Origin: Aquila chrysaetos chrysaetos
Taxonomy: Eukaryota > Chordata > Aves > Accipitriformes > Accipitridae
Reading direction: 5' to 3'
DNA: 64,000 nt
NCBI RefSeq assembly: GCF_900496995.4
Contig: NW_024470384.1
Span: 303,740 to 367,739 of the forward strand
In this document: in pieces, positions 1-64,000 of the stretch
Layout: every line of letters starts with the position of its first letter
Numbering within the stretch: the first letter of the stretch is position 1
Notes under the pieces: generated by a model
The model's input: the letters and a program-made list of their open reading frames with translations, nothing else
The model's database searches: none
What the model was told of the DNA's origin: nothing
Program-made: the position numbers and the translations under genes

Positions 1-2480
1 CTGCTGGCCCCACGGCCACGGCGCTGCCGCCACGGCCCTTCCCCAGCCCCACAGCCAGGATGTGCCCCCCCCGGGGACCGTCCCCACCGGGAAGGGGGGA
101 GGACCCTAAGTGTCACCTCCGAGCAACGTGGACCCCAAAAACACCCGGTGAGGGTGGACCGGGAGGACCCTCTGCCTTCCACACGGCTTCCAGCATTGCC
201 CGGCACACGCGTGCGCGTGGCCTCACATGCGTGTGCGAGGCCCCACACGCATGTGCACGCCCTGGGATGCGTGTGCGAGGCCTGACGACCGTACCGGCCT
301 GGCACGTGTGCGTGCCGCGGGCAGGCGCGTGCCGGCGGGGTGGAGTGGGGGGGGGGGTTAACTTGGGCAGCGCTGCCAGACTCCGGGCTCAGCACTTTCC
401 CGCTTTCCCTGGCCGTACGCCGGAGCCGGGGGCCAACACCGGAGCGGGTGCCAACGCCACCCGTGTGCCCGGCTATGGGGACCCTGGCCCGGCTCCCCGC
501 TGTCCCGGAGGGTCCCGGACCCCCGTGGCCAGCCCCGGCTCCTTGCCACAGGATGCGGCCCCAGGCCCTGGCCTCGTGCCCCCACGTGCCCGGCGCAGAT
601 GGGCATCCCGCGGTGCCGGCAGCCGGTGCGGGCACTACCAGGCACCACGGCCCCTTGGCCCCGCGCTGGATCCAGCCCCGCTGCCAGCGCGGCCAGAGAG
701 GGTTTCTCCAAGGCCAGGGGGGGCTGGAGGCAGCTGGAGGAGGGAAAGGCTGGCACAGGGGGCACGGGGGAGGACGGATCTGGCCCCGGAGCGGCCGCGC
801 AGCAGAGCTGGGATGCCCCGGCCATGCCAACCCGGTCACCCCGCTGCGGTTGCATCCTGCACCGCCTCCAAGTTCAGCACCTCCAGCTCCGCAGCCCTGG
901 CTCGTTTCCCCCCAGTAGAAACCCAGTGCTGGTGCTTTGTCCTCGGTGGCCGGATCCTGCGGCCGCGCGTGTGTGTCCCCCCACACCGGGGTTGGGGAAG
1001 CCGGGGGCTGCCGCCGCTCTCACTCCCATCCCTGCAGCGAGCCAGGGCTGTGCTGGGCGTCGGAGATTTGCAAAGCTCAGCACGTTCCTGCCGCTTTCGG
1101 GGGCAGCAGGAACGAAGGGTCCTGGATCGGCCCCGGGCACCGGGATCCGGCTGCGGGGCAAAGCTCAGGGCGGCCACCCACTGTACCGCATGGCTTCTGT
1201 CCGGCCCTGGGGGGCCGCTGGAGCTGCCAGGAGCCCACCCGGCCAGAAAATTCATTTTTGGGACACGAGGGGCTTCACCGGGCCAGGCCAGGGACACTGT
1301 GAGGTCCTGCCGGGGCTGGGGTGCAGTGCGGGAGCCCCCAGCTCCGTCCGTCTGTCCGTCTGCCCGCCGGGGCACAGCGGGCACGGCGGGTGCACGGCGC
1401 TCATTAGCGTTTCCCTGTGATGAAGCAGCTGCCGCCCGCTGTGGCCAGGAGCTCAGCGCTGCCGTGATCAGAGGCCACCGGGGCCGAGCTGGCGCCCGCT
1501 GGGGCACGCTGATGGTGGAAGCGGGCGTGTGGGGACGGTGACACCGCCGTCCCCATGGAGACCCGGGGACCCTCGTTGTGGCTTTGGGGACGGTGACACC
1601 GCCGTCCCCGTGGGGACCTGGGGACCCTTGTTGTTGGCGATGGGGATGGGGACCTGGCTGTCCCCATGGGGACCCGGGGACCCTCGTCATGGCTTTGGGG
1701 ATGGGGACCCACACCCTGGGGACAGGGACACCTCCATCCCAGCCTTCTCCTGCCCAAAGGCAGGGGGACTCGGGGGTGTCCCTACATGCCCCTCTCCCCC
1801 CAGGACCCCCTTTCTAATGTCCCCAAGAGCCACCGACTTGGCAGACATGAGCTCGCTGCCCGGGGAGGGAGGGACCCAGGGTCTGTTAAAGGGGCTTGAA
1901 GGGAATTAATGGCTTTAATTAAACTAGGCAGCACCCAGGGTGGGGCTGGGAATGGGGGGGCCCAGGACCCGAAACCCCCAGGGAGGGACGGGCTGGGGGG
2001 TGCCACTGCCTGAGCCCCCCGGGAAGGGGGGGGAGACACAGACCCACAGTTACCTGGGTGGGACCTCGGTGGGGGCCGCGTGTCCTGGCAATGTCACCGG
2101 GACGCGGTGTCACCAGGACGGGGGGTCACCCCGCTCCGACCGTCCCCCGAGGCGGGGGGGGGGGGGGGCTGGGGGGCCCGGCCCAGCCCCCTCCCACCCA
2201 TTTTGGGGGGGAAAGGGGGCAGCTGCCATCCCCCTAAACAGGCAAAACCCGGTCAGCAGAGCCGCGACCCCCTCAGTAGGGCTGTGACCCCCGTTAGTGC
2301 GGGCGACACCTCGTTAGCGCCGAGGGGCAGCTCGAGCCACGGGTCCGGGGGGGGGGTGTCAGCCGGGGGTCTGGGCTGTCTCCCCCCGTTCCCGTTTTAC
2401 CCGTTATTGGGGGGTTTTGGCGCGGGGCGAATGCGTGCTGGGGGGGGGTGTGGTGGTGTACACACGCGTGTGCGTGGCGC
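1..2480. other. Intergenic, no gene recognised
   Basis: No conserved protein segment, splice-consistent exon or RNA gene was recognised. The stretch is GC-rich. It holds alternating purine-pyrimidine DNA near 200-330 (repeated GTGTGCG and CACGCG), a short minisatellite at 1530-1735 and several G runs. Long open frames here lack familiar protein content and overlap on both strands, as expected of GC-rich noncoding DNA. Confidence 0.6.
1530..1735. repeat. Minisatellite, about 55 bp period
   Basis: The element GGGGACGGTGACACCGCCGT occurs from 1531 and again from 1586, giving a 55 bp period. Diverged further units built on GGGGACC and CCCCATGGGGACC continue to about 1735. Confidence 0.75.
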
Positions 2481-2484
2481 TTCC

Positions 2485-2725
2485 CTCGGCGGCTCTGGTT
2501 GCCACGGGCATCCATGGGGCTGGTTGCCACGGGCCCTGGTTGCCAGGGCAGCCGCGGGTCGTGGTTGCCACACGGGCAGTCGGTGGTCCAGGTTGCCGCG
2601 GGCCCCGGTTGCCACGGGCGGCCGTGGGTGCCGTTGCCATGGGCCCCGGTTGCCATGGGCACCGGTTGCTATGGGCGGCCGTGGGTGCCGTTGCCATGGG
2701 CCCCGGTTGCTATGGGCGGCCGCAG
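2485..2725. repeat. Tandem array of GGTTGCCAYGGGC units
   Basis: About ten diverged copies of a short unit, GGTTGCCATGGGC or GGTTGCCACGGGC, lie head to tail just upstream of the YJU2B promoter. Each copy contains GTTGCCATGG, the left half of an RFX-type X-box. The repeat is seen directly; protein binding is inference. Confidence 0.75.
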
Positions 2726-2912
2726 ATGACGGCGCTGCGGCGGCGCAAGCGCGGGGGCGGGGGTACGGCACGTGGCGCGCACTGCGCAGGCGCGGGGCTG
2801 CGGGAAGGGCGGGGGCGTCCGGGAGGCCACGCCCCCTTCCGGCGACCTAGATCATCGCCGGGTGACGCAGCGGAAGAGGCGGGGCCTGAGGAGCGGAGCA
2901 GGAAGAGGTCGG
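2725..2912 (+). promoter_or_regulatory. YJU2B: YJU2B promoter and 5' noncoding exon (approximate)
   Basis: A CpG-dense stretch contains a partial NRF1-like element (GCGCAGGCGC near 2785). It is followed by purine-rich sequence ending in a possible donor (GAG before GTCGGTG near 2909). The next exon, 3561-3605, carries the start codon, so a noncoding first exon is required upstream. The exact transcription start cannot be seen. Confidence 0.5.
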
Positions 2913-2944
2913 TGGGGATGCGGGGGGGGGGGGGCCAGGGCCGG

Positions 2945-3500
2945 TGTCCCGTACTGGGAGGGGTGTCCGTCTCCCAGTACGTACTGGTGACCGGTGACTC
3001 TGTACTGGGAGGGGTGTCCGTGTCCCAGTACGTACTGGTGACCAGCGACCCCATATTGGGAGGGGTGTCCGTGTCCCGGTACGTACTGGAGACCCTGTAC
3101 TGGGAGGGGTGTCTGTGTCCCAGTATGTACTGGAGACCAGTGACCCCGTATTGGGAGGGGTGTCCATGTCCTGGTATGTACTGGAGACCCTGTACTGGGA
3201 GGGGTGTCCCTGTCCTGGTATGTACTGGTGACCCCGTACTGGGAGGGGTGTCTGTGTCCTGGTATGTACTGGTGATCCCGTACTGGGAGGGGTGTCCCTG
3301 TCCCCATACGTACTGGTGACCCCATACTGGGAGGGGTATCCGTGTCCCAGTATGTACTGGTGACCAGCGACCCCGTACTGGGAGGGGTGTCTGTGTCCCG
3401 GTATGTACTGGTGACCCCGTACTGGGAGGGGTATCTGTGTCCCGGTATGTACTGGTGACCAGTGACCCCATACTGGGCGGGTGTCTGCATCCCAGTACAG
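2945..3500. repeat. Minisatellite with internal inverted repeats in YJU2B intron 1
   Basis: About ten units of roughly 40-60 bp are built from GTACTGGGAGGGGTGTCC, then TGTCCCAGTAC, then GTACTGGTGACC. Because TACTGGGA and TCCCAGTA are complementary, every unit can fold on itself, and the joint CCAGTACGTACTGG is a perfect palindrome. The array lies between the inferred noncoding exon and the exon with the start codon. Confidence 0.85.
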
Positions 3501-3602
3501 ACTGGGAGCCTCCCGGCCAGCCCCCCAACCCCGTGACGACGATTCCTCGTCCCCCCCCAGGTCCCGCCTGTGCCGGTCCTGCAGCACTAGAGACCCTCCG
3601 CC

Positions 3603-5571
3603 ATGGTGAGTGGGGCCGGACGCTGCCGTGGCCACCGTGGCCGCGCCGGGGCCACCGCGGTCACACCGGGGCCACCGTGGCCGCGCCGGGGTCCCCGTCC
3701 GGCTCTAACACCCCCCGTCCCCCCCCCTTCAACCAGGGCGAGCGCAAAGGCACGAACAAGTACTACCCCCCCGACTTCGACCCGGCCAAGGTGAGGAGCT
3801 CGGCGGGGCTGGGGACGAGGACGCCCAGCTCCGGGTTTGGGGAGGGGGGGGGTTTGGGGGGGGGGTGGGCTTGCTGACCCCCCCTCTGCTTCCCTCCCGG
3901 CAGCATGGCTCCCTCAACAAGTACCACCACAGCCACCCGCTGCGGGAGAGGGCCCGCAAGCTGTCCCAGGGCATCCTCGTCATCAGGTGAGGGGACGTGC
4001 GGGGCTGGGGAGACCCCGAACCCTCCCTTCCCCTGCGGTGGGGGGGGGGGGGGCTCGTGCCGCGTCCCCCGCGGCTGCGGTGACGGCCCCGCGCCGTGTG
4101 TCCCCCTCCCCAGGTTCGAGATGCCCTACAACATCTGGTGCGACGGCTGCAAGAACCACATCGGGATGGGTGAGTTCTCCCGCCGGAATCGACCTCCTCT
4201 GAGCTCCTTCCCCCTGCTCCGGCATCGCCGGGGCTCCGCGGTCCCCGAATCCGCGTGTTCTGGATGCGGTGGGGGTTCTGATCCCCCCCCCCAACCCCAT
4301 TCTCCCTCGCAGGCGTCCGGTACAACGCGGAGAAGAAGAAGGTCGGCACTTACTACACGACGCCCATCTACAGGTGGGTGCGACGGCCGCGTCCCCATCC
4401 TTCCCCCCCTGCCGGGGGCAGTCCTGGGGCGCAGGGACCCCCACCCTGACCCCGTCCCCCTCCCCAGGTTTCGGATGAAGTGCCACCTCTGCGTCAACTA
4501 CATCGAGATGCAGACGGACCCGGCGGGCTGTGACTACGTCATCGTCAGCGGGGCCCGGCGCAAGGAGGAGCGCTGGGACATGAAGGATAACGAACAAGTC
4601 CTGCCCACCGGTGAGTCCCGGTTCCGCTGGCGAGTCCCGACCCCGAGAGGGACAACCGCCGAATCCCCTCGCTGTCCCCTGTCCCAGAGCGGGAGGAGAA
4701 GGAGAAGCTGGAGACGGATGCCATGTTCCGGCTGGAACATGGCGTGGCCGACCGGGCGACGCTACAGCGAGCCATCCCCACGCTGGCCAGTCTGCAGGAG
4801 GCCCAAAGCGCCTGGAAGGACGACTTCGCCCTCAACAGCCGGCTCCGGAGGCACTTTAGGGTGAGCCCGGGGAGGGGCTGGGGGGGGGCTCCGCAGCCCC
4901 CTCCCCTACCCGGCCGGGGCGGTTGACGGACCCCTCGTCCCCCTCCCCACCAAGGAGGAGAAGAAGACGCTGCGGGAGGAGGAGGAGGAGGCGGCGGCGC
5001 TGCAGGCGAAGGCCGGCCTGAGCATCCCTCTGGTGCGGGAGGCGGAGGAGGACCGGCGCCTGGCCGCGCTGCTCAAGTACCACAGCCCCGACTGTGCGTG
5101 GGGGGGCCGGGGCGGGCGGGGGGGCAGCAGGGGCCTCTGGCCCCCCACCCCTTGTGACCCCCAGCCTGTCCCCGTCCCCCTCCGCAGCCTACGAGGAGAA
5201 GCAGAGGATGAAGCGGACGGAGATCTCCAGCCGCTCCTGGTTCTCCCCGGCCACCAGCGGCAGAGGCGGCGAGGCACTGCGGAAGCTGGGCCTGGGGGGG
5301 CGAGCGCTGCGGGGCCGAGGGGGCCCCCCCGCTACCCTCACCGGCCTGGGCATCGTCCGGCGTCGCTCCGGAGAGGGGCCTGAGGGGCCGGCGGAGCCCG
5401 GGGGGCTGGAACGGGGCGAGACGACCCCCTGCAGCCCCCCCGCACCCGCCAGCAAGCTGCAGGGGGGGGGCCGAGGCCGGGACAGCCCCCCCTGCCACCC
5501 CCCCGGCTGCCCCGTCCACCTCCCTCGTCGCCGACTATTCCGACTCCAGCTCCGAGGCGGAGACTGCCTGA
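3603..5571 (+). CDS. YJU2B: Splicing factor YJU2B (CCDC130), 9 coding exons
   Basis: This is the YJU2/CWC16 family protein YJU2B (CCDC130), a nuclear factor linked to the spliceosome. Coding exons: 3603-3605 (ATG only, directly before GTGAGT), 3737-3790, 3904-3986, 4114-4169, 4313-4373, 4468-4610, 4688-4860, 4955-5093 and 5188-5571. The N-terminus MGERKGTNKYYPPDFDP, the zinc-binding pairs in WCDGCKNHIGMG and MKCHLCVNYIEM, and the acidic coiled-coil middle are diagnostic. The C-terminus reads DYSDSSSEAE. Exon lengths sum to 1096, one base over a whole frame. The last exon changes frame between 5280 and 5560, where G and C runs occur, so a one-base homopolymer error is likely. Corrected length would be about 364 residues, against 396 in human. 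Start and exon order are secure; the proline-rich C-terminal third is less so. Confidence 0.95.
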
Positions 5572-5703
5572 GTGGCGTTCTGGGGCTGGACCACCCCCCC
5601 CCCCCCCACCTCCCGGCTGGTCCCGGGGGGCACCTGGGCCCCCTCCCCACCCCCACACTCCCCCCCTCCCCCTGTAATTTATATGCCCCCCCCTCGCCCC
5701 GAC

Positions 5704-5709
5704 ATTAAA
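5704..5709 (+). terminator. YJU2B: Poly(A) signal of YJU2B (ATTAAA)
   Basis: ATTAAA lies about 130 bases after the YJU2B stop and is the only poly(A)-like hexamer before the MRI1 promoter. The MRI1 start codon is some 320 bases further on. Confidence 0.7.
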
Positions 5710-6026
5710 AGCTGTTGGCAGCACGGGCGCAGTCGTGTCCCTCCGCTCCTTCGTGCGGCCGCGGCGTGAGTTACCTCCCCCGGCACGGCATGGGACCCCC
5801 GTGGGGACAGGGCTCCGGGGTGGGGGCACCTGGGGGGGGGACGGTGGCGGTCCCCGCTCTCGTCCCCTGAGCTCGGACGTGGGGGGGTCCCTCTCTTGCC
5901 CCCCCCCCCAGACCCCCCCCCGTCACTCCTGGCTCTCCCCAGCCAGAGTCTGGGCCAGGGCAGGGGTGGCGGGGGGGGGGGGGGGGGGGGGGCGCAGGAA
6001 GCACCGGCACGGCTTCCGGCACGGCC

Positions 6027-8570
6027 ATGAGCCTGGAAGCCATCCGGTACCGCCGCGGCTCCCTCTCCATCCTCAACCAGCTCCTGCTGCCGGAGCAGCT
6101 CCGCTATGAGCCCGTGGACAGCGTGGAGCGCGCCTGGGAGGCCATCCGGGCCATGGAGGTGAGCGAGGGGGGGGGCTCAAGGGACCCCCAGCCCCCCCCC
6201 CCCCCCAGGGATGGCCACCGAGCCGACTGCCGTGCCCGCAGGTGCGGGGGGCCCCGGCCATCGCCTTGGTGGGGTGCCTGAGCCTGGCGCTGGAGCTGGA
6301 GGCCGGCGCGGGGCCGGCGGGGGACGCGGCGGAGCTGGAGGCCTTCGTGGGCGAGCGGCTGCGGTTCCTGCTGACGGCGCGGCCCACCGCCGTCAACCTG
6401 GGCCGTGAGGCCGAGCGGCTGCGCGCCGTCGTGCGCCGGCGGGCCCAGAGCCCCGGCGTCACCGCGCAGGGCCTGCGGGAGAGGTACGGGGCGGGGGGGG
6501 GACGGGACACCGGGTCCTGGGGAGGGGGGGGGCTTGGAGAGAGGTAGGGGAGATGCTGGGGTCCCCTGGTGGGGATTTGGGGTGTGGGGTCATCGTGGAG
6601 AGTGGGATTTAGGGTGTCAGGGTCCCCCGGCGGGGGGATTTGGGGTGTTGAGAGAGGTGGGGTGGGGCACTGGGGTCCTGGGGGGATTTGGGGTGTAAGG
6701 AGAGGTAGGGTGAGTTGCTGGGGTCCCACAGAGGAGGTTTGGGGTGTAGGATCTCACAGAGAGGGTAATTTGGGGTGTGGGGGTCCCCCGGGGGACATTT
6801 GGGGTGTCAAGGAGATGCTGGGATCCCCTGGGGGCATTTGGGGTGTTGGGGAGTGGTGGGGTGGGATACCATGGTCCTCCTGGGGGGGGATTTGGGCTGT
6901 GGGATCTTGTGGAGAGGGATTTAGGATGCTGAGCTCCCCTGAGGGGGTATTTGGGGTGTCAGGAGAGGTCGGGCAGGGTGCTGGGGTCCCTCGGGGGGAT
7001 GTGGGGTGCCGGGGCAGGGGGTTCGTATGCCCAGGTTCTCCCCCGCAGCATCATCGAGCACATCGAGGGGCTGCTGGAGAAGGACCGGGAGGACAACCGG
7101 AGCATCGGGGCGCACGGGGCCCGGCACATCCTCCAGCGCGTCCCCGAGGGCGGCGTCACCCTCCTCACCCACTGCAACACCGGCACCCTGGCCACCGCCG
7201 GCTACGGCACCGCCCTGGGTAGGCGGCGGGGAGGCGGTGGGGGGAGCCGGGCAGCCCCCTCCCCGGGGCGAGCACCGGCCCTGACGTCCCCTCCCGTTGT
7301 CCGCAGGCGTCGTGCGGGCGCTGCACGAGCAGGGCCGGCTGACACGGGTGTTCTGCACCGAGACCCGGCCCTACAACCAGGGCAGCCGGCTGACCGCCTT
7401 CGAGCTGCTGCACGACCGCGTCCCTGCCACCCTCATCGCCGACAGCGCCGCCGCCGCCACCATGCGGGACCATGGCGTCCAGGGTCAGCGACAGCAGGGT
7501 GCATGGCGGGGGGGACGGAGACGGGACTGGGGGCGGGCTGGGGACCCGCTGACTCTCGCTCTGTCCCCAGCCGTGGTGGTGGGAGCCGACCGGGTGGCCT
7601 CCAACGGGGACACGGCCAACAAGATCGGCACCTACCAGCTGGCGGTGGCGGCGCGGCACCACGGCATCCCCTTCTACGTGGCGGCCCCCACCTCGTCCTG
7701 CGACCCGGCCCTGCCCGGCGGTGCCGACATCCCCATCGAGGAGCGGCCGGGCCGGGAGCTCACCCACTTTCAGGACCTGTGCCTGGCCCCCCCGGGTGGG
7801 TGTTGTGTCCGTCCCCGTCCCCCCCCCCAGTCCCGAAGGCAGCAGCGGGTCCGGGGGGGGGGGGATCCGGGGTGACCCCAGGGTCCCCATGCCGCCGGGG
7901 TGCTGGTGGCTCCAGCGGGGGTCACCCATACGGGGCAGGGGTGTCCCCTGTGGGGGTGTCCCTGTGCCCCCCAGGGTGCTCACAGGCCCAGGGGGGGTCC
8001 CATATAAGACACAGAGGCCCATATCGGGCAGGGGGATCCCAAACGGGGTGGGTAGGTCGGCCCTATATAACATAGTGGTTCCCATATGGGTTGGGGGGTC
8101 CTATATAAGACAGGAGTGTCCTATATGGGGTGGGGATGTCCCCACACCCCCCAGGGTGCTCACAGGCCCAGGGAGGTCCCATATAGACTGGGGGGGTCCC
8201 ATATAGAGTGGGTAGGTCTTGTATAGGTCAGGGGACTCCCATATGGAGTGGGGGGGGTCCTATAAGGGATGGAGGGACCCTATATAAGATGGGGGGGGGT
8301 CCCATATAGGGCAGAGGGTCCTGTATAGGGCGAATAGGCGCTATATAGGGCGGGGGGGGGGGGTCCCATCCCTGCTGGGGGGGTGCGCGGCAGGGCCGGT
8401 CCGACTCTCTTTCCCCCTCCCCAATCTCCAGGTATCGACGTGTGGAACCCGGCCTTCGACGTCACCCCCCATGACCTCATCACGGGCGGCATCGTCACCG
8501 AGTGGGGGGTCTTCGCCCCGGCGGAGCTGCGGCAGGCGCTGGCGGAGCGGGGGGGCGCGGGGGTCAGTAA
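6027..8570 (+). CDS. MRI1: Methylthioribose-1-phosphate isomerase, 6 exons
   Basis: MRI1 converts 5-methylthioribose-1-phosphate to the ribulose form in cytosolic methionine salvage. Exons: 6027-6158, 6242-6483, 7049-7218, 7307-7483, 7571-7795 and 8432 to about 8570. The start [19 protein letters not shown] matches the family. Catalytic regions are visible: the cysteine in [16 protein letters not shown] (exon 3) and the aspartate in [14 protein letters not shown] (exon 5). Substrate-loop motifs [13 protein letters not shown] and AAPTSSCD are present. Summed length is about 361 codons, close to human (369). The stop is uncertain: after [17 protein letters not shown] the given frame runs on without a stop into the next gene. 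A TAA at 8568-8570 lies in another frame beyond a G run, so I infer a homopolymer error there. Introns 2 and 5 are filled with minisatellites. Confidence 0.94.
6545..7000. repeat. Minisatellite in MRI1 intron 2
   Basis: Diverged units of roughly 30-60 bp repeat GGGGATTTGGGGTGT together with GGGGTCCCC and GAGAGGTAGGGTG. The array fills most of the intron and is strongly G-rich on the coding strand. Confidence 0.8.
7900..8370. repeat. Minisatellite in MRI1 intron 5
   Basis: Units of about 25-35 bp carry GGGGTCCCATATAGG and TATATAAGAC. The TATATAA strings recur in many copies and look like TATA boxes, but they belong to the repeat unit inside an intron, so I do not read them as promoters. Confidence 0.8.
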
Positions 8571-8724
8571 AGCCTTCGACCGGGGGAAAAGCGCTTCCGC
8601 CTCGCTCTATCCCGGCAGGCTTTGCGCTCCGCTGCGCCGCTGCATCCCGGCGTGCCCCGCGCCCCGCCCCGTTGTATCCCGGCGTGCCCCGCGCAGTGCG
8701 GGAACCCGGAAGCGCCGCGGCGAC

Positions 8725-9248
8725 ATGGCCCAGGGCAGGCCCAAGGCAGCGGCCAAGCGGCCCGGCCGGGCGGCGGCGGGGGGGACCCCGGCCCGGGGGG
8801 CGCGGGGGCCGCGGAAGGGAGGTGAGGGGCGGCCGGGGTCGGGGGGGGCGTCAGTGGGGCTGAGGGCTTGGGCGGGGGGACGTGAAGGGGCTCGGGCTCT
8901 GCCCCCCGCCCACCCGCTGACACCCACCCCCCCCCCCCCCCAGGCCGGACCATCGCCCCCAAAAAGCTCCGTGTGATCCAGCAGCAGAAGCTGAAGAAGG
9001 TGAGGCTGGGGGGGGGGAAGTGGTGCGGGGGGGGGGGTGCCGGGTCGTGCCCCCCCCCCTCCTCTGACACTCCCGCCCTCCTCTGACATTCCCCCCCGCA
9101 GCGGCTGGAGGTGGGCATCCGGATGAAGATCGAGCGGGAGGCGGTGCAGCGGGCGGGCGCTGGCCTCCCCAAGAAGCTGGCGGTGGTCGCCGCACCCCCC
9201 GCCGCCGCCGGCCGCGCCAAGGGCAAAACCAAGAAGCGCCGGGGCTGA
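8725..9248 (+). CDS. C19orf53: C19orf53 homologue (Leydig cell tumour 10 kDa protein homologue)
   Basis: A small basic protein of unknown biochemical role. Exons are 8725-8821, 8944-8999 and 9102-9248, summing to exactly 300 bases, that is 99 residues plus stop, the same length as I recall for human. The protein begins [17 protein letters not shown]. It carries the conserved core [20 protein letters not shown] and ends in a lysine-arginine tail (GKTKKRRG). All splice sites are GT-AG with consistent phase. The start codon is only about 155 bases after the probable MRI1 stop, so promoter and MRI1 3' end must overlap or nearly touch. Lysine richness suggests nuclear or nucleolar location, which is inference. 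Confidence 0.92.
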
Positions 9249-9367
9249 GGACCACCCTGAGGACCACCCCCCCTCCTTCCCCCCCCCCCCGAGGCGCTGG
9301 GGGGGGGGGGGGGCGTGGCGGGAGCTGTCATGAGCGCGTCCGTCCTCAGCCATCGCTGTAATTGTCT

Positions 9368-9373
9368 AATAAA
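9368..9373 (+). terminator. C19orf53: Poly(A) signal of C19orf53 (AATAAA)
   Basis: A canonical AATAAA lies 120 bases after the stop codon. It closes the first gene group and faces the microRNA transcript, which runs on the opposite strand from about 11 kb toward it. Confidence 0.85.
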
Positions 9374-9469
9374 AGGGGTTTGGGGGGGGCGCGTGTCTCC
9401 CCCCCACCACCACCGCTGTTGGTGTTCCCCGCGTTGAGGGGGGGGGTCCCGGGGGGGGCGGCGCCGCGC

Positions 9470-9660
9470 GTGTGGAGGGAGCCAGGTCCCGGGGGGGGGA
9501 AATGGGGCAGCCCCGGGTGGCGGTGGGGGGGTCAGGGGGGTTCTTGAGGTCGGGATCCCGGGGGGGGGAAATGGGGCAGCCCCGGGTGGCGGTGGGGGGG
9601 GTCAGGGGGGTTCTTGAGGTCGGGATCCCGGAGGGGGGGGGGGGGGGGGGGCGCCGGGGC
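9470..9660. repeat. Short tandem duplication, about 73 bp
   Basis: A block containing CCCGGGGGGGGGAAATGGGG followed by CAGCCCCGGGTGGCGGTGG and GGGTTCTTGAGGTCGGGATC occurs twice in direct succession (starts near 9487 and 9557). No coding content was recognised. Confidence 0.7.
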
Positions 9661-9739
9661 CGGGGAGGAGCCTCCGGGGGTTCCCGGGGCCGGTGTCGCC
9701 GTGGGTGGTCCCGTCCCGCCGTTACGCTGCCGCTTTTCT

Positions 9740-10090
9740 GGCGCCGGCAGAACTTTATGAATGGGGTTCCCGAGGCCACGCCCCCTCTCGCCGGTACCGC
9801 CTCCCCGCCCTCTCTCCTTGCTCGTTGGTGGGCTGCGCCGTGACGGGCAGCTCTCTCCGCCCCGAGGTGATTGATAGAGGGAGGAGCGCCGGCGACCAAT
9901 CGGCGGGCGCCGGGGGCGGGGGCTGCGCTGCGGTTGGTTCACGCTCCCGCAGAGCCTTAAAGGCGCCGCGTCTCTTTTGGGAGCGGAGGGGTGGGGGGGG
10001 GACGGGACACGTGGGCAAACGCCCCCACAGTCTTTGGGTGGGGTCTGATTGGGCGTGGCCGGTGGTTGAGCCCCGCCCCCTCCCGCGGGG
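9740..10090. promoter_or_regulatory. CCAAT-rich promoter-like region, gene unknown
   Basis: The stretch has CCAAT at 9897, inverted CCAAT elements (TTGGTT near 9935, ATTGG near 10047), GGGGCGGGG and GC boxes, and a weak TATA-like CTTAAAGG near 9956. It lies between the 3' ends of C19orf53 and the microRNA transcript. That position would suit an unannotated transcript, but I recognise no exon here. The class is inferred from motifs alone. Confidence 0.35.
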
Positions 10091-10169
10091 GCCCCCTCCT
10101 CCGCCCCCCCCATCTCTGACATCAGGGAAATTCCCTGAAATCGGGCGCGTTTCACAAAGCGCCGCCGGG

Positions 10170-10175
10170 TTTATT
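10170..10175 (-). terminator. Candidate poly(A) signal of the miR-23a/27a/24 primary transcript
   Basis: The + strand reads TTTATT, giving AATAAA on the - strand about 425 bases downstream of the miR-24 hairpin. It is a plausible 3' end for the microRNA primary transcript. No transcript evidence is available. Confidence 0.5.
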
Positions 10176-10597
10176 TTGGGAAACAAACAGGGAAAAACGG
10201 GGGCGGGCGGGGCCCGGACTCCTGGGTCCCCGTCCTGCCGGGGCGTGCCCCCCGCCCCCCAACACCCCCCCCGTGACTCATCCCCGTAATCCCCTCATTG
10301 CCGGTGACGCCCCGTGGCGGGGGCTCCCGGGGCTGCTTATGGTCCCGGTCCTCCCATTCCCTCCTCTTTTTGGGGGACCCCCCCCGGGGGGGTTTCGGGG
10401 TTTCTGCAGTGTGGAAGAACCTGCGGGTCCCGGTGAGCTCGGCCGTGCACGCGGGACCCGGGCAGGGCTCCACCACGGGGGGTGGGGGGGGTCGGGGGGG
10501 GGGGTCCTGAGTGTGTCCCAGAGGGTTTTGGGAGACCCCGGGGTGGGGGGGGGGGGCAGTTCGGGGACCCCGTGGGCCGCCGGCGCGAGGGGCCAGA

Positions 10598-10663
10598 CTC
10601 CTGTTCCTGCTGAACTGAGCCAGTTTAACCAAAGCAACTGCATATCAGCTCAGTAGGCACGGG
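10598..10663 (-). ncRNA. MIR24-2: microRNA miR-24 hairpin (miR-24-2 position)
   Basis: The 3p arm at 10601-10622 is, read on the - strand, an exact match as I recall it to mature miR-24-3p (seed GGCTCAG). The 5p arm at 10638-10659 begins TGCCTACTGAGCTGATA, as in miR-24 5p products. The arms pair around a loop rich in T and G. It is the last hairpin of a three-miRNA cluster whose order and strand equal the mammalian miR-23a/27a/24-2 cluster. In human this cluster also lies antisense between C19orf53 and NANOS3. Confidence 0.95.
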
Positions 10664-10776
10664 AGGCAGCGCCCGGGGGGGTCCTGGCGTCCTGGGGGGG
10701 TCCTGAGGTCCTGGGGGGGGGTCCGACATCTGGGGGGGGGACACGGGACACCCAGGCGTCCGGCCGGGAGGGCACC

Positions 10777-10850
10777 GGGGAGCGGAACTTAGCCACTGTG
10801 AACATGACGCGGGTGCCAACTCTGTTCACAGGTGGGCTAAGCCCTGCCCC
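10777..10850 (-). ncRNA. MIR27A: microRNA miR-27a hairpin
   Basis: The 3p arm at 10782-10802 matches miR-27a-3p exactly on the - strand, including the 3' end GTTCCGC that separates 27a from 27b. The 5p arm at 10823-10845 begins AGGGCTTAGC, as in miR-27a-5p, then diverges. It lies about 180 bases before miR-24 in transcript direction. The 27a-type 3' end assigns the cluster to the 23a/27a/24-2 paralogue and not to 23b/27b/24-1. Confidence 0.95.
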
Positions 10851-10979
10851 ACGGCCCCGCGGCCCCCCCCCCCGAAACCACCCCACCACCCCAACCAAAC
10901 CCCCCACCCGAGCCCCCCCCCCACCCCACGCGCGGCCCCGTCCCGGCGAACTCCGACGTCCTGGCTGCGGGGGCTGGCG

Positions 10980-11051
10980 CCCGTTGGAAATCCCTGGCAA
11001 TGTGATTTTGGGCGAGATGGTAAAAAATCGCATCGCCAGGAACCCCGGCGG
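10980..11051 (-). ncRNA. MIR23A: microRNA miR-23a hairpin
   Basis: The 3p arm at 10986-11006 matches miR-23a-3p on the - strand (seed TCACATT, ending GGGATTTCC). The 5p arm at 11025-11046 begins GGGGTTCCTGG, as in miR-23a-5p. This is the first hairpin of the cluster. The promoter of the primary transcript must lie at higher coordinates, in the CpG-rich DNA beyond 11.1 kb, but no start site can be fixed by eye. Confidence 0.95.
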
Positions 11052-14000
11052 GCGGCAGCGGGGCAAGTGGGGGGGGCCGGCGGGCGGGGGGGGGGGGGAG
11101 AGCCCCAGGAGGAGTCAGCGATGATCCCACGGTGCGGCCACGGCCGTCGGCATCGGGTCGGGGCCGGATCCGGAGCCGTGTCCCACCTGGGGAGAGGAGG
11201 GTGCAGTCAGTGGCGGGTCCCGGCACCCCCCCCGGGGTGGGGGGGCTGCCCCGGGCACCTCGGGGCTGCCAGCTCCCGGCGCCGGGTCAAGCCGGGTCAG
11301 CGCTCCCCTCCCGCGGTAAAAATAACCCCGGCAGGATCTGGCCGGGAAGGGGAGAGCGTCCAGGCCGGCCGGGCGCCGCTGTGCCGAGGGGGGGGCACCG
11401 CCCCGGAGGAGCCGGCGCGGGCGCGAGCGCACGAGGGCTGAGTCACGGTGTGGGCCGGGCCGGGCACGTGCCAGCGCCGGACGGTGCCGTGGGGGGGGGA
11501 ACGACACGTGAGAGCCGGGACGCTTGTGCAAGGCAGGGTGGCACCGGGGACGGACGCTGCCGGCACGCCTGCCTGCAGGCCCCAGCACACGGCAGCGGCT
11601 CCCGGCCGCGGTGACGTCCTCGTGGTGCCGGTGCGGTCTCGCCGCTGGGGACCGTCCCGGTGGCTCGTCTCGGCGTGGGGGAGCGGGCACCGGCAGCGTA
11701 GACCCGGCCACGTGCTGCGCCCGGAGCCGGTGGCACCGCAGCTCCCCCAGCGAACGCCGCAACGCACCGCTGCCGAGCCCAGGTGTGAAAACGTGCGTCC
11801 CCAGCTGCCACCATGTGCCGGCGCCATCCCCACGGCGGGCGGGACGGGCGCTCGGTGCGCGCCGGATCCTTCCCGGCTCGTCCCCGGCCGCGGTGGGACC
11901 ATGTGGCACCGGCTGAGCCCCGGCAAAGCCCCCAGCGGGGAGGGGACGCGCCGTGGCTGGCGCCGCCCCGTCACCGAGCGGGCACGGCCCCGCCGCCCCC
12001 GTGTCCCCCAGCGCCATCGGCTGCGGCAGCCACCGGCCCCGGCGGTGTCGCCGCGTCCCCCTCGACCGTCGGCCGGCACCGGGACCCCCGTGTCCCCCGG
12101 TCCCCCTGGACGTGGCCACGGGGCAGATGTGGGGCAGCCGTGGGTTGGCCGCGGGGCGGCCGTGGGGCACGGTGTCCCCAGCCGGGTGGGGGACGCGGGC
12201 GTCGGGGCTCCGGCGACGCCGGCGGTGGTGGCTGGGAAGTTCCTGGAAGAAGCGTGTAATGGGGCCGGGGCTCCTCGGCCGCCATGTGGGAGCCGGCGAG
12301 GCCCCGCCCGGCCGTGACATCACCATCGCCACGGCAACGGGCGCACTTCAAAGGGAATCGGGTGGAAAGGGCCCAAAAAAATCGGGATAAACAGCGACCG
12401 ACGGCGGCGGCATAAACAAAATGTCTGGTGCTGCCGGGGGGGGCCGGGCCGGCGAGCGCGTGCCCGGGCGGGGGCGGGGGGCCGCCCGGACGCCTGGGTT
12501 CCCGCCTGGCGGCCGCGGCGCTACCAACACCTCGGTGCCAACGGGGCGGCCGCGGACAGCACCGCGGCGAGACCAGGCCCCAACTCGGCCAAAGTGAAGC
12601 CAACGCCGCCGGGCGCCGGGCACAGCGGCGGCACTGCGGGCGCAGCCCCGTGCCGGACGGCGGCCGATCCGCAGCGGTGCTGGCTCGCGGCCGCGGTGGC
12701 CGCCCCGAGTTTTGCCGCCTTCCAAGCGCGGCACGAGGGTGCCAGGATCAGCCTCGCGCGATGGGGTGACCCCGGTTTCGGGGGTCTCCGGCGCCCGCGG
12801 CCTCTTCCCAGGCGGGTGCTGCCGGCCGGGCCGGGCTCTCTGCCCGCGCGGCGCCAGGGCGTTGCCGGCTCGGCAGCCCCGACCGGCTCACGTGGGCCCC
12901 GGCGGGCACCGAGCGGGGGCGGCCACCCGGCCGCCTGGGTTCCCCGCCAGCGGGGGCTGGGGGGGGGCGGCGGCACCCCCTGCCAAAATCCCCACCTTTC
13001 TGCCCAAAAACGGGGAGCGGGAAAAGCCGGCGTCGCCGCGCAGCGCCTCCCTGACGCCTGCGGCCGGCGCGGCGGGATGCGGCCGCCGTGGGGCAGAGCC
13101 GCTCCCGTCGTTTCCCCCCCCCCCCCCCCCCCGGCGCCCCGGCTCCGCCGCGGTGCCCGGCCGCCCGGGTCCGCGGGCGTCGGGGGGTCGAGGGCCGGGC
13201 TGGTGTCCGGGGGGGGGGAGCGAGGCCCGGGGGTGCCAGCGCGGTTCCCGGCGTCAGCCGGGCCAAGGCGGGGGCGGGGGCCGAGGAGGAGCGAGGAAAG
13301 GGCCGCCCCGTCCGCGCCCGTCGGCACACGCAGCGCCGGGGGGAAAGGATGAATCACGCTCCTCGGCGGCGCCCGCCCCGGCGCACCCTCCCGCGGCCCC
13401 CGCCCGCCCGCCCGACGCACCGCGCCCGGTGGCGGGGTGGGGGGGGGTCCCGGCCCCCTCCGAAACCTCCGGCCGCCCCGGCCCCCCTCCCCCCCCCCCA
13501 TGCCGGCCCCCGAGCGGGCGACGGCGTTGGCGGCCTCGATGCCCGCGGCCGCGGTCGTGCCGCCGCCACGCCCCAACGCGCCGCCGGGATCCCCCCCGGC
13601 CCCGCGGGGCCCCGCTCTCGGCCCCGGCGGGAACCGGAGGGTCGCAACCCCTGCCCGCCATCCCCACGGTACGGCCTGGCACGGGCCCGGCGCGGTTTGG
13701 CACGGCTCGGCACGAGGCGAGCGAGGCCGGCCAGGCCCCGACCCTTCTCCCGCCGCCCCGGAGGGACGGCAACTTTCCTCCGGGGTCTCCCGCCGTGCCG
13801 GGGCCGGCCGAGCGCCGGCCGGCGGCCGTACTCACCGGGAGCGCCGGCGGCCGCGGCCCCCGTCGGGGTCCCCCGGGGCGGCGGCGGGCGGGCAGCCGGG
13901 GAGCGCGAAGGCTCCCAAAGTCACTGACTTTTACTCCAAGAAGGGAAATCCTTTTTAAAACCTTCGCTCCGCCCCGGGAGCGCGGCGAGGCCGCGGCGGC

Positions 14001-14200
14001 GGTGAGAGGAGGGGCCTGGGCCGCGGCACCCGGCTCCCGCACCCTTTCGGGGCCGCCGGGCCTCCGCCGCCGCCGCCGTGGGCGCGCGGTGCCGCACGGT
14101 CTGCGGGGTCGGCGACGGCGACGCGACGGCCGCCGGGTTGGCGCGACCCTGCGGCGAGGGCGGCACGTGCCCCCCCCCCTCCCCAAACACACCTCCCCGG
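11052..14200. other. CpG-rich noncoding stretch upstream of the microRNA cluster
   Basis: No exon was recognised on either strand. The stretch is CpG-dense, with one TGAGTCA at 11439-11445 and AT-richer islands at 12350-12425 and 13915-13975, the latter including TTTTTAAAACC. Because the microRNAs read leftward, this is the expected place for their promoter. Long overlapping open frames here are alanine-, arginine- and proline-rich with no family resemblance, and I treat them as chance. Confidence 0.5.
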
Positions 14201-14214
14201 CGAGGGGCCCCATG

Positions 14215-14885
14215 GCGTGAGAGCTGCGCCGCGCCCCACGGCGAGGGGACCGTGTGCTCCACGGCGAGGGGACTCGTTGCCCCGTGGCATAGTGGCCGCG
14301 TGCCCCACGGCAGAGGGGCTGGGCACCCCTCGGCAAGGGGTACACGTTGCCCCATGGCGAGGGGACTCGTTGCCCCACGGCGAGGAGGCCACGTGCCCCA
14401 CGGCGAGGGGGCCACATGCTTCACGGCGAGGGGACTCGTTGCCCCGTGGCATAGTGGCCGCGTGCCCCACGGCAGAGGGGCTGGGCACCCCACGGCAAGG
14501 GGGACACGTTGCCCCACGGCGAGGGGGACCACGTTGCCCCTTGGCAAGGAGGCCGCGTGCCCCATGACGAGGGGACTCGTTGCCCCGTGGCAACCGGTCT
14601 GGATGCCCCCATGGCACAGGAGGCGGGCACCCCATGGCAAGGGGGCCGCGTGCCCCATGGCATAGGGCCTCGGCACCCCATGGCAAGGGGGCTAGGTGCC
14701 CCATGGCGAGGGGACTCGTTGCCCCATGGCGAGGGAGCTGGATGCCCCAAGGCAGAAGAACTGTGCGTGCCCCACGACAAGGGGTCTGGGCACCCCACGG
14801 CGAGGGGTCAGGGCACCCCACAGCATAGGAGGTGGGGACCCCACGGCGAGGGGGCCGGGTGCCCCACAGCGTGGGAGGTCAGTGC
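14215..14885. repeat. Minisatellite, CCCCAYGGCGAGGGG units
   Basis: More than twenty units of about 25-35 bp repeat GTGCCCCACGGCGAGGGG and GGGACTCGTTGCCCC. Higher-order copies occur: blocks starting near 14258 and 14425 are nearly identical over more than 70 bases. No coding role is apparent. Confidence 0.9.
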
Positions 14886-15034
14886 CCGCAGCCCCCGTGC
14901 CCGTCCCAGTCTGTGCCTCAGTTTCCCCTGGGCTGCCTGAGGGGGCCGGGGCTACCTGGCTGTGGGGGGGTCTGAGCTGGTGCTGGGACGGATGGGGGTG
15001 ATGTTGGGGGGACGGGGGTGATGTCAGGGCGGGG

Positions 15035-15705
15035 CAGGAGCAATACTGGGGAGGCAGGACCAGTACTGGTGGGGCAAGAGCAATACTGGGGAGGCAGGAG
15101 CAATATTGGGGGGTCAGGACCAGTACTGGGGGGGGCAGGAGCAATACTGGGGAGGCAGGAGCAATACTGGGGGGTCAGGACCAGTACTGGGGGACAGGAG
15201 CAATACTGGGGGGGCAGGACCAGTACTGGTGGGGCAAGAGCAATACTGGGGAGGCAGGAGCAATACTGGGGGGTCAGGACCAGTACTGGGGGACAGGAGC
15301 AATACTGGGGGGGCAGGACCAGTACTGGGGGAGGCAGGAGCAATACTGGTGGGGCAGGACCAGTACTGGGGGGGCAGGAGCAATACTGGGGAGGCAGGAG
15401 CAATACTGGGGGGTCAGGACCAGTACTGGGGGACAGGAGCAATACTGGTGGGGCAGGACCAGTACTGGGGGGGCAGGACCAGTACTGGGGGCGCAGGAGC
15501 AATACTGGTGGGACAGGACCAGTACTGGGGAGGCAGGAGCAATACTGGTGGGGCAGGACCTGTACTGGGGGGGCAGGACCAGTACTGGGGGGGCAGGAGC
15601 AATACTGGGGGGGCAGGACCTGTACTGGGGGGGCAGGAGCAATACTGGGGGGACAGGAGCAATACTGGTGGGGCAGGAGCAATGCCAGGGGGACAGGGAT
15701 GAATT
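15035..15705. repeat. Minisatellite, CAGTACTGG/CAATACTGG units
   Basis: Very regular units of about 28 bp alternate GGCAGGAGCAATACTGGGG and GGCAGGACCAGTACTGGGG for some 24 copies. The regularity suggests recent expansion and probable length polymorphism. Confidence 0.92.
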
Positions 15706-16164
15706 TGGGGTGACAGGGGTGATGTGGGGGGCCAGGGCCGATACCGGGGGTCCCTCGCCCGCAGTGCCAGCCGGGAGGGTCTCCGATCCCGGCTCCAGGG
15801 GAGCGGGCAGGACGCGGCCTCCCAGTGCGGGGAAGCCGGTGGCGGGGCGTGGCGGCGGCGGGCGCGTGGGGTGCCGTGGGGTGCCGTGGGGCCGGGTCGG
15901 TGGGGTCTCCATGGCGATGCCGCACACACAGACATTAAACAGAGTTTTTGCATCGGAAGTCGGCAAAACCACAACGCGTCACTGCGGCCGCTGCCGCCAG
16001 GCCAGGGCCCCCGCTCCCCCCCCCCGGCCCTTCCCCACCCTGGCCCTGCCTGCCCCACATCCTGCGCCCCGCTGCCCCCACCCCGGTCCCGGACCCCCGG
16101 ACCCCCCCACTGCCGCCTGGGCCAGGGGGTGGGGAAGTGGGGGAACAGGCAGGGTGCCCACCCA

Positions 16165-16690
16165 GCAGGTATGGACCGGGGTGGGATATGGACCCAGTGG
16201 GATATGGACCGGGGTGGGATACGGACCCAGTGGGATACAGACTGGGGTGGGATACAGACTGGGGTGGGATGTGGACCCAGTGGGATACGGACTGGGGTGG
16301 GATACAGACCCAGTGGGATACGGACTGGGGTGGGATACAGACCCATTGGGATATGGACCGGGGTGGGATACGGACCCAGTGGGATACAGACTGGGGTGGG
16401 ATGTGGACCCCATGGGATATGGACCGGGGTGGGATATGGACCCAGTGGGATGCAGACTGGGGTGGGATACAGACTGGGGTGGGATGTGGACCCAGTGGGA
16501 TACGGACCAGGGTGGGATATGGACTGGGGTGGGATACAGAGCCACTGGGATACGGACCTGGGTGCGGTATGGACCTGGGTGGGATATGGATCAGGTTGGG
16601 ATATGGACCTGGGCAGGATACGGACCCAGCGGGACACAGCTCAGGGTGGGATACAGACCCAGATGGGATAGGGACCCAGGTGGAACACAG
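16165..16690. repeat. Minisatellite, GGGATAYGGACC units
   Basis: Units of about 19-20 bp alternate GTGGGATATGGACCCA and CGGGGTGGGATACAGACT for roughly 26 copies. The array ends where CpG-rich unique sequence resumes. Confidence 0.9.
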
Positions 16691-17489
16691 CCCCGGCAGA
16701 GGCGTCAGCCCCGCGACAGCTCGGCCCCAGCCCCGCAGCCCCCTTGGTGCCACCGCCGAGCATCGGCCCCACCGGGGACCCGCGGGGCCGAGCGTGTCGT
16801 GTCCCCCCCCGCAACCCCGGTTCCCGCGGCCTCGCCGGGCCGCCCCACCTGCGGGTCCTCGCGCGCCGCGGCTGGCACGTGGCCGCGGTGTCGCGGCGCC
16901 CTGGGGGTTAACGCAAGGCCTGGCCTGGTGCTGCCAGGATCCGGCCCGGCTGCCGTCACCGCCCGTCTCCGTGGAGATGATGGAAGTTCCTAAATACAAT
17001 TATTGGGAGGTTTTAGGTTTCCTCCGCGCCGAGGAGGGATAAACAATAGCGGGGAGGGACCGTGTGCCCCGTGGGGGGCTCGGCCCCATGACACCCCCCC
17101 CCCCAGCGCCCCCACGGCCCCACCTTTGCACCCGGCGGCTGCCGGCACGGCCACGGCACGATGACGACGGGTACGGCTGTGCCGCGGGGACCGTGGGTCC
17201 CCCCAAACCCCACGGTACGGGCCCCGGGTCCCCCCAGCCCTGGTCTGCACCCGGTGCCCACGGGGAGGTCCCCGACCCTGTCCCCATCCCCATCCCTGTG
17301 CCCCCAGCCCGGCCGCACATCTGGCAGCGGCCGCACATCTGGCAGAGGCGGCTCCCCCGGGGCAGCACAGCTGGGCGGGAGCCGCTGCGCCAGCTGCTAA
17401 TTTTAAACGCACGCGGGGCTGGACAAGGGGGGGACAACCCCACGCCCCCACTCCCCCCCGCGCCGTAGGGCTGGGCAGCGCCGCACACG

Positions 17490-18215
17490 CTGCACCGCAG
17501 CCGGCACACGGCACACGGCACGGCACACACGGCACACGGCACCGCGTGCGGCACAGGGCACCGCGCGCACGGCGTTGCACGCGCGGCGATGCACGCACAG
17601 GGGTGCACGCGCACGGCGGTGCAAACGCACGAGGCTGCGCACACGGAGCACCGCGCGCGCTGCACGGCACGCTCGGCGACGGGCAGGCACGCGCGGCGCC
17701 GCGCACGCGCACGCGCAGCAATGTGCGCCGGTACGCGCAGCGGCGCGCCGGTGGCGGCACACGCACGTGCACACGTGGCAGCGCACACGTGCACGCGTGG
17801 CGATGCCCGCGCTGCAACGCGCGCATGCACGCACACGCAGAGGAATGCACGCACGCACGCACACGCGTGTGGCAACGCACACCCAAACAGACTGCAACGC
17901 TCCCAGCGCCGCACACCTGCCGCATGGAGACCCCCCGCCACAGCACACCCGCACTGTGGTGCGCACACGGCAACGCACATGTGCACACACATGTGCACGC
18001 ACACACACCCCCCCCCCCGCTGCCTTGCACAGGCTGCAGAGACACACGCCACGATGGGCAGAGCGAGCGATGCACGGGAGCACACGTGCACACTCACGTA
18101 CTTGTGCACGCTCACACGCGTGCACACACACGCACTCACTCTTGCACACCCACACTCGCACGCTTACGCTTGCACGGTTGCACACTCAGGCTTGCACGCT
18201 CACTCACGGCTCCCC
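17490..18215. repeat. Alternating purine-pyrimidine tract (CA/CG dinucleotide-rich)
   Basis: About 700 bases are dominated by CACACG, GCACGC and GTGCAC strings on the + strand, an irregular mix of CA and CG dinucleotides. Such sequence favours left-handed Z-DNA. No gene was recognised within it. Confidence 0.8.
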
Positions 18216-18394
18216 CCCCCCCCCGCCGTGACACCGAGCAGCCCCGGCGCGCCGCAGAGGCGCGCGGCCCCGCCGCGCACACGCAGCCGACGCACGCTCG
18301 CTCGCACGCACCCGCGCAACCACGCCGCGCGCGCCGGTGGTGGGACCGTGGTGGCCGCGGCGGCCGCGGCGGGCGCAGGCGCTGGCGGGGCCGG

Positions 18395-18490
18395 CGGCGC
18401 AGAAATGTCCTTTCTAGGTAATGGCAGCGGCCGGGGCTGGCGCTCGCCCACGCGCCAGACGGCACATTCCTCCCGCCTGACTCAGCCCCG
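18395..18490. promoter_or_regulatory. Candidate enhancer block with TEAD-like and AP-1 motifs
   Basis: A short non-repetitive block flanked by repeats contains ACATTCC (reverse of the TEAD motif GGAATGT, 18463-18470) and TGACTCA (AP-1, 18478-18484). Its unique composition between repeat tracts suggests a constrained element, but conservation cannot be tested here. Confidence 0.3.
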
Positions 18491-18539
18491 CCGCCGCCTC
18501 GCACACGCGCTGCGCCGGGGCGGCCGGGGGCTCGCGCGG

Positions 18540-18740
18540 CCCGCTTGGCGGGCACGGCACGACGCCGCGCGGCGCGGGACGAGGCGACGCGGCGCGGTAC
18601 GGCACGGAGCAGCGGCGCGGCGGGGCGCAGCCCGGCACGGCGCGCCGTGGCGCGGTGACGGCGTGGCACGGCGCGGCACGAGCGGCGTGGCGCAGCCTAG
18701 GGTGGCACGGCACGGCGTGGCGCGGCCCCGACTCGGCCGG
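18540..18740. repeat. GGCACGGCGCGGC short-unit repeat
   Basis: Irregular 5-12 base units of GGCACGGC, GGCGCGGC and GGCACGAG fill about 200 bases. Similar GGCACGGCAC strings recur near 21190-21250. Confidence 0.7.
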
Positions 18741-19564
18741 GCGGGCGCACACGCGTGCAGCCGTTTCTGGAGGTGGCCGGGCTGGGCTGGGCGGCCAAAG
18801 CCCCATCCAGGCACGGGCACCTCCACGGCCACCGCGGGCTGGTGCCACGTTCCCGCCCCGCGCCTGGCCCCGGTTATTCCTGATTTACACCCAGAAATCC
18901 CCTTCGCCGGCTTCTCGCAGCCCCTGGCAAGCATCTCGGCAACCTGGCAGCGGGAAAGGGGGGAGACTGGGGACGGGAACTGGGACGGGGTGGGCACCTG
19001 TCCCCACACCCCTGTGCACCCATGTACCCCCCCAATCGTACACCCAGACAACCCATCCCCTGGGGTACCCCTGCACCCCCGAATCCTTGCACCCCCAGCT
19101 GGCAGAGCCCGTCTGCACCTACGTGTGCCCCACACCCAGGGAGCCCCAGGCTTGGGACACTGGGGTGACTGGGAGCCACGGATCCCAAGGCAGTGGGGTG
19201 ACTGGGAACCGGGGCACTGGGGTGACTGGGAGCCGTGGGGCTGGCAGCGCAGGGGGGGCTGGTGGGACGGGATTTCCCTTTCCTCCCGCCCCCGCGCTCC
19301 CTCCCGGCTTCTTCCTTCCTTGTGCTGGGGCACGCCTGGCCCCCCCGGACCCTCCTGGCCCCCCCCAGCCCCCCCCCACTCCCCCCCAGCCCCCCCCCAG
19401 CATCCCCAGCCCCACTGGCTCCTGGCCACGCTCCGGGGGCGGCTACCGGGGGTCCCAGGGATGCCGTTCCCAGGAGCGGGACCGTGGGGCCAGGACACCG
19501 TGGGGCCGTGGGTCGGGTGCCGTGGGGCCAGGCGGCGTTGCCGCGCGACGCGGTGTTTGTGGTG

Positions 19565-20570
19565 GGGCTGAGTCACGGGCCGTGAGTCACCGGCAGCACC
19601 GGGCTGGCAGGCACCCATGGCTGCCCCACGGCACCACCGGGGCGGGGCCCCCCCCCCCCCCAATGCCGGCACCGAGCGGGGTGTCCCCATGGGGTGTCTC
19701 TGGTGGGGTGTCCCTGGTGGGGTGTCCCCAGTGGGGTGTCCCCGGCCCACCCACGGCTCGAATGCAGCGGGGCGATGGGGCATGGGGGTTGGAGGGGGAG
19801 CACGCCTGGGTGATGCGGGTGCCCCCTCTGCACCCATAACCCCCCCCGTGCACCCATGGGCCCCCCCCCCATGCACCTGTAGGACCCCTGTGCATCCATA
19901 AGGTACCCTCTGCACCCATGGGCCTCCCTCTGCACCCAGGACCCCCCCAGTCCACTCACGGGCCCCCCCCCATGCACCCAAAACCCTCTCCACGCACCCA
20001 TGGGCCTCCTGTGCGCCCATGGGCTCCCCTGCGCAGCCCTGGGACCCCCGTGCACCCATGGACCCCACCTTCACGCAGAGGTTTCCCCTGTATGTTTGGG
20101 TGCCCCCATGCACGGACCCCCCCCCCCCGCTGGGGGCGAGGGGGGCCCCGGGGGACCCCGAGGCCAGGGGGGGCCAGGGGGGGTGAGTCAGGGCGCAGTC
20201 ACGCGCCCGTGAGTCACCGCTGGGGTGGGACCGGCCGGCTCCAAACAAAGGCGCTTTCAGAGGATGGGGCCCCCCCGGACCCTCCCGGCCCCCTCAGGGC
20301 TTCCCCAGCCCCCCCAGCCCCCCCGGTTCCCCCAGGGGCTTCTCTGGCCCCCTCCAGCCCCCCTGGCCATGGGGCCCCCGGCTGGGACCTCCCCGGGCAT
20401 CACCGGGGCTGAGCCCCTCCTGTGCCGCCCCGGCCCCCCGCCATGCTGCACGCGGCAGCCCCCACCCGACGGTGGGATCCCGTGGCCCCCGACCCCCCAC
20501 CCTGCCACCCGCCCTGCGGCCCAGCCCGGCATCAAGCGCCGGCTTGCCGGGCACCGGTGAGTCACTGGTG
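19565..20570. promoter_or_regulatory. Cluster of AP-1 (TGAGTCA) motifs
   Basis: Perfect TGAGTCA heptamers occur at 19569-19575, 19583-19589, 20184-20190, 20210-20216 and 20558-20564, with the reverse form at 18478-18484. The two pairs are spaced 14 and 26 bases apart. No exon was recognised. Enhancer function is inference. Confidence 0.4.
19680..20065. repeat. Minisatellites with GGTGTCCCC and CACCCATGGGC units
   Basis: The segment 19680-19745 repeats GGGGTGTCCCYRGTG. From about 19815 a second array repeats TGCACCCATGGGCCCCCC and TGCACCCAGGACCC in units near 25-30 bp. Confidence 0.7.
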
Positions 20571-20749
20571 CTGCCTTCCCACCGCGCCCGGGCGGTGCCG
20601 GCAGGGCCACGCTGAGCCCAGCCGCTCGCAGCGCCGCCGGCGGCGCTGGGACCGTGGGGACGGGGTGGCGGGGTGTGGGATGGCAGTGCTGGGGTGGCCA
20701 CGGCGGCTGAGACCTGGTGAACGAACGCGGCTCGCCCCAGGACAAAGCA

Positions 20750-21400
20750 GCAGAGACTGTGTGCCACCGTGTGCCACCATGTGCCGTCGTGTGCCACTGT
20801 GCATGGGACAGAGCCGCCATGGTCATACCAAGGTCCCCATAGCTGTGCCGGGACACCCCCAGTCACACCAGGCCCCCACGGCCGTGCCAGGGAAGAGACT
20901 GGGAGCACCAGGGCCGGCCTGGAGGTGCAGCCAGGACTTGCCCGGGCGAGTGCCGCGGCCAGGGTGCAGAGCGTGGCGGTGCCGGTGCAGGCCGGGCTCC
21001 CCAGGGGCGTGTGGGAATCCCTCCCGCTTCTGCCGCACTGCTCACGGGGGACTCATGGGGACAAGGAGCCGGCGGTGCCAGCGCTGCCCGCGGTCCCCAG
21101 CCGGCACTGGATGGCACCGCGCTGCTCCCGGCACGGCCCAGCGCCCCTGTCCTGAGCTGGTCCTGGGCATGAGTACTGGGGCATGGCATGGCACAGTATG
21201 GCCCAGCACAGAACGGCACAGCACAGCGTGGCACGGCACAGCGTGGCAAGCCCTGGGCCATGCCCAGCTCTGTGCCTCTGTTTCCCTGCTCCTGGTGTGC
21301 CATGCTGTGCCATGCCGTGCCATACATGCCATGCCATGCTGAGCCGTGCCATGCAAAGCTAGGCAATGCCATGCTATGCCATGCCGTGCAGTGCACTACC
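20750..21400. repeat. GTGCCATG / GGCACAG short-unit repeats
   Basis: Two patches of simple repeats lie here: GTGTGCCACC near 20758-20800, and GCCATGCCATGC with GGCACAGCACAG at 21180-21400. The sequence between them is unremarkable. Confidence 0.65.
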
Positions 21401-21564
21401 GGTGCCACGACGCTCTTCCCCCGCCCCCCAGCCTCCAGGGGCCGGGCCGAGGTGCCGGTTTGGGGTCCGGTTCAGAGGCAACGAGGGGTGTGTCCCCCCC
21501 TCAAACCCCCCCGGGGCCACCGGTTGGGAGCGCGGCGGCACCGCAGGGGTTAAACGCCGGCCCC

Positions 21565-21735
21565 ACCGACTCGCCAATGGGAGGCGGCGGGGCGGTGACG
21601 GACAGGGGGCGGGCGGTGCTGGGCGGGCGGCCAATGGGGAGCGGCGGGGCGGTGACCGACAGGGGGCGGGCGGGGAGCCGCGGGCGGCCAATCAGAACCG
21701 GCGGGGCGGTGCGTGCGGCCAATGGGCGGCGCCGC
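21565..21735. promoter_or_regulatory. Tandem CCAAT/GC-box promoter-like array
   Basis: Three to four units of about 60 bp each pair a CCAAT box (near 21572, 21631, 21689 and 21718) with GGCGGGGCGGTGA and GGGGGCGGGCGG. Regularly spaced NF-Y and Sp1 sites are typical of strong CpG promoters. No exon is recognised on either side within 3 kb. The direction and transcript are unknown. It is one candidate start region for the leftward microRNA transcript about 10.5 kb away. Confidence 0.4.
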
Positions 21736-24700
21736 TGGCCTGAGGTGACCCTGCGGCCCCCCCCCCCCCCCCCCCCCCCCCCCGCCCGCTTCCCCCCCCG
21801 TGAGCACCGACCGCGGCCCGGGCAGCACCGACCCCCGCGCCGGTACCGGGAGCTGGGGGGGGGGGGGGGGGGAGCGCGGGGGACCGCCTTCCTCCGAGGG
21901 GGGCACACACGGGAGCTCCGGCACCCCCCCAGTGCTGTGACAGGGACCCCCGGCCTTTCCCGCCGCAGGCCCCCGGTCGCCGCGGGGGGGCTGGTTTGGT
22001 GTGTGTGTGTCCCCGGTCACCCCCCCCCCCGCCGGTGTCCTGCAGGGCGTGGCACCGCCCCGCCCCTTCTTCACACCCCGCCCCGCTTCCCGCTGGTTTG
22101 GGGGGGGGGGGGTTGAGGCCCCCCCGCCCACCCCCACCCTCACCCACCGGCTGGGGGGTCCCGGCGTCCCCTCCCCACCGGGAGCAGCCTTCGGCCTCGT
22201 CCCCCCGCCAGCACCGCTCCCCGCCCGGGCCGGTTCTGGCGGGGAAAGGTGGGTGTTAGCGAAAACCGCCGCTCCCGCCGGGTCCGGGCCAAATTCGGGG
22301 CGTTTCGGTCAATCCCACCAGCGGGGAGAAGCCCCCGGCTCCGCGAAGGACCGCGTCCTGCTCGGTCGGGGGGGGGGGAGGGCTGGTTTAGCAGGGGACG
22401 GGAGGGACCTTTTTGGGGTGAAAGCCGGGGGAATCGGGGCTGGTTGCCGAGCGGCTCTGCCAACAAACAACCGCCCCGAGAGAAGCGGCGGGCGGGAGTG
22501 GGGCCGGGCGGCACGGTGAATCCCCGGCACGGCGCCCACCCCACACATCTCAGACCTACTTAATTAATTTTTCCCTTTCCCCCCGCCGTTTCTAAACCTT
22601 GAAACACGGCAGGTGCCGAGTGCGGAGCCGCGAGCAGGCGGCAGGGCCGGCCGGATGCCTTTACACCCGTCCGGAGCCGAGCGGGAAATGGTGTTTTTGC
22701 ACCCAAACGCTGCCCCGGGGCCGCCCTCTCATTGCCAGGCAGCAACAGGAGCCGCGGCCCCGGCCGGGGTTTTCCCGCTTCCCAGCACGAGGAATTTGGC
22801 GCGGGAGGCGCCGGGGCGGCCCGGCTGCTCCCCTGGCCTGGTGCCGCGGCCCTGGGAACGCGCTGGGCTTCGCACGCCGACTGGCGTTTGTTTTTTTGGC
22901 TTAAATGACTTTATTTTCCCCGCCCCGCTGCGTTGGGCTCCGGGATTCCCTGGCGCCGGTGGGGCCGCTGGTGCCCTTGGCTGGGGAGGGAATGCCGCCG
23001 TCGCCGCGCCAGGCGCACAAAGTGCCCATTCTTTGCCTTTCCAGGACTTTTTTTCGTTCTTTTTTCCCTCCTTCGCGGGGCCCCGCGGCTGTTCGCGGCA
23101 CGACTTTGCCCGTGACGTCACTGCGAGCCAATGGGAGGTGCGGCGAGCGCCGGTGCGGCACGGCCCCGGCCGCTCACCAAGCTCCTGCCTGCCGGCAGCG
23201 GCAGCAGCTTCGCCCCGGGACAGGGCGGACGGGCAGCGCCAGGCTGCGAAGGCGCTTCGGAAGGGCCGGGGGGAGCGGCCCCTGTTTTGAGGGGGAAAAG
23301 CCCTGTTTCCATTATTCTCCTGGCGCAGCCCGGTGCAGTCGCCCCATCCCTGAGGCTTTGGGGTTCAGGCCAAGCAGTGACACCGACGGCGCGCCGCAGC
23401 TCTGGTTCGTAGTGAATAAACGATGGGTCCCCCCTCGCCCCGGCGCTCGGTGGGTTCGGCTGTGCGTAAAAACCACCGTGGGTTTGGGGCGATTTGGCCT
23501 CTTTTGTCGGTGCTCGCTCCTGTCCCGGCAGCTCCGTCCCTCGTGGCCATGTCATGTCGGCACAGGGATGCCGCCGGAGTGGATGCCGCAGGGCTGGCAT
23601 GTGCCGCGGGGACCTGGCAGGTATTTCACGGTGCCGGGGGTGAGGGCAACATGCCGGCAGGGAGAGCAGGTTGGGGCCGGGGCTGGTGGCTGCAGGGACC
23701 CTTCCCAAGCCGGATCCTCGCCGTGTGCCTGCCGCAGAGTCTGCTGCTGGTGAACCGTGCACTGGGTGCTCGGGATAACCGCGAGGAAGAGCACGACTCC
23801 CCTCTGGCAGATGCTGATGCCGCTCGGAGCCGACACGGAGGCTCCGGAGAACATTCAACGCTGTCGGTGAGTTTTGTGGTTGAGGTGAAACCATCGACCG
23901 TTGCGTGTGCCCCGTGGCCCACCGGAGCGGCCGGGACAGTTGCTGCCGCTGCTTCCCCAGTGCCGCCTGCGGCACAGCCCCCTCTCGGTGACACCGCGGC
24001 ATCCCTGTGGCGTGGCGGTTCCGTCCCATTCCGGGAAGGTTCTCACTGGGAAGCTCCGCTCCGGAGCGGCATGGTGGGCAGAGCGCGTGATTTCCCAAAC
24101 CGACCGGATTTCATCGTGGGGTGCAGACGGGGCGTCCCTGTGCGGCGCCGTTCTGGCGGGTGAGCGCCGCTGTGTCCCCGAGGACCGACATTCACGCTCG
24201 ACACCCGTTGCTGGCGGTGGGTCGTGGTGCTGGGGAGGAAACTCCCGTGGGGGAGCAAAAATCCCCTTTTTTCTCTAAAAAGTAGGGGCTGGGAGGGCTC
24301 TGGGCCCAGCAGGGGACACCCGGGGGGGGCCGAGGCTTTGTGTCTCCCCGGGGGTTGTTGTGGGTGATTTTGCCGTCCATTAGCAGATGCTTTACCCGAT
24401 TCCGGGCAGTTTCAGCCCGAAGGCAGAAGCAAGGGCAGGGACTGGCCGCGCTGCTCCCAGCTTTAGTCCAGGCTTTGGGCGCTCTGCCCCGAACTCAGGT
24501 TTTTGGTGTCCCCGCACCACCCTGATGGGGTTTACGGGATGTAAATCCCATGTTTATCCACAAAAAAAGGCATTTCTGGCCGAGACGGGCGGCGTTGTGC
24601 CATGGGTGTTGGGGAAGGTGCCTGGTGCAGTTTGGGTCCTGCTGGATTGGGGGGAGCAGCCGGCGGCAGGTCCCCGTGGGGCCAAAGCCCCAAATCCGGC

Positions 24701-25027
24701 CGGGTTTGGCTCTGAGGCAGCTGCAGCAAGAGGGATGCCGGCAAGTGCCGCACTGGAGTGGATGCTGCCGGCGAAAGGGGGTTTAAACGCCGGCGTTGCG
24801 GGGGTCACAGCGCTGTGGGGGGTTTCAGGCGCGACCCCCTTGTACCCAGAGAGGGGAAGAGGTGCAGACACCCCCACCCCACCAGGCAGACGCACCGGCT
24901 CCAGGCGGCTGCCGGGGGCGGGAGCCGGCCCCAGGCAGCGGCGATTGGCCCTGCCCGGCTCCTCCAGGGAAGGACACGGCACATGGAGCCACATCCTGCC
25001 CCAAAACACGCTGGGCAGCGGCCGAGG
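21736..25027. other. Noncoding stretch upstream of NANOS3
   Basis: No exon was recognised. A poly-C run of about 35 bases lies at 21752-21783 (interrupted by one G), and GC content falls toward 22560-25000. A CCAAT box with AGCCAATGGGAGG sits at 23128. Sequence near 22260-23200 looks like unique regulatory DNA. Germline regulatory elements for NANOS3 would be expected in the last kilobase, but none can be named. Confidence 0.45.
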
Positions 25028-25454
25028 ATGGAGCACAGCCCCGCGTTCGACATGTGGAGGGACTACCTGGGGCTGGCCGCCGTGCTGGCCGCGCTGCCAC
25101 AAGAGCGCGAGGACGCCGGCGACGGCGAAGAGGCATCGGCGTCGCCCAACGCGCCGGAGGCCGCATCGGCGTCCCCCAGCAAATCCCTCTGCGCCTTCTG
25201 CAAGCACAACGGGGAGGCGAAGCACGTCTACAGCGGGCACAACCTGCGCGACGCGGGGGGGCCGGGTGCAGTGCCCCGTCCTGCGCAGCTACGTCTGCCC
25301 ACAGTGCGGGGCCACGCAGGACCGGGCCCACACCAAACGCTTCTGCCCCCTCACCCGCCATGGCTACACCTCGGTCTACAGCCGCTCGGCGCGCAACTCC
25401 GCTGGCAAGCGGGTCACAGGCGGCCGCAGTGCGGCGGGCAGTGCCAAGAAGTAG
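25028..25454 (+). CDS. NANOS3: Nanos-type zinc finger RNA-binding protein, single exon
   Basis: NANOS3 represses mRNAs together with Pumilio and CCR4-NOT and protects primordial germ cells. The start [16 protein letters not shown] resembles the family N-terminal NOT1-interacting segment (human has FDLWTDYLGL). The two CCHC fingers are visible: first finger CAFCKHNG with H in YSGHNLRD and C in QCPVLR, second finger [18 protein letters not shown]. Position between the miR-23a cluster and BRME1 matches human NANOS3. Frame +1 carries the N-terminus and first finger up to the G run at 25255-25261; after it the protein continues in the next frame. Removing one base gives 141 residues and intact fingers, so a homopolymer error inside the first finger is the simplest reading. 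Confidence 0.92.
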
Positions 25455-26381
25455 CTGAGCGCAGATGGACCCTCACCCCAACAGGTACCGGCTTTTTTTT
25501 AAACGCAGGAGGATTTCTGATCTTGCGGCCCCCAAAAATGGGCCGAAAGTGGGGGTTTCGCTTCCTGGCATGAGGCAAGGATGGGCCACGAGGAAACTCT
25601 GCTCTGGTGTTGCCACGCTCTTGCTCCATGGGGCACCGGGCCGGTGGCTTTGCTGGAGGCTGCCAGGCAAAGTTGCTTCTTCAGCAAAGCCTCACTCCGA
25701 AGCGGCAATGCGAGCCTTCCTTTAGCCGGAAATGGGATTCTGGCAAGCTCATTAGGGGAATTATTGCTAATTAAGGGAGGGGAGCTCCCAGCGGTCGGTG
25801 CCTGCCCTGGTGCACGCGGTGCTCTCCCCTCTCCTGGCTTCTCTTCCAGGGGATTGCTCCACTTTGCCCGGCTCCGTCTGCTGCATCGCCCCTGCGAAGC
25901 CCCTGGTTCCGCTCTCCTCCAAGGATGAAATGCCAGGACAGCGCACTCCACCAAGACCAGTCTCCCCAGTTCCTCTCCCCAGCTGGTAAAGCCAAGCAGT
26001 ATCATCCCAGCAGGGGTTTGGTGGTCACTGCTGGCAGAAGCCGTATCAAGATGCCAGCGAAAAGCCTGAAAAGGGTTGGTTTTAACAGCACCTCTGTGCC
26101 GGGGGTGTTTGCGGTTGGGTTCAGTTCTGGGTTTTGGGTTGGTTTGTTGGTTTTTATTAATCCCAGCGGGTGCCTGAGGGCAGTGCCGGCTCCTGACCAA
26201 CTGTCCGGGACAGTCCCGTGGCGGGAAGGGTGCCAGCGCTCCGGCTGTCGCCGAGCGCTTGCACGGCAGCTCCAGGGGGTCGGGCTGGTGTTAGCAGCTC
26301 GCCCGTGGCGGCTCCTGCCCTCGCTGGAGACGCCAGTTTGTTCTTTAAACGTTACTTCACGCGTTACGTGTAGGAAGGTGT

Positions 26382-26387
26382 TTTATT
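26382..26387 (-). terminator. BRME1: Poly(A) signal of BRME1 (AATAAA on - strand)
   Basis: The + strand reads TTTATT within TTTTATTTAT. The signal lies about 86 bases beyond the BRME1 stop codon, so it implies a short 3' UTR. Confidence 0.7.
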
Positions 26388-26423
26388 TATACCCTGTTCT
26401 CTGTTGAAATGCTGGTTTACGTT

Positions 26424-26429
26424 AATAAA
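26424..26429 (+). terminator. NANOS3: Candidate poly(A) signal of NANOS3 (AATAAA)
   Basis: This AATAAA lies 970 bases after the NANOS3 stop. If used, the NANOS3 3' UTR would run into the BRME1 3' UTR on the other strand, whose signal is at 26382-26387. Confidence 0.5.
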
Positions 26430-26472
26430 GAGCTGAGCCGTGCCGGAGGCCGGATCTGGCTCCGACCTGGCC

Positions 26473-29400
26473 CTATGTCTCCTTCCACCTCCTCCCGGTG
26501 TGTGGGGGGACCGGCACCGGCCCAGGCCGCCTGCTCTGCCGCGGCTTTGGCCTCCTCAGCGCCTCCAGGCCCCGGTGGGCGCTCATTGCCAGGCGGCTGC
26601 AGGGAGGGGGGCAGCCGGTGGGCGCCCGCGTCACCCGCGGACCCTCGCGCCGCTCCACGGGCACGACGCAGCCCGTGTTTTACCAACCCCGCGTTCCGGC
26701 GCGGAACTCGCCCTCCCTCAGCCCTCCTCTGCAGGCCCAATCCCAGGGAAAGGATCCGGATTTCGCGGCCGGCACGAGCTCGCTCTTACTTGAGGTTGGA
26801 GAGCTCCAGGATCAGGCCGCAGATGACGTCGGTCGCATCCTCGCTGTGGGCGGGTGGGCGCAGCCCCTCTGGCTCCTCACCCCTGACCATGACAGGGAGG
26901 AGGGAAAAGGAGGATGTTTCTACTCACCGAATCGGGACATTTTTCATTAAAATAAGGGTTTTATCCCTCGCGGGAAGGTCTGTCACTGTCCCATCTCTCC
27001 GAGATGGTGGGAGCGCATCAGAGCGGGCAATCCACCTACCTGGGCCACGGCTGGTCTGGGCTGTTCCCCTCGGCGAGCGGCGGCATCTCTTTGGCATGGC
27101 TCTGTCCCGCTGCGGCATGCAGCTCGCGCCCGGGCACCACGGAGTCGCGCCAGTCGGCAGCAGGGAGCAGCTACAGGGAGAAGTTTGTGCGACAATTAAG
27201 CTGTGACCGGGGAGGCCAAGTCCAACCCGCTCTCAGAAAGATGGTTGGGTTTTTTTCCCCTTTCAGGTAATTTTAGGCACTTTGGGGTGCGTTTCGTGTT
27301 TCAGGTGTTTTGGGGGGTTTCTTTCACGCTAAATTAGCGACCGCTGTGGATTTACCTGCTGCGGCAGGAGCTCGAGGCTGTTCCCTTCCAGGCCACAGTG
27401 CAGCTCTGGCTGCGGGGAGAGCTGCTCCCCGGTCGAACAGGTCCCATCCTGGGGGTCTGTGCCAGCATCCGAATCGGTGCTTGCGGCAGGGGGTCGTGCG
27501 GTGCCCGTGGGAGCCGGCCCCGGCATTGCCATAACGGCGGGCGTGCTCCCTGTGGTTTCTCCGCTGCACGGGAGGTCACTGGAGTGAGCAGGGGGCCGCG
27601 CATCCGTCCTCGGCACGCTCACCGCGTGTTCCATGCTGCATCTCGCCTCCGCGTCCCGCTCCTCTGCGAGACCTTCGCCTTCCCTCTTGCCTGAGGGATC
27701 CTTGCCAGCCGGGACGGCCGGATCCGGTGCCGAGCTGGTCCCGGGAGAGCAGGTTTCTCCCCTTTCGGCCTCTTCCTGGCCTGCATCAGCTTCTCCCAAC
27801 ATTTTCCAAGGGCAGGCATTCCCACCCTGGGGCTGGCTCACTGGAATGATGGTACCGGCAGTGCCTGCGGTCTCTGGTTCGGTGGTGCCTCCCTCAGCCT
27901 TTGGGTCCGTGGACAGGGCACAGACCCCCAAAACCTCCACGGAGACGCTGCCACCGGCCAGGCTGCAGCAGGATTCAGCCGCATTCTTCACCGTGTCGTT
28001 TGTACCAGTTGCCCGCAGTTGTTCCCCACTCATGTTTTCCTGGTGCTCTCCTCCAGCCGCCCTCTTGGATACGGCACCGGATTCATTTTCTTCAGTGTTT
28101 ACAACAGATGCTTGCGGCAGCTCCCGGCTTTGATTGGCATCACCTTGGCACTCGCCTGGCTCGCTGTGGTTAACTCCCTCTTCACAGTGAGGCTCAGGCA
28201 CCTCCGCTGGCAGGCAGCTGCCAGTGCTCTGGCCTGGAGCATCCACAGGGAGAGTGATCTCTCTGCCAGCAGTCCCCTCTCCTCGTGCTGGTGGAGCAGA
28301 GCCATGCTCGGGACTGTCACCGAGATTGCCCGTTCTGCGGTGAGTTGGGGTTTCGGCATCCAGCTCTTCACCGGCGCTTCTGTGCCGCTCTGCGGTCACC
28401 ACCAGCTGATCCTCTTCTCTCTCATCTGCCACCGAATTTGCCCATTGTGGTGACTCTGGCTGAGACGCTGCTCGCGGGGCAGCTGCCTCCTGTGACTTGC
28501 CGCCTCCACCGATGTCCATGTCTCTTCCTTCCTGAAATAACAAGGTTCCAGCATCACTCCTGTGTTAAAAAAATCCTGATCTCTGGATTTTTTCCTCCGT
28601 TAAGGCTGAGTTTGCCAACAGAGGAAAAACAGTGCCGTAGAGGAGGCTCTGGCTATGCTGCAAAGGGAGTTTCTCAACACCAGAGCATTTTGGTGACAGC
28701 TGGGAGCTTGCCAAGCAAGGTGGGCTTGCCTGGAGCCCAGGACAGGCATACCTGGTGTAAGGGGCTGGTGATGTGCTCCTCCGCCCGGCTTTGCTCCAGA
28801 GCAGCCACCTCCCCGTTGCCATTCGCACTGCTAAGAATAATAAAACACATTCAGTGAGCAACAAGGCGATTGCCAGGTAAGTCATCATGTAGAGCCTGGT
28901 TCACCCGCAGACCCCCGTCCTGCTGATTTCTTGCCCTGTTACCTTGTCGGTGCGTTTGTTGTGGTGCTGTCATGGGTCGTCTGTCCCTGAGATTTCGGTT
29001 TTCCGTCGGCATCGTTGGTCTGAGCTGGTCCGGTCACGTCTAAGCTGTCGTCTCCCTTTGCATCCGCATCTTCCCGAAGACTTTGTTTAGTTTTGGGAAC
29101 GTGGCATTTACCATCTCCTATTCAGGGGAAAAATATAATCCTCAGATGTCAGCCTTTGGGGTAGGAGGGACTTGTTGTCATGTTGGATAGGGAGAACAGC
29201 CTTTGTAGTGGTTTTCTGTTATTTTTTATTATTAAATCCTAGGAACCCCCCCCGCACACCTCTAACAGTTGAACTGAGGGGAAAAGATCGCTTTTAGGGC
29301 TTTTGTGGGGTGTCAGCTTTGCTCCACCCACCCCTTCTTGGAAACGCCAAGAAACGGGGTTTGCGGCACAAGGGGCTCGGCCCCAGCTCAGCGGGTGCTG

Positions 29401-29854
29401 CTTGCTGCCTCACCAACTGCCAGCGGAAAGTCGCTTGGTTTTGTCTTTTATCCCCATAATAACCCCTGTTTCCTGCAGACTTGTAGCAAGATGAGGGGAC
29501 GTTTGGGGAAGCTACCCAGGCAGCGCGTGGCACAGAGGTAGCAAGCAGCCCTGAACTCCGAAGGCACAGCGCGGTCTGAGGGGATTTGATGAAAGAGGTG
29601 CGGAAAAGGTGAACGCTGGGTGTCATTTTGCTTACAAATCAGGCCAGTTTTGCAGTTTAGCACGTTTGTAATAATTAAGAGCCTGGACGGTTTTAGGAGT
29701 GCTTGTAACCAATTGAATACAAGGAGCAAGACAGGGAAATGTGGGGCAGGCTGGTGGGGCTCCTCACCACCCCCGTCCCCTCGCAGACCCCGTCGCCTCG
29801 CCACTGGGGCCTCCTGCCGATACCTGGTGGCTGCTCGTTCTTCCGTTTGCCCAT
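26473..29854 (-). CDS. BRME1: Break repair meiotic recombinase recruitment factor 1, 8 coding exons
   Basis: BRME1 (C19orf57) works with MEILB2/HSF2BP and BRCA2 to load recombinases on meiotic double-strand breaks. Coding exons in transcript order: 29854-29824, 29117-28943, 28830-28752, 28531-27356, 27170-27040, 26996-26928, 26843-26790 and 26596-26473. They sum to 1839 bases, exactly 612 residues plus stop, with every phase matching. The N-terminus is MGKRKNEQPPG. The 1176-base exon encodes a disordered stretch rich in E, S, G, P and T. The C-terminus holds the family's conserved helix, split over two exons: CGLILELSNLN and RLAMSAHRGLEALRR. Recognition rests on that tail plus position and strand, as the rest is barely conserved. 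The intron at 27039-26997 is only 43 bases, which makes that junction the least certain. Confidence 0.9.
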
Positions 29855-30169
29855 CCTGCCGCTTGCCTGAGTGGGGAGAACAGAACGGGGCTTAACGAGC
29901 AGCCTCTCCTTGCCTCCCCCAGAGGCGTTTTGCCCTCAGGGCTGACCCAGCCCTTGTGCATCACCAGAGCCCACAGCCCTTTGCCTCTCCCTGGGGCCCA
30001 GCACTGCCCCAGCCGCCCCCCCCCCCGTGGCCGTGGCCGTGGCCGCGGCCGCAGCGGGAGGAACCAAACCCTCCAGTTCTGAGGTGAGAAACGTGGAATT
30101 TCACCCATTTCCACCCCCCGACCCGCGTCGGGCTCCCCCATCACCTCACGCTTTTCCCGCTTTTTCTCA

Positions 30170-30330
30170 CAGCTTCCCCGCCTGCGCATGCGCGGCGCGG
30201 GGCGCGCTGGGAGTTGTAGTCTTCTCCGGGCGCCGTCAAGCGAAACGCGACGGCGACGGCGGCTTTTGCGACGGTGGCGCCGTAAAGCGCGGCGTGTTGT
30301 TGACAGCGGCGGGCGGAGTAGGAAGTGAGT
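30170..30330. promoter_or_regulatory. Bidirectional promoter between BRME1 and CC2D1A
   Basis: A perfect NRF1 palindrome TGCGCATGCGC lies at 30183-30193. A ZNF143/THAP11-type element (CTGGGAGTTGTAGTC) lies at 30207-30221. CpG density peaks here. BRME1 reads left (start codon 29854) and CC2D1A reads right (start codon 31044), with no other CpG-rich start region between them. Confidence 0.65.
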
Positions 30331-30399
30331 GTGGATGGGACCGGGACCACGGAGGGGAGCGGGGAGCCGGGAGCCGGGAGCCGGGTGTGTGTGGGGGTT

Positions 30400-30760
30400 A
30401 GGGGTCATTTCTGAGGGGGGTGGGCGGCCTGGGGGTTGGGAGGGCTGGGGCCTTGTGGGGGGCTGTGAGGGGAATGGGGCCTTGGGGGGGGTTGTGGGGG
30501 GGAATGGGGCCTTGTCAGGGAGGATAGGGCCTTCTGGGGGGCTGTGTGGGGGGAATGGGGCCTTCTGAGGGGCTGTGGGGGGGGAATGGGGCCTTGTCAG
30601 GGAGGATAGGGCCTTGTGGGGGGCTGTGTGGGGGGAATGGGCCCTTGTGGGGGGCTGTGTGGGGGGAATGGGGCCTTGTGGGGGGGAATGGGCCCTTGCG
30701 GGGGGGCTGTGGAGGGGGATTGAGGCCTTTTGGGGGGCTGTAGCGTGTGGAGGAGGCTGT
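30400..30760. repeat. Minisatellite in CC2D1A 5' intron
   Basis: Units of about 33 bp repeat GGGGAATGGGGCCTTGTGGG and GGGGCTGTGTGG. About ten copies fill the start of the intron between the inferred noncoding exon and the exon beginning at 31022. Confidence 0.85.
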
Positions 30761-31043
30761 AGGGAAAGGGCTGGGGGAGTAGGGGGAGAATCCTCTGGAG
30801 GAAGGGTCAGGGCTCGGGGTGGGGGGGGCGGGGCAGTGCCCTGCAGTGCTCGGGGTGGTGTGGTGGTGAGGGAGGGTGCTGTCAAGAAAATTCTGGAAAA
30901 CAGGAAGGGTGGGTCGCAGAAAGCTGAGGCCGAAGGGTGGCAGCGGAGGGGGGGCTTGGTCCAGGCTCTCTGAAGGGTGCTGGGGTCCCACACCCTAATG
31001 CAGCACTCCCCCCACCCCCAGCTTGGCCCGGCAAGAGACAGAC

Positions 31044-34000
31044 ATGAGCAAAGCCAGGAGGATGCCACCGGGCCACGGTGCCGCCATCGCCAGGCAGGTA
31101 CGGCCCGCTTCCCCCCCTCCTCGCCCCGGCAGGACGCTGGGTGTGCCCACCCCCCCGCCACCCCGGCCCGCGTGGGAGGGAAAGGTCGACGCCATAAACA
31201 GCTCTTCGGCAGGCAGAGGGAAACCTGAGCCATTGTGGGCAGGGCTGCCGGGCGCTTTCCTGCCGCACCTCCCGAGTGGGGACATCGGTCGTGCCGGGCC
31301 ATGTTTTGGTTAAATGGGTGCTAATGGCGATGCCAGCTCTTCCTATTGCAGGGTTTCTGTCACTGAGCTGGGAGCGTCTGCACTGTCTGTCGTCTTTATT
31401 TAAGTGTTTTAATTGTTTAAATGCTTGTATTTGCTTCGTTGCCTTGTGGATCACCGTGGCAGGGGCACTTGGGGCACTGTGGGCTCAATTCCGAACCGTG
31501 GGGCACGCTGGATTCCACCCCTAGAAGATGCATGTCAATCCCCTCCTTCCCTCTGCTGGATCCCGGGGGATTCTCTCGCACTAACGAGGCATCGTTAGCG
31601 TCATGCCCTCAGGGCTGTCCCTCCCTCTCCCTCCTCGCAGATGGGTTTGCTGGTGGACCTCTCTCCGGAGGGGACTGCAGGGGATGACACCGGAGATGAT
31701 GCCGCCGAGCTGGAGGCTGAGCTGCTGGCGCTGGTGGGAGGCCGAGCTGCGCCGGGAGAGAAGCCCAAGGGGAAAAGTGAGTGCTGCTGCTGCAGGGGGC
31801 TCATCTGCTGTCAATTTCTGGGATAATTAATAACACGGCATGTAGAAAGCGGGTCCTCTTGGGTTGTTTCTGCCTCCACCCCGGGCTGGACTCCCCTGCA
31901 CGTGGGCTTAAACCATCAAGAAACAGGTACGTGGCCCCAAAAAACCCTTCGTGCTGTTTCTGCTCCTCCAGCCCCTTTGCCGATGGAGGCGATTGAGAAG
32001 ATGGCTGCCCTCTGCATGAAGGACACGGACGAGGAGGAGGAGGGGGATGATGAAGAAGAGCTGGAAGATGAAGACGATCTCATGGTGAGAAGGGGTTGAG
32101 CCCCTGGGGAAGCTCTGGTCTCTGTGCCTCTGTCCCTGGGGCTTCATTCCTTGGGATCGCCTTATCCCAAAAAAGGGCTTTTCTGCCTTGGATCGTTGCT
32201 GATGAAACTCACGGCGCTTTGCAGGCCGAGCTGCAGGAGGTGCTGGGCGAAGGGGAAGGGAACACGGATGCACCGGTGCCTCCCGCCAAGGTACGACGCG
32301 TCTTTTGGCTCCGCTTCTGTTGTGTTGGTACCAGATCTGGCCCTTTTTAGCCTTTCATGTTGTTTTGTTCGTTTCCCTGACGAGAAAACGTGACTCTGTC
32401 ACATGAACCTGCTCCCCAGAGAAGTAAAAAACTTTCCTGGGGGTCAGGGGGAGGAGCCAGGTCCCCTCTGCCTTGTCCTCAGTAATGAGCAGCGTTGGAA
32501 AATGCAAGCATGGAGGCAGGATTTAGCAAATTTATTGGAATCTATGAGAAATAAGTCTCCAACAATCCTCTTTTTAGCTGTTCTCAGGCAATCCTTGTTT
32601 ATTAGCAGCTGTCGGCGTTCTCCTGCTGCTCCCTGGGGCTGTTCCTTGAGCCCGCAGAGGCTGTAAAATCACGGTGCAGATCAGGAAGGGTGGCTGCGCC
32701 AGACCTGGTGTGAGCCAGAGCCAGGTGCCAAGCCACCGGGTCTGCTCCGAGCCCCCGATCCGAACGGATATCGGCGGTGGGGGTAGCCCGGGTCTCGCTG
32801 GGTCGATCTGAGCGTTTCTTCTCGGGGCAGCTGCAGGTGCCGGAGGCGCTTCCGGAGCCCAGCGACATCGAGCCCACGCTGGCGGAGCGGGCAGACATGT
32901 ATCGGACGGCCATCGCCAACGCCAAGCAGGCCGGGGACAGCTCCAGGGTGCGGCGCTACGAGAGGGGCCTCAAGGTGAGCCGAAATCACGGGCCTGAGGG
33001 CTCATGGGACTCTGACACAAAGCCCTCAGTTTCCTTGAATCTTTAATCAAATGAAACCGTTTGATCTTGAATTCCCGGCTGAGCTCGGCCGGTGTTTCTG
33101 AACTCGGGGGTTTTGCGCTTCCGGCTGAGCTCTAGCCTCTCCCCGCAGCCGTGAGCCCATCTAGCTCCCCACAGGAATTACTCGGAGTTCTTGGAAAATC
33201 AGGTCGTCCTAATTTCAGTGCTTAATTGTAGGCGTTAACGTAAACCTGAGACGCACGCGGGTGCAGCCGCCTGCGATATAATTATCTCTGAGACCACGTT
33301 AAGCGCAGTGAGCTCCAGTTGAACATCTTACCCTGCTGCAGCGCTGGCTAAAACACGACGTTGAGGTCCCGATTCCTCATGGTTATTCAAAACCCTTTGA
33401 ATAGTCTTAGGATTATTTTTTCTATTTTTTATTTTGAGCCCTGTTTTCCCCTCCAGGCCATTTCCCCCCTTGGTTGAGCCCCTTCTGCCACGCTCAGGTC
33501 TTCCCTGCACCCTGTTTTGATGCAGAGCCCTCCCTGACCCCTGAAGCAGGATCGCGTATTGGGTCTGGGCTGTGACTCGCAAGAGGGTGATGTCTTTCAC
33601 CATTAAGAGCGTTTTTTGGAGCCCGTGAGGCTCCCTGAGGAAACCTGGGGGTAGTGCTGCCTTGTCAGGAGCAGAGCTCGCCCTTCCCCTTGGATTTTGT
33701 CCGCCGGCAGAGCGGTGTGGTCAGAGCGAGGCAGCTGGCCTCTCGCATGGGCTGGGAGAGGAGGCAGCTGAAGAGGTTTGTCGGGGGGGAATAAGGAGCT
33801 TGTAGAGTTGGGGGCTGGATTCCCAACCAGTGAGAAACCCCCAGCGCACAGCCCAAGTTTGGGTGCTGTTTTAGGCAGACGTTGGGTTTTCCCGCTTCCA
33901 GCGCCTTTGCTGCTGTCCTGGCAGGCTCTGAGGTTTGTCTTTTCACAGAGGTAGAGGAATACTGGAGTGACAGAGGGCTTTACTACTGTGCATGTTCCTT

Positions 34001-37000
34001 CCAGACGCTGGAGAACATGCTGGCCTCCGTCAAGAAGGGAAAAAAGATCAACGAGGAGGAAATCCCCCCTCCAGTGGCGCTGGGGAAGGGTGCGAGCTCC
34101 CCGCAGCCCTCTCCGGTGTCCCCCCCGCCAGCCGCCCGCCCCGGCTCCCCGCAGCCGCCTCCACAGCCGCCCGCTGCCTCTGCCTCCAAGCCACAGCCGC
34201 CCCCCATTCTCCCGAAGCCTCAGGTCCTGCCCGTCAGCTCTCCGGAGGTGAAACCATCTCCTCCCTTGCCGTCTTCCCACCCAGGCAAAGGTTTGGCTTG
34301 TTCTTCTGCTCCGGAGATGGCTGTACCCCGCTGCTGATGGGGAAACCGGCAACACTGCTCTTCTCTCTGCTTCCCCAGGCTCTGACCGTGCCAGCGCCGA
34401 GGCACTGTTGCGGGGCCGGCAGCGGGAGTACAAGCTTGCGGCGCTGCACGCCAAGCAGCGTGGAGACCTGGAGATGGCCACAAAGTACTACCGGGTCGCA
34501 AAGGTAAGGCTCTGCGTGGCTGGGCACGCATCGGGCAGCCAGAGTGGCTTGAATTTCCCTTCCCATTCAATATTGGCGCAAATCTCCGGCTTTTCGTGGC
34601 TTCTGTAGTAAAACAATGGTCTGTTGGGCTGGCTGGGGCTGGCTGCAAAACTCAACACAGAAAAAGAGCAAGCTTTTCTCTTTTCCTGGTGATTTTTCAG
34701 AGCTTTGACTCCTTGCTCGAAGCGGCAGGGAATGGCCAGCCGGTGGAGCTGAGCAGTGTGCCGCCTCCTCCCGGTAAGACCCAAAACCCTGCCAGGGAGC
34801 AGCGGGGAGCGTTCGTACCCCCTTTTCGGAGGGTCGAGAAAGCCAGCATGGCTGTTCTGCTCATCCTGGCGGATGCAGCAATTACCTCGCTGCTCATTTG
34901 CGGGTGCCAATCGCTTCCTTCTCCACAGACCAGCTGCCAAAGGAGTTGTCGCCTGGCCAGCCGCAGCCTGCCGCAGCGGTGCCTGTGCCAGAAGTTAAAC
35001 CAGCATCTCCCGCAGCAGGTAGAAGCCCCAACAGCTAATTTCTGACCCCAAATTGCTCTCTAAGGAAAGGGAAGTTCAAAGAGAAAGGCAATTGAAGCTT
35101 TTCTCCGGCTCTCCCCCCAAACAGACGTTCCCCCCCCCTCCCCGGGATGTGCTGGAGGCTCTGCAGCAGCGGATGGAGCGGTACAAGACGGCGGCGGCGC
35201 AGGCCAAGAGCAAGGGAGATGACCGGAAGGCCCGGATGCACGAGCGCATTGTCAAGGTGCGGCAGCCGCGCGCTCTGCCAGCCGGCGCGGTGCTGCTGGC
35301 CCCGCCGTGGCCCTGCTCAGCCTCCGCTTTCCCTTCCAGCAATACCAGGACGCCATCCGGGCGCACAAAGCTGGGAAAACGGTGGATTTCTCGGAGCTGC
35401 CCGTTCCGCCAGGTATTTTCCCTGTCCGTTTCGTGGCGAGCGCTTCTCGGGGCCATTTCCCAAAGCCAGCGTGCCGCGAGGAGGAAGATTTGGACCCCTC
35501 CAGCCCAGTGAGGTGGGGAAGCCTTTGGTACCACCCAGCCTTTCCCCTTTGCACCCCTCTTGGCCAGGCTTCCAGCCTATCCAGGGCACGGAGACGCCGT
35601 CCGGAGACCAAAGCATCGCTGGAGTGCTGGAAACGGCCATGAAGCTGGCCAGCCAGGAGGTCCACGAGGAGGATGATGGTGCTGAAAAGGCAAAGGTCGG
35701 GGTTTCTGGGGACTCGGGACCCCCTGTCTGACTCCCCCCGCTGCCGCAGGAATCCAAAACAGAGAGCGGGGAGTGCTCTCGAGGGTACGCCCGGCCCTCC
35801 CGCGCCTGAGGAGCGGACGTTTCGTGTTCTTCCTATTGCAGCCCCCTCTGACGCCATCCCTTCTGTTCCCGGCACAGCCTGCCGCCAGCCCTGCCCCAGC
35901 GAGAGCCGCTGCCGCCTCCCAGCCCAAGCAGCCACCGCCGCCTCCCCAAACCTCCTCTGCGGGTGCCCCCAGTTCTGCCGGAGTGGCCAAACCAGCCCCC
36001 AAAACCACCGCGAAAGGTACCGGCCTGAACCAACGCTCAGTCCTCGCTGAGTCTGACCACGCTGGGGGGATGACGGGACCGGGGTGAGGATGCTGAGCCC
36101 CCCTCTTCCCCCGTAGCCCAGCAGCAGCTGGCATTCCTGGAAGGCAGGAGGAAGCAGCTGATGCAGGCCGCCCTCCGTGCCAAGCAGAAGAACGACATCG
36201 AAGGGGCAAAGCTCTTCCTGCGCCAGGCCAAAGGGCTGGACCCCATGATTGAGGCCTCGCAGAATGGCTTGCCTGTCGATATAACCAAGGTCAGGGGTTT
36301 TTTTAGGTTTGTGGCTCTGGGCAGGCTCCTCGTGTCACAGATCTGACCCCTTCCCTCCTCTCCAGGTCCCCGAAGCCCCCGTGAACAAGGAGGACTTTGT
36401 GCTCGTGCAGCGTCGGGGGGTGCACATCTCTCCCGAGGCAGCCAGCCAGTACCTGGAGCTGATGAAGCTGATCCGGCAGCAGCACGAGGTAGCGGAGCCC
36501 AGGGGACGGCCAAAAAATAGGGTTATTTTGGCCGCATGCGGGGAGAGATTGAGAACGAGGTGGGCAGGATGCCATGTGGGGCTGCGTGAAGTGTGCAATG
36601 AAAGAGGGGAGACCTGGGGGGGGTGTCCTTCCTCACTGTAGATGAGGAAGGAAGGATAGTGAGGAGGAAGGAAATGAGCTGCTTCCCTCGCCAAGGGCAG
36701 GGTGCTTTAAATCTCGGCATAAATCGAGGCTGAGTTTGGACTGAAGCGGGGTTTTCTGCTGGAGAAGAAACCTCCAGGCTGGAGCAGGACACTCGGGAAA
36801 GGGGCGATGCCTCTGAGCTTGGAAAACCCAGCACCAACGTGTCCGGGGAGCGCTGGGTCAGGTGGATCTGGCGTTGGGGCTGCCATGGCTGCCCAAGGAG
36901 CTCTGCTTCTCTGTGGCCGCCCGTGCCAGGAGGCCGGCGGGATGCAGAAACCTTCCTCTTCTCTCCTCTTCCTCCCAGATGTGCATGAATTACTCCAAGC

Positions 37001-40000
37001 AGTTCACTCACCTGGGGAACATTGCGGAGACGACCAAGTGAGTCTGCCGGCCAGTGCACGCGGCGTTTGTCTGCTGGGGTGGTGCGGGCAGGCAGAGAGG
37101 GCAGGATTGCCACAGGGAGAGGCACCTTCCTTGCCACGAGAGTGCGGTGGTGCTGAGGAAGATGAGGACATTGCCATAAGCCGCTCTCCCGCCAGGTTTG
37201 AGAAGCTGGCTGAGGACTGCAAGCAGAATATGGAGATCCTGAAGCAGGCCCACGCCCGGGGCTTCCCGCTGCCCAAGTACCATTATGAGCAACGAACTTT
37301 CAGCGTCATCAAGTAGGGGCTAGCTGGCCGAGCGCGGCTTCCGCAGGCGAGGAAGGACAGGCGGGCGCTGATGGGATCCTTCCGCTCTCTCCGTCCACAG
37401 GATCTTTCCGGAGCTGAACAGCAATGACATGGTGCTGTCGATAGTGAAAGGGATCAACCTCCCGGCACCACCAGGTGAGAGAAAACAGGGGAGAGTGCAG
37501 GATGGCCGTGACTGCGGAGACCTCCCCAGCTCGGGCTATGCTGCTCGGCTGTAGGCACCGGCCCAGAGGGCTCGCGGCAGCTTGCAAGCCACCGGCACTG
37601 CCCGGCAGCTGTCAGCCGGCGCTTGGCAGCTGGGGATTCTCACCGTGGTGGGGAGGAGGGAGCGCTGGGATTTGCTTGTTTCCCCCTTGCTGTGCCTGGT
37701 GCCCGCTGACAACTGTCTTTTTTCTTAATTATCTGCTGTTAAAATGCCCCGGGGGCAGCTGGGCCCCTCGCCAGCGCTCATTAACCTGCACTGCTTCCCC
37801 GGCTGTTCTCACCCGCGGGGAGCGGTGAGGACATGGCGATGGTCCTGCCAAAGCCCCGATATGCCAGGCGGGCTCCCCAAGGAGCAGCAGGCAGCTGCCT
37901 GTGCTGGCAGAGCTCAGGGACAGTGCGGGGGCCCAGGGAGGACTGTGAATCCTCTGCCGCGGCAACCTGCGAGCGGTCGGCACCGCTGGCACAGAGCTCA
38001 CGCCGTGTTGGCCTTGCAGGTGTGGCTCCCAACGATCTGGACGCCTTCGTGCGCTTCGAGTTCCCCTACCCCAACGCGGTAAGTCGGCATCCCTCCGCCG
38101 TGCTCCCCGGCCGAGTGGCTCAGCCCTCAGCCTCCCGCCTTCACCTTGGCAGGAGGAAGCTCAAAAAGACAAGACCAACGTCATCAAAAACACCGATTCT
38201 CCCGGTAAGTGCCCCGTTCTGCCCTTCCTGAGAGGCAGGGAGGGGGCTGGGTACCAAGGGAACGACATGAAGGCTCCGCGCCATCACTGCAGAGCGTGCC
38301 AAGGCTCCAGGCTGAGAATCGTTAGTGTGACAGGGTGGGGGTAATTAACACGGCTCTGCTCCTGGCCCCCATCTCGCTGGGGGCTCGGCGCTGCTCCTCC
38401 TGTTGATGCCGCGGTTTTGGTGCGGTGGTTCCCTTGGCAGAGTTCAAGGAGCAGTTCAAGCTGTACATGAACCGAGGGCACCGGGGGCTCCGGCGGGTCC
38501 TTCAGACCAAAGGCATCAAGTTTGAAGTGGCGCATAAAGGGTAAGAGACCGAGGTTTTCCCCCCTATTCCGGCTGCCCTGAGCTGGTTTTACCCCTCTCC
38601 GCTCTCCCAGGGGGCTGTTCAAGACGGACCGCGTCATCGGCACAGCCCAGCTCAAGCTGGAGGCACTGGAGACGGCGTGCGAGGTTCGGGAGATCATTGA
38701 GGTGAGGAGCACCGGGGCCCGTCACCCCCCCCCACCGCCATCTCTTGGGGGTGGACACCGGCTCTCCGGTTCGTTAATGGGATTTCCCTCCTCTCTCTGG
38801 TTTGTTAACGGTATTTCCCTCGTCTCTCCCAGCTGCTGGATGGCCGCCGGCCCACGGGGGGGAAGCTGGAAGTGATCGTGCGGATCAGGGAGCCCCTGAG
38901 CTCCCAGCAGCTGGAGACGAGGACGGAGCGCTGGCTGGTCATCAACCCCAGCACCATGCCGCCGGTAAGTGCCGCGGCGGGCGCCGGATGCTGCCCGCAG
39001 GCCCCAGTTGCCCTCAGGCTCCCCATCCATTAAATAAACGCCGCGGCGGGGGGGGAAACACCCTCTTAAACCCGGCTCTCCCTCCAGGTTGCCGTCCCCA
39101 AACCCAAACCGGCCGTCGCTCCCGCAAAGGAAGTGAACAACAGGCGAGTGCCGGGGGGCTGCCTGGCAAGTGCCGCGGTGCGGCGGCACTGCCGGCAGGG
39201 CACGCCGGGGCGGCGGGGGCTCGGCACCCTCTTTCGGGGGCTGTTTGGGGGTTGACCGGAGCGGTTGGTGGGATCCAAATCATCCTCGGGGGGACCAGGC
39301 TGGGATGGGGACATGATGCCGGCACGGCAGGTGCCGTTCACCGTCTCTCCTCTCCGTCTTTCCTTCCCTTTCAGGACAGCCATCTGCTCGGTGCTGTAGC
39401 GAGGCCGGCCCTGCCTGCACCTCTTCTCCTCCTCTTCCTCCTCTTCTTCCTCCACGGGGCCTGCTTTTGCCCAAAGGGGCGCAGGCCAGAGCCGCAGCCC
39501 AGGAAAACTCTGATTTCTGGACACCTTGTCCTGCTCCATCCCTTCCTCAGTGGCTGCTCCCACCCGCAATCCGGGGGCGTCCCAATCCGGGGGTCTCCGT
39601 GCTTGCCGTTGCCAATGAGGCCGGTTTGGCAGCTGGGGAGCGGCACAGAGTGGGAATTAACCCCCCCCCCCGGCCCCATCCGGCTGCAGGAGGAGGAGGA
39701 GAAAAGGGCAGGCATCGCATGGAGGAGAGGAGCAAGGACCAAGGTGGGAGATGAGGAGCGAGGAAGGGAGGGCTGGGTCCCCCCCCCACCATGGCCAGTC
39801 GCCCCCCCCCTCCCCGGGACCCCCGTTCCTCTCCTTCCCAGCCAACCGGCCTGCACTGGCAGATGGTGTCCTGAAAGGACGGGGCTGGGGGTACATCGCG
39901 GGCCGAGCCTGGGGGGCTTGGGGGGGGGGGCCACCGCCCCCTCCCCATCCTCCCCCCACCTCACCTGGGTCCGTCTCCCCCCTCCCCGCAGCAGGGCCGT

Positions 40001-40772
40001 GCCGGCGTTGCCCAGCCTCAACCTGCTGGCCTTCGACCAGGAGAAGCTGGAGAGGAAGGTGAGCACCGCCATCGCCGTGCCCACGGCGTTTGGGGAGGGG
40101 GGGTCCCCTCACCGCTGCATCCCCACCACCACCGTCACCACCACGTGTGTATGTTCCCCCCCCACACCCCACCGTGCTCCCTGTCCCCGCAGATGCTGGC
40201 GTACAGGCAGGCGCAGCGGCCGGTCCCCCCCGAGCTGCGGGAGCAGTACCAGGACATCGCCCGGCGCAGCCAGCTCCTGCGGTCGCGCCTGCAGCACGGC
40301 GACCCCCCCTTCCGCAAAGGTGAGGTGCCCGCGTAGTGTGTGTGTGTGTGGGGGGGGCACGGGTGGGGGTGTCCATGCCCCCCCCCCCGCCGACTCTATT
40401 TTCCCCTTTTTCCCCTCTTTTTAGAGTACCTGGCCCAGCTGGAGCGGTACCTGCAGCTCTACACCGAGACAGCGAGGCGCCTGGGCACCGAGGGCAACCG
40501 GGTCAGGCAGCCCCCCCCCCCCCCCCCAAAACCGCCGTGGGGTACACCAGCACCCAAGGGTGCTATTGGGGGTGGGGGGCCCCACTCATCCCCCCCCCCC
40601 CCCGATGTCTCCTCGGCAGGACGCGGCCAAGGAAGCGCTGTACAAGAGGAACCTGGTGGAGAGCGAGGTGAGGGGCAGGCCTGGGGGGGGGGTGTCTTTC
40701 TGGGGGTCCCCCCCTGCTCCCCCTCACTGCCCCCCCCCTCTTCTCTTCCAGCTCCAAAAGTTCCGCCGATGA
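31044..40772 (+). CDS. CC2D1A: Coiled-coil and C2 domain protein 1A (Freud-1/Aki-1), about 29 exons
   Basis: CC2D1A is a scaffold that binds ESCRT-III CHMP4 proteins, acts in NF-kB and Akt signalling, and represses some promoters. Coding exons: 31044-31097, 31641-31776, 31972-32084, 32225-32290, 32831-32974, 34005-34290, 34379-34503, 34701-34773, 34929-35018, 35125-35256, 35340-35412, 35568-35695, 35842-36016, 36117-36289, 36366-36488, 36979-37037, 37196-37312, 37401-37474, 38020-38078, 38153-38204, 38441-38540, 38611-38701, 38833-38964, 39088-39143, 39995-40058, 40193-40319, 40425-40501, 40620-40667, 40752-40772. Four DM14 repeats are seen, for example MYRTAIANAKQAGD, EYKLAALHAKQRGDLE, RYKTAAAQAKSKGDD and LMQAALRAKQKND. 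A C2 domain follows, from FPELNSNDMVLSIVKGINLP. All phases agree after removing one base from the C run at 35130-35138. The result is about 988 residues (human 951). The intron after 39143 appears to use a GC donor. Confidence 0.95.
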
Positions 40773-41158
40773 GCTGCCCCCCCCCCCCCCTGGGGCTGGG
40801 ACCAAATGGGGGTGCAGGCGCTTTTGGGGGGGGGGGGGGGGCACACACGGGACAACCCCCCCCCCCCCCAGGCGCTGCTGTGACAATCACAGGGATCAGA
40901 GCTGCTATGTGTGTGTCCCCCCCGGTCCTTCCCCCTGGGGACACAATGACACTAACCCCCCCCTCACCCACTCCCGGGGTCCCCGTCCGTCCCCCCCACA
41001 CACCAAAAAGCACTTTGCCCCCCTCCCGCGGCGGCCGGGCGGGCAGGGACCTCTCTCCCCCCCCCACCCCGTCCCCCCCTCCCTGTCACCCCTCCAAGTG
41101 CCTGTCCCCAGGGGCCGGGCTGCGCAACGGGTTTATTTTGTGCTTTCACACACAAATC

Positions 41159-41164
41159 TATAAA
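41159..41164 (+). terminator. CC2D1A: Possible variant poly(A) signal of CC2D1A (TATAAA)
   Basis: No AATAAA occurs between the CC2D1A stop and the DCAF15 promoter. TATAAA, about 390 bases after the stop and followed by T-rich sequence, is the best variant hexamer. Confidence 0.4.
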
Positions 41165-41269
41165 GTTTTTAAGAAGAAAAAGCCGGGGTTCGGTGAATTC
41201 CCCCCCCCCCGCCGCGTCGGGGGGGGGGCGCTAGGACCCCTCGGGCGCGGCCCGGGCCTGGTGCTGCCG

Positions 41270-41626
41270 CCCATCCCCGTCGTTATGGTAACGGCTGCCG
41301 CCAGGCCCCGCCCACTCCCCAGGGACCGCCCCCACCCCGCCGGTGCCTCTTCGCCATAGCAACCCGCTCCGGTGCGGACGGGCGGGAGGGTGGCCCAATC
41401 ACGGCGCGGCTGCTGCGGTCCTATTGGTCTTAGCGCGTCGCCGGGGTGGGGCGCGTTGGGGATTGAAGTCGGCGACGGGCCAATGGAGAGGGGGGTGCCG
41501 GCCTCGAGCCGCCGGGTTCCCCAATGAGAGGCGCGGGCGGCGGAGGGCTGGCCAATGGGCGCGCGGCGTGGGCGGGCCGTCGGCGGAGGGCCGGGGCGCT
41601 CCGGAAGCTGAGGGGGCCGGGGGAAA
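41270..41626 (+). promoter_or_regulatory. DCAF15: DCAF15 promoter, CCAAT cluster
   Basis: Within 230 bases there are five CCAAT boxes in either orientation (near 41394, 41421, 41480, 41520 and 41551). Two RFX-like half sites lie upstream: GTTATGGTAAC at 41283-41293 and CCATAGCAAC at 41353-41362. The start codon follows at 41627. Confidence 0.65.
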
Positions 41627-44600
41627 ATGGCGCCCAGCTCGAAATCGGAGCGGGGCGGCCCGGGGGGAAAGCGGGGCCCGGCGGGGGCGGCGGGCGGGTC
41701 CTCGGCCGGGTCGGGCCCGCGGGGGCGCCGCGAACACGTCGTGAGGCAGCTCGACCGCGTCAAGGTGAGCGGGGGGCGGCGGGGAACATGGCGGGGGGCG
41801 GCGGGGGGCCTGAGGGGAGGATGGGGCGGCTGAGGGGGCTCTGAGGGAGATGGCGGGGGGGGGGGACGGCAGAGGTCTGAGGATGGAGGGACACTGCACC
41901 GGGTGTCGGGGGAGACAGGGCGGGGGTCCCTGGGGGGGGCGGTCGTGGTTGGGGGGGGGGCCCTGATTTGGGGGGTCTGTGAGGGGTTTGGGGGACACGG
42001 GGACGGGCGGGGGGAGCCCGGCGGGGGGGGGGCTGGAGAGGGGCGATGGTGGGAGGGGGGTGTTGGGGGGCTGGAGGTGGGTGTGGGGTGGGGAGGGTTG
42101 GGAGGGTGGTGGCTGGAGGCCGGGGGGGGTCCCTGATGGCGCTGCTCTCCCCCCCCCTCAGATCAGCGGGCAGCTCTCGCCCCGGCTCTTCCGCAAGCTG
42201 CCGCCGCGGGTCTGCGTCTCCCTGAAGAGCATCGTGGACGAGGACTTTCTGTGCGCGGGGTGAGGGTCCGGCGCGGGGCGGGGGGCATGCGGGGTGGCCG
42301 CCCCATCTGCGGGGGGGTGTGCTAGGCTGAAGCTGCTGCATGTGTCTCCCCCCCGTCCCGTCCCCCCCAGGCACATCTTCCTCGGGTTCTCCAAGTGCGG
42401 CCGCTACGTCCTGTCCTACACCAGCAACAGTGGTGACGACGACTTTTCCTTCTACATCTACCATCTCTACTGGTGGGAGTTCAACGTCCACAGCAAGCTC
42501 AAACTGGTACCACACCCACCTCCTCTGCCAGACAGACAGATGGACGGACACCTGCCTCCCTCCTGGGAGCTTCCCGTGGAGTTTGGGGGGGCCACCCCCG
42601 TGGCCACCCCCTCCCACCGCGTCCCCTCCCGCAGGTGCGGCAGGTTCGGCTCTTCCAGGACGAGGAGATCTACAGCGACCTGTACCTGACGGTCTGCGAG
42701 TGGCCCAGTGACTCCTCCAAAGTCATCGTCTTCGGCTTCAAGTGAGCGCGTGTCCCCCCCCACCTTACCACCGTGTCCATCCCCCCCCGCCCCGGGGGCT
42801 GCCTTCTCACCACTCTATCCCCCCCAGCACCCGCTCCGCCAACGGCCTCCTCGTCAACATGATGATGATGAGCGACGAGAACCACCGCGACATTTACATC
42901 AGCACCGTAGCCATGCCGCCACCCCGACACTGCCCCGGCTGCCGGGACATGGCCCTCGCCCACCCCGGTGAGCCCCCGCCGTGCCGCCGAACCTTCCCCC
43001 CCCCCCCCAAACCCACGCCACGGGGCCGCCACCGGCCCGGCCCCCCCACCCCAACCCCACGCTGAGGCGTTGCTTCTCCCCGGCTGCCCGCAGGCGACCG
43101 GCAGGCGCACTGCCTGCGGCACGGCTTCATGCTGCACACCAAGTACCAGGTGGTGTACCCCTTCCCCACCTTCCAGCCCGCCTTCCAGCTCAAGAAGGAC
43201 CAGGTCGTGCTGCTCAACACCAGCTACTCCCTGGTGGCCTGCGCCGTCGCCGTCCACGCCGCAGGTACGGCGCCGCCGGGACCCCCGCCGCGCCTCACCG
43301 GGACCACCCCCCTTTCGCCGTAACCTCCCGGCTTCCTCCTCCTCCCGCAGGCGACAGCAGCTCTTGCCAAATCCTCTACGAGCGCCGGAGCCCGCCGGCG
43401 CCCTGTCGCCGGGCGGGATGCGTCCCACCGCGGCCGGAGGAGCCGGGGGAGCGGGAAGGGTCCGGGACGCCGGCGCAGCCCCTCGCCGGTCGGGCGGCGT
43501 CGGGGGACGGGCAGGGCCGGGCGGGCGCGGGGCTCTCCCCCGCCGTGGCCAAAGCCAAAGAGTTCGTGGCCGACATCTTCCGACGTGCCAAGGAGGCCAC
43601 GGCGCCGGCCGGCGGGGGGGGGCGAGGAGGAAGAGGAGGAGGACGAGGACGAGGAAGGCGGCGGCGCCGCCGCCGCCACCGGCTTCGAGTGCCGCCCCCC
43701 ACCCCTCCCCGCCGCTGCCCCCCCCCTGCTCGGGGCCAGCTGGCTCGGGGCGCTGCCGCCTGCACCCCGCCTCCCCCCGGGGGGACGGCAGCCCCCCGGG
43801 CGAGCCCCCCCCCGCCCCCGGCCCCCCCTGCACCCCCCCCCGCGCCCCCCCCCCGAGCCCGGCTACGTCAACTACACCAAACTGCGCTACGTGCTGGAGC
43901 CCGGCGAGCCCGCCGTGCCCGAGGAGGGTGAGCTGCTGGCGGGGTGACTTGGGTTCCACTCGGGGGTGCCCCCCCCCCCCAGCCTTGGGGGTGCCCCCCC
44001 CCCCCGCTTTAGGCCCCCCCTCACCCTGTTTGTGTCCCGTCCCCCCCCCAGAATACGAGGACGACAAGATCTCGCTGCCCTTTGTTGTCACGGACCTGCG
44101 CGGGCGCAGCCTGAAGCCGCTGAAGGAGCGGGCCACGGCGCAGGTGAGTGGGGGGGGGGGGCTTTGGGGTGACCCCCCCCGTCTCCCCGCCCAGTGCAGC
44201 GCCGCGGGGGGGGGGGGACGGGCGCCTCCCCCCCCCAGGGGCAGTACCTGACGGTGGAGCAACTGACGCTGGACTTCGAATACGTCATTAACGAGGTGAT
44301 CCGTAACGACGCCGCCTGGTCCCGCCAGTTCTGCTCCTTCAGCGACTACGACATCGTCATCCTCGAGGTGGGGGCAGGGATGCAACGGGCCCCCCCCCAG
44401 GCCCCCCCTGGGTCCCCTCCAGCTCACCCTGACCCCCCCCCCACCTTGTTCCCCCCCAGGTGTGCCCCGAGACCAACCAGGTCGTCATCAACATCGGGCT
44501 GCTGCTCCTGGCCTTCCCCTCGCCTGATGAGGAAGGACAGCTTCGGTGAGGGGATGGGGGGGGCCACGAGCGACGCCCCCCACCCTAAAACACCCCCCCC

Positions 44601-45213
44601 CCCCCAGCTGACCCCCTCCTCCCGCAGACCAAAGACCTACCACACCAGCCTGAAGGTCGCCTGGGACCTCAACACCGGCACCTTCGTCACCGTCAGCGTG
44701 GGGGACCTCACCGAGGTCAAGGGACAGACGAGGTGGGGGCACGGCGGGGCGGGGGGGGGGCGAAATTTGGGGGGCCGGGGGCTTGGAGGGCACGGTGGGG
44801 GGGGCAATCTGGGGGGCTGGGGTAATTTGGGGGGGGCTGGGGGACCTGTGGCCGGTGCCAGGCTTTGGGGGTGTCGTGGCCACCCTGCAGCAATCTGGGG
44901 TGGGGGACTCAGGGTGCTGGGATGGACCCCAGACCCCCCCCCAAAAAACCTGCCCCCCCCCCCAGCGGCAGCGTCTGGAGCTCGTACCGCAAGGGCTGCG
45001 TGGACACGGTGATGAAGTGGCTCGTCCCCGAGAGCAGCGGCCGCTACGTCAACAGGATGACGAACGAGGCGCTGCACAAAGGTGGGGCCGGGGGGGGGGG
45101 TCCCTGGGGGGGGGCCAGTCCCCTCCCACCACTCACCCCCCCCCCCTCTGCCCCCAGGCTGCTCCCTGAAGGTGCTGGCAGACAACGAGCGCTACACCTG
45201 GATCGTGCTGTAG
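41627..45213 (+). CDS. DCAF15: DDB1- and CUL4-associated factor 15, 13 exons
   Basis: DCAF15 is the substrate receptor of a CRL4 ubiquitin ligase with DDB1 and DDA1, known as the target of aryl sulfonamide degraders. Exons: 41627-41764, 42162-42259, 42371-42506, 42635-42741, 42828-42967, 43094-43264, 43351-43927, 44052-44143, 44239-44367, 44460-44545, 44628-44732, 44966-45081, 45158-45213. Diagnostic segments include [21 protein letters not shown] and CLRHGF zinc-ligand motifs, [15 protein letters not shown], the C-terminal [19 protein letters not shown] and the end [13 protein letters not shown]. Lengths sum to 1951, one base too many. The frame changes in exon 7 at the G run 43614-43622, before an acidic [12 protein letters not shown] stretch. 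Corrected length is about 649 residues against 600 in human, the excess lying in the disordered middle. Confidence 0.95.
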
Positions 45214-45401
45214 GGCCCCCCGGGGCAGGGCGGGGGGGTTGGTGTTCCCCCCCCACCCCGTTTTTGGGCCGTTTGCGGTTTTTTTTGGGGTTTTTTTTTT
45301 TTTTTTTCTCTCCTTTTTCTGTTCAGTGTTTCAACGCGGGGGGGAAGGCAGGGCACCCCCAAGGAGGCTGGACCCCCCCCTCCCCCCCAGCCCCCCTTCC
45401 T

Positions 45402-45407
45402 AATAAA
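45402..45407 (+). terminator. DCAF15: Poly(A) signal of DCAF15 (AATAAA)
   Basis: A canonical hexamer lies about 190 bases after the stop. It faces the RFX1 signal on the opposite strand only about 150 bases away. Confidence 0.8.
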
Positions 45408-45553
45408 TATTCCCATTTCCACATCTCTAGCGCCTTCATTCACCGGGGTTTTGGGGTGAATCCCGGCGGTTTTGGGCCCCCCCCTGCGTTGTCATTCTCC
45501 CCCCCCCTCCCCAGCGGCGCAGGGAGGGGCAGGGGGCAAAGACCACGGCGGAT

Positions 45554-45559
45554 TTTATT
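45554..45559 (-). terminator. RFX1: Poly(A) signal of RFX1 (AATAAA on - strand)
   Basis: The + strand reads TTTATT. It lies about 855 bases beyond the RFX1 stop. The sequence between is a G- and C-run-rich 3' UTR with no coding content. Confidence 0.7.
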
Positions 45560-46413
45560 CCTCTTAAGAAAGAACTACAAAAGGTAGAAAACAGCGTCTG
45601 CGGGGGAGGACGACACTGGGGGGGGGGGGGAGGGCATGGGGGGGGCCCCCGCCCCCCCCCCAAAATAGAGGTTTTTCACACGGGCTCTCGATTGCGGCCA
45701 CAAACACCGACCCCTCCCCCCGGGGGGGCCCCGGACACACGGGGGGTGGGCAGGGGGGTACAAAAGCACAGAATTGATCGAAAACTAGAATATCTAATAC
45801 GGGGGGAGGGGGGAAGGGGGCTGAAGCTCGGGGGGGGGGGCCGGGGGGGCCCCTTCATGCGGGGGGGGGGGGTCCTGGCGTAAGGCAGCGGGGGCGTGGG
45901 GGGTGTTTGGCACTGGGGGGGTGGGCGGGGGGGGGCTGGGGGGGGAGTTGCCCCCCCAACATTGTTCCGGGGGGGGGGCAACATCCAGGATTCCCCCGGG
46001 GTCTCTGTGACTTCCCCCCCCCCCCCCCCCAGCAGTCTCTGTCCCCGCCCCCCGGGGTGTTTTTTGCCCCCCCCCCCCCCCCCCAGCATTTCCCCCCCCC
46101 CCCAAGGGTCCCTAAGTTGCCCCCCCCCCCCCGGGGAGGGGCCATCCCCAAATCCTGCTATTCCCTTTGCTGGAGCAGCGGGGCCCCCCGCGCCCCCCCC
46201 CCCCCATGTCCATCCCCTCGGGGGGGCCGGGGGGGCTTTGGCACACGATCCCGGCGCGTTGCTTAAGGCACATTGTCGCCGCTGAGCGACTCCCGCGGCC
46301 CCCCCGGCCCCCCCCCCGCTGGGTAGCTGCGGGGAGGGGGGGGACGCGGGGGGCCCAGGCAGGGGTGAAAGCGCGGGGGGGGGGGCGGGGGGGTACCGGG
46401 GGGGGGGGGGCCC

Positions 46414-49400
46414 TCAGCTGGTGGGGAGGGCCTGGACGAAGAGGCCGCGGGCGTCGGTGCGGGGGAGCTTGGCTGGCGGCTCCAGGGGTTCGGGGGGCAG
46501 CGCCGCCCCCTCCCCCGCCCCCAGTCCCATCTCCTGCGGCAGCTCCTCGTCGCTCTCCTCCTCCTCTTCCTCCTCCTCGTCTGGTGGTGGTGGGGGGACA
46601 GCACGGGTGGGGTTGGGGCAGTGTGACATGGCCGGCACCCCCCCTCCCCCCGCCGAAACCCTGCCACTGCCCGTGGCAACGGGCTGAGCAGGGGTACCAT
46701 CAGTAGGTTCCAGAGTTAACACACACACAGAGTCATGACGCTGCCATCAGTAGATTTCAGCATACACACACACGCACACACACGGAGCGATGCAGCTGTC
46801 ACCAGTAGGTTTCAGAGTTAACGTGCACAGATGCACACACAGGGCTGTCACCAGTAGGGTTCAGAGTTAAGACACAGAGAGAGCTGTCATCACTAAGTTT
46901 CAGAGCTCACACACGCACAGAGCTGTCACCAGTAGGTTTCAGAGTTAACACACACATAGCGGTGGGCAGTGCCATGGCAGGGGGGGGTGACACACACACA
47001 CACACTTACCTTTGTCGGGGTCCAGGGAGTTGAGGGAGCTCGTCAGGTTGGCAAACTGCGGGCAGAGAGTGACGGTGAGGCCCCGGGGTGGGGGGGACGA
47101 CACACGCTGACACGCCCCCCCCGTGACCCCCCCCCAGCCCCTCACCTCTCCCATGACGGCGATGGGGCTCTGCCCGCGGGCCTGCGCCACGCGGTGCTCC
47201 ACCAGGTAGTACATGTACTCGTCGTAGAGCAGCCGGATCAGGTGGAAGGAGCCGAAGCTGGCGGCGCTGCGCAGGGTCAGGTCCCGGATCACCATCGAGC
47301 TGCGGCGCGGGCAGGAGAGACGGACGGCGACGGCGTCACCGGGGTTGGGGGGGGGGTGGTGTCGGTGGGGTTGTGGCGCGGGGGGGCACCCACCTGTAGA
47401 AGGACCACTTGAGGAGGAAGAGCTTGGCGGCGCGGGGGAAGCCGGGGGTGCCCTGGTGGGGTTTGAGGACGCGGGCGACGACGGCGTCCAGCCAGGCCGC
47501 CCACTGCTCCAGCGAGTTCTGCTGCTGCAGCGTCGCCTTGAAGTCCTGCTCCAGCCGCTGCACCACGCGGTCCTCGCACCGGCACACCCACGAGGCCTGC
47601 TCCTGCCGGGGGGGGGGGGGGGGGGGGCGGCGTGGGGGTCGGGGGAGGTTCGGATTCCCCCCACACGCACGCACCAGCGCGGCCCCTGACCCCCCCGGTG
47701 CGGCCCCCAACCCCGCCCTGCCCTGCCGTGCCCTGGGGACCCTCTGCTGAGGTGGGGGGGGTGTCGGTGGGGGGAGACTTGGGGGGCAGGAGCGGCTCTG
47801 TGGGGCTCCCTGGAGCCATGGGGCAGCTGGGCCCCACAACCCTGGGGTGTACCACAGCCCCAAAACAAACCCCCCAGCCCCCCAAAAAACCCCAGCCCCC
47901 CAAAAAAACCCTCAGCCCCACTGCACACCCCAGCCCCGAAACAAACCCCCAGCCCCAAAACACACCCCCAGCCCCACAGCAGCACGCAAAGGCATGCCAG
48001 ACCCCCCCGCCATTACTTTTTTTTGCAGGGGGGGGGAGAAGCCTGGGTGTCCAAACCCTCAGCCTCAAAACACATCCTCAGCCCCACAGCACACCCCCAG
48101 CCCCACAGCAGCACCCAAAGGCATCCCAGAGCCCCCCTACCATTACTTCTTTTTGGGGGGGGGGACAGGGAAAAGCCCGGGTGTCCTGCCCCGTCCCCAA
48201 AGGGCCCCACTGCCCTGACCCCCACGTCCCATCCAGCAAGAGCCCTGGCGTGTCCCCCATCCCCTCACCCCCCCCCCTGCCGCCAGCCCTCCCTTTTTCC
48301 CCGTTTTTTGGGGGGGGGGGGGGGGGGCCCCCGCGGCGGCGGCACCTGGACGTTGGCGAAGTCGACCCGGTTGAGGTCGCTGAGCATCTGGTTGATCTGG
48401 GCCGTGTTCTGCAGGACGGCGCGCGCCGCCTGCGCCAGGTGGTTGAGGGACGTGTAGCGCCGCAGCGTCTGGGCAAAGGCACTTGCTGCCGCCACCTGCG
48501 GGGAGTTGGGGGGCCGGGGGGGGGAGACGGGGGTCAGCGCCGGGCTTGGGGGGGGCACCCCGCGGTCCCCCCTGCCACGCCGTTCCCCCCCTCTGCCTTA
48601 CCTTCACGCGGACCATCTCCTCGGGGATGTTCATCATGGCGTTCGTTAGCCAGCTCTCCAAACTCTTGGCGAAATTTCGGATCGCTTGCGTCAAGGCACC
48701 TGGGGGAGGAGGAGGGGGGGGGAGGGTGAGGCAGGGGGGAGTGTGAGGGTCCGGGGGGGGGGGTCGCGGGGCAGGGGATCGCGGTGGACTCACTGGGGAT
48801 GGGCCGGAGGACGTCGGGGATGAGGATCTCCACCAGCCCCTGGTAGAGCGCGTGGTCGCAGTCCTTGGCCCACCTGAGGACGGGCTCGTATTTGGAGAGG
48901 ACGACCAGGCGGCTCTTGGGCAGGCGCTTCTCCGCCTCGTCGTGGCTGCGGGGACGACCGCTGGCGTCACCGGGGACGGGGACCGGGGGAAAGGCTGGGG
49001 GGGCGGGGGGGGGGGAAGCCCGCCACGGCGCTTTGCCCCCCCCCCCCCCCCGCCACCTCCCCACTCACACTGCGACGGGGGCGGCCTCGCTGGGCTGGCT
49101 CAGGCTGCACCTCCAGAAGGTTTTCCACAGCGTCTCCACCAGCGTGAACTGGAGGTTTATCATCACGTCCACGATGGCCTGGGGAGGGGGGGGGGGGGGT
49201 GGGGGGGGGGGCGTAGGGGGGGCAATGGAGGGTGTCAGGGGGTTCCCCCGAGGCCAGGAAGGTGGGGGGGGGGGATTTGGGGGAAGGGGCGGGGGACGCC
49301 CCCCACCTCGCAGTGCTCGCGGTAGAGCAGCTGGAAAACTTTGACGTCCTCGGCGCAGGCGCCCTCGGGCAGCGGCTTCCCCTGGAGATCGATCTCGGGG

Positions 49401-52256
49401 AACTCAGCCAGGGTGCGGGAGGCGTCTGCGGGGCAGCGGGGGGGGGGGGACGGACACGGTTACAGCACTGGGGGGGGGGGGGGGGGGTGGGGGCCACAGG
49501 GAGAGGGGAAGGAGGTGCATGGGGGGGTTCCTCACCCAGGAATTGCTGGTACTGCTGGACCTGGGTGCTGATGTCGGAGAGCCCGGCCGGCGGCTGCTGC
49601 CCCACGGCCACCCCGTTGGTCATCCCCTCCATCTTCTGGATGGGCTTCAGCCTGCGGCGGGAGAAGGGAGAAGTGTCGGGGGGGGGGGGACGGGACATCG
49701 CGGCGGGGTGGGGGGGGTTTGGGGGGAGAGCGCAGGGCTGGGGCTTTTACCTCTGCTTCTGGGCGAAGGGCTGCTGCCTCATGGCGAGGTGCTGCTGGTC
49801 CTCCATCAGCCGCAGCAGCGGCGAGCTGGCCTTGATGCGCAGCCCGTAGTAATGGTACTTGGAGTTACCCCTGGGCGGGGAGAGGGGGGGGGAAAGGAGG
49901 TTAGCCGGGGGGGGGGGGGGGGGGGTCCGGGGAGGGTCCCGGGGGGGGTCGTCGCGGTGGCGGGCAGTACCTGGTGCCGAGGCGTCGGGTGCGCAGGCCC
50001 ATGAAGACGGAGCGGATGAGTTTGCCGAAGGAGGCGGCGTTGACGGGCTCCAGCTTCTGCTGCTGGCAGTGGAGCAGGTAATGGCAGTACAGGGTGCTGC
50101 GGGGCAGGCTCACCCCCTCCGCCGTCTCGTAGTTGTCCAGCAGCCACTGCACCTGGCGAGGGGGGGGGGGGCACGGGGAAGGGGGGGGGGCACACGCTGT
50201 CACCCCCCCCGCCGCGCGCACACGTACTCCCCCGCACCCCCCCAAAATATTCCATTTCCCCCCCGAAACGCTCCCGCGGCGTCGCCCTCCGTCCTCGTGG
50301 TTTGCCACCGGGTATTGAGGCGGGGGAGAGGAAAGGGAGCAGGACGGGGGGGAGGATGGGGGGGGGCCGCCCCCCCCCCCCGGAGGCCATTTCGCCCCAA
50401 ACTTTTCATTTTCTCCCCCAAACACTGGACGTGCTGTCACCTGCCCCCCCCCAGGGCAGTGCTCACCCCCCACCGCAGGGCCATTTCCCCCAAATCTGGG
50501 GTTTTCTCCCCAAACCCTTCAGGCAGGGGTGCCTCCCACCTGCCCCCCGGGACTCCCCCCCCCGACCCCGGGGTCCAACCCCCCCCTCCAAATCCCGCCT
50601 CCCCCAACCCCCTCAGTTTTTCCCCAAAACATCCCACAGGCAGTGACACCCCCCCCCCCCCCATTTCCAGCCCCATTTTCCCCAAATCTCCCGTTTTTCT
50701 CCCCAAAATCCCCTCGGGGGAGGAGGAGCTTCCCCCCCCCCCAGTTTTGGCCCCCCCCCCAGCCCGGGTGTCTCACCGTGGCAGGGGAGGCGCGGGTGGT
50801 GTGGGAGTACGACTGGCCGGACCCCCCCAGCATGTAACCCCCCTGGATGACGTAGGTGCCAGCGGCAGTGCCGGGGGTGCCGGGGGGTGGCGGGGGTGGC
50901 GGTGCCGGGAGGGGGGCTGCTCAGAATTTGCCCCCCCGAGACATACATGGGGACGGGGGCGCTGCCAGCGGCCGCCTGCGAGCTGGGGGGGGGGCGGGCT
51001 GGGCTGGACCGGGCCCCCCCCCGACGCTTCGTAGTAGCCGGTGCCGGCGTTTTGGCTGTAGAGCGGCGTTTCGGCGTAGGGATATGACCCCGAGCGGCTG
51101 CGGGGGGGGCGAGGAGAAAAGAGGGGGTGGGGGGGGTGAGTGAGGTGGGGGGGGTCTTCCCCCCTCCCCAAAAGAAAACAGAAGGGGGTGTGCGCGCAGG
51201 GGGGGGGGGACTCACATGGTGCCGGGGGGGTAGGTGCCGTCGCCGCCCTCCACGTACGGCACCGGCGCAGGGTAGACGTGCTGCACCGGCACTGGCGGCA
51301 GCTGCTGCACCTGGGGGGGGGACAACACGGCGGGGGGGGGGCGTCAGGGTGCTGCCCCCCCCCCGCCAAACCCACCCCCCCCACTCCGATCACTCCTGCT
51401 CACCTCCTGGGGTCCCGGCAGCGGCTGGGGGGGGGCCGGGTTTGGGGGCCGCGGTGCTGCTCGGCGCCGGGGAGCGCTGGGGGGGGCAGAAATGAGGGGT
51501 GGGGGGGCTTGGGAGGGGGCACGGGGACGCCCCCCCTCCCCCCGCCCTGAAACACCAGGGGTGGGATGTGCAGCGAGGGGGGGGACACAGGCAGATGGGG
51601 GGGGACACAGAAAGACGGCCGTGGACACCGCCCCCCCCGTTTTGGTGGTCACTGGGGTGTCGCCCCCCCCAGCAGGATCTTTGGGGGGCGGAGATGGGGG
51701 GGGGCCGTGGGGGTCCCACCTGTGGCAGCAGGACACCGGTGGTCTGCGAGGGGGGGGGGGGGGCAGGAGGTGGGGAGGGGTCCCCCCGCCCACGCTACCC
51801 CCCCCATTCCCGCCCCCCCGCCGGGGGTCCCACCTGGGTGCCCGGGACCGGCTGCACCCCCGGGCTGGGCCCGGCCGGGGGGGGCGCGGGGGGGGGCGGG
51901 GCTGCCCTCGGACACCGCCTCGCTGGGCCGCAGCGCGCCCTCTGCGTTTCGGGAGAAAAAGGGCGAAAACAGGGTCAGAGCCGCTGCGCACCCCCCCCCC
52001 CCCCCAAGCCGGGGATGGGGTGCGACCCCCCCCCCCAATTCCGGGGGACTCACCCGACACGGTGACGACGATGTACTGCTGGGGGGGGGGCGCGGGGGGG
52101 GGCGGCGGGCGGCGGGGGGGCCGCGGGGGGGGCGGGCCCCCCCGGCAGCTCCGCCCCGAAAGGGGTGGGGGCGGCGGGGGGCGGGGCCGGCGGCGGCGGC
52201 TGCTGCTGCTGCGTCGTCGCCGCCGTCAGCTCCGTGACGTAGGTCTGCGTTGCCAT
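46414..52256 (-). CDS. RFX1: Regulatory factor X1, about 18 coding exons
   Basis: RFX1 is a winged-helix transcription factor that binds X-box DNA as a dimer. Exons in transcript order: 52256-52054, 51941-51834, 51743-51720, 51476-51404, 51310-51216, 51097-50777, 50152-49971, 49870-49751, 49651-49536, 49425-49307, 49178-49069, 48945-48794, 48699-48602, 48495-48346, 47602-47394, 47299-47146, 47055-47010, 46580-46414. The N-terminus [10 protein letters not shown] leads into a Q- and P-rich activation region. The DNA-binding domain spans the exons at 50152-49751 ([30 protein letters not shown]). The extended dimerisation region follows, with [20 protein letters not shown] and [20 protein letters not shown]. 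The tail is acidic and ends [13 protein letters not shown]. Frames break at C runs in at least the first, second, fourth and sixth exons; the first carries exactly one surplus base. Exons from the DNA-binding domain onward read cleanly. Confidence 0.95.
46685..46960. repeat. Short tandem repeat in RFX1 last intron
   Basis: Five or so units of about 50-60 bp repeat CACCAGTAGGTTTCAGAGTTAACACAC with CACACAGAGCTGTC. A CA/GT dinucleotide tract is embedded. Confidence 0.8.
47860..48170. repeat. Minisatellite in an RFX1 intron
   Basis: CCCCAGCCCCACAGCAGCAC and CCCAGCCCCAAAACACACC units recur. A longer block of about 140 bp starting near 47940 is largely duplicated from about 48065. Confidence 0.75.
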
Positions 52257-52299
52257 GGCGACGGGGGGGGCCTGGAGTGGGGGGGGGGGGGGGCAAAAA

Positions 52300-53845
52300 T
52301 GGGGAAGAAAGAGAAAAATCAGTAGGGGGGGGGGGGGTAAGTGGGGCAGGGGCGGCACCGCGCCGCTGTGTGACGCCACAGAGTGATGTCAGGGCGTGGC
52401 GGTGCGGTGCCGCAGAGCGGCGTCACAGTGACGTCACGGGGGGCGGGGCAGGCGCCGGCCGCGCAGGCCGGCGGGGGTGGGAGGGCAGGGCCGCGGTGAC
52501 ATCAGAGCCGGCTAGTGATGTCAGCAGCCTGCCGCCCGAGCCTCCCCCCCGTGGGGTGACATCACGGCGCGACCTCACGGCACGACCTCGTGGCGCGACC
52601 CTGCGACAGGGTGTCGGCCCGGTGAGGGCCGGGGGGTGACGTCACCTCTGCCCGTGAGCGCCACCACCCCTTCCTCCGGCGTGACGTCGCAGCATGACGT
52701 CACGGCAGGGCACCGTCCCCAGGGGGCACCGCCTCCCCGCCTGACATCACGCCGCCCCGCCCCCCCCCCCGCGCGGGCCGTTGCTAGGCGACGCGCGACG
52801 TCAGCGAGCGCGCGAGGCCGCCCCGGCAGTGACATCACCCCGCGCCGCCCGCCCCCCCCCCCACCCCGCTCCATGACATCACCGCGTGACATCACCGCCG
52901 GGCTGCCGCCGCGCCCCGCCCCCGCCGCGCGCCGCCATTGGCTCCCCCCGCCCGCCCCGCCTCCCCCCATTGGCCCGCCCGCCCACCAATCGCCGGGGCG
53001 CGCGGCAGGCCCCGCCCCCCGCGGCCCGGGCCCGGCTCCATCCCGGGGCCGCCGCCGCCGCCGCCGCCGGCCGGCCCGCCCCCCTCCCCCGCCCCCCGCC
53101 CCCCAACCCCGACCACCGCCCGCCCTCCCCCCGACCCGTCCAGCCCCCCCCCTCCCGCCCCCGCCGCCTGTGCCGCCATCTTCGACGGCTAGCCGCGCGG
53201 ACCACCTGCCCTGGGCCCGCCGCCGGGCTACCCCGCGGGGCCGCGTTCCCGGCCGCTGTCCCGGGGGCTGGCTGGCTGCGTCTGTTTGTGCTTCGGTGGC
53301 GGCGTTGCGCTGTTCCTGTGCCTTGGCGTGAGGCAGGTGGCCTGTGGCCGGTTCGCGGTCGCCACGAGTCTGACCGTGGCTATGGCGCCCTCCGTGTTCC
53401 CTCAACCTGGGCAACTGTTGCGAACCCGCCTCGGCGGGCGGGCGGGGCCGCCCGCGCCGCGCCCCGCCCCCCCGCGCCCATTGGCCCCCGCCCGCCGCCG
53501 CCGCCCGCCGGTTGGCCGAGGGCCGCGTCGCTCCTCGCCGGCCCCTCCCCGCCGCCACCCCATTGGCCGGCCGGCGCGTCCGTCGGCGCTTCCTGAGGGG
53601 GGCGGGGAGGGAGGGGCCGCGCGGGGAGCTGGCGGCGCCCCGTTGGGCGGCGCGCCTGCCAATCGGCGGGGGGGGCGGGCGCGGCGGCCGCGCCTGCGCG
53701 CAAGCGCCCGCCTGGGGTGGGGGGGGCGCGCTGCCGGGAAATGTAGTCCCGCCGCCGACGTCACGCCCGCGTGACGTCAGCGCGAGGCTGATTTTCCTAG
53801 GTTCTCCCCCCCCCCCACCCCCCCCACCGGTGACGTCAGTGCCGC
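52300..53845 (-). promoter_or_regulatory. RFX1: RFX1 CpG-island promoter with CRE array and X-box
   Basis: Five perfect CRE palindromes TGACGTCA occur at 52429-52436, 52637-52644, 52695-52702, 53772-53779 and 53831-53838, among many TGACATCA variants. GTTGCTAGGCGAC at 52780-52792 fits an RFX X-box with a one-base spacer. Several ATTGG elements lie at 52930-53000 and 53480-53580. A ZNF143-type element (GGGAAATGTAGTCCC) ends at 53750. The stretch may also serve a rightward transcript, but no + strand exon was recognised before 54.69 kb. Confidence 0.65.
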
Positions 53846-54686
53846 CCGGTGACCTCACGGCGCCGGGAGAAGAGCGAGGCCCCGGTGTGGCGGTGGGGGG
53901 GGGGGGGGCCGGCCCGGGAAGGCCCGCGGTCACCGTGGCAACGGGGCCTACAGGCACCATGGCCGCCCCGGCCTGCCAGGGGCCCGCGGTGGTGGCGGGG
54001 GGGGGGGGGGGACGGACGCAGACACTGGGAGGGGGGGGGGGCATGGGGCTGGTTATGGGGCAGCGCAAGGGGGGGGCCCTGCCCCATAGCGCAGCCCTGT
54101 GGGGCAGCCGGAGCCGGCCCCCCCCCCCCCGACCCCACGACCCGCCATGGGTCTGGGGGGGGGCACAGAGCCCCCCCTGCCCCCCCCCCCAGCCATGACC
54201 TCATCTGGCGCGTTGCTGTGGGGCGGACCCCCCTGTCCCTTATCCTGGTCCTTATCGCGGGGGGGGGCACACCCCACCCGAACGTCCCTTATCCCGGCCC
54301 CCCAGGACGCTCAGCCCCACGGCGGGTGGGGTGAGACCGGGGTGGGGGGTGGGGGGGGCAATGGGTGTCGTCCCCCCCCCCCCGCAGGGGGTGTCGTGGG
54401 CGGGTGCTGGGTCCCCTCCCAGCCCCTGCGGTTTTTTTTTTTGGGGGGGGGGGGTTGGGGTGCCCGGACGCGTGGGGAGTCATTTCCTCCCTGGCAGCGA
54501 GCAGCAGGTAGGGCCCCCCCCCCGGCCTCCCCCCCCCCACTCTGTGCCCCACGGTGGGGTGGGGGGGGGGTGGGGGGGGTCTCTTTTTTTTTGGGCGGGG
54601 GTGCCATGGCTGTGGTTTCTCCCCCCCCCCAGGCCGTGGGGAGCTGCGGGCGGTGGAGGCCATGGGGGGGGGCCGGGGGGCTCCGG

Positions 54687-57600
54687 ATGCTGCTGCTGGT
54701 GGTGATGGCTGCGGGCTCTGTGCGGGGAGGTGGGACCCTGCGCCCCTCCCCGGAGGGTCAGAGGGGTCTCCGGGGGGGGGGGGGGCGCGGGGGGGCTGGA
54801 TGGCTGGGTCCCTCTGGGCATGGGAGAGGACAACGGGGTCCCTTTTGGGGGGGGCAGGATGCCTGGGTCCCTTTTGGGGGGGAGCAGGACACCTGGGTCC
54901 CTTTGAGGTGGGGGCCAGGACACCTGGGTCCTTGGGGGGGGGGGCAGGACACCTGGGTTCCTTTGGGGGGGGGCCCAGGACGCCTGGGTCCTTTTGGGGG
55001 GGCAGGACACCCAGGTCCTTTGGGGGGGGGGGCGGAACACTCGGGTCCCTTTGGGGGGGGGGGGCAGGACACCCGGGGTCCCCTTTTGGGGGGGGGGCAG
55101 GACACCTGGGTCCTTTGGGGGGGTCAGGACACCCGGGTCCCTTTTGGGGGGGGGGGGGGCAGGACACCTGGGGGTCCCTTTTGGGGGGGGGGGGGCGGAA
55201 CACCCGGGTCCCTTTTGGGGGGGGCACGACAGGACACCTGTGTCCCCTGCAGGGAGGGGGTGTGGGGGCCCGGACACCTGGGTCCCCGCTCCAGACCCCT
55301 TCCCCCCCCCCCCCCCCCGTACCCCCCCCCAGGCACCCCCGAGCTGCACTGCTTCCGCCTGAGCCCCCGGGGGGGGATGAACTGCAGCTGGGGGGGTCCC
55401 CAGCCCCCCCCCGACCCCCTCGTCCTGCGCTACCAGAGCCTCAAGATGTGAGTGCCGGGGTTGGGGGGGGGGGACGGACGGACGATGACGTGACCACGCG
55501 GGTCCCCACCCTGACACCCACGGCCCCCCCCCCACCGCAGGCACGTGTCGGCGGGCGCGGGGACGGCGCGGGCGCGGGGGGGGCAGCGGTGGGTGCTGGT
55601 GCCGCGGGCGGCGCTGACGGCGGGGGACGTCTACGCCGTGTGGGTGCAGGGGCCGGGGGGGGCGGCGGGTGACGGCCCCCCTCAACCTCTCCCTCGACCA
55701 CATAGGGTACCCCCCCAAACCCCCCCCCCCCAGCACGGAGGGTCTGGGTCCTTCCTGGTGGGGGGGGGGCGCAGACACCTGGGTCCCTCAGTTATGGGGG
55801 GGCCCAGATGCCTGGGTCCTTCCTGGGGGGGGCACTGGGACCTGGGTTCTCTGGGGGGGGTCCCAGCCACTTGGGTCCCCCATGGAGTGTCTAAGGCTGT
55901 GCCCCCCCCCCCCCCCCGCCCAGTGAAGCCGCCCGCCCCCCCAGCTGCAGGTGAACCCCTCGCCCCCCCCCCTCGGTGCGCTGGGATGCGACCCCCGGGC
56001 TGGGAGGGGGGGGCCGCCCCCCCCCCGCTGCGCCCTGCGCTACCGTCCCCACGGCCACCCCACTTGGACACTGGTGAGTGCTGGGGGGGGGGGGACGACT
56101 GCGTGCAGGGGGGGGTCCCGTCCAACCCCTCTGCTGCGGGGGCCAGGACTCCGGGGTGTCCCCCGTACTCCCCCCCCCCCGCTGACAAACCGCCCCCCCC
56201 CCCAGGTGCCCGAGGCCGACCTGGAGCCCGAGGGGTTCGAGTTCGAGGCCGGGGCGCTGGAGCCGGGGGAGGCCCACGAGGTGCAGGGGCGCTGCGCGGG
56301 AGAGGGGGGTCTCTGGAGCGACTGGAGCCCCCCCCAGGCCTTCACCCTGCCCCCCCACGGTGGGTCACCCTGGGTCCCATATGGGGTGGGGGGGCCCGGA
56401 TGCCTGGGTCCCTGTGGGGTGGGGGGGGCCCGGCTGAGCCCTGTCCCCCCCCCAGGGCTGCAGGAGCCGCTGGACGTTTGGCGCCAAGAGGAGGAGTCGG
56501 GGGGGGGGCAGCGGGGCCTGATCCTGCTCTGGAAGGTGGGTCTGGCTTGGGGTGGGGGGGCTGGGGGTCCCTGGGCCACCCCCCCCGGGATGTGGGGCCT
56601 GGACGCCCGGGTCCCCGCAGCCCCAAGGGGTCCGGGCTGAGCGTGCCCCCCCCCCAACCCGGCTCCTCCGCAGGACCCCTCGGCCGGGGGGAGCCGGGAG
56701 TACACGGTGACGGTGGAGCGGGACCGGGGCCCCCCCCGCCGCCTGCACCCCCCCTGCTGCCGCTGCCCCCTTCCCCCCGACACCGTCAGCGTCGCCGTCA
56801 CCGCCCGGGGCCCCCCCGGACCCTCGGCCCCCGCCCGCCTCCGCCTCGACCGCACAGGTGGGGACCCCCCCCGCGACCCCCCAAGGGCCTCTCGCACACC
56901 CCCCCCTGCCCGGGGCGGTGGTGCGGGAATCCCCCTTGACCCCACCACCCCTGTGTCCCCCCGCCCGCCCTCTCCAGACCTGCGCCCCCCCCGGGGGGTC
57001 CAGGTGAAGCCGGTGCCGGGACCGGGACTGGGGGTGTGGTGGGAGCCAGGGGGCCCCCCCGCGGCCCCCCAGTACCTGGTGGAATGGGCTGAGGTGGGGG
57101 CAGGGAGGGGCCTCGACTGGCTCCGTTGCCCCCCCGGGGCCCACAGCACCCTCCTGCCAGGTGAGAGGGGGGACAGCGGGGTCACTATGGGGGGGGTCAG
57201 TGGCAGGTCCAGACACCTGGGTCTGCTATGGGGGGGTCACTGGGGTGGCCCGGATGCCTGGGTCTGCTTTGGGGGGGTGTCATTGGGGGGCCTAGATGCC
57301 TGAGTCCAGTATGGGGGGGGGTCACTGGGGGGCCCAGATGCCTGGGTCCATTATGGGGGGTCATTGGGGGGGCCTGGATGCCTGGGTCCACTATGGGGGG
57401 GGGGGGTCACTGGGGGGCCCAGATGCCTGGGTCCATTATGGGGGGTCATTGGGGGGGCCTGGATGCCTGGGTCCACTATGGGGGGGGGTCACTGGGGGGC
57501 CTGGATGCTTGGGTCTGCTATGGGGGGGCTCACTGGGGTCCCAGGCGCCTGGGTCCGCTATGGGGGGGTCATTAGGGGGCCCAGATGCCTGGGTCTGCTA

Positions 57601-59299
57601 TGGGGGGTCACCAGGGGGGTCTCGACGCCTGGGTCCATTATGGGGGCATCACTGGGGGTCCCAGACGCCTGGGTCCCCCCGGACACCTGCGTCCCCCCCC
57701 AGGGCCGCTGCGCCCCGGGGCCCGGTACCGGGTGCGGGTTCACAGCCTCTACCCGGAGGGGTCGGGGGCCGCCCAGGCCACGGAGGCCGTCGCCCACCTG
57801 GGGGGTGAGACTGGGGGGGCCATGGGGGGCTATAGGGGGCTGGAGGTGGGGGGGAGATGGGGGGAGATTAGGGGGTGATGGGGGGCTGGGGGGGGTGTCC
57901 CCATTCAGGGCTGGGGGGGGGGCTGGGGCCACACCCCACAGTGGGGCTGGGGGTCGGGGAAGCAGAGCCCCACACGGGGGGGGGCTCTAAGTGGGTCCTG
58001 GGGGGGATTTGGAGGGCTCTGAGGGGTCCTGGGGAGATTTGGGGGGCTCAGGAGGGTCTGGGGGGGATTTGGGGGGCTCTAAGGGGGTCCGGGGAGGATT
58101 TGGAGGGCTTGGGGGGTCTGGGGGGGATTTGGGGGGCTCTGAAGGGTCCAGTGGGCAGCAGCCAGCCCCCCAGCTGCCCCCGCCCCCAGTGCCCCCCACC
58201 CAGCCCCCCCTGGTCCCCCTCCTGTGCGGAGCCGTGGCCATCGCTGCTGCCGCCCTCCTGGTCCGGGGCCTGCGCCCCTGGTGAGCGCTAATGAGCAGGG
58301 GCTAATTAACGGGGTAATGAGGGGCAGCGGGGGGAGTACTTGGGCTCATGGGGGGGGGGAATGAGTGGGGACTGGAGCGGGGCGGGCACTAACACCCAGT
58401 GGGGCGCTTAACACCGAGTAATTAATGCCAGTGGGGTAATTAATGCTAATGATAATTATGCCTAAGGGGTAATTAGTGCTAATCAAAATGTAATTAGACC
58501 TAACAGGGCCATAGTTAATGCCAGTGGGGGTAATTAGTGCTGCTGCGGGGCAGTAAACCCCCACTGGGGTTATGTTTGCACTATGGGTGAGTGGGGGGTA
58601 ATTAAGCTGATGGTGGTAATAAGGCTGATAAAGGATCACGTAGTAGGGCTGAGGGTATAGTGAGGGGGGTATTGTGGAATTACATGCGAAGAAAAGTAAT
58701 GCTAGTGGGGGTAATTAGCACTGATAAGGGGGTAATAAGTGGGGGGGCGGTCAGTGGGAATGTGGGTGATTAATGGGGAATAATTAATGGTGACAGGGTG
58801 TCATTAAGGACATGAGGGTAATTAAGCGGTGTCTAATGTGGGCTCAGAGCCCCCTTGATGAGTGGACCCCTGCCCCCCGCCCCCAAGTGCGCCGGAAGAT
58901 GGTCTTGCCCGTTCCCCGTCACCCCTAAGGCGAAGCCCACAGCGCCCCACTGCCACCCATCTGGAATCAGCCCGATCATCCGGTGTCCCCTGGTGGAGTG
59001 TTTCGTTGGGCATGGGGGGTCAAGGCCTGTGACACCCACCCCAGGACCCCCCCGAGCTGGGGGGGCCACCCTGTCCTCCCCCCGAGGAGCTGCTGGTGAC
59101 GCTGGTGGAGCTGAGCCCAGAGGGGACGGACATGGACCCACGGCCGGACACGGACACGGAGCTGGACAGAGCGACGGACATGGACAGAGGGACGGACACG
59201 GCCACAGAGCCACTGGTCCCCCCGGTGGGGTCGGGCGTAACACGCGCTGCGACACCCCGAGAGGTTTGGTCTCCCGAAGAACGAAAGCTAGGCCCATAG
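54687..59299 (+). CDS. IL27RA: Type I cytokine receptor, IL27RA (WSX-1) homologue
   Basis: A cell-surface receptor chain for IL-27 family cytokines. Exons: 54687-54729 (signal peptide MLLLVVMAAGSVRGG), 55333-55447, 55541 to about 55705, 55924 to about 56071, 56206-56359, 56456-56535, 56674-56857, 56978-57160, 57703-57804, 58190-58280 (transmembrane segment LVPLLCGAVAIAAAALLV) and a likely last exon 59045-59299. Features: MNCSW cysteine-tryptophan motif, cytokine-receptor WSXWS box as LWSDWSP near 56312, LILLWK and GARYRVRVHSLYPEG of the fibronectin repeats. Position after RFX1 matches human IL27RA. Frames break at G and C runs in exons 3 and 4. No membrane-proximal extra fibronectin repeat fits in the gap 57805-58189. 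The exon with the Box1 motif is not securely found; a candidate near 58890 reads RRKMVLPVPRHP. The C-terminal tail is acidic with PPPEELLVTL, like the human PTPEELGLL. Confidence 0.88.
54830..55260. repeat. Minisatellite in IL27RA intron 1
   Basis: About fifteen units near 28-32 bp repeat CAGGACACCTGGGTCCCTTT followed by a G run of 6-13 bases. The variable G runs make this tract hard to sequence correctly. Confidence 0.9.
57170..57690. repeat. Minisatellite in IL27RA intron 8
   Basis: About fourteen units near 37-38 bp repeat GGTCACTGGGGGGCCCAGAT followed by GCCTGGGTCCATTATGGGGG. It shares the GCCTGGGTCC core with the array in intron 1, which suggests common origin. Confidence 0.9.
57990..58160. 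repeat. Minisatellite just before the IL27RA transmembrane exon
   Basis: Five units of about 28-31 bp repeat GGGGGGATTTGGGGGGCTCT with GGGGTCCTGG or AGGGTCTGG. Confidence 0.85.
58285..58850. repeat. AT-rich TAATTA-type repeat island
   Basis: GGGGTAATTAATGCTAAT and GTAATTAGTGCTAAT strings recur irregularly about twenty times. This is the most AT-rich stretch of the second half of the window and contrasts sharply with its flanks. It lies in the last intron region of IL27RA. Confidence 0.75.
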
Positions 59300-59319
59300 T
59301 GTTGTCGTTTCCGGACCCA

Positions 59320-60055
59320 CACGGCCCCAGTACTGACCCACGGCGACCCACACAGCTCTGACATGGACCCAGAGCAACCCACAGCGACCCACATGGCCCC
59401 GGCACCGACCCATGGTGACCCACACAGCTCTGACATGGACCCCAGAATGACCCACAGCAACTCACAGAGCCCTGGCACCGACTCCCAGCGACCCACACAG
59501 CTCTGACACAGACCCAGAGCAACCCACAGCGGACCCAGCACAGTCCCAATCACAATTCCCCAGCACGACCCACGCACGCTCAACATGTGACCAGAGCAAC
59601 CCAGCATAACCCACAGGGCCCTGGAACTGACCCATGGTGACCCACACAGCTCTGACATGGACCCAGAGCAACCCACAGCAACCCACAGGGCCCTGGAACT
59701 GACCCATGGTGACCCACACGGCTCTGACATGGACCCAGAGCAACCCACAGCAATCCCATGGCCACGGAACCAGCCCACAGTGACCCACGCATCTCTGACA
59801 TGGACCCAGAGTGACCCACAGGGCCCTGGAACCGACCCACGGTGACCCACGCATCTCTGACATGGACCCAGAGTGACCCACAGGGCCCTGGAACCGACCC
59901 ACGGTGACCCACACATCTCTGACACAGACCCAGAGCGACCCACAGTGACCCACATGGGCCTGGCACCAACCCACGGTGACCCACACGGCCCTGGAACCGA
60001 CCCACATGGCTCTGACACGGACCCAGAGAGACCCACATGACTGACATGGGTCTGT
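59320..60055. repeat. Minisatellite, GACCCACGGTGACCCACA units
   Basis: About fifteen units of roughly 45-60 bp combine CTCTGACATGGACCCAGAG, TGACCCACAGGGCCCTGG and AACCGACCCACGGTGACC. The array starts right after the IL27RA stop codon and may form its 3' UTR. No AATAAA was seen before 60.2 kb. Confidence 0.88.
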
Positions 60056-60379
60056 CACAGATCTGGCAGGTGGGACCCTCCGTGGGGCCTGTGTCCATCC
60101 TACAAGGGTCCAAGCCGATCCCTCACAGACGTGACACAAAACGGATCCTCGCATCCTCTTTGCCGCTGGGCCCACTGGCAGGCCCATCCGGCCACCAAGG
60201 CCCAGCACGGGCCTGTGGGTGCTCCTGGACCCTGCTCCCGCGGCCGTGACGGGGTTATAAATGGGCTATAATGACTGTATAACGTGTCTGTGACGTGTCT
60301 ATAGGGCCCATACCGGGTCTGGAGGGCCCATAACGGGGCCGCAGGCGCGGGGGTACCTGGCGCGGTGTCATGGCGGTCG

Positions 60380-60600
60380 GACCGCGGGGCACGACGGGAA
60401 ATGAAGTCCCGGCGTCACGTGATAGGGCGTGGGCCCGACGAGGAGTGGAGGCTCGACGTGGCGGGGCCCGACGAGGAGGAGGCGGGGCCCGACTGAGGAG
60501 GCGAGGGGGAGGCGGAGCAGACGGGGGGGAGGTGTGTCCTCGTGGGGTCACGTGGGTCGCGCTCTGAGCGTTTCCGGGGCGCAAAGCGCTTCCGGGGCGC
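60380..60600 (+). promoter_or_regulatory. CLPP: CLPP promoter region
   Basis: It contains a ZNF143-like element (GGGAAATGAAGTCCC, 60396-60410), an E-box palindrome TCACGTGA at 60415-60422, a second TCACGTGG near 60548, and two CTTCCGG ETS motifs just before the first ATG at 60601. These are common in promoters of mitochondrial housekeeping genes. Confidence 0.6.
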
Positions 60601-62352
<1,752 letters not shown>

Positions 62353-62754
62353 AGATGCCCCCTCCCCCCGTCGAGGGGTGTGGAGGGGTTGGGGGAAGGG
62401 CTGTGTGCCCCCCCCTCGGCCGCCCCCCCACATATCTATCGCGTGTACCCCCCTGTGATTAGTATTGAAGTTAATGTGGGTATTCTTATGGACGGATCCT
62501 GACTGAGAGTGCTGGGTTTTTAGAGGCTCGGGTGCGGGCACGAAGGTCCGAGGGAGGGCAGGAGGGTGATTTTTAGGGGGGGGTGCGAAGGCCCAACGGA
62601 GGGGTTGGGGGGGGGGCGACACCAGCCCCCACCCCCCAGGTGCTCTCCACTTGCATGTACCCCCACCCTGGAGCTGTATCCCACTCCCCCAGCTACGTCC
62701 CTGCCCCACACTTGTGGGGTGACCGCCCCCCCCCCCCGGCGCCTAGACTTCCCG

Positions 62755-62915
62755 CCATGGGCCCCATATTCACGCCATGGCCCCCCCTGTGGGCCCCACA
62801 GCCCCCCCATGTGCCCCATAACCGCCCCAGGAGCCCCACAGCCCCCCCATGTGCCCCATAACCGCCCCAGGAGCCCCACAGCCCCCCCGTGTGCCCCATA
62901 ACCGCCCCAGCCCCA
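62755..62915. repeat. Tandem repeat, 42 bp unit, about 3 copies
   Basis: The unit CCCCATAACCGCCCCAGGAG plus CCCCACAGCCCCCCCATGTG starts near 62812, 62854 and 62896 with almost no divergence. Confidence 0.9.
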
Positions 62916-62949
62916 CGATTGTTTGCCCCACGGCGACCCCCACGAGGGC

Positions 62950-63070
62950 GAAAATACCAATCCTCCCGGGTGCCCCGCGCCCGGCGGTCATTGGTCGCCG
63001 CCGTCGTCCAATGGGAGGCGGGGGGCGGGGTCAGGCGGGCTATTTAAGCGGCGCGCCGGGGGGGAGGGGG
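62950..63070 (+). promoter_or_regulatory. TATA and CCAAT promoter of an unidentified gene
   Basis: Inverted CCAAT (ATTGG) at 62990-62994, CCAAT at 63008-63012, a GC box GGGGGCGGGG near 63020, and TATTTAAG at 63041-63048 are spaced as in a classical promoter. Transcription would start near 63070 and lead to the exon that begins at 63398. Confidence 0.7.
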
Positions 63071-63415
63071 GCGGAGCTTGGCCGGGCCCGGAGCGGTGGG
63101 GCAGGGATGGGGGGGGGGGGGGGCACAGAGGCCTTTGGGGGGGGGTTTGGGGGCTGGGGGGACCGAAGTATGAGACAGGGGCCTGACGGGGGGTGCGAGC
63201 GTTGGGGGGCCAGCAGTGCCCGGGGTTTGGGGGTTGTCTTGTTTTTTGGCGCAGGGGGCGGGTTTAGGGCAGCACGTGTCCCGCCGGGGGGGGAACAGAA
63301 GCTTCTTGGGGGGCTGTGGGGTGGGTTGGGGGGCCATGGGGCAGGTTGGGGGACGGGAGGGGCAGCATGAGCGTCCGTCGTCCGTGTCCCCCCCCAGGTC
63401 CCGCCTGCGGGGGCC

Positions 63416-63649
63416 ATGGACAGCCCAGGCCGAGCCCCCTCCCCAGGTAACGGGGGGGGTGTGTACCGTGAAGAGGGAGGGAGTTGGGGCGCGGGGGGGG
63501 GGCCCAGCCGGGGGTCCCGACCGCCTGGGTTCTCCCCCCCCCAGCCCCCGAGATCCTGCTGGCAGAGGCGGCGGCCGGGCTGTGCCTGTCCCCGGGGGCG
63601 GGGGGCGATCAAGCGGACCCCCCCGGCACCTCCCCGGGGGACCCCGGCG
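63416..63649 (+). CDS. First coding exons of an unidentified gene, continues past the window
   Basis: Exon 63398-63446 carries the ATG at 63416 and ends before GTAACG. Exon 63545-63649 follows after CCCCCAG and ends before GTGAGG. The phases fit and the joined start reads MDSPGRAPSPAPEILLAEAA, then a G- and P-rich acidic stretch (GGDQADPPGTSPGDP). I do not recognise the family. The rest must lie beyond 64000 or in the G-rich sequence from 63650 on, where I see no further clear exon. Promoter and splice signals support a real gene. Confidence 0.5.
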
Positions 63650-64000
63650 GTGAGGAGCCCGGGGGGGGGCTGCCCGGCCCCCCTGGAGCAGGCAAGAGGC
63701 TGGGGGGGGGCTTGGTGGCTGGGGGGGGGGGGGGGAGGATGGGGGGCATGGCAAGGATTAGGGGGGATTGGGAGCTGGGGTGGGGCAGGATGGGGGCTTG
63801 TGGGGTACGGGGCGGAGGATTGAGAGGGGGTTATGGGGTCGGGGGGGGGCGCTTGGGGGAGGTTTGTGGAGAGTGACAAGATGGAGGTCTGTGGGGGCTG
63901 GGTGGGGGGGGCCCTCTGCCTGATGGGCGGGGGGGATCGAAGGAAGGGGGGGTGTGAGGTCCCCGGGGAGACGGGGGGAGGGGAGTGGGGACAGGAGGGG
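63650..64000. other. G-rich intron of the unidentified last gene
   Basis: The sequence is dominated by GGGG runs and GGGGTTTGTGG-like strings with no recognised exon to the window edge. It is probably intronic. Confidence 0.4.

Follow-up and report, generated by a model that had tools for sequence, protein, structure and literature searches.

We describe here a compact cluster of three microRNA hairpins in the golden eagle genome which is an ordinary, complete and very probably functional bird counterpart, by orthology, of a cluster already known. It lies in a 64-kb stretch of DNA that was analysed as a whole (the window). The three hairpins have exact 3p arms and a-type bases, the synteny is conserved, a separate b-type paralogue is present elsewhere in the genome, and the genome is of bird origin. 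We are highly confident that the locus, taken as a whole with the transcription and processing proposed below, is the avian orthologue of mammalian MIR23A~MIR27A~MIR24-2. It supplies a locus, for one bird species, from which the miR-23a and miR-27a products could come that were named in 2012 but not placed in the available text of that report (PMC3327661).

Hairpins of the cluster

An Rfam scan of the whole window gave four matches above the gathering score, three of which make up the mir-23/27/24 cluster (Table 1). The cluster spans 457 bases (10598-11054), is on the minus strand throughout and has the order 23-27-24. A first-pass annotation of this DNA had described three hairpins and a complete cluster, and both descriptions are borne out by Rfam scores over the respective gathering scores for mir-24, mir-27 and mir-23. 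Relaxing the threshold to E ≤0.05 brought in, for the window, nothing beyond the opposite strands of these hairpins and two hits that score far under cut-off.

Table 1. Features of the window and the evidence on which each was assigned
Feature	Position	Strand	Evidence
YJU2B/CCDC130-domain open frame	3878-4861	+	Pfam Saf4_Yju2, 1.8e-24
MRI1-type open frames	6933-8072	+	Pfam IF-2B, 1e-39 (7285-7872); 0.0031, below cut-off (6933-8072)
C19orf53 piece, open frame	8886-9083	+	Pfam DUF2462, 7.4e-4, 20.6 bits, below cut-off 23
Candidate poly(A) signal AATAAA, primary transcript	10170-10175	-	423 bases past mir-24
mir-24-2 hairpin	10598-10667	-	Rfam RF00178, 83.1 bits, E 2.7e-18, gathering score 50
miR-24-3p	10601-10622	-	0 mismatches to human miR-24-3p
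mir-27a hairpin	10775-10854	-	Rfam RF00644, 76.5 bits, E 1.5e-15, gathering score 48.5
miR-27a-3p	10782-10802	-	0 mismatches to human 27a-3p, 1 to 27b-3p
mir-23a hairpin	10978-11054	-	Rfam RF00642, 69.3 bits, E 1.7e-13, gathering score 52
miR-23a-3p	10986-11006	-	0 mismatches to human 23a-3p, 1 to 23b-3p
CpG-rich stretch, candidate promoter region	11000-14249	.	Upstream of mir-23a; suggested by CpG
mir-181c hairpin	23839-23921	+	Rfam RF00076, 69.0 bits; only over-cut-off match of the window outside the cluster
Probable decayed mir-181d	24192-24222	+	24/31 bases as in own-genome mir-181b on contig C12
NANOS3 zinc finger, two frames	25190-25451	+	Pfam zf-nanos, 9.7e-6 (26.2 bits, below cut-off 27) and 1.4e-13
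CC2D1A pieces	33834-36343	+	Pfam CC2D1A-B_DM14, 4.9e-8; second 0.0011, below cut-off
DCAF15 pieces	42264-43320	+	Pfam DCAF15_WD40, 2.3e-20, 9.6e-12, 5.3e-20
RFX1 pieces	48537-50518	-	Pfam RFX_DNA_binding, 4.4e-24; BCD_RFX, 6.4e-9
Clp protease (CLPP-like) piece	61842-62081	+	Pfam; near RFX1

The 3p arms of the three microRNAs are intact over all 64 bases relative to the human sequences, and the next-best site in the window for each 3p sequence has six mismatches. The earlier claim that both arms match holds fully for the 3p arms, which have no mismatch in any of the three, and less well for the 5p arms. Relative to human sequences, the 23a-5p arm has two mismatches (six to 23b-5p) and the 24-2-5p arm three (four to 24-1-5p). 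Human 27a-5p, placed without gaps, has its best site in the window away from the locus altogether, at 43211 with five mismatches, and so the 27-5p arm at the cluster has diverged from it; this arm is nevertheless covered by a gapped alignment to the human 27a hairpin.

The folding check proposed with the first-pass annotation came out as predicted in that all three segments fold as hairpins. Only mir-23 and mir-27 clearly beat their shuffled counterparts (z -5.86 each, with 0 of 200 shuffles as stable); mir-24 has a z of -1.59, its stability being matched in 13 of 200 shuffles. Extending the folded sequence to 151 bases shifts the pairing at the base of the mir-27 stem to the GC-rich flank. 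CNNC motifs are positioned 16 bases beyond the 3p arm in all three hairpins; the motif is frequent in GC-rich DNA, and these occurrences were set aside. Separately, the 19-base miR-27 core matched one viral contig, which had no Rfam mir-27 match, and we attribute this match to chance.

A b-type paralogue in the same genome

The genome to which the window belongs (1,233,704,830 bases in 144 contigs) was searched with family profiles; the window itself is C92:303740-367739, the last 64 kb of the 367,739-base contig C92. Of the top-ranked candidates to which scores were given (60, 59 and 62 for the three families), two per family exceed the cut-off. One of each pair is in the window cluster and the other in a cluster on contig C37 (C37:41609653-41610519) that has the exact 23b and 27b sequences; the further matches scored less than the cut-off and fell on the reverse strand of these hairpins. 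The main products of the two clusters differ by at most one base.

The distinction between a-type and b-type copies rests on human miRBase sequences. All three window hairpins align with a higher score to the human a-type hairpin (23a, 27a, 24-2) than to its b-type counterpart (23b, 27b, 24-1), and the mir-24 hairpin is identical at 63/70 aligned bases to human 24-2 versus 59/69 to human 24-1. Counted over ungapped columns, 35 of 219 bases of the a-cluster and 8 of 221 bases of the golden eagle's own b-cluster differ from the human hairpins. Both diagnostic 3p bases, the alignments to human hairpins and the synteny all indicate that the window cluster is a-type. The proposal that a 27a-type 3' end separates it from 23b/27b/24-1 is upheld, both by the mismatch counts (zero to 27a-3p, one to 27b-3p) and by the existence of a separate paralogue on C37. 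It might still be supposed that the b cluster was translocated or duplicated during bird evolution and that the window holds the resulting extra copy, its a-type bases having arisen by convergence, and the own-genome a and b hairpins are indeed still similar (55/72, 56/76 and 61/68 aligned bases identical). Such a history would have to account for a-type bases at both diagnostic positions, for alignment scores that favour the human a-type hairpins throughout, and for neighbours that match those of the human a locus; we give it next to no credence.

Contig C37 is 88.2 Mb long and contains an exact match to mir-2954 at C37:16283053 (Rfam RF03446, 98.4 bits, cut-off 96). The available text of a 2012 zebra finch study describes mir-2954 as avian-specific and Z-encoded, and places miR-23b, miR-24 and miR-27b on the Z chromosome as well (PMC3585881). 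C37 is therefore very probably the Z chromosome. The mir-2954 match also identifies the genome as that of a bird, where the first-pass annotation had ventured 'probably avian'.

Neighbouring genes and synteny

Pfam domains and their order served to name the genes around the cluster; 20 open frames were submitted, of which 14 gave a match and six did not. The resulting gene order is coherent over about 47 kb: YJU2B, MRI1, C19orf53, mir-181c, NANOS3, CC2D1A, DCAF15, RFX1. In human, YJU2B, MRI1, C19orf53, NANOS3, CC2D1A, DCAF15 and RFX1 follow one another in the same order, and the neighbours fit an orthologue of human 19p13.13. Beyond the C19orf53 open frame there is a plus-strand AATAAA at 9368. 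Ten long open frames between the cluster and mir-181c (11.1-23.3 kb), drawn from 81 open frames listed around 9.5-26.5 kb, have no Pfam match. Near RFX1 the window contains a piece of a Clp protease gene, which in human is not known to lie beside RFX1, so that the gene order would differ at this point.

The NANOS3 zinc finger, whose match in the own-genome search scores 54.5 bits, switches frame at about 25240-25272, near a run of seven G; either a miscalled homopolymer or a genuine shift of frame may lie behind this. Base errors of this kind are possible, and together with the shortness of the contig (367,739 bases) they are what could be said for the window being a contaminant or a misassembly rather than part of the bird genome. 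Against this stand the coherent gene order, the presence of exactly one copy outside C37 among the candidates scored, and the divergence from the human hairpins, which speaks against human DNA, and we regard the probability of such an origin as very small.

In human, ZSWIM4 is located between C19orf53 and the microRNA cluster. It is absent from the corresponding interval of the window (9083-10598): SWIM motifs gave no match, and the 1.5 kb between the end of the C19orf53 open frame (9083) and mir-24 leaves little room for the gene. Elsewhere in the golden eagle genome, Pfam SWIM matches just two sites, both on C3, and is hardly informative on ZSWIM4-8. Pfam ZSWIM4-8_C matches six pieces, which we interpret as four genes, on C37, C12, C28 and C11, and none on C92. 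The match at C28:3037750-3038256 may, by elimination, be ZSWIM4. The first-pass description of the mammalian order and strand between C19orf53 and NANOS3 'as in human' is accurate as to order, strand and flanks; the one gap in the synteny is the absence of ZSWIM4 from the interval.

mir-181 neighbours

The 5p arm of the window mir-181c is exactly miR-181a-5p, and the same 23 bases are found at two other loci in the genome. Reads from this arm would therefore be indistinguishable from, and counted as, miR-181a. Among 57 candidates scored across the genome, five mir-181 loci are over cut-off: pairs on C24 and C12, and the single locus in the window.

Beyond mir-181c, the short segment at 24192-24222 is a probable relic of mir-181d with a broken seed, as its resemblance to mir-181b suggests. 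An alignment as good as that of the C12 mir-181b hairpin was reached by none of 200 shuffles and by none of the 163 remaining window blocks; the corresponding figures for the C24 mir-181b hairpin are 1 of 200 and 0 of 163. For the three 181a-type hairpins of the genome, which do not stand out, 83, 104 and 79 of 200 shuffles did as well. The 23-base miR-181b has five mismatches at the segment, a value reached by 0 of 500 shuffles. The human MIR181D hairpin aligns more weakly: its score of 37 is reached by 2 of 300 shuffles and exceeded elsewhere in the window, where blocks score 38, and by itself this match would not establish a relic. Relative to the C12 mir-181b the segment has seven differences, every one a change from A/T to G/C, and the seed is altered from ACATTCA to ACACCCG. 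When four windows across the region were folded, none beat its shuffles (z -0.28 to -0.89), as against z -4.20 and -5.20 for the own-genome mir-181b hairpins.

GC content and proposed transcription

The description of the locus as GC-rich is amply confirmed, with a local GC content of 74% and 511 runs of at least seven G/C in the 64 kb of the window. Long GC-rich tandem arrays are found at 2948-3497, 14233-14875, 15031-15683, 16173-16694, 57179-57676 and 59314-59993. The hairpins are less GC-rich (mir-24 53%, mir-27 64%, mir-23 58%) than the spacers between them (78.5% and 80.5%), a contrast that fits selection holding the hairpins against GC drift.

We would predict the promoter, transcript ends, processing and targets of the cluster as follows. 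RNA polymerase II most likely transcribes the cluster leftwards, from a start in the CpG-rich stretch to the right of 11.06 kb; the observed/expected ratio of CpG in 500-base windows is 0.52-0.69 over the hairpins and rises to 0.83-1.07 to their right. The primary transcript would be short, run towards C19orf53 and end at the AATAAA at 10170, which is a plausible candidate for its poly(A) signal; no other AATAAA occurs on the minus strand within the first 22.9 kb, and the 64 kb have 12. The human cluster is likewise a short polymerase II transcript. Drosha/DGCR8 and Dicer would then release miR-23a-3p, miR-27a-3p and miR-24-3p, and these, since their seeds are the same, would be expected to repress the same target sets as the products of the 23b/27b/24-1 cluster.

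The cluster in the avian literature

GC-rich DNA is hard to assemble and is often lost from bird assemblies. This difficulty, combined with products at most one base from those of the sister cluster, means that an a-type copy is easily missed. Surveys that score presence or absence at the level of families are blind to it, since the family still counts as 'present' through its b-type paralogue. A preprint on Phase I of the VGP, in its available text, scores microRNA families in just this way (PMC13320880).

Avian expression of 23a, 27a and 24-2 is reported in one paper among those consulted, a 2012 study of small RNA from chicken, duck and quail. Its accessible text names 'the miR-23a-27a-24-2 cluster', with higher levels in the neural crest of duck, includes both miR-27a and miR-27b in its list and considers most of its new orthologues to be probably in assembly gaps (PMC3327661). 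By our inference, 'the 35' of that study include 23a and 27a. A single base close to the 3' end decides whether its avian reads are assigned to 23a and 27a. The suggestion in the first-pass annotation that the cluster may be thought lost in birds therefore needs qualification: GC-rich DNA is often missing from bird assemblies, but the products had already been named in birds in 2012 (PMC3327661).

In the available text of other reports, zebra finch miR-24 is called 'solely' Z-encoded; unmapped reads were also compared with miRBase, and the main text contains neither miR-23a nor miR-27a (PMC3585881), a silence that is neither clearly for nor clearly against the cluster. Reads were assigned to the 23b~27b~24-1 cluster in chicken (PMC6410298) and named 23b, 24 and 27b in turkey (PMC11598555). 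Two reviews name miR-27a for poultry without giving a locus. Losses of non-coding RNAs in birds and gaps in microchromosomes are discussed in PMC4378963, the main text of which is without mir-23, mir-27, mir-24 or mir-181; we found no bird genomic locus for the a-type cluster in the portions of the literature searched. The same paper reports mir-150 to be absent from birds, and our search of the golden eagle genome for mir-150, run without a positive control, gave no match, in line with that report.

The locus could in principle be conserved but silent, its hairpins kept by chance or recently decaying and yielding no mature product. A mir-24 fold with a z of only -1.59, a diverged 27-5p arm, a neighbouring mir-181d that seems to have decayed, and the zebra finch main text without 23a or 27a (PMC3585881) are all compatible with a locus of this kind. 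Set against it are the 64 of 64 intact 3p bases between spacers of 78.5% and 80.5% GC, Rfam scores well over cut-off, and the expression named in other birds (PMC3327661, available text). On balance we think silence very improbable, if somewhat less so than the other alternatives considered above, and favour a functional orthologue.

The presence of two clusters bears on the dosage of miR-24. The golden eagle genome has a second miR-24 locus on a contig other than C37, and miR-24-3p is identical from both loci, so that treating it as Z-only is not justified in a bird that has both. A broader joint reading, which we put forward tentatively and consider rather doubtful, would be that GC-biased drift erased miR-181d whilst selection kept the four others, and that a hidden, non-Z a-cluster supplying miR-24 and the 23/27 seeds partly buffers an uncompensated, Z-linked b cluster. 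If a second, non-Z source of miR-24 did buffer the b cluster in this way, published dosage readings that treat miR-24 as 'solely Z-encoded' would be confounded.

Comparison with known clusters

One close counterpart of the golden eagle cluster is human MIR23A~MIR27A~MIR24-2 at 19p13.13. The two differ in that the window has a diverged 27-5p arm, no ZSWIM4 in the interval and an apparently decayed mir-181d. They are alike in order, in strand relative to C19orf53 and NANOS3, in the 3p arms and in having mir-181c nearby, and the window hairpins are identical to the human ones at 60/73, 63/77 and 61/69 aligned bases. The avian miR-23a-27a-24-2 cluster of PMC3327661 has the same named mature products as the window cluster, and is described in the available text of that paper without a locus. 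The b-type cluster on C37 (mir-23b/27b/24-1) comprises the same three families in the same order and has an identical miR-24-3p, but is one base apart in 23-3p and one in 27-3p. It is also set in very different DNA, with a local GC content of 0.41 compared with 0.74 for the window cluster, and is spread over 867 bases where the window cluster occupies 457.
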